Made by a program: the position numbers and the translations under genes
Part shown: positions 1 through 29,289 of the stretch, one piece after another
Numbering within the stretch: position 1 is the first letter of the stretch
Layout: the number at the start of each line of letters is the position of its first letter
Virus record (IMG/VR): IMGVR_UViG_3300048834_001059
Span: 1-29,289 of that record
DNA: 29,289 nucleotides
DNA from: a virus
Reading direction: 5' to 3' (one strand)
Notes under the pieces: model-generated
Database searches by the model: none
Seen by the model: only the letters and a program-made list of their open reading frames with translations
Told to the model about the DNA's origin: nothing

Positions 1-923
1 TGATGATCATGAACATTCCTGCGCTACGAGATTCGGACACGCAAACTCCGGGCTACTACTACGCAGTCGCATCGCTCGAGCCTGAAGAGGAGTGGACGGG
101 TGCGGTTTTGTTCGATTCACTCGACAACAGCAACTGGTCCACCGTGTTCCCGATCACACCGCAGGCCCAAGTGCTTCTGGCGAAGTCTGTTCTGCCCACA
201 GGGAAATCGGGGTACTGGGACAACGCGTCGACAGTCGATGTTGAGGTTCTGGCGGGCACGCTAAGCTCGAAAACTGATCTTGAGGTTCTGAATGGCGCAA
301 ACACCATCCTGCTAGGCAACGAGATTCTCTCTTTCTGTGACGCGACACTCATTGGAACGAGGCAGTACAGACTCAGCAGACTTCTTCGTGGGCTTCGAAA
401 CACTGAAGCGTCGATGCCTCTGCATCAGGTAAACGAGCGGGGCGTGCTCTTCAGCTCAGGAACTGTTGGATTCAAAGACTACGCGCTGGCATCAATCGGA
501 ACCACGCGCTACTTCAGGGCCGTGAGCTTCAACGCGCTTGTTGACGATGCAGACGAGACTCTCACTCGCAGTTTGGGTGCAGCGACCATCAAGCCCTTCT
601 CGCCGGCACACCTCAAAGGCTCGCGTATTGGAACGACTGATCTCACGATCACCTGGCAGTTGAGAAGTCGTGCGATTGTTCGTGCGTTTTCGATTGTACA
701 AGCGCCTGTCCTCGAGCCATTCGAGCGGTATCAGATCGAGATTCGAAATACCGCCGGTGGCACCGTTCTTCGAACGATTGAAGTTGATGAAGCGCGTACG
801 GTTACTTACACAACCGCTCAGCAAACAGCTGATGGTGTCACTCCTGGCGCGACTGTTCACGTTACCATCTACCAGATTTCCGATGTGATCGGCAGAGGAA
901 ACAAAACGGAGGCCTACCTGTGA
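1..923 (+). CDS. Tail tip / host-specificity protein, C-terminal part (5' truncated by window)
   Basis: The frame is open from the first base and no ribosome site precedes the first ATG at 3, so the gene almost certainly begins upstream. About 306 residues are visible. The segment LLRGLRNTE (visible residues 127-135), followed by a His and a hydrophobic strand, is the signature seen in the C-terminal region of RcGTA gp15 and related siphophage tail tip proteins. The last ~100 residues look like a fibronectin-type beta domain (alternating strands, TVTYTTAQQT). By family knowledge this protein sits at the distal tail and contacts the host. The stop overlaps the next gene's GTG (GTGA at 920-923), so the two are translationally coupled. 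The family call is good; the exact domain limits are inferred. Confidence 0.8.
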   Translation, partial: MIMNIPALRDSDTQTPGYYYAVASLEPEEEWTGAVLFDSLDNSNWSTVFPITPQAQVLLAKSVLPTGKSGYWDNASTVDVEVLAGTLSSKTDLEVLNGANTILLGNEILSFCDATLIGTRQYRLSRLLRGLRNTEASMPLHQVNERGVLFSSGTVGFKDYALASIGTTRYFRAVSFNALVDDADETLTRSLGAATIKPFSPAHLKGSRIGTTDLTITWQLRSRAIVRAFSIVQAPVLEPFERYQIEIRNTAGGTVLRTIEVDEARTVTYTTAQQTADGVTPGATVHVTIYQISDVIGRGNKTEAYL

Positions 924-2137
924 CTGCGACAACGCGCTTCTCTCTTGACCTCCTTGTCGAAGGGCAGGCTCAACCTGAGATCACCGTCAACACGGCACTC
1001 AACATCGTCGATGTCGTTGCACAGCTAAACGTCATCGATCGCAATCTCACAGCGCCTCCCGGCAGCCCAGCTGAGGGTGCACTCTACATCATTGCGACGG
1101 GAGGCACGGGTGCCTGGAGCGGCCAAGATGGGAAGCTCGCGATCTACTTCTCTGGGTGGTACTTCATCGCTCCCAAGGAAGGTTTCCAGGCGTGGGTCGC
1201 TGATGAAGACATCGTCGTCATCTACGACGGCTCTGCGTGGGTGACCCAGCTTGGCACGGGCGACATGGTCGCATCGACGTACGATTCAGACTCCGATGGG
1301 ATTGTCGATGCAGCTGAAGCTCTCGATGATGGCACACACAGCGTGTCTGCTGAAGATGTGGTCGACCACATCGCGGCATACAACCCACACGGCGCTACGG
1401 CGTCTGCAACGGCGAGCCGGTTGATTCTGCGTGACGGGAATGGTCGCGCCAAGGTGGCCAACCCTGTGGACGCTGCTGACATTGCTACCAAAGCCTACGT
1501 GGATGGCTTTGGTGGCGGCGGTGGTGGCGACATGGCGAAGGCTACCTATGACACGGACAACAACAACATCGTCGACGCTGCTGAAACCCTCGACGATGGC
1601 ACGCACACTATCTCTGCCGAAGACGTGGTTGATCACGTGGCTGACACCACCAACCCTCACAACGTCACGCACACGCAGGTGGGTGCTGAGGCGGCTGGCG
1701 CTGTCGCTACGCACGCAGCTCTGACTGGCACGCACGGTGTTACTGGGAGCATCGTGGGAACTGGCGGGGCGCAAGTGCTGTCGCAAAAGACGCTGACTTC
1801 GGTGAAGTACGCGTATTTCGATGCTGTCTACTCGAACGGCTCGAGTGATGCAGCCAAAGAGATCAACTTCAGCAACGGGCAAGACCAGAGCGTCTCAATC
1901 ACGGCCAACACCACACTTACTCTTCGCGCTCCGGGTGCAGGGCGTTTCAGCATCGACGTCATGATTGCAGGAGCTGGAGGGTACAACGTGGCGCTCGCAG
2001 GGTATGGAGGCCTTCCCGTGCTCACTCCCGGTGGTGAGGGTTACATTCCTTCGCAGAACATCGGCGACAAAGACACGCTTGTTGTGAAATTCACAGGAAG
2101 CGAGTACCGCGTGCAGGTTGTGAAAGATTGGAGATAG
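920..2137 (+). CDS. DUF2793-containing tail fibre-like protein with duplicated module
   Basis: The start is GTG at 920 inside GTGA, with CGGAGG about 7 bases upstream. The protein has 405 residues. Residues ~20-110 match the DUF2793 pattern of phage tail proteins (ALNIVDVVAQLNVIDR, then PAEGALYIIA and a W-rich strand region). Two imperfect copies of a ~45-residue module follow (from residue 114 and from residue 203), each starting GDM, carrying a D-x-D-x-x-x-IVDAAE segment, DDGTH, SAEDVVDH and ending NPH. They are separated by a glycine run. The NPH and GTHGVTG motifs are common in fibre shafts. The C-terminal ~110 residues look like a beta-rich head ending in a Trp-Arg. Its neighbours are tail genes. 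It is likely a distal tail fibre or adaptor; the receptor is unknown. Confidence 0.75.
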   Translation: MTATTRFSLDLLVEGQAQPEITVNTALNIVDVVAQLNVIDRNLTAPPGSPAEGALYIIATGGTGAWSGQDGKLAIYFSGWYFIAPKEGFQAWVADEDIVVIYDGSAWVTQLGTGDMVASTYDSDSDGIVDAAEALDDGTHSVSAEDVVDHIAAYNPHGATASATASRLILRDGNGRAKVANPVDAADIATKAYVDGFGGGGGGDMAKATYDTDNNNIVDAAETLDDGTHTISAEDVVDHVADTTNPHNVTHTQVGAEAAGAVATHAALTGTHGVTGSIVGTGGAQVLSQKTLTSVKYAYFDAVYSNGSSDAAKEINFSNGQDQSVSITANTTLTLRAPGAGRFSIDVMIAGAGGYNVALAGYGGLPVLTPGGEGYIPSQNIGDKDTLVVKFTGSEYRVQVVKDWR

Positions 2138-2139
2138 TC

Positions 2140-3087
2140 ATGGTGCTTCGACTGGTTGCGTGCGGAGAGAACAACACGATCGTCACATCCGACTCAGGCG
2201 AGAGTTTCGAAGTCGCGAACTCGCCTGTTGTCAGCGAAGGTGACGGCTCTCTTGACTGGTACGATGTTATTTTCGGCGAAGATAAGTTCGTTGCTGTGGG
2301 AAGCACGCGCTCAGCTGTGAGCATCACCGGCCGGATCTGGACCGCGAGCACGCTCTTGCCCGCAGCGTTGATCGGCGTTGCATTCGGCTCAGGCGTCTTC
2401 GTCGCAATCGCAGCGACAGGTGTCTACACATCCACTGATGGGCTCACGTGGACATCGCGTACGATCTCGATTCCGCTCGGAGCATCTCTTCGAGCTGTGG
2501 CGTTTCACGGCGACAAGTTCATTGTCGCGGGCGGGCACCCGAGTTCTGTCACAGCGGGATTTGCACGGCAATCGACTGATCTTGGGGTCACCTGGACGTC
2601 AGTGACTCTTCCAGCAAATTCGAGAACCATCAGCGACCTCGCTTTCGGCCAGCGCTGGTTTTCAGCGAGCCACAGCTTTGAGAAGCTGTATTCTGAGCAG
2701 GGTGGCTCGTGGACTCGTGCAAGTTCCGTACTTTCAGGGCTCGATGCGTATGCAGCTGCATTCGACGCGAAATCGAACTTGTACCTGATTGCAGGCTCGA
2801 CGGGTAAGTGTGATTTTAGCGCTGACGGAGTTAACTGGGCGGTGTTGCAGCCCCAGCGCCCGTTCTCGCGGGCGGTGCTCGACGTTGTTGCTTATCCATA
2901 CAAACAAGCGTACAACCTCTGGATCGCCGCCACGGACGCTGGGGTGTACGGGACCGCCATCTCGAATCAAGGCTCAGGATGGACACTTATCGAGACCCCA
3001 TCGCCCATCGCAATGAACGCGATTGCCTACGGTGAGATTCCCGAGAATCGAGGAGGGGCGGGACTCTTCTCTCTGGGTGGCCTCTAG
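2140..3087 (+). CDS. Tail-associated beta-propeller protein with BNR/Asp-box-like repeats
   Basis: ATG at 2140 is chosen over an upstream in-frame TTG (2128) because GGAG at 2130-2133 is 6 bases away and the previous gene stops at 2137. The protein has 315 residues. Repeated blades show VAFG/VAFHG-DKFIVAGG strands followed by Asp-box-like elements such as TSTDGLTWTS, QSTDLGVTWTS and FSADGVNWAV. This is typical of sialidase or Ycf48-like propellers. No catalytic sialidase residues can be assigned, so a binding or structural role at the tail tip is more likely than an enzyme. The gene ends at TAG 3085-3087 and overlaps the stop of the convergent QueE gene. Function in adsorption is inferred from position. 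Confidence 0.7.
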   Translation: MVLRLVACGENNTIVTSDSGESFEVANSPVVSEGDGSLDWYDVIFGEDKFVAVGSTRSAVSITGRIWTASTLLPAALIGVAFGSGVFVAIAATGVYTSTDGLTWTSRTISIPLGASLRAVAFHGDKFIVAGGHPSSVTAGFARQSTDLGVTWTSVTLPANSRTISDLAFGQRWFSASHSFEKLYSEQGGSWTRASSVLSGLDAYAAAFDAKSNLYLIAGSTGKCDFSADGVNWAVLQPQRPFSRAVLDVVAYPYKQAYNLWIAATDAGVYGTAISNQGSGWTLIETPSPIAMNAIAYGEIPENRGGAGLFSLGGL

Positions 3088-3845
3088 ATCCCGCGGCGAT
3101 ACCCCCACAGGATCGAGTGCAGTCGCGGGGTGACACAGAAGCCGTACTTGATCGCCGCCGGGGCCACGACGTCGCGTGCACACTTCAGAATCTCGTCAGT
3201 GGTGATGCCGTACGGCATCAAGTAGCAGCGTACGTCAGAGGCTCCCATGAACTTCTTTCTGAAGCTGATGGCAGCGTCAACATCAGCTTGATCACGAACA
3301 ACAAGCTTCACGCAGTCAGTTCCTGGTCGCATCCACTCGAGGATCGCGGAGCAGTGATAGGTGAGATCATCGTAGCTCCACATTCCGTGGAGGCAGGGAG
3401 TGATCTTGGGCGACAGCGACACCGCGTGGAAGTGAGTGTCGAGGAAGCTGACAACGTCCTCTTGAGTCGGTCCTCCCGCTCCAGCCTTGCCACAGAAGCC
3501 TGAGGTTTCGATGGCGATGTGGTTGAACCCGCCTCGCACAAGCACATTGAGCATCAGCGAGAACTCAGCGTTTTTGATCTGGAGCAGCGGCTCGCCCCCA
3601 GTGACGATGACGGCGGGGTACTTGCCGGCTGACAAGAGAACACTTGCACCGAGTTCCTCGATCTTCTGAAACACAGCCGCAGCGTTCCACGGTTGGGCCG
3701 CTTCCTTCCCGTTCCACGTGTAGCCAGTGTCACAGCCCGGGCACTTGACCGGGCAGTGATGCAGACGCAAGAAGATCGACGGAATCCCTACGTCGAGGCC
3801 TTCGCCTTGAATTGTGGGACCGTAGATTTCGTTGATGGGAATCAT
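3084..3845 (-). CDS. queE: 7-carboxy-7-deazaguanine synthase (radical SAM)
   Basis: 253 residues. QueE converts 6-carboxytetrahydropterin to 7-carboxy-7-deazaguanine, the third step from GTP to preQ0. The N-terminus EIYGPTIQGEG and the 4Fe-4S cluster motif C31-x3-C35-x2-C38 (CPVKCPGCD) are clear. TGGEP at 82-86 is the SAM-binding motif, and DVRCYLMPYG near the C-terminus also fits QueE. The ATG at 3845 has only a weak ribosome site (GCGAG). The gene lies at the far end of the leftward block, 12 kb from the other deazaguanine genes and on the opposite strand. It follows a ~105-base gap with an inverted repeat. Its function depends on QueD (upstream step) and QueC (downstream step), both present in the window. 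Confidence 0.93.
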   Translation of the reverse strand: MIPINEIYGPTIQGEGLDVGIPSIFLRLHHCPVKCPGCDTGYTWNGKEAAQPWNAAAVFQKIEELGASVLLSAGKYPAVIVTGGEPLLQIKNAEFSLMLNVLVRGGFNHIAIETSGFCGKAGAGGPTQEDVVSFLDTHFHAVSLSPKITPCLHGMWSYDDLTYHCSAILEWMRPGTDCVKLVVRDQADVDAAISFRKKFMGASDVRCYLMPYGITTDEILKCARDVVAPAAIKYGFCVTPRLHSILWGYRRGI

Positions 3846-3913
3846 GTTGTGTCTCGCTTGGGTTTGCGCTCCCGGGAGCTTCGTTTGGGTAATGGCTTGG
3901 ACGGCGTTCTCAA

Positions 3914-3940
3914 GGCTAGCACGCCCAGCGCTCGCTAGCC
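3914..3940. repeat. Intergenic inverted repeat
   Basis: GGCTAGC at 3914-3920 is mirrored by GCTAGCC at 3934-3940 with a 13-base loop. It sits between the stop of the ART-like gene and the start of queE. No T-run follows on the minus strand, so it is not a standard terminator. It could be a leader hairpin or a processing site for queE. Nothing else is visible in this gap. Confidence 0.4.
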
Positions 3941-3950
3941 GTCTCTTAAG

Positions 3951-4673
3951 CTATACGGCTGGCTGGGTGGCCAAGAATGCAATGCCCTCGCGGTTGCTAA
4001 TCATCTGCTGGTACTCAGCCAACATCCCCGGAAAATGCGACTCTCCGAAGAGCACGAACTCAGATGGCTTGATGGGGTTGTCGAAGAGCCACGCCGTGAG
4101 AGCGATGTACTTGTTCGAGCAGAACTGTTTGTTCAGCAAAGAGATCTGAGCATCGACGGCCACAGACCAGATGTCGACTCTGTCCCGGTCCCACGTAATC
4201 GCGCGCGTGATGGCCGATGTAGGAATGGCTCCACAGCAGCAGCACGTGCCGAGGCCGTCTGCTGAGTGCTGCCAGAGATCAGAGAACATGGGAAGGTTTT
4301 CTCGAAACCAGCGTGTGTTCTCGAGGCACTGCTTATGCGTGTCTGCCAGTCGACGCATTCCTCCACGGAAGCGATGGTCAGCCTTCGTACGATGGAGGTT
4401 GCGCGTCGCCTGCTCGAGAAAATCTTCGTCAGGCAGCATGTGCTCGAAGATGCTGTCGGTCTCGATCTCGATGATTGCCGGGTCCTGCTTTCCAGCCTGC
4501 TCTGCTGCAATCACCGCGAAGTACGGCGCGTAGCAGGTGGTCAGGTACACGCAGTCAGGTCGAGATTCTACCGTGTGGTTCCAGTTCGAAGTTTTGGTGA
4601 GCTCACGAGGAAGCAGACCTTCCTTCAATGCAGCCTCGGCGACTCGTCGAGTTGTTCCGTGGTAAAGCTTCAC
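3951..4673 (-). CDS. Putative ADP-ribosyltransferase-fold protein
   Basis: 240 residues, starting at GTG 4673 with GGGAG 8 bases upstream. The N-terminus KLYHGTTRRVAEAALKEGL is the first strand and helix of the ART fold (H5-G6-T7). It is followed by VYLTT (Y43) and an ALA-rich helix, then PAIIEIETDS. This is the order seen in KptA/TRPT1-like and other H-Y-x ART proteins. The middle holds a run of four cysteines at the GTCCCCGAIP segment; its role is not evident. The family may modify host protein, RNA or DNA, or remove 2'-phosphate from RNA; the sequence does not decide. It sits 2 bases downstream of the DUF2786 gene in the same leftward operon, an early-gene position that would suit host takeover or counter-defence. 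The fold call is moderate; the substrate is unknown. Confidence 0.55.
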   Translation of the reverse strand: MKLYHGTTRRVAEAALKEGLLPRELTKTSNWNHTVESRPDCVYLTTCYAPYFAVIAAEQAGKQDPAIIEIETDSIFEHMLPDEDFLEQATRNLHRTKADHRFRGGMRRLADTHKQCLENTRWFRENLPMFSDLWQHSADGLGTCCCCGAIPTSAITRAITWDRDRVDIWSVAVDAQISLLNKQFCSNKYIALTAWLFDNPIKPSEFVLFGESHFPGMLAEYQQMISNREGIAFLATQPAV

Positions 4674-4675
4674 GT

Positions 4676-5440
4676 TCAGGCTCCCAGCTGTTTTGCAACG
4701 TCACCCTGCTCGTCACGAGCCACGCCGTCGATATTCGCCTTGTCTCCGTCCTGCTTGCCCCGCATGTACCCATGGATGTTCTGCGTGCTGGGGCGGTTGA
4801 TGTCGGCCGCGTTCTTGAAATCCTGCTCTTTGATCCAAACGTCAACATCGTGCGTACCGACTCGGATCAGTGCCGCGGGCGAGTTCTGCTTGAGGGCAGC
4901 AGAGCGAGCTGCGTACCGAGCCGCGATGGCTGCGATAAACCCCATGATGTACGACTCGCGAAAACCACGAGCCCTCCACTGGGTCTTGGCCTTCTCCATC
5001 TCGTAGTAGAAGCTGTTGTACCGCGCGTTCGAAAGCTCCTCGATTGCGCGCGCCAGCGTTCCCGTGACGTAGATGGCAACCTGGCGGTCGACCTTGCGGC
5101 CGATGAAGGTGATCAGGTTGGTCTTGGTGCGGACGAGAAAGCGGCATCCGTGTGCTTTGGAGACGATGTGGGACAGCGCTTCGAGCCAGTTGCAGCGCTT
5201 GTGCTTCATCGAGAGTCCGAAGTCGCTCCAGTTGATGCGCTCACGGTTGATGGGGTCGTCCTGCTTCATCTGCTCGAACTCAAGATCAGACATGCTGAGC
5301 TTGTGCTCGTCGAGCATGGATTGTGCCTTCGTCGCAAACGCCTCGGCTTCAGCCTGACTGCCGATGGCCCTGCAGCTTGCGGCTTTGGCAAGCAGTTTCT
5401 TGATCTTGCTCAGCAGGTTGTCAGAAATGGTCTCGTTCAT
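4676..5440 (-). CDS. DUF2786 domain protein
   Basis: 254 residues from ATG 5440, chosen because AGGAAG lies just upstream; a longer frame to 5479 overlaps the preceding gene and lacks a site. Residues ~8-45 (KIKKLLAKAAS, then EAEAFATKAQSMLDEH) match DUF2786, a helical domain common in phages and actinobacteria. The following region with LITFIGRKVDRQVAIYVTG resembles the domain that usually accompanies DUF2786. The C-terminus is polar and probably disordered. Biochemical function is not known. It lies between the small gene at 5476-5871 and the ART-like gene, in one operon with gaps of 2 and 35 bases. Confidence 0.65.
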   Translation of the reverse strand: MNETISDNLLSKIKKLLAKAASCRAIGSQAEAEAFATKAQSMLDEHKLSMSDLEFEQMKQDDPINRERINWSDFGLSMKHKRCNWLEALSHIVSKAHGCRFLVRTKTNLITFIGRKVDRQVAIYVTGTLARAIEELSNARYNSFYYEMEKAKTQWRARGFRESYIMGFIAAIAARYAARSAALKQNSPAALIRVGTHDVDVWIKEQDFKNAADINRPSTQNIHGYMRGKQDGDKANIDGVARDEQGDVAKQLGA

Positions 5441-5475
5441 GTGTGCTTCCTCGTGAAGAAGGTGCGGGCTGTGCC

Positions 5476-5871
5476 TCACAGCCGATTTGTCTGGATGGTG
5501 CGGACGGCGTTACGAAGACGCAGGAGTTGATCGCGAAGATTGTTGAGCTTCCCTTCCATGGCGATCCCGGCCTTCTTCGCCTCTTCGACAACCTCAGCAG
5601 GAGGCGTGAATTCAGCAAGGGCCATCAGCGTTGCCATGCTGGCATCGATCTTGTAGCACTGTGCGAGCCGGGTCGCCGCCTGATTCTCGCACCACTTGAA
5701 GATGTGCTCTCTGCGGGCGTAAGACGGGTACTTCGCCAGCTTTTCGATGGCCTTCGTGATCTCGTTGTCGAGCTTTTCGAGTTCTTGATCGCGAAGACCG
5801 TTGAGGGCCGCTTCCCAGAGGCCTTCGTTGCTGTTCATGTACTGTGTGAGGTGGGTGAGGCGGGCCAGCAT
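5476..5871 (-). CDS. Hypothetical helical protein, first gene of leftward operon A
   Basis: 131 residues from ATG 5871 with AAGGAG 7 bases upstream. An in-frame GTG at 5910 exists but lies at or before the expected transcription start and belongs to the repeated leader, so it is rejected. The protein is almost entirely helical, with charged heptad-like stretches (DNEITKAIEKLAKYPSYARRE; KLNNLRDQLLRLRNAV). It is unrecognised by family. It is the first gene after promoter copy A (5915-5968), whose leader is identical to that of the gene at 25236. Confidence 0.65.
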   Translation of the reverse strand: MLARLTHLTQYMNSNEGLWEAALNGLRDQELEKLDNEITKAIEKLAKYPSYARREHIFKWCENQAATRLAQCYKIDASMATLMALAEFTPPAEVVEEAKKAGIAMEGKLNNLRDQLLRLRNAVRTIQTNRL

Positions 5872-5885
5872 GTTTCTGCTCCTTC

Positions 5886-5910
5886 GTGTGGGTGGATTTG
5901 TCCACCACAC
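5886..5910 (-). other. Leader hairpin of operon A
   Basis: On the minus strand the leader can fold as GTGTGGTGGA paired with TCCACC-C-ACAC (one bulged C) around a CAAA loop, directly upstream of the AAGGAG site. It is the same as the hairpin at 25197-25221. Confidence 0.55.
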
Positions 5911-5914
5911 CTAC

Positions 5915-5968
5915 AGCATAGCAAATCCACGCACGATGTCAACCCCGTGGCAACAAAAATTTCATGTT
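5915..5968 (-). promoter_or_regulatory. Promoter copy A (sigma70-like, with conserved upstream box)
   Basis: On the minus strand: CATGAAATTT, then TTGCCACGGGG, then TTGACA (5937-5942) and TATGCT (5915-5920) with a 16-base spacer. A 9-bp dyad, GTGGATTTG/CAAATCCAC (5892-5930), spans the -10 and the start region. It drives the genes 5871 to 3084. Confidence 0.85.
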
Positions 5969-6289
5969 TTATTCGTCGCCTTCGAGATTCAGCTTCTTCT
6001 GTGCTGCTCGCTGCCCGAGCGGCGACCGAGGCTCTCCTGGTGCACGCATGTAGTGGTCATTGCCGATTGCATCGACGTTCTTCACGACGACTCCCGGGTT
6101 GGGCGGTGGCGGCAGCGTCCACTCGATTCGTACGGGATGCGTTGGGTCATGTGAGCACTTGAGCCCGTGTTTTATCCTGATCGACGTGAGGCCGCAGAAC
6201 GAGCCGTCCACTTCGCAGAACACCTTGTAGCGCATTTCAGCGAGGAACAGCTCGCTGATTGACATGTAGTTTACAGGTTTCAGAGGCAT
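5969..6289 (-). CDS. Hypothetical protein
   Basis: 106 residues from ATG 6289, with GGTGGA 6 bases upstream; it overlaps the preceding gene by 10 bases. The middle has CSHDPTHPVRIEWTLPPPPN, a Cys/His and proline-rich segment that could form a small metal site but matches no family I can name. The C-terminus is basic, then acidic. The TAA stop falls at the outer edge of promoter copy A. It is the last gene of the transcript from promoter D unless that transcript reads on. Confidence 0.55.
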   Translation of the reverse strand: MPLKPVNYMSISELFLAEMRYKVFCEVDGSFCGLTSIRIKHGLKCSHDPTHPVRIEWTLPPPPNPGVVVKNVDAIGNDHYMRAPGEPRSPLGQRAAQKKLNLEGDE

Positions 6290-6897
6290 AGACGGTCCAC
6301 CGAAGTTGTGATGTTGTCGATCCGCTGCTTGAGAGTATCGATAGCTTCTTCAGCAGCTCCAGCAGCTCCAGCACGCTCACGCATTCGCTTCGCAACCTGT
6401 TCGATGATGTGCGGCGGGGCTTTGATCGAGCGCTTGTTCTTCAGGCCGATGAGCACCACAGCACCTTCTTTCGCAAAGAGCTCAATCATCAGTTGAACTT
6501 TCTGCGACTCGAGAGCTCCAGGAATGACTTCGCGTGCAGTGATCGTTGGGATGCCCTCGGTGATGCCGTGGAGCCCGATATCGAAGATGACTCCAAGCAC
6601 GTCAGGCCTGTTGTGCGCCTCAGCCGCACCTTTCGCGTTTGCTTGACGCCACAGGCACTGATAGCTGGCACATTCAGCTGGGCGCTGAGGGAGGGTGTAG
6701 ATCGAGCATCCCTTCCCGTGCATCTCGTACTTGCACGGACTGTTCATTGGCTTCTCGAGATCTGAGACAGCCAGCGCTGTGCAGTACGCTGTGCACTCGC
6801 CGCAGGCATTCAGCTGCTTCAGCACAACTCTGCGTGCCGCCTGCTGCTGCGTGTAGTATGCGCGTCGAGCCTTTTCACGATCTCTGTTCGCACTCAT
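6280..6897 (-). CDS. YkgJ-like cysteine-cluster (zinc/iron-chelating) protein
   Basis: 205 residues, ATG 6897 with a strong AAGGAGG. After a basic N-terminal helix there is a cysteine-rich core: CGECTAYC, then C in NSPCKYE, C in GKGCSIY, then RPAECASYQCLW. This order, with RP-x-x-C near the end, is that of the YkgJ/UPF0153 family of putative zinc- or iron-binding proteins. The C-terminal half is helical and variable. The enzymatic role of the family is not established. It overlaps the upstream gene by 4 bases (ATGA). A second, different protein of this type lies in the deazaguanine cluster at 19023. Confidence 0.65.
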   Translation of the reverse strand: MSANRDREKARRAYYTQQQAARRVVLKQLNACGECTAYCTALAVSDLEKPMNSPCKYEMHGKGCSIYTLPQRPAECASYQCLWRQANAKGAAEAHNRPDVLGVIFDIGLHGITEGIPTITAREVIPGALESQKVQLMIELFAKEGAVVLIGLKNKRSIKAPPHIIEQVAKRMRERAGAAGAAEEAIDTLKQRIDNITTSVDRLCL

Positions 6898-7316
6898 CGC
6901 CGGCGCCTCCTTCTGTAGGTCCGTGGTTGTTTTGAATCGACCCAGCTTTGAAAATCGTCCTGAGCCTGAATATCAACGCTCTGCAGACTCCGAGTCTGCA
7001 AGGCGTGCATCTCAGCCCAGATGCGTGAAGCTGCTTCGTGGTATGCCTCATCGTGCTTGATCGAGTTCTTGAAGTTGGTGTAGTCGAGTTCTGCGGCCAG
7101 CGTTATCAGCACCACGTTCAGCTGCGTAGGCGTGACGTCCGGGATTCTGAAGCGGTAGTCAGCATCTTCGAGCTTCAGCGTGGGCGAGAGCTTTACAGGA
7201 ACGCGGCGTCTGAGGTTCTTGAGGTGCTGTGCAGTTCGAGCACGAATCTGAAAGTCTTCGCCCTCTTTCGAGTGTCGCACAATTGAGAAGAATCCGAACT
7301 TACTGAAAATCCACAT
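6894..7316 (-). CDS. Conserved phage hypothetical (MWIFSKFGFFSIV type)
   Basis: 140 residues, ATG 7316; AGGAG lies 11 bases upstream. The N-terminus MWIFSKFGFFSIVRHS followed by RARTAQHLKNL is a pattern I associate with a small conserved family found in phages and bacteria, of unknown function. The C-terminus ends in a run of arginines (YRRRRRR), which could bind nucleic acid. It overlaps the next gene by 4 bases, so the two are coupled. Confidence 0.6.
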   Translation of the reverse strand: MWIFSKFGFFSIVRHSKEGEDFQIRARTAQHLKNLRRRVPVKLSPTLKLEDADYRFRIPDVTPTQLNVVLITLAAELDYTNFKNSIKHDEAYHEAASRIWAEMHALQTRSLQSVDIQAQDDFQSWVDSKQPRTYRRRRRR

Positions 7317-7322
7317 TTGGGA

Positions 7323-7649
7323 TTATGCTCCTGTCTCGGTATAGGTTACAAGGCAAGCATCAAAGGCGATGGTCGCGTCTCCGCCTTTGAGATCAGGTTC
7401 GCAGGCCGCTGGCCACAGGATCATTCGACGCGAGAGGTTTACGTCGTGGAGACTTTCCTGACCCACTCCACGCCAAGTCGGCAGCATGCAGTTCCGCACA
7501 GCGCCGAGACTTGAGCTCGAGAAAGCACGAAGCTGATCTTCCTCGGATCGAAATGGTGCAATGCTTTCACTGCGACGTGTCACGCCACGCTCAAGCAGAC
7601 CCGGTTCGGGTCTGCTCTGTGCTCCGCCACATGGTGAAGAGAAAGACAT
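7323..7649 (-). CDS. Hypothetical protein
   Basis: 108 residues from ATG 7649, with GAGGTG upstream at good spacing; a longer frame to 7712 would overlap the upstream gene. The C-terminal half (WPAACEPDLKGGDATIAFDACLVTYTE) reads like a beta-strand domain. The N-terminal half is low in structure. The family is not recognised. An opposing plus-strand frame (7511-7876) is judged a shadow because the minus-strand genes here are tightly spaced with ribosome sites. Confidence 0.5.
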   Translation of the reverse strand: MSFSSPCGGAQSRPEPGLLERGVTRRSESIAPFRSEEDQLRAFSSSSLGAVRNCMLPTWRGVGQESLHDVNLSRRMILWPAACEPDLKGGDATIAFDACLVTYTETGA

Positions 7650-7654
7650 CGAAC

Positions 7655-7861
7655 TCACCTCAACGCAGTCACTGCCACGTAGCACGCGAGGACGATAATG
7701 CTCAGAGGCCACGCCACTCCCGCCACCAGCGCTGCAACGACGGATATGGCGACCAAAGCAAGCAGGGCTACTCCCTCAAACTCGCTCGTACGGCAGAAGT
7801 GAAGGAGGGTCCCCAAGTAAATCACGCTGACGAGCGCTCCTGCCATAGAGTACATTTGCAT
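7655..7861 (-). CDS. Small membrane protein
   Basis: 68 residues from ATG 7861, with CGGAG 7 bases upstream. An alternative GTG at 7915, inside a GTGA overlap with the preceding stop, would add 18 residues. Three hydrophobic stretches (about 6-22, 30-46 and 49-66) predict an integral membrane protein with a short polar loop near residues 23-29. Function is unknown; small early membrane proteins in phages often act on the host envelope or in exclusion, but that is not shown here. Confidence 0.55.
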   Translation of the reverse strand: MQMYSMAGALVSVIYLGTLLHFCRTSEFEGVALLALVAISVVAALVAGVAWPLSIIVLACYVAVTALR

Positions 7862-7911
7862 GACTGGCTCCGATGAGTGGTCGAGTAACCATACACCAAG
7901 AACGTGTACTC

Positions 7912-8268
7912 TCACTGCTTCACTGCGCTCGAAAGCTGGTAGGTGTTACCCTTCCCATCGTGAACCTTGAGGCCCGTCTTGAGCCACTCACTGACCTTGT
8001 TGATTGGCGCCCCGTTCGAGCGCGCGATCTCACGCACAAGATTCCTCGAGTACATGACAGTCTGAGGACCGCCGTTCACATTGAGGGTGGGCGTCCTTTC
8101 CTTCGCACAGCGCCATCCGATCTCGTACGCGGCCTTGAAGCACTCGCGGTGCTGCTCGCCGAAGTGCCTGAGATCAACATCGTAGAACGCAGTGATGGGA
8201 AGCCCTTCTTCGAAATCGAAGGCCGCGCGTCGGCGTAAGAATTCTTCGATTCGTTTGAACTTCGACAT
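7912..8268 (-). CDS. Hypothetical protein with possible HTH-like C-terminus
   Basis: 118 residues from ATG 8268 with AAGGAG 8 bases upstream. The N-terminus is basic (SKFKRIEEFLRRRAAF). The C-terminal part (LVREIARSNGAPINKVSEWLKTGLKVHDG) has the spacing of a helix-turn-helix followed by a strand, so DNA binding is possible. No firm family. It is preceded by a 75-base gap that holds a hairpin. Confidence 0.5.
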   Translation of the reverse strand: MSKFKRIEEFLRRRAAFDFEEGLPITAFYDVDLRHFGEQHRECFKAAYEIGWRCAKERTPTLNVNGGPQTVMYSRNLVREIARSNGAPINKVSEWLKTGLKVHDGKGNTYQLSSAVKQ

Positions 8269-8302
8269 CTTGGCTCTCCTTCTTGGCACCGTGCCGGGGC
8301 CA

Positions 8303-8325
8303 CCCTGCCGCTCACGTCGGCAGGG
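8303..8325. repeat. Intercistronic hairpin
   Basis: CCCTGCCG (8303-8310) and CGGCAGGG (8318-8325) form an 8-bp perfect stem with a 7-base loop between two leftward genes. No T-run follows on either strand, so it is more likely an mRNA processing or stability element than a terminator. Confidence 0.45.
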
Positions 8326-8343
8326 AAGCCCACGCAGGGGCGA

Positions 8344-8580
8344 TCACTTCTTGAGCTGCACCTCGCGCACATTCAGACAGCCCATGTACCAGACCACCCC
8401 AACACCGCTCTTTGGCCCAAAGTGAAGTTCAGCACGGCGGCCGTTCTTCGCGAGGAGCCCGAGCTTTTCATTGGGTGTGAGGGCGATGCCATTCTTGAGG
8501 CAAGCGTCGATGGCACCTTTGCCTGACTTGGGGGCGAACTTGAACCAGTCGGGTTTCACGGGGCGCTGGGTCTCGTGCAT
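8344..8580 (-). CDS. Small hypothetical protein, first gene after promoter D
   Basis: 78 residues from ATG 8580 with AAGGAG 7 bases upstream. The longer frame to 8613 is rejected because it begins at the expected transcription start and has no ribosome site. Composition is basic, with a VGVVWYMGCLNVREVQL beta-like end. No family recognised. Confidence 0.55.
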   Translation of the reverse strand: MHETQRPVKPDWFKFAPKSGKGAIDACLKNGIALTPNEKLGLLAKNGRRAELHFGPKSGVGVVWYMGCLNVREVQLKK

Positions 8581-8598
8581 GATGGGGCTCCTTCTGTA

Positions 8599-8611
8599 GC
8601 TCGTCTCGAGC
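8599..8611 (-). other. Leader hairpin of operon D
   Basis: On the minus strand, GCTCG-AGA-CGAGC forms a 5-bp stem in the leader, ending a few bases before AAGGAG. The sequence differs from the other leader hairpins but the placement is the same. Confidence 0.4.
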
Positions 8612-8619
8612 ATACCTAT

Positions 8620-8674
8620 ATTATAGCAACTCTCGAGATGAAGTCAACCCCGTGGCAAAAAAAAATTTCATGCT
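8620..8674 (-). promoter_or_regulatory. Promoter copy D
   Basis: On the minus strand: CATGAAATTT and a T-run, then GCCACGGGG, TTGACT (8642-8647), a 16-base spacer and a perfect TATAAT (8620-8625). It drives the operon starting at 8580. Confidence 0.85.
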
Positions 8675-8681
8675 GCGTGCA

Positions 8682-9074
8682 TCAAATGATGGTGAAACGC
8701 TTCATGCAGATCTGAATGGCCTCTTCGAGATCTTTGCCTCGCAGCTCAGTGTTGAGAAGAAGAACTTCTTCTGTGTCCCAACCAGCTGCGAGAGCAGCCT
8801 TCGCTGCCTCGGACCTGATGGTGAACTTCGAGCAGGCGTCGTCAGACAGCTTCAGAACGGGAAGCTCACGTCGGGGCTTGACGATGCTCATCCAGATGTT
8901 GCTATCGCCACCTTCAGCAATGATGAGCTCAAGTCCGTGCTCTTGCAGAAGTGAATCGAACGCCTCGACAATTGCTTGGACGCTCGCGCTGGGTGCTCCG
9001 ATGTACTTTCTTCCTTGTGCGTCTCGCGGGGTGCTGGTCGGATCCTGCTCCGCGTTGAGATAGGTCTTTCGCAT
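8682..9074 (-). CDS. Hypothetical protein, first leftward gene from the divergent promoter
   Basis: 130 residues from ATG 9074 with AAGGAG 7 bases upstream; a longer frame to 9107 has no ribosome site. It is a mixed alpha/beta protein (ASVQAIVEAFDSLLQEHGLELIIAEGG early, then AAKAALAAGWDTEEVLLL). No recognised family. It is the only gene between promoter C(-) and promoter D. Confidence 0.6.
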   Translation of the reverse strand: MRKTYLNAEQDPTSTPRDAQGRKYIGAPSASVQAIVEAFDSLLQEHGLELIIAEGGDSNIWMSIVKPRRELPVLKLSDDACSKFTIRSEAAKAALAAGWDTEEVLLLNTELRGKDLEEAIQICMKRFTII

Positions 9075-9111
9075 GGCGAGCTCCTTGTGTGCTGGGTTTG
9101 AGTACATCTAC

Positions 9112-9166
9112 ATAATAGCATATCCTGTGACGCTGTCAACCCCGCAGACAGGGAAACATGAAATTT
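9112..9166 (-). promoter_or_regulatory. Promoter copy C, leftward
   Basis: On the minus strand: AAATTTCATG, then TGCGGGG, TTGACA (9134-9139), a 16-base spacer and TATTAT (9112-9117). It shares its upstream region with the rightward promoter at 9152-9206. Confidence 0.85.
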
Positions 9167-9206
9167 GTTGCTGCCGGGTTGACATCATGAGACCAGTAAC
9201 TATAAT
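9152..9206 (+). promoter_or_regulatory. Promoter copy C, rightward
   Basis: ACATGAAATTTGTTGCTGCCGGG-type box, TTGACA (9179-9184), 16-base spacer, perfect TATAAT (9201-9206). It drives the gene at 9244. Confidence 0.88.
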
Positions 9207-9214
9207 GTATCCAT

Positions 9215-9229
9215 GGTGGTCGTCCCACC
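9215..9229 (+). other. Leader hairpin upstream of 9244
   Basis: GGTGG and CCACC form a 5-bp stem with a TCGTC loop, immediately before the AAGGAG at 9231-9236. Confidence 0.45.
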
Positions 9230-9243
9230 GAAGGAGATTCAAG

Positions 9244-9456
9244 ATGGCCGTGACGAAGCAAGAAGCCAAAGAACTTCTTGAGGATGTGCACAGCAACCTC
9301 ACGACTGATTTGGCTGAAGCTGAAGCGTTGATTGCTGAGCTGAACCAGCAAGAGAGAACGTCCGAGAGGCAGGATCTGCTGCACATCTTCTGCAACACGC
9401 GGCAGCGTTTGGTCGATGCTGCCGCAGAAGTCAGCCGATTCATCGCCATGCTGTGA
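9244..9456 (+). CDS. Small helical (coiled-coil) protein
   Basis: 70 residues, ATG 9244 with AAGGAG 7 bases upstream. Almost the whole chain is predicted helix with regular hydrophobic spacing (TKQEAKELLEDVHSNLTTDL, then DLLHIFCNTRQRLVDAAAEV), suggesting a coiled-coil dimer. No family recognised. It is the first rightward gene from the divergent promoter, a position where regulators are common. Confidence 0.65.
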   Translation: MAVTKQEAKELLEDVHSNLTTDLAEAEALIAELNQQERTSERQDLLHIFCNTRQRLVDAAAEVSRFIAML

Positions 9457-9476
9457 TTTCAAGAGGAGCAGATGTC

Positions 9477-9569
9477 ATGCACAAAGAAGCGAGACGGCAC
9501 TACAGTGAACTGGCGGCACAGCAGTTCGACATCTACCGTTGGAGCACAACGGGGCTCAGTTGGTGGTAG
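9477..9569 (+). CDS. Very small ORF ending in an in-frame amber
   Basis: ATG 9477 lies 8 bases after AGAGGAG (about 9462-9468). The frame encodes 30 residues beginning MHKEARRHYSELAAQQFDIY and ends at TAG 9567-9569. The same frame stays open after the TAG to TGA 9726-9728. ATG 9472 in another frame is only 3 bases from the site and its frame runs through the terminator, so it is less likely. The gene may be real and 30 residues long, or the first part of an 83-codon gene interrupted by the amber. No family recognised. Confidence 0.4.
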   Translation: MHKEARRHYSELAAQQFDIYRWSTTGLSWW

Positions 9570-9728
9570 CAGGCGTATCGCCGCGGCCGCGCAACTGGTG
9601 TGTGGGTGTACATGTGCACCGTCACGGCTACCAATCCGTGGGCCGCGTGCGCTGAGGCGCGCAAAGACTACCCGCGAGTCACCCGCAAGGGCACGCGTCT
9701 TCGAGCCATGCCGCTGTGGAAGCGCTGA
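9570..9728 (+). other. Open frame continuing after the amber codon
   Basis: In the same frame as 9477, codons run on without stop through an ATG at 9612 (no ribosome site) to TGA 9726-9728. The predicted tail is basic (ARKDYPRVTRKGTRLRAMP). It is followed 15 bases later by a strong terminator, so transcription does cover it. It could be the second half of a broken or recoded gene, or non-coding. Confidence 0.25.
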
Positions 9729-9743
9729 CGCGATCTTCGACCT

Positions 9744-9778
9744 GCAGAGGGCGGCAGAACACGCCGCCCTCTGCTTTT
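9744..9778 (+). terminator. Rho-independent terminator
   Basis: GCAGAGGGCGGC (9744-9755) pairs perfectly with GCCGCCCTCTGC (9763-9774), 12 bp with a 7-base loop, followed by TTTT. It closes the transcript from promoter C(+) and sits 3 bases before the next -35. Confidence 0.92.
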
Positions 9779-9780
9779 GC

Positions 9781-9809
9781 TTGACAGCGCGAGCTTTCCA
9801 CTATATAAT
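9781..9809 (+). promoter_or_regulatory. Consensus sigma70 promoter
   Basis: TTGACA (9781-9786), 17-base spacer, TATAAT (9804-9809). It is a perfect match to consensus and lacks the conserved upstream box of the six-copy module, because the terminator occupies that space. It drives 9829 and 10070. Confidence 0.9.
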
Positions 9810-9828
9810 TGCCCGGGAGTACATAGCA

Positions 9829-10122
9829 ATGAAGCTCGTCCAAGAATCGCCACAAGTGAAACGGATCGACGGTCTGCTGACCATCACGGGTGTTGCGCGG
9901 CTCTTCAGCCGCTCAGCGTTGACGATTCTTCAGTGGCGTACGTACAACGGCTTGCCCTACGTGGTGCTTCCGGGCGATGAGCGCCCATCGATTCGCTACG
10001 AACTCGATGAAGTTCGTGCCTGGGCTCGACGCGAAGGGAAGGCTGTCCTCGAGGAAGGAGGAACCAGCGATGCAGAACAGCGAGCAAATCCTACTGAGCT
10101 TGCAGGCGCTGAAGCCCTCTGA
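9829..10122 (+). CDS. Winged-helix/HTH (MerR/excisionase-like) DNA-binding protein
   Basis: 97 residues from ATG 9829. There is no strong ribosome site; the leader after the consensus promoter is very short, so the start may be near-leaderless. Residues ~16-70 have the pattern of a helix-turn-helix of the MerR/excisionase type: LTITGVARLFSRSALTILQW, then a wing (YNGLPYVVLPGD) and IRYELDEVRAWARREGK. It probably binds DNA as a phage regulator. The gene has its own consensus promoter and overlaps the next gene by 53 bases. It is a candidate to act on the repeated promoter module, but this is inference. Confidence 0.65.
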   Translation: MKLVQESPQVKRIDGLLTITGVARLFSRSALTILQWRTYNGLPYVVLPGDERPSIRYELDEVRAWARREGKAVLEEGGTSDAEQRANPTELAGAEAL

Positions 10123-10561
10123 GCTTGAACAAGTGCGAGCCCGCACTCTGGCTCTCCTCTCCCGACCGCGTGAGCGTCTTGAGTACGAGATGGTTCATCG
10201 GCACGCCCAGACACTCATGAAGCAGGCGACGGGTGTTGAGTTGCCTCCATACCACGTTTGTGCGAAGACGATGGCAAACTTCGATGACTTCAGGGGTGGG
10301 GTTGACGTGCTTCTGAAGTTCATTGCGAAGCACTTGAAGCCGAAGACGCGAGCTGAACTCAGCGGCGCGGTGTTTCTGGTGCTCCGGGTGCTGATCGGAA
10401 GAATGCAGGAGCTCGACGTGCCCGTCGGATATCGAACGCTGACCCAAGCTCTTCATCGAACTGCGGTTGAGGTTGATGCTGCGTTTCCGGGCTACGTTCG
10501 ATCTGGGCTGCTGCCGTGCATCTTGTCTGCTGCAAACTCAGGCCGAATCGGTCGGGTATAG
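10070..10561 (+). CDS. Hypothetical helical protein
   Basis: 163 residues. ATG 10070 is preceded by AAGGAGGAACC, an excellent site. Longer in-frame starts lie inside the HTH gene and have none. The protein is mostly helical with leucine-rich stretches (LKPSELEQVRARTLALL; GAVFLVLRVLIGRMQEL). No family recognised. It overlaps the HTH gene by 53 bases and ends 21 bases before a terminator, so the two genes form a small closed operon and may act together. Confidence 0.65.
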   Translation: MQNSEQILLSLQALKPSELEQVRARTLALLSRPRERLEYEMVHRHAQTLMKQATGVELPPYHVCAKTMANFDDFRGGVDVLLKFIAKHLKPKTRAELSGAVFLVLRVLIGRMQELDVPVGYRTLTQALHRTAVEVDAAFPGYVRSGLLPCILSAANSGRIGRV

Positions 10562-10582
10562 TTGAGCGTGATGCCTCTGCTC

Positions 10583-10620
10583 CGCCTCCGAGAGTTGCCT
10601 CGGCTCTCGGAGGCGTTTTT
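10583..10620 (+). terminator. Rho-independent terminator
   Basis: CGCCTCCGAGAG (10583-10594) pairs perfectly with CTCTCGGAGGCG (10604-10615), 12 bp with a 9-base loop, followed by TTTTT. It ends the 9829-10561 operon. Confidence 0.93.
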
Positions 10621-10632
10621 CTTTACAGTCCT

Positions 10633-10711
10633 TCGCTGGCTGGGCGTGTGCTGAACAAGTTGATCAGCCCGCCCGATGAGTCCCAGTCCTGAATCGGCGC
10701 CCAGCCAGCGA
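10633..10711 (+). ncRNA. Candidate structured RNA (long inverted repeat with inner helices)
   Basis: TCGCTGGCTGGGCG (10633-10646) and CGCCCAGCCAGCGA (10698-10711) are a perfect 14-bp inverted repeat enclosing 51 bases. Inside, GCTGA/TCAGC (10650-10668) and CCGA/TCGG (10673-10697) can pair, giving a three-way junction directly under the long stem. CTTTTC follows. The loop is too long for a normal terminator. It lies between a terminator and the helicase ATG (10728), where no clear promoter is visible. It may be a leader element, a processing site or a small RNA. Confidence 0.45.
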
Positions 10712-10727
10712 CTTTTCGAAGTGAGCC

Positions 10728-12143
10728 ATGCAGAAGCTTTCAGGTGCAATTCAAGAAGCGCTGCTCGCGTTGATCTGCTACGATAAAGCAGGCAGAACGA
10801 TCCAGTCACTTCTCCCTGCTCCGATTTTCGATCCTTACTATCGCGACATCGCTGCTGAAGCCTATCAGTACTTGTCCAAGTACAATCAGCCTCCGAGTGA
10901 GCACACTCTCGATATCATTGAGAGTCTGGTTGCACGAAGGCCGGATGCCAAGCAGGTCTTCGAACGCCTGTTTGAATCGCTCCAAGCGACGCGGCAGGGA
11001 ATCAACAGTGAGTACGTTCTGCAGCAGGCCGCTGAGTTTGCAAGACGCCAGCGCTTGAAAGCAGGGATCGCACGAGCAGTTGAGGTTCTTGAGCAAGATG
11101 AGCAGAATGTCGCTGAAGCAGAGGCAAGTCTTCGAGCTGCGGTCGAAGGCTCGTACGAGTTGTTCAATCCGGGTATCGTGCTGACTGATGCGAAGCGCAG
11201 CCTCGCGTTTCTTGACAACGTGAGTGACGGGCTGGCGACCGGAATTCCTGAGTTCGATCGGCTGGGGATCGGTCCGGGACGCAAAGAACTGCATGTCTTC
11301 GTCGCTCCTCCCGGTCGAGGCAAAAGCTGGTGGCTCATTTCGCAGCTTGGCAAGCGGGCGCTACTCACGCGCCAGCGTGTGGTTCACGTGACTCTTGAAA
11401 TGAGCGAAGAGCAGGTCTGCCAGAGGTACATGCAGGCGTTGTTTTCGTTCCAGAAGCGTCGTGAAGATACCACGCAGTATCGGTTCAGGCGCGATGAGCT
11501 TGGGCGTCTCGCCTCATTTGATCCTGAAGTTGTATCTGGGCGGCCAGCGTTGACTGACGCGAGCATTCGAGATTTCCTCACGCAGAGCTTAGACAAGATC
11601 AGCTCGCGACCTCCCATTCTTGTGAAGCAGTTCCCGACAGGCGCGCTCACGGTTCCCGAGCTTGAAGCCTACCTCGACAGCCTTGAAGGTTCGTTGCATA
11701 TCATCCCAGATCTTCTGATCGTCGATTACGCAGATCTGATGAAAACGACGACGAACAATTACAGACATGATCTTGGTGCCCTCTACCGTGATCTTCGCGG
11801 TCTGGCGATCAAGCGCAACCTTCGAGTTGTGACGGCCAGTCAGAGCAATCGTGACGGTGCTGGGGCCAAGCAAATCAGCGATCGACACATCGCGGAAGAC
11901 TACTCGAAGGTGGCAACCGCGGATTGTATCATTTCGTACAGCCAGACGGACGCCGAGAAGCAGTTGAATCTCGCACGTCTCTTTGTAATGAAGTGTCGAG
12001 CCGATCAAGACAAGTTCACCGTGCTCATCTCACAGAACTACGCTCTTGGGCAGTTCTGTATGGATAGCATCGGGATGGTGAGCGACTACTGGGATCTACT
12101 CGATTCGCAGACAGCAGCAGATGATTCAGATGCAGACGACTGA
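10728..12143 (+). CDS. Replicative DNA helicase, DnaB-like (RecA-fold)
   Basis: 471 residues, close to the usual DnaB length. The N-terminal ~150 residues are helical, as in DnaB. Walker A is APPGRGKSW (193-201), LEMSEE (about 223-228) is the motif after the Walker A strand, and Walker B is LLIVDYADL (329-337). An RDLRGLAIKRNLRVVTASQSN segment matches the next motif, with glutamine sensor. The C-terminal tail is acidic. It should unwind DNA 5'-3' at the fork and recruit the primase encoded two genes later. The ribosome site is weak (AGTGAG). No promoter is evident between the terminator at 10620 and the start. Confidence 0.88.
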   Translation: MQKLSGAIQEALLALICYDKAGRTIQSLLPAPIFDPYYRDIAAEAYQYLSKYNQPPSEHTLDIIESLVARRPDAKQVFERLFESLQATRQGINSEYVLQQAAEFARRQRLKAGIARAVEVLEQDEQNVAEAEASLRAAVEGSYELFNPGIVLTDAKRSLAFLDNVSDGLATGIPEFDRLGIGPGRKELHVFVAPPGRGKSWWLISQLGKRALLTRQRVVHVTLEMSEEQVCQRYMQALFSFQKRREDTTQYRFRRDELGRLASFDPEVVSGRPALTDASIRDFLTQSLDKISSRPPILVKQFPTGALTVPELEAYLDSLEGSLHIIPDLLIVDYADLMKTTTNNYRHDLGALYRDLRGLAIKRNLRVVTASQSNRDGAGAKQISDRHIAEDYSKVATADCIISYSQTDAEKQLNLARLFVMKCRADQDKFTVLISQNYALGQFCMDSIGMVSDYWDLLDSQTAADDSDADD

Positions 12144-12145
12144 AA

Positions 12146-13696
12146 ATGGTCATCTCGAAGGCAGCCATATCTGAGTTCATGGAACGCACGTTGAGAGACT
12201 CAGCGCGAGTGAAGAGTCTCTCTGACGACGCACTGAACGACAAGATCTTGGCTATCGAGCCCGTCCCTACGCTTCACACAGAACCCAGAACTTACCAGAA
12301 GGCGTGTTACCTGCTCGGGCTGAAGTACCCGAACTACTTCTTTTCGCTCGACATGGGACTGGGAAAGACGAAGATCATCCTCGATGTGTTTGCTCAGAGG
12401 AAAGCGTGTGGCGAGTGCAAGCGAGGTCTTGTGCTTGTTCCCGGCACTCAGCACGTTCAGGGATGGCTTGACCAGATCGCAGAGCACCGCCCAGACGTGG
12501 TTGCTGATGGGATGCTGGGAGAGCGTGCTCAGCGTGAGTCAGCTCTGTGGGAATCAGGAAGCGAGCTGTTCATCGGAACCTACATGGGGTTCCTCTCGTT
12601 CGTCTGCTCCAAGAAGAAGGGTGAGAATGCGAGCGGGCTCGCAATTGATGAAAAGAAGTTCTTCGAAGTTGCAAAGCAGTTCGATTTTGTGATCTACGAT
12701 GAACCGACGTGTTTCAGATCCCACACATCGTTGACGTTTCGTGTTCTAAAGAAGTTCGGGAAGTACATGAAGTTTCGCTACGCCCTCGCTGGGATGCCGT
12801 TTGGGAGGCATCCTGAGAATTTGTGGTCGCAGTTCTACGCGCTTGACTACGGAGAAACGCTGGGCGAGCTGGGCATCTTCAGAGGCGCGTTCTTCAAAGC
12901 ACAGCGAAACTACTTCAGCGGGTTCGATGAGTGGGTCTTCGATAAATCGAAGATTGATGAGCTGTCTCGAGTTCTTCGACACTCGTCAATCAGGTATGAT
13001 AAGGATGAGTGCCTCGATCTTCCTGACAAGACGCCTGTCGCTGTCACTGTGCATTTCAGCGACGAAACTTGGGCTTATTACGAGCGTCTGATTGAAGAGC
13101 TGTCTGCAGCTCAAGGGAACTTCAAGCTCGTTGACAACGTGTTTGGCCGGATGCGACAGCTCGTCGCTGGCTACATGACTGTCACTGACCCTGAAGGTGC
13201 AAGGCAGACCGTCGTATTCAAGAACAATCCGAAGCTCGAGTCGATGCTCGAAAAGCTTGATGAGTTGGAGGGCGAGAAGCTCATCATCTACTGCGACTAC
13301 CGCAAGAGCATCGAAATCGTGAGTGAAGCTCTCAAGAAGAAGAAAGTCAAGCACGTGATTCTCGTCGGCGGGGCGAAGGATAAGCCGAAGATCATCAAGC
13401 AGTTTGACGATCCCAAGATTCAAGTGCTACTGATGACGCAAGCAGGGTCGATGGGTCTGAACTTGCAGAAGCACTGTCGATACCTCTTCTTCTTCGAGTC
13501 TCCGGTCGATCCCATCATCCGCTCGCAGACGATCGATCGAATTCATCGGCTTGGGCAGACACGAAGAGTATTCGTCTACGACTTCATCGTCAAGGGTTCT
13601 GTTGATGTGAAGATTCAGAAGTACATCGCAGAAGGGAAGAACCTCTTCGATTCGTTGATGGGAAATCGAAGTGCGGGTCCCACGGTTGACGGCTAG
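12146..13696 (+). CDS. SNF2-family DNA-dependent ATPase/helicase
   Basis: 516 residues. Motif I is DMGLGKTK (69-76), motif II is the variant YDEPT (184-188) in place of DEAH, and motif III is LAGMPF (214-219) in place of the usual LTGTP. The second RecA lobe has LIIYCDYRKS (379-388), QAGSMGLNLQ (432-441) and motif VI QTIDRIHRLGQTRR (461-474), which is diagnostic for SNF2. Such phage proteins move along duplex DNA and are thought to help replication, recombination or repair. It starts 2 bases after the helicase stop without its own ribosome site, so translation probably depends on coupling. Confidence 0.88.
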   Translation: MVISKAAISEFMERTLRDSARVKSLSDDALNDKILAIEPVPTLHTEPRTYQKACYLLGLKYPNYFFSLDMGLGKTKIILDVFAQRKACGECKRGLVLVPGTQHVQGWLDQIAEHRPDVVADGMLGERAQRESALWESGSELFIGTYMGFLSFVCSKKKGENASGLAIDEKKFFEVAKQFDFVIYDEPTCFRSHTSLTFRVLKKFGKYMKFRYALAGMPFGRHPENLWSQFYALDYGETLGELGIFRGAFFKAQRNYFSGFDEWVFDKSKIDELSRVLRHSSIRYDKDECLDLPDKTPVAVTVHFSDETWAYYERLIEELSAAQGNFKLVDNVFGRMRQLVAGYMTVTDPEGARQTVVFKNNPKLESMLEKLDELEGEKLIIYCDYRKSIEIVSEALKKKKVKHVILVGGAKDKPKIIKQFDDPKIQVLLMTQAGSMGLNLQKHCRYLFFFESPVDPIIRSQTIDRIHRLGQTRRVFVYDFIVKGSVDVKIQKYIAEGKNLFDSLMGNRSAGPTVDG

Positions 13697-13714
13697 GGCC
13701 GTTTCGCTTAGAAT
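13686..13714 (+). promoter_or_regulatory. Promoter for a leaderless primase mRNA
   Basis: TTGACG (13686-13691), 17-base spacer, TAGAAT (13709-13714). It overlaps the 3' end of the SNF2 gene. The expected start lies 2-3 bases before the primase ATG at 13724, leaving no room for a ribosome site. Confidence 0.65.
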
Positions 13715-13723
13715 GGGCGCCCT

Positions 13724-14704
13724 ATGGGCTTTGATTTCGTTGGACTGATGCAGTCGAGGGGCATCCAGTTCTCGACGCGGGGCAGAAATGTCCAGCGTGG
13801 GCATGTCGTGACACACTGCCCGTTCTGTGGCAGTGCCGACCCGTCCCAACACATGGGGATTGAGATCTCGACAGGCAAGTGGGGATGCTGGCGAGATGCG
13901 ATGCATCGCGGTCGGCGGCCTGAGCGTCTCATTCGAGCCATGCTCAGGTGCTCGTGGGAAGAAGCGGTTGAGCTTGCCAAAACAGGCGAGATTCCCGACA
14001 CCAGCGATCTTCGGCGACGGGTTGACGCACTCTTCTCGCCTCGAGATCGAGTTGAGCCTTCGAACGTTGAGCCACCCGACGACTTCTTTCGAATCGACGA
14101 GAGAAGGGGTGAGCGCTTCATGTCGTATCTTCTTGATCGAGGATTCGCAGCCACGGACATCCCAACGCTGTGCCATCACTATGGGCTCAAAGGATGCTTA
14201 ACTGGAACGTTCCGTCATCGAGTCATCATTCCATTCTTCTTTCGCGGAGACTTGGTTGGATGGACGGCTCGAGCCATCGCAGCAGCTGAGAATCGTTATC
14301 TCTCATTTCCCAACTCAGAAGCCGTCAAGCGTATTCTCTACAACTTCGATGAGGCGTCGCTCGGAGGTGACGCTCTTGTTGTTGTTGAGGGTCCGATCGA
14401 TGCACTCAAGATCGACTTCTATGCGAAGCAGCAGCGCGTTCGAGCGATAGGGCTGCTGGGGCTGTCGTTCACCGAGGCCCAGATCTCTTTGCTTGTTGAA
14501 GTGGCAAAGCGCTTTACCCACACCTACATTCTTCTCGACCCGGGAGCTGAAGTGCAGGCGATGCGACTCAAAGCGCAACTCGCCTTGATTTCACCAAAAA
14601 TACTGGATGTTGGGAAGGGCATCGAAGATCCCGGAGCGATGACGCAAGAGCAGGTTCAGCTGCTTGCAAAAAAAATTCATGAAATTTTGTTGCCACGGGG
14701 TTGA
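13724..14704 (+). CDS. DNA primase, DnaG-like (zinc ribbon plus TOPRIM)
   Basis: 326 residues, shorter than bacterial DnaG (about 580) because it lacks the C-terminal helicase-binding domain. The N-terminal zinc-binding element has C32-x2-C35 (CPFCG) and C55-x5-H61. The core contains HRVIIPFFFRGDLVGWTARA, as in DnaG. TOPRIM is LVVVEGPIDALK with E222, and a second acidic position at D272 (LLDPG). It makes RNA primers for the fork. No ribosome site precedes ATG 13724 and a promoter ends 9 bases before it, suggesting a leaderless transcript. Its last residues and TGA stop (14702-14704) are encoded by promoter copy B. Confidence 0.87.
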   Translation: MGFDFVGLMQSRGIQFSTRGRNVQRGHVVTHCPFCGSADPSQHMGIEISTGKWGCWRDAMHRGRRPERLIRAMLRCSWEEAVELAKTGEIPDTSDLRRRVDALFSPRDRVEPSNVEPPDDFFRIDERRGERFMSYLLDRGFAATDIPTLCHHYGLKGCLTGTFRHRVIIPFFFRGDLVGWTARAIAAAENRYLSFPNSEAVKRILYNFDEASLGGDALVVVEGPIDALKIDFYAKQQRVRAIGLLGLSFTEAQISLLVEVAKRFTHTYILLDPGAEVQAMRLKAQLALISPKILDVGKGIEDPGAMTQEQVQLLAKKIHEILLPRG

Positions 14705-14728
14705 CATCTTGATGAGGGATACTAGACT
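14674..14728 (+). promoter_or_regulatory. Promoter copy B
   Basis: TTCATGAAATTTTGTTGCC then ACGGGG, TTGACA (14701-14706), 16-base spacer, TAGACT (14723-14728). The downstream GTAG-AGTGGTGGACAAAT segment resembles copies A and E. It drives the DUF932 gene. Confidence 0.8.
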
Positions 14729-14797
14729 GTAGGAGTGGTGGACAAATCGTCTGCCAGCGGGAGAGCGAGGCACGCATCTCCCCAAGGAACCCCAAAC

Positions 14798-14809
14798 GCC
14801 CGCACGGGC
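14798..14809 (+). other. Leader hairpin before DUF932 gene
   Basis: GCCCG-CA-CGGGC, a 5-bp stem with a tiny loop, ends one base before the AGGAGC ribosome site. Confidence 0.35.
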
Positions 14810-14822
14810 AGGAGCAAGAGTC

Positions 14823-15809
14823 ATGCACGAGATCGACATGAGCAACGGCAAGGCGAACATGGCGTACGTGAACGACGTTCCGTGGCACGGTCTGGGGCAG
14901 AAGCTGTCGGTCGGGGCGCCGATCGACACGTGGAAGACTGAGGCCGGTCTGGACTGGCAGGCGATCGCGTCGCCCGTCACCTTCAAGGATCAGAAGGGGC
15001 AGCAGCAGGAGTGGGACGAGCGCTGCGTCCTCTACCGCAGCGACACGGGGCTGCCCCTCTCGGTCGTCTCGAATCGTTACAACTCGGTCCAGCCCACGCA
15101 GGTTCTCGAGTTCTTCCGGGACATCGTCGAGAAGTACAAGGCCTTCAGCATCGAGACCGCGGGCAGCCTGCGCGGCGGCCGTAAGATCTGGGCGCTGGCT
15201 CGCGCTGACGATGAGCTGGTCGTGGCCGGCGGCGACGCGGTCAAGCGCTACCTGCTCCTGGCGACGTCCTACGATCAGACGCTGCCCACCGTCGTGCAGC
15301 AGACGTCGGTTCGCGTGGTGTGCAACAACACGCTGACCGCTGCTTTCAGCGAAGGTGCCGCCGGGAACGAACTGCAGCAGCGCATCAGCCACATCACCAA
15401 GTTCAACGCTGACGTCGTCAAGGCCGAGATGGCCCTCAACGAGCAGTGGCAGCTCTTCACCGTCGCGGTCAAACAGCTCGCCGCGAAGAAGGCCGGCGAC
15501 AAGATCGCTCGCGAGTACTTCCTGGACGTCTTCTACCCCGAGGAGGTGCGGGTCAAGACCGCCTTCTCGCAGAAGGGCGCTGACAAGCGCGTGGAAGAGC
15601 TGATGTCGGTCCTCAAGAATGCGCCCGGGCAGGACATCAAGTCCGCGAAGGGGACCGCGTGGGGCATGCTCAACGCCGTCACCTACTTCGTCGATCACAC
15701 CATCCGGTCCAAGAATCAGGACGCGCGCCTCGACAAGGCGTGGTTCGGCGACAACGCCGTCGTGAAGGCCCGGGCCTTCAAGCGAGCCCTGGCTTTCGCC
15801 GGCGCCTGA
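14823..15809 (+). CDS. DUF932 / phage-plasmid-like protein
   Basis: 328 residues, ATG 14823, preceded by AGGAGC. The N-terminus HEIDMSNGKANMAYVNDVPWHGLGQKL-type region (residues 2-27), with the WHGLG core, is diagnostic of the DUF932 phage/plasmid-like protein family (TIGR03299). Further matches are LPLSVVSNRYNSVQPTQV and TSVRVVCNNTL. The function of the family is not established, although it is very common in phages and plasmids. Codons strongly favour C or G at the third position compared with neighbours, which suggests high expression. It has its own promoter (copy B), a ~90-base leader and a terminator, so it is a single-gene unit. Confidence 0.85.
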   Translation: MHEIDMSNGKANMAYVNDVPWHGLGQKLSVGAPIDTWKTEAGLDWQAIASPVTFKDQKGQQQEWDERCVLYRSDTGLPLSVVSNRYNSVQPTQVLEFFRDIVEKYKAFSIETAGSLRGGRKIWALARADDELVVAGGDAVKRYLLLATSYDQTLPTVVQQTSVRVVCNNTLTAAFSEGAAGNELQQRISHITKFNADVVKAEMALNEQWQLFTVAVKQLAAKKAGDKIAREYFLDVFYPEEVRVKTAFSQKGADKRVEELMSVLKNAPGQDIKSAKGTAWGMLNAVTYFVDHTIRSKNQDARLDKAWFGDNAVVKARAFKRALAFAGA

Positions 15810-15828
15810 AGTTCGACTCTCATCCAGG

Positions 15829-15863
15829 ACCCGTGAGGGTGTGTTGCCCTCTCGGGTTCTTTT
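15829..15863 (+). terminator. Rho-independent terminator
   Basis: ACCCG-T-GAGGG (15829-15839) pairs with CCCTC-T-CGGGT (15847-15857), 10 bp with one T-T mismatch, followed by TCTTTT. It ends the DUF932 transcript. Confidence 0.8.
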
Positions 15864-15888
15864 CCATTTCATAGCAGAGGTGGATCGC

Positions 15889-16455
15889 ATGGAAGCCCAG
15901 TACACGCCGGCTTGGGAAGGCCCGATCGAAGGTTGGAGCTTGAAGTACGCTGTGAGGCATGTGTGGCGGGTCGCGCCTGAGTACAGCGTCGACGACCTGA
16001 TGGCCGAGGCCTTCTTGATCTTCAAGCAGGCTGAGGAGCGGTACGCAGGCAAAGCGAAGAACGGTGCACACTTCATGGCTCTGTACAAGCTATGCCTCGC
16101 GTCTCACATCACTGACTTGGCCTGGAAGCGCTCGAAGCGCAAGGAGGTGGTGAAGACCGACGCGGGTGATGATGAGGTGAAGGCGTTTGAGGCAGTCGAC
16201 CGTCGTTCCACAGACGCGCAGATCGATGCTGAGCTGCGGATGCTGGTGCAGGAGGCGCCTGAGCGTATCAGGCGCGTCATCACGATGCTCATGGAGTATA
16301 GTACAGGGTCAAAAGACAAGCCTCAGATGAGACGGAGGCTTGATGGGACGCGCGAAACGACCAACGCATACGTTTGTCGTCTCGTTGGTCTCGACTCGAA
16401 CAAGTTCGACGTTGTGACGATGATCGAAACCTACCTTGCCGGAGTTGAGGCTTGA
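15889..16455 (+). CDS. Sigma-factor-like (region 2) protein
   Basis: 188 residues from ATG 15889, with AGAGG 8 bases upstream; an earlier in-frame GTG lies in the terminator and is rejected. Residues ~33-85 follow the sigma70 region 2 pattern: SVDDLMAEAFLIFKQAEE, then a variable loop, then AHFMALYKLCLASHITDLAWK and a basic stretch RSKRKE. The C-terminal third (PERIRRVITMLMEYS and ETTNAYVCRLVGLDSNKF) could be a region-4-like helix-turn-helix. It may redirect host RNA polymerase to phage promoters. The call rests on pattern only, without a database search. It overlaps queD by 4 bases (TTGA). Confidence 0.5.
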   Translation: MEAQYTPAWEGPIEGWSLKYAVRHVWRVAPEYSVDDLMAEAFLIFKQAEERYAGKAKNGAHFMALYKLCLASHITDLAWKRSKRKEVVKTDAGDDEVKAFEAVDRRSTDAQIDAELRMLVQEAPERIRRVITMLMEYSTGSKDKPQMRRRLDGTRETTNAYVCRLVGLDSNKFDVVTMIETYLAGVEA

Positions 16456-16907
16456 AGACTGAGATCACAAAGCGCGTTGAGTTCGATGCTGGGCATCGAA
16501 TCCCGTCGCACGCCTCAAAGTGTCGAAACTTTCACGGCCACAGGTACGTGCTCGAAGCGACGCTTGAAGGCGATGTGAACCCGGTTCGTGGGCAAAGCGA
16601 CGACGGAATGGTCCTTGACTTCTCTGCTGTCAAGATGATCATGACCGAACACGTGCACGATCTCTTCGACCATGCGTTCATCATCTATTCGGGGGATACG
16701 ACGGGTGTGCAGGCGCTCAAGCTTCTGGGAAGCGAGCATCGCACGGTCATCGTCGACTTCGTTCCGACCGCCGAAAATCTGGCAAGCTTCATCTTTGAAA
16801 TGCTTGACTTTCGATTCAAGAGCCATTACAATCGTGGACAACTAAGGCTGACGCGTGTCCGCCTGTACGAGACGCCCACATCGTGGGCAGATGTCACAAG
16901 ACCATGA
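16452..16907 (+). CDS. queD: 6-carboxy-5,6,7,8-tetrahydropterin synthase
   Basis: 151 residues. QueD turns dihydroneopterin triphosphate, the FolE product, into 6-carboxytetrahydropterin. The motif FDAGHRI supplies H15, and C24-x3-H28-x-H30 (CRNFHGH) gives the catalytic Cys and the other two zinc histidines. GMVLDFSAVK and FVPTAENLASFI also fit the family. The start is TTG at 16452 overlapping the previous stop (TTGA), with GGAG 7 bases upstream; no ATG is available before the core. Its partners queC and folE follow at 17592 and 18433. Confidence 0.93.
   Translation: MKTEITKRVEFDAGHRIPSHASKCRNFHGHRYVLEATLEGDVNPVRGQSDDGMVLDFSAVKMIMTEHVHDLFDHAFIIYSGDTTGVQALKLLGSEHRTVIVDFVPTAENLASFIFEMLDFRFKSHYNRGQLRLTRVRLYETPTSWADVTRP
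16874..16888 (+). other. Small hairpin at 3' end of queD
   Basis: GCCCAC-ATC-GTGGGC, a 6-bp perfect stem with a 3-base loop, lies inside the last codons of queD and about 20 bases before the ribosome site of the next gene. There is no T-run. It could tune read-through or mRNA stability. Confidence 0.35.
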
Positions 16908-16921
16908 AAGGAGAACATATC

Positions 16922-17488
16922 ATGGCGAGCAAGATCGAACAGGAACTGTTGAAGGTCACGGGGCAGAAGGCCATCAAGCGCGGCGAGGACGTGCAGGACT
17001 ACCAGAAGCGCCTGATCACCGCCGTCGACGCGCTCGACGAGGAGACCTGGAACGGCCTCTCGAACGAGACGCAGAGCTGGTACAACAGCGGCGTCAAGGC
17101 CGTCAAGGACAAGGAGCCCATCCCGGCCTTCCCCGACAACGAAGTGGCGCCCGAGGAGAAGAAGGCTGACGGCGAGCAGGGCGACGCCGGCAAGCCCGAG
17201 GAGAAGGCCGCTGAGGGCAAGCCAGCTGCGGCTCCGAAGGCGAAGGCGAAGGCGCCCGCTCAGCCCAAGCCGGCGGCCGAGAAGCAGCCCGGCGACCACA
17301 AGCGTGGTGGCAGCGATGAGTACATCAAGCTGCTCATCAAGAACCCGACCTGGAACAAGGAAGCCCTGCTCAAGGCCACCAACGACGCCGGCTTCAAGCT
17401 GTCGCCCTCCACCGCCGACATCCTCTACTACGACGCCAAGAAGACGATCAACGTGCTCGTGTCCCTCGGCGGCAAGATGCCCGCCTGA
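16922..17488 (+). CDS. Abundant-looking two-domain hypothetical with Ala/Lys/Pro linker
   Basis: 188 residues from ATG 16922 with AAAGGAG upstream; an upstream in-frame start lies inside queD. An acidic helical N-terminal domain (about 1-75) is joined by a low-complexity linker rich in Ala, Lys, Pro and Glu (about 76-130, with KAKAKAPAQPKPAAEK) to a C-terminal domain (about 138-188, beginning DEYIKLLIKNPTWNKEALLK). Codons are almost all C- or G-ending, unlike neighbouring genes, suggesting strong expression. A linker of this type is common in nucleoid- or structural proteins. No family recognised; function unknown. A terminator follows. Confidence 0.6.
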   Translation: MASKIEQELLKVTGQKAIKRGEDVQDYQKRLITAVDALDEETWNGLSNETQSWYNSGVKAVKDKEPIPAFPDNEVAPEEKKADGEQGDAGKPEEKAAEGKPAAAPKAKAKAPAQPKPAAEKQPGDHKRGGSDEYIKLLIKNPTWNKEALLKATNDAGFKLSPSTADILYYDAKKTINVLVSLGGKMPA

Positions 17489-17518
17489 ACCGGCGCCAGC
17501 ATCAACGCAAATCACCCT

Positions 17519-17551
17519 GCCCGCGGCGAGCCTTCTCGTCGCGGGCTTGTT
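17519..17551 (+). terminator. Rho-independent terminator
   Basis: GCCCGCG-G-CGAG (17519-17530) pairs with CTCG-T-CGCGGGC (17535-17546), 12 bp including one G-T pair, 4-base loop, followed by TTGTT. It separates the QueD-side transcript from queC. Confidence 0.82.
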
Positions 17552-17562
17552 GTACGTGAGAG

Positions 17563-17568
17563 TATAAT
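17563..17568 (+). promoter_or_regulatory. -10 element upstream of queC
   Basis: A perfect TATAAT lies 24 bases before the queC ATG. No good -35 is present at 16-18 bases, as that position is filled by the terminator stem. It may need an activator or a phage-modified polymerase. Confidence 0.5.
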
Positions 17569-17591
17569 TCAGCATCAAAGGAGAACTCAAG

Positions 17592-18410
17592 ATGCCTCGA
17601 CCTGTGATGGTGATTCTTTCTGGCGGGCAAGACAGCACTACTTGCCTTTTCTGGGCGAAGCACAAGATCCCGGGCCCACTTCACGCGATCACTTTCAACT
17701 ACGGGCAGCGGCATGATCGCGAGATCGAGTCTGCTCGCTATCTGGCACGCATGGCGGGCGTCAGCTCGCACGAAGTGCTCTCTCTCGATGGCGCTGTGGG
17801 TGAGCGTATCGAGTTCGGATGCCCGACTGAGCGACTGCCCATCTTGAGTGGACGATCGCCGCTCGTGAATCGCTCGGCGCAGGTTGGGCATTACAGTTCG
17901 ATCAAAGACCTCCCGGGCGGAGTTGAGCCGACGTTCGTGCCCGGAAGGAACGCACTCTTCTTGGTTCTGGCGGCAAATCGTGCGATGATGCTGCCGGGCG
18001 CTGAGGAGGGTATTATCCTCATCACCGGCGTGTGCGAAGAAGACTTCGGCGGCTATCCCGACTGTCGTCAGCGCTTCATCGACTCGATGGCAATGTCACT
18101 CACTGAGGCGCTCTACATTGATGGCGAGAACGCCGGAGTGACCATTCTGACTCCGTTGATGCACCTCAACAAGTGCGAGACCGTCAAGCTCGCAACGACC
18201 CTCCCGGGATGCATGACCGCCCTCGCCTACACTCACACTTGCTACGACGGGGAGTACCCGCCCAACCCCAGCAACCATGCGAGCCTTTTGCGCGCTCGGG
18301 GGTTTGCTGAGGCCGGGGTAGCTGACCCGTTGATTGTGCGGGCCAAGCAAGCAGGGCTACTCCCCAGCGATTACCCCGATTCCGGTCTGGTCGAGGGGAA
18401 GGCACAGTAG
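17592..18410 (+). CDS. queC: 7-cyano-7-deazaguanine synthase, with altered zinc site
   Basis: 272 residues, ATG 17592 with AAAGGAG upstream. QueC converts 7-carboxy-7-deazaguanine to preQ0 using ATP and ammonia. The PP-loop SGGQDSTT (10-17), FNYGQRH (35-41), FVPGRN (115-120) and DFGGYPDCRQRFID (151-164) are all present. In known QueC proteins four cysteines bind zinc near the C-terminus. Here only the first (C217 in CYDG) remains; the aligned positions are N225, N228 and S231. RARGF after it aligns well, so this is substitution, not frameshift. The gene heads the run queC-folE-cysteine protein-queF-dpdA. Confidence 0.92.
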   Translation: MPRPVMVILSGGQDSTTCLFWAKHKIPGPLHAITFNYGQRHDREIESARYLARMAGVSSHEVLSLDGAVGERIEFGCPTERLPILSGRSPLVNRSAQVGHYSSIKDLPGGVEPTFVPGRNALFLVLAANRAMMLPGAEEGIILITGVCEEDFGGYPDCRQRFIDSMAMSLTEALYIDGENAGVTILTPLMHLNKCETVKLATTLPGCMTALAYTHTCYDGEYPPNPSNHASLLRARGFAEAGVADPLIVRAKQAGLLPSDYPDSGLVEGKAQ

Positions 18411-18432
18411 CCTACCCTCTTCCAACCAACAC

Positions 18433-19023
18433 ATGCTGAATGTGAGCCGCCTGATGAATCATGAAGCTGTGCAGAAAGCCGTTCGAGCGTTGATTATCGC
18501 CATGGGCGATAATCCTGACAGGCAGGGTCTGCTTGAGACTCCACAGCGCGTCGAGAAGGCTCTCAAGTTCTGGGGGAGTGGGTATGATCAGGACCCAGCC
18601 GCCGTTTTGAAGGTCTTCGAAGACGGCGCTGAGCATTACGATCAAATGCTCATTGAGCGAAACATCCCGGTCTGGTCTCTCTGCGAGCACCACATGGCGC
18701 CGTTCTTCGGAGTGGCACACATCGCGTACATTCCGAAGGGGCACATCGTCGGCCTGAGCAAGCTGGTGCGGCTCACTGACATCTACGCACGTCGTTTGCA
18801 GGTGCAAGAGCGGCTGACGGCACAGATTGCTGACGCACTCTGGACACATCTTCAGCCGCAGGGTGTCGGCGTCGTTCTTGAGTGTCGTCACTCCTGCATG
18901 GAGTCGCGAGGTGTGTGCAAAGCAGGGGTCACAACGACGACGTCCGCACTCTTTGGAGCAATCAAAGAAGAGCCTGAAACTCGAGCAGAGTTCTTGCACC
19001 TTGTGCACTCATCGAGATCCTAA
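18433..19023 (+). CDS. folE: GTP cyclohydrolase I
   Basis: 196 residues from ATG 18433; a second ATG at 18454 is possible and neither has a clear ribosome site. FolE makes dihydroneopterin triphosphate from GTP, the entry step of the deazaguanine pathway. DRQGLLETPQRV (29-40), the zinc ligands C84 and H87 in CEHHMAPFFG, GLSKLVR (107-113) and C155 in CRHSCMESRGV are all present. The stop TAA shares one base with the ATG of the next gene (TAATG), indicating coupling. Confidence 0.94.
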   Translation: MLNVSRLMNHEAVQKAVRALIIAMGDNPDRQGLLETPQRVEKALKFWGSGYDQDPAAVLKVFEDGAEHYDQMLIERNIPVWSLCEHHMAPFFGVAHIAYIPKGHIVGLSKLVRLTDIYARRLQVQERLTAQIADALWTHLQPQGVGVVLECRHSCMESRGVCKAGVTTTTSALFGAIKEEPETRAEFLHLVHSSRS

Positions 19024-19718
19024 TGCCCGCATACGTTGATTCAATCGACAAGATTGTGTTCAGCTACTTCGCAGCGGTAGCTTCTGAACCGTTTGATTAC
19101 AAAGGTGTAACGATCTCTCCAAAGCCCTTGAGCGTCAGCGCTTCGATCTTTAGGGGATTCACTTGCCCGGAGGGATGTGGAGGATGCTGCCCGAGATTTT
19201 CTCTTGACTACCTTCCATCTGAGGCACTCCCGGTGGGCGTTGTTGAGAGAATTATCACATTCGCGTCAAGACGAGTGCAGATTTTCAGTGACCTGCAACT
19301 CGAGAATTCAGGGCACCACTGTAAGCACCTCGTGCACAAAACAGGAAGATGCGGCGTGCACGTTCTTGCAGCCGGTCCGGGTCAGCCGTTCTCGTGCGAT
19401 TTCGAGTTGATTCGAACGCACATGTCATCAAGCGCTGATCCAAATCGGCTGGGCCAGCAGCTCTTCGGGAGAGGCTGGAAGTTTCTCAGAGTCGATGGCG
19501 GTCGAGGCGCTCTTTGCGAGATGACACCTGCCAACAGGGACTCGACGTCTGAAGTAGTTCGAAAGCTGAAACGACTTTATGGATGGGCCAATCACTTCGG
19601 GTTGAGGACGTGTCTGCCGAGTATAATTGACTGGGCAGAATCTGGTCCCCACGAGGTTGCACGGCTGTTCAATACAGTCTGCATGCCCAGCAAGAAACTT
19701 CGCCTCTTTGAAGGATAG
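19023..19718 (+). CDS. Cysteine-rich (YkgJ-like) protein inside the deazaguanine cluster
   Basis: 231 residues, ATG 19023 overlapping the folE stop by one base. The cysteine core is C48-x3-C52-x2-C55-C56 (CPEGCGGCC), followed by C101 (HHCKH), C111 (GRCGV) and C126 (PFSCDFE). This is the order of putative zinc/iron or iron-sulfur proteins of the YkgJ type. Unlike typical short YkgJ proteins it has a ~100-residue C-terminal region (VRKLKRLYGWANHFGLRTCL and after). It sits between folE and queF and 3 bases from queF, so it is almost certainly expressed with them. A role in making, reducing or tailoring the modified base is inference; the activity is unknown. Confidence 0.6.
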   Translation: MPAYVDSIDKIVFSYFAAVASEPFDYKGVTISPKPLSVSASIFRGFTCPEGCGGCCPRFSLDYLPSEALPVGVVERIITFASRRVQIFSDLQLENSGHHCKHLVHKTGRCGVHVLAAGPGQPFSCDFELIRTHMSSSADPNRLGQQLFGRGWKFLRVDGGRGALCEMTPANRDSTSEVVRKLKRLYGWANHFGLRTCLPSIIDWAESGPHEVARLFNTVCMPSKKLRLFEG

Positions 19719-19721
19719 CAG

Positions 19722-20174
19722 ATGCCGAGGAAGAACGCAAAGCTGCGAGCGCTGGCTGAGAGTGCTCAGAAGAATCGCAAGCTCTACACCTACGATGGAC
19801 CGAAGCCTTCGCTTCTTGAGGTTTTCAACACGCCTCCCGGCGTGCAGCGCACTGACGGTGAAGCTGACCTCAGCATCCTGATCACCGTTCCTGAGTTCAC
19901 TTCTCTGTGCCCGTTGACGGGCCAGCCTGACTTCGCAACGATCGAGATTGAGTACACTCCGGACAGCTATTGCGTTGAGAGCAAGAGCCTCAAGCTCTAC
20001 ATGCTCACCTACAGGCAGCACGGAGCGTTCCACGAAGAATGCGTGCAGACGATGCTGAAGCACTTGGTCGATGTTCTCTCGCCCAAGTTCATCAGGATCA
20101 CCGGGAAGTTCACCCCTCGCGGCGGCATTCCGTTCTGGCCGACCGCGACATACACGAAGAAGCCACGCCTGTGA
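19722..20174 (+). CDS. queF: preQ0 reductase (7-cyano-7-deazaguanine reductase)
   Basis: 150 residues, ATG 19722 with AAGGA upstream. QueF reduces preQ0 to preQ1 with NADPH. The sequence is a standard unimodular (B. subtilis type) QueF: VPEFTSLCPLTGQPDF contains catalytic C63 and D70, ESKSLKLY (86-93) is the QueF signature, and HGAFHEEC supplies H104 and E105. GKFTPRGGI near the end is also conserved. All catalytic positions are kept at the expected spacing. Its presence directly before dpdA (GTGA overlap) implies that preQ1, not only preQ0, is available for DNA. Confidence 0.95.
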   Translation: MPRKNAKLRALAESAQKNRKLYTYDGPKPSLLEVFNTPPGVQRTDGEADLSILITVPEFTSLCPLTGQPDFATIEIEYTPDSYCVESKSLKLYMLTYRQHGAFHEECVQTMLKHLVDVLSPKFIRITGKFTPRGGIPFWPTATYTKKPRL

Positions 20175-21298
20175 CTGCACTCGCAACAAAAACTCAGGTT
20201 GATCTGATTCTCGATTCAGGTGCGTACAGCGCCTGGAAGAAGCGCGAGTCTCTTACAGTCGATCAGTACGCTGAGTTCATCAACAAGCACAAGAGCTCTC
20301 TCGCACACTACGTGAATCTTGATCGAATCCCGGGCGAGTGGGGACGGGTTCCCTCTCCTTCTGAGGTCGAGGCATCAGCGCAGATCGGTATGGAGAACTT
20401 GCTGAAGCTTCGAAAGCTCGGCTTGCTCGCAATGCCTGTGTTCCATCAGGGCGAGCGGCTGTACTGGCTTGAGAAGATGATTGACGAGGGGTACAGCTAC
20501 ATCGGCATTTCGCCTGCGAACGATCGCACCACCGAGCAGAAGCAGGACTGGCTCGATGAAATCTTCGGATTTCTTTGCGGATCTCGCGGCTATCCGCACA
20601 TCAAGACTCACGGTTTTGGTGTCACGGCGTTGCCCTTGCTCTTCAGATACCCATGGTATTCAGCTGACTCTGTCACCTGGCTCCTGGTTGGCGGCTACGG
20701 CGGTATTCTCGTGCCTCGCACCGATGTGAATGGCAAGCATGACTACACGGTTTCACCGCTTGTTGTGCAGGTCTCACAGCGCACGAACGGGAGACCGTCA
20801 GCCGCCAGCCTGGAGCCAGGAAAGCACTTCATGAGCATGGGTGAGGCCTCGCAGAAGCACATCCTCAAGTACGTTGAGGATGAAGGCTTCTCGATGGAGA
20901 AGCTCAAGTCAGAGTACCTCGCTCGTCAGCGCGTGAACTGTCGCTTCTTCAAGAAGGCTGGTCAGACCTACGTTCCCAAGCCTTTCGTGCGCCAGAAGCG
21001 AACGCTTTCGAACTTGTTTGGATCCACGTCAGTCACGAACTTCGGCTCGGCGAGCAATCCGTGGGGGAATCTCAAGATTGTCTTCACGTTGACAACATCG
21101 CCTGAGCACTCTGACATCCTCGAAGACGAGGGTGTGCGTGAGCGACTGCTGACGTACTACTACTTCTTGAAGGGTGAGGCTCCGTTCGACATCGAAGATT
21201 ACGTCCGCACGGGGCGTATTGATAAGTCGAAGAAGCAACTCAAACGCCGCTCGAAAGCGGCAAAGGCAGCAATTTCAGATGACGATGAAGAGGACTGA
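20171..21298 (+). CDS. dpdA: DNA 7-deazaguanine transglycosylase
   Basis: 375 residues from GTG 20171 (GTGA overlap with the queF stop); no ATG is available before the conserved start. DpdA is the phage relative of tRNA-guanine transglycosylase that exchanges guanine in DNA for a 7-deazaguanine. LILDSGAYSAW (12-22) holds the conserved Asp (D15). NLDRIPGE, MPVFHQGE, YIGISPAND and PHIKTHGFGVTALPLL follow, and SADSVTWLLVGGYG fits the C-terminal half of the TIM barrel. The tail is lysine-rich and probably contacts DNA. It overlaps the clamp gene by about 20 bases. Confidence 0.9.
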   Translation: MTALATKTQVDLILDSGAYSAWKKRESLTVDQYAEFINKHKSSLAHYVNLDRIPGEWGRVPSPSEVEASAQIGMENLLKLRKLGLLAMPVFHQGERLYWLEKMIDEGYSYIGISPANDRTTEQKQDWLDEIFGFLCGSRGYPHIKTHGFGVTALPLLFRYPWYSADSVTWLLVGGYGGILVPRTDVNGKHDYTVSPLVVQVSQRTNGRPSAASLEPGKHFMSMGEASQKHILKYVEDEGFSMEKLKSEYLARQRVNCRFFKKAGQTYVPKPFVRQKRTLSNLFGSTSVTNFGSASNPWGNLKIVFTLTTSPEHSDILEDEGVRERLLTYYYFLKGEAPFDIEDYVRTGRIDKSKKQLKRRSKAAKAAISDDDEED

Positions 21299-22367
21299 TC
21301 TGGTCGCCGCGTTGAAGAAGGTCGAGCCGGCGGTGTCGAGCAAGGGCGTGATTCCGATCTTCGGCTGCTTCTGTTTCGATGGCAAGACCATCACCACGTA
21401 CGACGATCAGGTCGCCTTGCAGATGCCTTTCGAGATCGGCATCAAGGGCGGCATTCAGGGCCGGCTACTGCTGCCTTGGCTCGATTCGTCGAAGGCGCGT
21501 GACATTTCGTTCGAGCAGACTGGCGACTGCGTGCAGTTCAAGGCGCGGAACGCCACTCTCGACGCACCGACGCTGGGCAGCGAGAGCTTCATCTTCACTT
21601 TCCCCAAGCGCGACGACGGGGTGAAGGTCATCGGCCCGTTTGACAAGGACGCGGCAACCGGGTTCGTTCTGGCTGTGAAGCGCGCCTTGATCTCGATGGG
21701 GACTGATCCGGCACATCCGCAGATGATGGGGATCACCTGCGGGATCGAAGGCAAGTTCGTGTCGATGTACTCAACGAACGACAGCTCTGCTTCGATGGCA
21801 ACGATCGACCTTTCGAAGAGCCTCAAGAAAGAGTTCGACGAGGTGAGCTGGATGTTCCCGCCGCGCTTCGCGTCGTTGCTGATCAGCTTCCACGGCAGCG
21901 ACATTTTGAGCGAGCTCATCCTCGGAAAGGGCTGGATCGAGGCGAAGTTCGTCACGGGCCTGCGCTTGTTCAGCAAGGAAGTGCACGAGACGTCGCTCGA
22001 GACCTTCAAGAAGATGTTCGAGTCGATCGTCAGCGAGTCCGTCATCTCTTCTGTTGTGGGACTGCCGAAGGGCTTTTCCGCCGGCGTCGAGCGTGCTCTG
22101 GTGGTGCTCGATTCTGAGCGCGACAAGGAAGCTCAGCTGTGCGTCAAAGAAGGGCGGATGACGCTCGCAGCTACGTCGACTCTCGGAAAGAGCTTCGATG
22201 CCTTCGTCGTCGACGAGTCCTGCCCTGCGTGCGAAGAAACCATCAAGGTTGATCTCATCGACAAAGCACTTCCTGAAGTTCAGGGCTTCAGCGTCGTGCC
22301 TCGTAAAGCGCTTGTCCTGGTGGGCGATGACTACGTGTTCTTGGCTGTGGTCGGCGCGAAGGTATGA
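21279..22367 (+). CDS. DNA polymerase sliding clamp, beta (DnaN)-like
   Basis: 362 residues from ATG 21279 (ATG 21285, two codons later, is equally possible); no strong ribosome site, probably coupled to dpdA. Length matches bacterial beta clamps (~366). The start KRTDLVAALKKVEPAVSSKGVIPIFG resembles the beta clamp opening, in which a helix is followed by PIL-x strand. The end, SVVPRKALVLVGDDYVFLAVVGAKV, resembles the final strands. Identity in between is low. It would hold the polymerase encoded immediately downstream; the 4-base ATGA-type overlap supports joint expression. A DnaX-like loader lies at 27009. Call based on pattern and context. Confidence 0.6.
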   Translation: MTMKRTDLVAALKKVEPAVSSKGVIPIFGCFCFDGKTITTYDDQVALQMPFEIGIKGGIQGRLLLPWLDSSKARDISFEQTGDCVQFKARNATLDAPTLGSESFIFTFPKRDDGVKVIGPFDKDAATGFVLAVKRALISMGTDPAHPQMMGITCGIEGKFVSMYSTNDSSASMATIDLSKSLKKEFDEVSWMFPPRFASLLISFHGSDILSELILGKGWIEAKFVTGLRLFSKEVHETSLETFKKMFESIVSESVISSVVGLPKGFSAGVERALVVLDSERDKEAQLCVKEGRMTLAATSTLGKSFDAFVVDESCPACEETIKVDLIDKALPEVQGFSVVPRKALVLVGDDYVFLAVVGAKV

Positions 22368-24976
22368 GCAAGTTTCTAGGCCTCTTCACACGATCAGAGA
22401 TCAAGGCAGGAGCAACAGAGAGGAAACGGGAAGACTTCCGTCTCCCTCTCGCTGATCTCCACAGGCTCGAGTGCAAAGCCTGTCCGCTGAATCACGAGAA
22501 GGTGAAATCACCTAAACTTGAGCCAACCGGAGCAGACGCTCCGGTTGTTTACGTTTTGGGAGAGATGCCAAGCCTTGACGACGATCAAGGCGGCGATCAC
22601 TTTCTTGGCAAGGCAGGCAAGTACTTGCGTGAACGGCTGCCCCGTAAGCTCGCGTGTCGGATGAATCATGTCATTCGTACGCGAACTCCGCAAGGACGTT
22701 TTCCTGAGCAAGTCGAGGTAGAGTGCTGTCGGCCATCGATCGTCCGGGACATCGAAAAGTCGAACCCCAAGATCATTGCAGGACTCGGGTACGGGCCACT
22801 CAACTGGGTTCTTCCTGAAGGCATTCGACAGCGTGACATCAAGGTGTGGCGCGGCCGCAAGTTCCCAGTCAAGATCGGGAACTGGGTTGGCTGGTACTAC
22901 GCGATGCTCAGCCCGTCGTGGGTTCTCCAAGTCAAAGAAGCTGATGGGCGTGAAGATGACATCGATGCTGCTGAGTGGGTTGAAGCAAACGATCGTGATT
23001 TTCGTCAGCTCAGGTCTGACATCGAGCACTTGCCTGGTGCCGCCGTGCTCGAGCCAGCAGATGTCTTTGATCGCGTGAAGATCTTCAAGGGAGGCCCGGG
23101 TGAGTTTTCACGTTTGAAGGATGCTGTTGCTGAACTTCTTGCCGAGAAGTCGGTACTTGCATTCGACTGGGAGACAAATGCGCTGCGGCCCTATATGGCG
23201 GGTGCGAAATTGCTATCGCTGGCGCTCGCTGGGCGCTCTCAAGCAGTTGCCTTTGCCTTGGACCATCCACAGGCACGCTGGACAAAGACCGAGCGCGAAA
23301 AAATCGACCGGCTTCTTCAGGTTGTGTTCGAAGGCACTGTGCTGGTGGCACACAACCTGGCGTTCGACCTTGAGTGGGTTGCTCAGCGCGTGGGTCAGAA
23401 GTATGCCCGTTCAGCTGAGTATCACTGCACGATGCAGCAAGCCTACGTGCTTGACGAGCGACCAAACTCACATTCGCTTGACTTCTGCTCGATGCTCAAC
23501 TTTGGGCTGCCTCTGAAAGCCCAGAGCAACGTTGATCACAACAATCTCCAGAGCGAAGAGCTAGGGCACCTGCTTCGTTACAATGGTGGCGACGCAGTCG
23601 TGTGCCGAAAACTCTTCATCTCACAGCGTCGGCAACTTCAGAGCCTTGATCTCTCTGGTGCGTACGAAGAGCATCGCAGGCGGATACCGACTGTTGTGCT
23701 CTCGCAAATCCTTGGCTTCCCGCTCGATCAAGCGCGTGTCGAGGCATTCGACGCTGAGTACCAGAAGAAAATCACTGAAGCGCTTGATGGTATTGATGCT
23801 GATCCTGCCGTTGCTGAGTACAAGAAACGCTTTGGTCAGTTTCTTGCCACGAGTCCCCAGAACGTCGTTTTGCTGTTCAGAGACGTGCTCAAGCGAGGCG
23901 AGGGTCGTGCAGCAAAGAGCAAGAAGTACTCAGTCGACAAGAAGGTGCTTGAGCAGATCGATCTGCCGATAGCTCGACACGTCTTGAGCCTTCGCGCGCT
24001 TTCGAAGAACCACGGCACCTACATTCAGCCGCTGCTGAAGAAGCACGAACGCTCTGTTGTTTGGCCCGATGGGCTGCTTCACACGCAGTTTAACACAACT
24101 TTCACTGCGACTGGTAGGCTGTCGTCAAACGATCCAAACATGCAGAACTACCCCAAACGCAATCCTGTATCTAAGAAGATCAGGCAGGCGTTTGTGGCCC
24201 CGCCCGGGCATATGATCGTTGCTGTTGACTTCGGGCAGCTCGAAGCTCGCGTGATCGGGCTGATGAGTGGAGATCCCGTTCTTTGTGATGCACTCTTCAC
24301 TGACTATGATATTCACATGGTCTGGGCAGAGAAGATTGTGAAGGCTTGGCCTGAGACCTGTCGTGCTCGGCACAAAGATCTCACAGGGAAGGGTCTCAAA
24401 GCGTTTCGATCGGACGTGAAGAACCAGATGGTATTCCCGTGCTTTTACGGATCTGTCTGCAGTTCGTGCGCTCGAAGTCTTGAGATGCCTCGTGAGGTGC
24501 TCCAGCCGATCTATGATGAGTTCTGGCGTGAGTTCTTCGGCGTGCTTCGTTGGCAGCGGCGGCTGAAGCAGTTCTATGCTGAGCACGGTTACGTCGAGTG
24601 CATGACTGGGAGGCGCCGCCATGGTCCGATGAGTTCAAACATGGTGATCAATTCGCCTGTGCAAGGGACCGCGAGTGACATCGTTGTTGACTCAATGAAT
24701 CGGCTGAGCGAGTACGCGCAAGAGACAGAGATGTGGTGGTTTCAGCCGCGGCTGAACATTCACGACGACTTGACATTCATCGTCCCCGAGAAGGATCTTG
24801 ACCAGACGCTCGAGACAATCATCAACATGATGCTTGCTTGCCCGTATGATTGGATCACAGTCCCAATGCAAGTTGAGGTTGAGATCGGTCGTGACTGGTA
24901 CCATATGGAGGACGTTGGGAAGTTCAAGTCGAGCCACGTCAAGAAGGATCTGAGCCGTGGATCACAAACGAAGTAA
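22364..24976 (+). CDS. DNA polymerase I with N-terminal uracil-DNA-glycosylase-like domain
   Basis: 870 residues, overlapping the clamp gene by 4 bases. Residues ~30-200 resemble family 4 UDG: C37-x2-C40, VLGEMPS (64-70), GKAGKYLRE, CCRPSI (121-126), PKIIAGLG. The catalytic HPS is replaced by SPS (183-185), and the third cluster Cys position is T106. Then comes a 3'-5' exonuclease (D268-x-E270, H330-N331 with D335, and D410). The polymerase follows: TGRLSSNDPNMQNYP (584-598), motif A VDFGQLEARVIG with D621, motif B RSDVKNQMVFPCFYG (682-696) and motif C IHDDL (799-803). Motif C has HDD where HDE is usual. All metal-binding aspartates appear intact, so polymerase and proofreading should work; glycosylase activity is doubtful. 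Confidence 0.93.
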   Translation: MSKFLGLFTRSEIKAGATERKREDFRLPLADLHRLECKACPLNHEKVKSPKLEPTGADAPVVYVLGEMPSLDDDQGGDHFLGKAGKYLRERLPRKLACRMNHVIRTRTPQGRFPEQVEVECCRPSIVRDIEKSNPKIIAGLGYGPLNWVLPEGIRQRDIKVWRGRKFPVKIGNWVGWYYAMLSPSWVLQVKEADGREDDIDAAEWVEANDRDFRQLRSDIEHLPGAAVLEPADVFDRVKIFKGGPGEFSRLKDAVAELLAEKSVLAFDWETNALRPYMAGAKLLSLALAGRSQAVAFALDHPQARWTKTEREKIDRLLQVVFEGTVLVAHNLAFDLEWVAQRVGQKYARSAEYHCTMQQAYVLDERPNSHSLDFCSMLNFGLPLKAQSNVDHNNLQSEELGHLLRYNGGDAVVCRKLFISQRRQLQSLDLSGAYEEHRRRIPTVVLSQILGFPLDQARVEAFDAEYQKKITEALDGIDADPAVAEYKKRFGQFLATSPQNVVLLFRDVLKRGEGRAAKSKKYSVDKKVLEQIDLPIARHVLSLRALSKNHGTYIQPLLKKHERSVVWPDGLLHTQFNTTFTATGRLSSNDPNMQNYPKRNPVSKKIRQAFVAPPGHMIVAVDFGQLEARVIGLMSGDPVLCDALFTDYDIHMVWAEKIVKAWPETCRARHKDLTGKGLKAFRSDVKNQMVFPCFYGSVCSSCARSLEMPREVLQPIYDEFWREFFGVLRWQRRLKQFYAEHGYVECMTGRRRHGPMSSNMVINSPVQGTASDIVVDSMNRLSEYAQETEMWWFQPRLNIHDDLTFIVPEKDLDQTLETIINMMLACPYDWITVPMQVEVEIGRDWYHMEDVGKFKSSHVKKDLSRGSQTK

Positions 24977-25145
24977 GCCTCTCTGCTCCGACGGGCACAA
25001 TCGCTGGCTGTACGTGTGTCCCAAAGGAAAGTACGTGCTCATCGATGGGAAACGAATCTACGGGGTGATTATGCGCCTGCAAGATGAAACAGAGGTTTTC
25101 GTTTCACACGAAGAGCATTCGGCTTCTGACAAAAATAAAACATGA
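24957..25145 (+). CDS. Small hypothetical protein overlapping the polymerase end
   Basis: 62 residues from GTG 24957, with AAGGAT 8 bases upstream; overlaps the polymerase by 20 bases. The core CSDGHNRWLYVCPKGKYVLIDG has two cysteines and aromatic residues and may form a small beta sheet. The last codons (KNKT, TGA 25143-25145) are formed by promoter copy E. No family recognised. Confidence 0.5.
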   Translation: MDHKRSKPLCSDGHNRWLYVCPKGKYVLIDGKRIYGVIMRLQDETEVFVSHEEHSASDKNKT

Positions 25146-25192
25146 AATTTTTGTTGCCACGGGGTTGACATCGTGCGTGGATTTGCTATGCT
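25141..25192 (+). promoter_or_regulatory. Promoter copy E
   Basis: CATGAAATTTTTGTTGCC, ACGGGG, TTGACA (25165-25170), 16-base spacer, TATGCT (25187-25192). The dyad GTGGATTTG (25177-25185) / CAAATCCAC (25207-25215) flanks the -10 and the start point and may be an operator. Confidence 0.87.
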
Positions 25193-25196
25193 GTAG

Positions 25197-25221
25197 GTGT
25201 GGTGGACAAATCCACCCACAC
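25197..25221 (+). other. Leader hairpin of the 25236 operon
   Basis: GTGTGGTGGA pairs with TCCACC-C-ACAC (one bulge) around CAAA at the very 5' end of the expected mRNA, just before AAGGAG. Confidence 0.55.
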
Positions 25222-25235
25222 GAAGGAGCAGAAAC

Positions 25236-25502
25236 ATGTTTGAAGTCAAGCAAGGAACCGAGTGCCAGCTCGTCCGTCGCGGAACCGAATGGTTCAGCGA
25301 GAACTTCAGAATGCACGTTACGCAGAACGACAACATCTTCGACAAGCACCAGGTCGTCGTCGATCCGGTCGGCAAGCTGGGTGCGAATCGCTCTCACAAG
25401 AACCTGGTTGGCGGCGCTTGGGCTGCTGCCGGGTACTACGGGTTCGAAGCGGCGGGTTGGATCCTCATGGTCCATGCCAGCAACGTCACCTACTTGGACT
25501 GA
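25236..25502 (+). CDS. Small hypothetical protein, first gene after promoter E
   Basis: 88 residues, ATG 25236 with AAGGAG 7 bases upstream. An in-frame GTG at 25197 is rejected because it lies at or before the transcription start. The protein has a glycine/alanine/aromatic stretch (NLVGGAWAAAGYYGFEAAGW) followed by a hydrophobic strand. No family recognised. It heads a run of short unknown genes (25236-26987), a typical accessory early-gene block. Confidence 0.6.
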   Translation: MFEVKQGTECQLVRRGTEWFSENFRMHVTQNDNIFDKHQVVVDPVGKLGANRSHKNLVGGAWAAAGYYGFEAAGWILMVHASNVTYLD

Positions 25503-25530
25503 TCCGCACCGCTTTCAAGAGGAGAGCATC

Positions 25531-25770
25531 ATGTCACTTCAACGTCACGAGATCAAGGACCCCAGCGGCGCAATCGTCTACGTCATCGAGTACTATCCGT
25601 CATCAGCGCCTGTTGGGCGCCCGCTGCACGTTTGTGGGTATGGCCGGTTTGTCGCAACGCTCGAAGAAGCGCAGAAGATTGTCAACACCACGTGGAATCT
25701 GCAGCAAACGGCTGTAGATAGCACTCCGCACGCTGCGTTTGAGTACGCAGCCGGGACGGGAGACTGCTGA
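25531..25770 (+). CDS. Small hypothetical protein
   Basis: 79 residues, ATG 25531 with AGAGGAG upstream. It reads as a small alpha/beta domain: RHEIKDPSGAIVYVIEYYP (two strands), GYGRFVATLEEAQKIVNTTW (strand and helix). No family recognised. Its TGA overlaps the ATG of the next gene (TGATG), so the two are coupled. Confidence 0.6.
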   Translation: MSLQRHEIKDPSGAIVYVIEYYPSSAPVGRPLHVCGYGRFVATLEEAQKIVNTTWNLQQTAVDSTPHAAFEYAAGTGDC

Positions 25771-25997
25771 TGTGCCCTCAAGTCTTTCAATTCTTCAAGA
25801 GGTCAGGGAAGCGAGTCAGTCGTGATATCGTCGCTGCGGCAAAAGCCGACACTGTGCAGATGTACCGCAACGGCACGTTCTTCGGGATGCGCAGAGATCC
25901 TCAGCCCGCTGTCGCAACTGCGATTGAGCGTATGTCGTTGGTAGAGTTCTGCCGATGGTCTGGGAGTTTCACCTATCGCGTTAAGAAGCGAGGTTGA
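25770..25997 (+). CDS. Small basic hypothetical protein
   Basis: 75 residues, ATG 25770 sharing one base with the previous stop. The chain is basic (FKRSGKRVSRD, KKRG at the end) and mainly helical, which would suit nucleic-acid binding, though no motif is clear. No family recognised. Confidence 0.5.
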   Translation: MCPQVFQFFKRSGKRVSRDIVAAAKADTVQMYRNGTFFGMRRDPQPAVATAIERMSLVEFCRWSGSFTYRVKKRG

Positions 25998-26000
25998 TGT

Positions 26001-26426
26001 ATGGCAGAGCGTGAGCGCTTGGGAGATGCAGCACCAAAGCCCGAAGGTGCTGCACAAGTGATTTCAACACGGATTGAGCCCGGCCACTATCGTCTCAGTT
26101 GTGGAACGATTGTGGCCACTGTTGGCGTGTGTGCTGACAAGAACTGGATGTGGGAGTATCGAACATTCGTGGGCATCGAAGTCTTGCCGGGGTTCAAGTG
26201 TGACGGTCTCGCGAAGATTGTGCACCACTTCACTTCAAAAGTTCGAGAAATTGTCGAGAGCGGTACGAAAAGTTTAGATAATCAGGTTCAGCCCATCAAA
26301 GACGGTGATAGGTGTTTGGTTCGATATCAGAAAACCGTTTATCGTGCAGTTTACCGCGGAGGAATCGTTGAGATTCAAGCGGTGCACGATCGAGCGGCAG
26401 GATTCAGCAGACCTGACAGTGTCTAG
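26001..26426 (+). CDS. Hypothetical protein
   Basis: 141 residues, ATG 26001, with GAGG about 8 bases upstream. Beta-rich pattern (GHYRLSCGTIVATVGVCAD; CLVRYQKTVYRAVYRGGIVEIQAV) suggests a small barrel or sheet domain. The stretch 26220-26340 is more AT-rich than its surroundings. No family recognised. Confidence 0.5.
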   Translation: MAERERLGDAAPKPEGAAQVISTRIEPGHYRLSCGTIVATVGVCADKNWMWEYRTFVGIEVLPGFKCDGLAKIVHHFTSKVREIVESGTKSLDNQVQPIKDGDRCLVRYQKTVYRAVYRGGIVEIQAVHDRAAGFSRPDSV

Positions 26427-26435
26427 AAGGTAGCA

Positions 26436-26987
26436 ATGTGTACTGTTTTCAACGTTGATGAGTTCGTAGAGGCGGTCACCAACAAGGTAGTTCACGAGGC
26501 GAATAGCCCGGGAGTGCAGAGTTTCAACTGGCGCATGGTAGTTGCTCACACAGGCATCGAAGAGGGCACGCCTATCACCGTCACTGAGCTCGACATAGTG
26601 CCCCCGCCGATTGATAGCAGGGAACAAGAATCTGCGGTCTTCTCAGCGCTCTTTGAGAAGATCGCAACGATGTTTCTCAGTCAGAACTGTCACCCAATTG
26701 CGGCGGCTCTTGTTCTTCATGGTGCTATGTTTGGCATCGACGTGAACCCTGTTGACGTGCCACTGACACTCACTGACGCGCTGAACTCAGGCATCAGTGA
26801 TAAGCTCTGCTGCCAGGCTTCTTACCTCTCTGAGAAAGTCATCCGCGCAAGGACGCTCATTACAGACTCCTGCCGTGACATCAGCAACGGGATGCATCCA
26901 TCTTCTGAGTGGGAAGATGTTCAGCAAGTTGCACTTTTGCCCGGGCTGCAGTCGTTTTGGAAGGTCGTGATTGCGTCAAGAGATTAA
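26436..26987 (+). CDS. Hypothetical protein
   Basis: 183 residues, ATG 26436 with AAGG upstream. The N-terminus has FNVDEFVEAVTNKVV; the middle is helical with FALFEKIA-type spacing and a hydrophobic patch (AAALVLHGAMFGIDV). Five or so cysteines are scattered without a clear metal-binding pattern. No family recognised. It ends 21 bases before the DnaX-like gene. Confidence 0.5.
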   Translation: MCTVFNVDEFVEAVTNKVVHEANSPGVQSFNWRMVVAHTGIEEGTPITVTELDIVPPPIDSREQESAVFSALFEKIATMFLSQNCHPIAAALVLHGAMFGIDVNPVDVPLTLTDALNSGISDKLCCQASYLSEKVIRARTLITDSCRDISNGMHPSSEWEDVQQVALLPGLQSFWKVVIASRD

Positions 26988-26997
26988 CTCGAAGGCG

Positions 26998-27003
26998 TAT
27001 AAT
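26998..27003 (+). promoter_or_regulatory. -10 element next to the clamp-loader ATG
   Basis: TATAAT ends 5 bases before the ATG at 27009. No convincing -35 at 16-18 bases (TTGCGT at 26971 would need a 21-base spacer). If used, the mRNA would be leaderless. Confidence 0.4.
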
Positions 27004-27008
27004 TAAAC

Positions 27009-27944
27009 ATGACCAATACCCTTCACACGAAGTATCGACCTGATGATTTTCAAGACGTGCTGGGCCAGCAGCACGTTGTTGATTCATTGAAAGATGTGCT
27101 GAGTCGTGATGCTTGCCACGCGTTCATCTTTCAGGGTCCGTCAGGAACTGGAAAGACAACGCTGTCGAGGATCATCGCTCGAACTGTGGGTTGTGGTCCG
27201 GGTGACATCATCGAAGTTGACGCTGCCACGAACACGGGCATCGACGCGATGCGCTCGATCACAGAAAACATCGCGTACTCGACGCTCGGGGCGAGCAAGT
27301 CGCGTGTCTACATCATTGATGAGGCCCACGCTCTCAGCAAAGCGGCGTGGCAGAGCCTCCTGAAGTCTGTTGAGGAGCCGCCCAAGCACGTCTACTGGTG
27401 CTTTTGCACCACTGAGTCAGGCAAGATTCCTGATACGATCCGAACGCGCTGCAACGTCTACGAGCTCAAGCCCGTGAAGCCCTCACTCATCTTCGATCTT
27501 CTCAAGGGCGTTGCTGAGGTTGAAGGACTCACCGTCTCGGATGAAGTGATCGATTTCGTGGCGTCGAAGAGCAGCGGCAGCCCTCGGCGTGGGCTGACGT
27601 ATCTGGCACAAGTCTCGTCGTGCGGCAACGATCTGAAAGCCGCTGCGTCTCTCCTCAAGGAGTCGGTCGACGACGGCGATGCCATCACCATCGCCAAGGC
27701 GCTACTGAAGGGCGGCGTGTTGTGGCGCGACGCCATGGAGATGGTGAAGGCTGTTGAGGATCAGAATCCTGAGAGCATCCGTATCGCAATCGTTTCCTAC
27801 GTCACCGCCGTTGTTCGAAACGCGAAGACAAACGATGCCGCAATCCGTGGGCTGCAGATCATTGAGCATTTTGCTGATCCGTATCCGCAGGGAGGCATCT
27901 ACCCGCTGATCGTGTCACTGGGACGTAGCATTCTGGCAGAGTAG
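27009..27944 (+). CDS. Clamp loader ATPase, DnaX-like (AAA+)
   Basis: 311 residues. It should load the sliding clamp onto primed DNA. The start LHTKYRPDDFQDVLGQQHVV is the standard DnaX opening. Walker A is GPSGTGKTT (43-51), DAATNTGIDAMR follows, Walker B is YIIDEAHALS (101-110), and IPDTIRTRC carries the TRC/SRC arginine-finger motif. The zinc module of bacterial DnaX between Walker A and B is missing; only a short GCGPG loop remains. The protein ends after the collar-like domain with no tau extension. No ribosome site precedes the ATG. Partners: the beta-like clamp at 21279 and the polymerase at 22364. Confidence 0.88.
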   Translation: MTNTLHTKYRPDDFQDVLGQQHVVDSLKDVLSRDACHAFIFQGPSGTGKTTLSRIIARTVGCGPGDIIEVDAATNTGIDAMRSITENIAYSTLGASKSRVYIIDEAHALSKAAWQSLLKSVEEPPKHVYWCFCTTESGKIPDTIRTRCNVYELKPVKPSLIFDLLKGVAEVEGLTVSDEVIDFVASKSSGSPRRGLTYLAQVSSCGNDLKAAASLLKESVDDGDAITIAKALLKGGVLWRDAMEMVKAVEDQNPESIRIAIVSYVTAVVRNAKTNDAAIRGLQIIEHFADPYPQGGIYPLIVSLGRSILAE

Positions 27945-27958
27945 CAGAGGAGAAGATC

Positions 27959-28471
27959 ATGGACATCAACCTGCAATTGGAACATCTTCGAAGTCGCCTC
28001 GTGATCAACAAGCATCAGCTTGATGATGAGATTGTGCAGCAGCCGATGCTGTTCCATACCGCAGGTGAGTTGGCTGCTGCCTGCACGGCGGCAATGGATG
28101 CCGCTCGCGATGAGTTGAAGACGGTCGACGCGAACGTCTCACTCCAGCTTCGCGAGGAGAGCAAGCATCTGAAGCTGACTGAGTCTCAGCTTATCACGAT
28201 GGTGCAGACCAGCGGACAGCATCAGCGTGCATCGAATGCATACATCGATGCGTGCCGAACCGCAAATGAAGTTCAGGGGTTGAAAGACGCTTTCGCTCAG
28301 CGTGGGTACATGCTGCGTGAGCTTGCGAATCTGTTTGTCGCCGGCTACTACAGCGCCGCGTCAGTGACTGTGGCCGGTGCGGGGAGCGCTGAACTTTCAG
28401 CGCGTGAGGGACGAGCCGCGATGAACGAAGTTCGGCAAAAGCGCACGAGCGATCGTGAGCGTTTGGGATGA
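27959..28471 (+). CDS. Helical protein, possible recombination mediator (UvsY-like pattern)
   Basis: 170 residues, ATG 27959 with AGGAGAAG upstream. The chain is nearly all helix, with LDDEIVQQPMLFHTAGELAA early, a LKLTESQLITMV segment in the middle, and LKDAFAQRGYMLRELANLFVAGYYS later. The order (acidic helix, proline plus leucine-his, long helices, R-x3-L-x2-L-x4-Y) reminds me of phage recombination mediators of the UvsY type, which work with gp32-like SSB. An SSB of that type lies two genes downstream. This is a pattern guess; confidence in the function is low. Confidence 0.6.
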   Translation: MDINLQLEHLRSRLVINKHQLDDEIVQQPMLFHTAGELAAACTAAMDAARDELKTVDANVSLQLREESKHLKLTESQLITMVQTSGQHQRASNAYIDACRTANEVQGLKDAFAQRGYMLRELANLFVAGYYSAASVTVAGAGSAELSAREGRAAMNEVRQKRTSDRERLG

Positions 28472-28608
28472 TCGAGATCATCATCAATGCGCTGTGGGTG
28501 TTTGTGTTGGCGATGTTGGGATTGCCAACTTTGACATTCTTCTGTGTGTATGCTTACTTCTCAGCAAAGTTTGCTGCACACGTCTACTGGTCACGTCGAG
28601 TAAGATGA
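28468..28608 (+). CDS. Very small membrane protein (46 aa)
   Basis: ATG 28468 overlaps the previous stop (ATGA). One long hydrophobic stretch (about residues 4-35, IIINALWVFVLAMLGLPTLT onward) with a basic C-terminus (YWSRRVR) predicts one or two membrane passes. The overlap and operon position argue that it is translated. Function unknown. Confidence 0.5.
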   Translation: MIEIIINALWVFVLAMLGLPTLTFFCVYAYFSAKFAAHVYWSRRVR

Positions 28609-28628
28609 GATAAAAGGAGCTGATCGCC

Positions 28629-29289
28629 ATGGTCAAGAAGCAGCCGTTCCAGTACAAGCCTCGCAGCAAGGACGACATCGAGCGTCGCAAGCAGCAGGCC
28701 GGAAGCATGTTCGACAACCCCACCAAGTCCGAGTTCAAGAACTGGGCACCGAAAGAGGGCGACCATCGCTTCCGCGTGATGCCTCCGACGTGGGAAGGCG
28801 CTGAGCACTACGGGCTCGACGTGTGGCTCCACTCCAACGTCGGCCCCGACAACCAGACCTACATCTGCTTGCAGAAGATGCGGGGTGAGGCCTGCCCCGT
28901 CTGTGAAGAGCTGAAGCGTGCTCAGCGCGAAGGCGACAGCAAGTACGCTGATGAGCTGAAGCCTTACCAGCGCGTCCTGCTCTGGGTCATCGACCGGGAC
29001 AACGAGAAAGACGGGCCGCTGCTGTACATGTGCCCGAAGAAGATCGACATCGACATCACCAACCTCTCGGTCGACAAGCACACGGGCGAGGTCCTCTGTA
29101 TTGACGATCCCGATCAGGGGTACGACGTCGCCTTCACTCGTGAGGGCACAGGCATGAAGACGAAGTACGTCGGTGTTGAGGTTGCACGGCGCCCGTCGGC
29201 AATCTCGGTCGACGAAGATCAGGCGTCTGAGTGGCTCGACTACGTTGTCGCCAACCCGCTGCCCAGCACCCTCTACTTCTACGACTACG
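28629..29289 (+). CDS. gp32-like single-stranded-DNA-binding protein (3' truncated by window)
   Basis: 220 residues are visible; the frame is open at the window end. ATG 28629 follows AAAAGGAG with a 9-base spacing. The N-terminal part FKNWAPKEGDHRFRVMPPTW, the zinc-ribbon ligands H68, C80, C89 and C92 (CPVCEEL), and the following strands match T4 gp32-type SSBs. Gp32 coats single strands at the fork and in recombination. Third-position C/G bias is strong, as expected for an abundant protein. The C-terminal acidic tail is outside the window. Confidence 0.85.
   Translation, partial: MVKKQPFQYKPRSKDDIERRKQQAGSMFDNPTKSEFKNWAPKEGDHRFRVMPPTWEGAEHYGLDVWLHSNVGPDNQTYICLQKMRGEACPVCEELKRAQREGDSKYADELKPYQRVLLWVIDRDNEKDGPLLYMCPKKIDIDITNLSVDKHTGEVLCIDDPDQGYDVAFTREGTGMKTKYVGVEVARRPSAISVDEDQASEWLDYVVANPLPSTLYFYDY

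Follow-up and report, generated by a model that had tools for sequence, protein, structure and literature searches.

The genome of this uncultivated bacterial virus, a complete record of 29,289 bases that is called the window here, carries an inverted pair of identical 105-nt blocks, each placed directly before a different gene. In the reading that we favour, with a probability of about 0.72, the block would be an early-promoter cassette used by the host polymerase, copies of which have spread within the genome by recombination, the two identical copies having been made so recently.

The minus-strand copy (copy A) and the plus-strand copy (copy B) lie 19,160 nt apart (Table 1) and agree at 105 of 105 nucleotides, as found by a repeat search and by direct string comparison. 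The coding strand of the block reads AATAAAACATGAAATTTTTGTTGCCACGGGGTTGACATCGTGCGTGGATTTGCTATGCTGTAGGTGTGGTGGACAAATCCACCCACACGAAGGAGCAGAAACATG. Comparison of the flanks showed the match to be maximal, since identity breaks off at the very next base in either direction and the sequences beyond are unrelated, and by arithmetic the random expectation of such an exact 105-mer pair in 29 kb is far less than 1e-50. The block bridges two genes, from the stop codon of the one before it to the ATG of the one behind. Copy A has the TAA of the preceding gene (5969–6289) within its first bases, while in copy B an upstream 62-aa frame (24957–25145), which may not be a real gene, stops at the TGA of CATGA inside it. 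With a stop codon at one end and an ATG at the other, the copied unit thus extends from the end of one gene to the start of another. The initial annotation had described an inverted 105-bp pair containing promoter, leader and start codon; the exact coordinates and the anatomy of the block bear out both points.

Table 1. Positions of the block, its elements, related copies and selected genes in the window.
Feature	Position	Strand	Remarks
Copy A, promoter-leader-ATG block	5869–5973	−	predicted to drive 5476–5871 (−)
Copy A, −35 TTGACA	5942–5937	−	promoter-like site scan
Copy A, −10 TATGCT	5920–5915	−	promoter-like site scan
Copy A, leader hairpin	5910–5886	−	from sequence
Copy A, AAGGAG	5884–5879	−	from sequence
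Copy A, ATG	5871–5869	−	from sequence; final three bases of block, start of 5476–5871 (−)
Copy B of block	25134–25238	+	predicted to drive 25236–25502 (+), between PolA and DnaX
Copy B, upstream box CATGAAATTTTTGTTGCCACGGGG	25141–25164	+	AT-rich UP-like part plus GTTGCCACGGGG adjoining −35
Copy B, −35	25165–25170	+	promoter-like site scan
Copy B, −10	25187–25192	+	promoter-like site scan
Copy B, leader hairpin GTGTGGTGGACAAATCCACCCACAC	25197–25221	+	immediately before ribosome site
Copy B, AAGGAG	25223–25228	+	
Copy B, ATG	25236–25238	+	final three bases of block, start of 25236–25502 (+)
131-aa protein behind copy A	5476–5871	−	no family above cut-off
88-aa protein behind copy B	25236–25502	+	no family; several small genes lie between PolA and DnaX, this one first
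Family copy	14678–14748	+	82% to block; before DUF932 gene 14823–15809
Family copy	8606–8672	−	74–77%; before 8344–8580 (−); TTGACT-16-TATAAT; own leader hairpin
Family copy, leftward half of divergent promoter pair	9098–9159 (about)	−	65% to copy A; before 8682–9074 (−)
Family copy, rightward half of divergent pair	9154–9226	+	64% to 14682 copy; TTGACA-16-TATAAT; before 9244–9456 (+)
7-deazaguanine gene	3084–3845	−	
7-deazaguanine genes	16452–16907, 17592–18410, 18433–19023, 20039–21298	+	

Within the block, an upstream box is followed by TTGACA-16-TATGCT with a TG extension, a leader hairpin, AAGGAG and the ATG. Repeat and similarity searches of the window added four weaker members at 64–81% identity, giving a family of six in which only the A/B pair is identical. 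The promoter-like site scan found a −35/−10 pair at every family copy and 12 such sites in positions 1–15000, against 4.5 ± 2.3 in shuffled sequences. All family copies match the sigma70-type consensus at 10–12 of 12 positions, and the block is probably a sigma70-type promoter that host RNA polymerase would read. The upstream box is clear in four copies (A, B, 14678 and 8672) and partial at 9160; as an alternative to a mere UP-like role, it could be a site for a phage regulator. The start-proximal part, CACGAAGGAGCAGAAACATG, was found at the pair only.

When the five distinct copies were aligned by anchoring on the −35, conservation was highest at the −35 region (95%), followed by the extended −10 (70%), the upstream box (51%), the spacer (47%) and the leader (39%). 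Because spacer and leader vary freely in the other copies, the identity of the pair points to recent copying, which is likelier than selection alone as the source of 105 identical bases; constraint alone would not preserve 105 of 105. Recent copying or gene conversion, as the initial annotation had proposed, is therefore supported by a driftless identity that stands against paralogues at 64–81%. A BLAST match of the 14678 copy extends past the block towards copy B only. Naming a donor from this flank was considered and rejected, as the alignment is not significant and 0.39 of random stretches score as well.

A 61-nt segment of copy B holding the leader hairpin folds at −18.8 kcal/mol (z of −2.1 against shuffles). 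Hairpins of differing sequence are predicted in four leaders (the pair, 14748, 8606 and 9205), of which only that of the pair folds better than shuffled sequence while the other three do not, so that a leader hairpin conserved across the family is suggestive only. Reading the pair's hairpin as a terminator was rejected, there being no T-run and no terminator-like site in either copy of the block. A leader riboswitch, for example of the preQ1 type, was likewise discarded: the window gave no Rfam match at the gathering score, and an Rfam search of the leader at E values up to 5 returned nothing meaningful. The leader may act in mRNA stability or translation.

Two further features of the region were seen alongside the family. 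The primase frame (13724–14704, +) passes through the upstream box of the 14678–14748 copy and stops in its −35, the copy encoding the last codons of the frame (IHEILLPRG and stop); the window primase ends a few residues beyond the end found in most relatives, and the cassette supplies its predicted C-terminus. At 9744–9809 (+), a 12-pair terminator-like hairpin is followed directly by a perfect-consensus promoter (TTGACA-17-TATAAT) that lacks the family box, and a small HTH-like reading frame downstream (about 9830–10122) is possibly a separately controlled regulator gene.

The proteins behind the pair have no Pfam family above cut-off and no PHROG family, and comparison within the window showed the proteins downstream of its cassettes to be unrelated to one another; for the pair, this had been claimed from first inspection. 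As the two genes behind the pair are without relatives, no ancestral cassette-free site was seen, which weighs against the favoured reading.

Nucleotide searches of a phage collection and of viral contigs with the window or the cassette core gave no match, nor did searches for close relatives in which PolA and DnaB served as single-protein queries; relatives were recovered by profile searches. The nearest cultured phages by PolA and DnaB are Edwardsiella phage ZHS and the Vibrio Mardecavirus group, at 32–37%, and uncultivated relatives reach 40% (PolA) and 51% (DnaB). The one-strand order DnaB-SNF2-primase-clamp-PolA-DnaX-p27959-SSB is common to the window and most relatives. A 7-deazaguanine gene set (QueE, QueD, QueC, FolE and DpdA-like), several members of which were matched by tblastn to annotated ZHS genes, suggests that the DNA of this phage carries modified guanine.

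The initial annotation had held relatives lacking the duplication to count against it. To the letter they do lack it, since the 105-nt block itself occurs in 0 of 62 related records searched, but some hold different cassettes at comparable places. Differently spelled promoter-leader families of their own were found in five relatives. The uncultivated phage G031 (IMGVR_UViG_3300030103_003037; 31,870 b) has 11 full cassettes of 125–140 nt, running from an A-rich box to ATGACC, 66–88% identical pairwise and placed in one direction only before unrelated ORFs, together with five additional copies of the start-proximal part only. Its cassettes fall into two promoter subtypes with one shared leader, and one of them, at 4448 in reverse-complement coordinates, seems to have lost its interior, from box to leader. 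G034 (IMGVR_UViG_3300028191_000002) carries three copies (82–97%), one of them directly before a DUF932 gene, and its leader hairpin is kept despite a base change (GAGGGTAA/TTATCCTC or AGGATAA/TTATCCT). Five shorter copies are spread over both strands of G004 (IMGVR_UViG_3300038393_001567), one between PolA and DnaX. Vibrio phage MAR10 and Edwardsiella phage ZHS have four and two repeats, respectively, which are promoter-like, AT-rich and intergenic, with a weak −35. These multi-copy families before unrelated genes strengthen the earlier idea of a portable expression cassette. A repeat search, which misses short motifs, found no such family in 28 of the 33 related records, many of them fragments, and this too weighs against the favoured reading.

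Other repeats in the relatives were set apart. Those in L010, L014, L021, L026 and L030 proved to be coding or low-complexity rather than promoters. A 129-nt repeat in L015 (10720–10848 and 13331–13459; 97%) runs into two gene starts and holds a long palindrome (CAGTACGCACAGCGTCAGCTGTGCGTACTACTG); no clear sigma70 promoter was recognised in it, and it was left out of the family count for that reason. The accessory region of MAR10 (L009) also contains 23-bp tandem repeats, CCTAAGTGCCTAGGAGGTTTCAA and GGGTGCCGCCTTACTAACGAGCT, at 41774–42049 and 49615–49752.

Although the cassettes differ in sequence, they appear to recur at the same sites, in small counts that make a pattern and not a test. Of the 27 relatives in which PolA and DnaX are co-directional, 23 have a gap of at most 450 nt between them. 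The window has a gap of 2.0 kb and G004 one of 5.2 kb, and a cassette stands at the head of both. A cassette also precedes the DUF932 gene of the window (14678) and that of G034, and in ZHS the second repeat heads a short operon containing DUF932. The 2.8-kb PolA-DnaX gap of a further relative, G033, has no promoter-like site at its head and, read by eye, begins with an apparent NUMOD4/HNH endonuclease gene. As this gap opens with an endonuclease-like gene and no promoter, the stretch between PolA and DnaX acquires genes by more than one route.

The two cassette-led gaps, so much longer than those of most relatives, would also fit a moron-like unit, in which a promoter and its gene were duplicated together and the old gene was replaced or lost, leaving the promoter identity as the footprint of an insertion; the small genes between PolA and DnaX would be such an inserted group. 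We consider this improbable, if worth keeping in view, as the long gap of G033 lacks a promoter at its head, the inserted group is not closed by a terminator, its GC content is the same as that of its surroundings and homology does not continue beyond the ATG. A rather less probable account makes the block an array site, bound over its whole length by a phage protein, its identity being held by selection and not by recent copying. The box upstream of the −35, common to at least four copies, is what such a regulator might recognise, but spacer and leader have diverged in the other copies and yet are identical in the pair, and binding does not need 105 identical bases that end exactly at a start codon.

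The two remaining accounts concern the genome as a whole, and both are very unlikely. Repeat-induced misjoining or a chimaeric duplicate could arise in a metagenome contig, where 105 nt can exceed the k-mer of the assembler; however, each copy has unique, gene-coherent sequence on either side, synteny with relatives continues across the right copy and true paralogous copies exist elsewhere. An assembly artefact is unlikely because the strands and gene order around both copies are coherent and match those of relatives. The initial annotation further suggested that the inverted copies could flip the 19 kb between them, which as a switch has the smallest chance of all. Such a flip is possible in principle: 105 identical inverted bases are long enough for homologous recombination, and ZHS and MAR10 encode RecA and gp46/47-like nucleases. 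The suggestion nevertheless found no support, as nearly all relatives have the genes arranged as DnaB-SNF2-primase-clamp-PolA and then DnaX, 27 of 29 related records have PolA and DnaX pointing the same way, and the segment 5974–25133 lies in the orientation of this conserved order. After a flip, both promoters would still face the same outer genes and the replication operon would run opposite to the genes around it. Neither a recombinase gene nor a recombinase site was recognised next to the copies.

Dispersed promoter cassettes of comparable design are known from other phages. In cluster K mycobacteriophages, the ESAS is a 46–47-bp motif with SigA-like −35 and −10 elements spaced 17–18 bp apart, joined before genes of different families to an SAS that sits at the start codon; consensus sequences differ between subclusters, and the function of the ESAS itself is unproven (PMC3203893, PMC11373665, PMC12699233). 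The window too has dispersed intergenic sigma70-like promoter copies before unrelated genes, and the full and start-only copies of G031 mirror the split into ESAS with SAS and SAS alone. However, the 13-bp start motif of the SAS (GGGATAGGAGCCC) is absent from the window block, as is the 17-bp imperfect inverted repeat upstream of it, the sole inverted repeat of the block being the leader hairpin downstream of the −10. The window also differs in having this leader hairpin and a 105-nt identical pair, and the phages are unrelated to cluster K.

The promoter-early stem-loops (PeSLs) of T4-type phages reportedly occur as near-identical dispersed copies among small accessory genes. Each joins a strong sigma70-type early promoter to a stem-loop that terminates transcription, and gene shuffling by recombination is attributed to them (PMC4503421). 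The window copies share the combination of promoter and stem-loop and the near-identical dispersion among small accessory genes, and by consensus they would match a strong sigma70-like early promoter, but the stem-loop of a PeSL is a terminator, whereas in the window the hairpin is part of the 5' leader, carries no T-run and is not terminator-like. Nor did shuffled gene order show up among the relatives, none of them close to the window. Mobile promoters of prokaryotes are likewise near-identical promoter-bearing intergenic stretches before unrelated genes; they belong to bacteria and are frequently associated with insertion sequences. The block is itself such a promoter-bearing intergenic stretch, but it differs from the IS/MITE type in lacking terminal inverted repeats, a target duplication and a transposase. 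Comparison of its ends and flanks showed that AAACATG (7 nt) recurs directly at both block ends; with only this at the ends and no terminal inverted repeats, transposition is disfavoured. Judged by its sequence, the window cassette would work like ESAS/SAS and resembles PeSLs, but it is neither, because start motif, inverted repeat and terminator are all lacking; it is best described as a variant of the dispersed phage promoter cassettes.

The early-expression cassette that we favour would be self-contained, comprising an upstream box, a sigma70-type promoter with extended −10, a 5' leader hairpin, a strong ribosome site and the ATG, with at least six such promoters placed in a divergent early region and at the front of short operons whose genes are small or accessory. 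One copy of the pair may have overwritten the other, or have been inserted as its copy, by ectopic exchange or conversion, and selection would have retained the result where the ends fell between a stop and a start codon. As hairpin and ribosome site travel along, any gene placed behind the cassette would be expressed at once. The sequences themselves show the anatomy of the block, its family, the exact pair, the unrelated genes downstream and the differently spelled families of relatives, whereas promoter activity and its early timing, the part played by the leader and recombination as the copying route are inferred.

Repeated phage promoter cassettes have been described chiefly in T4-type phages and cluster K mycobacteriophages; here, unrelated families of one design occur in several related phages, together with a fresh 105-nt pair. 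A more tentative extension, which we hold to be possible but doubtful, is that early promoters evolve in concert, each phage spreading its own cassette and periodically rewriting the copies, so that positions persist although the sequence itself is exchanged completely between relatives. If this were true, the window pair would be one rewriting event caught fresh. The leader hairpins and upstream boxes offer ready-made material for reporter assays, and the cassettes provide a way to test how phages may connect newly acquired genes to early expression, namely by placing a copy of a complete promoter-leader-start unit before them.
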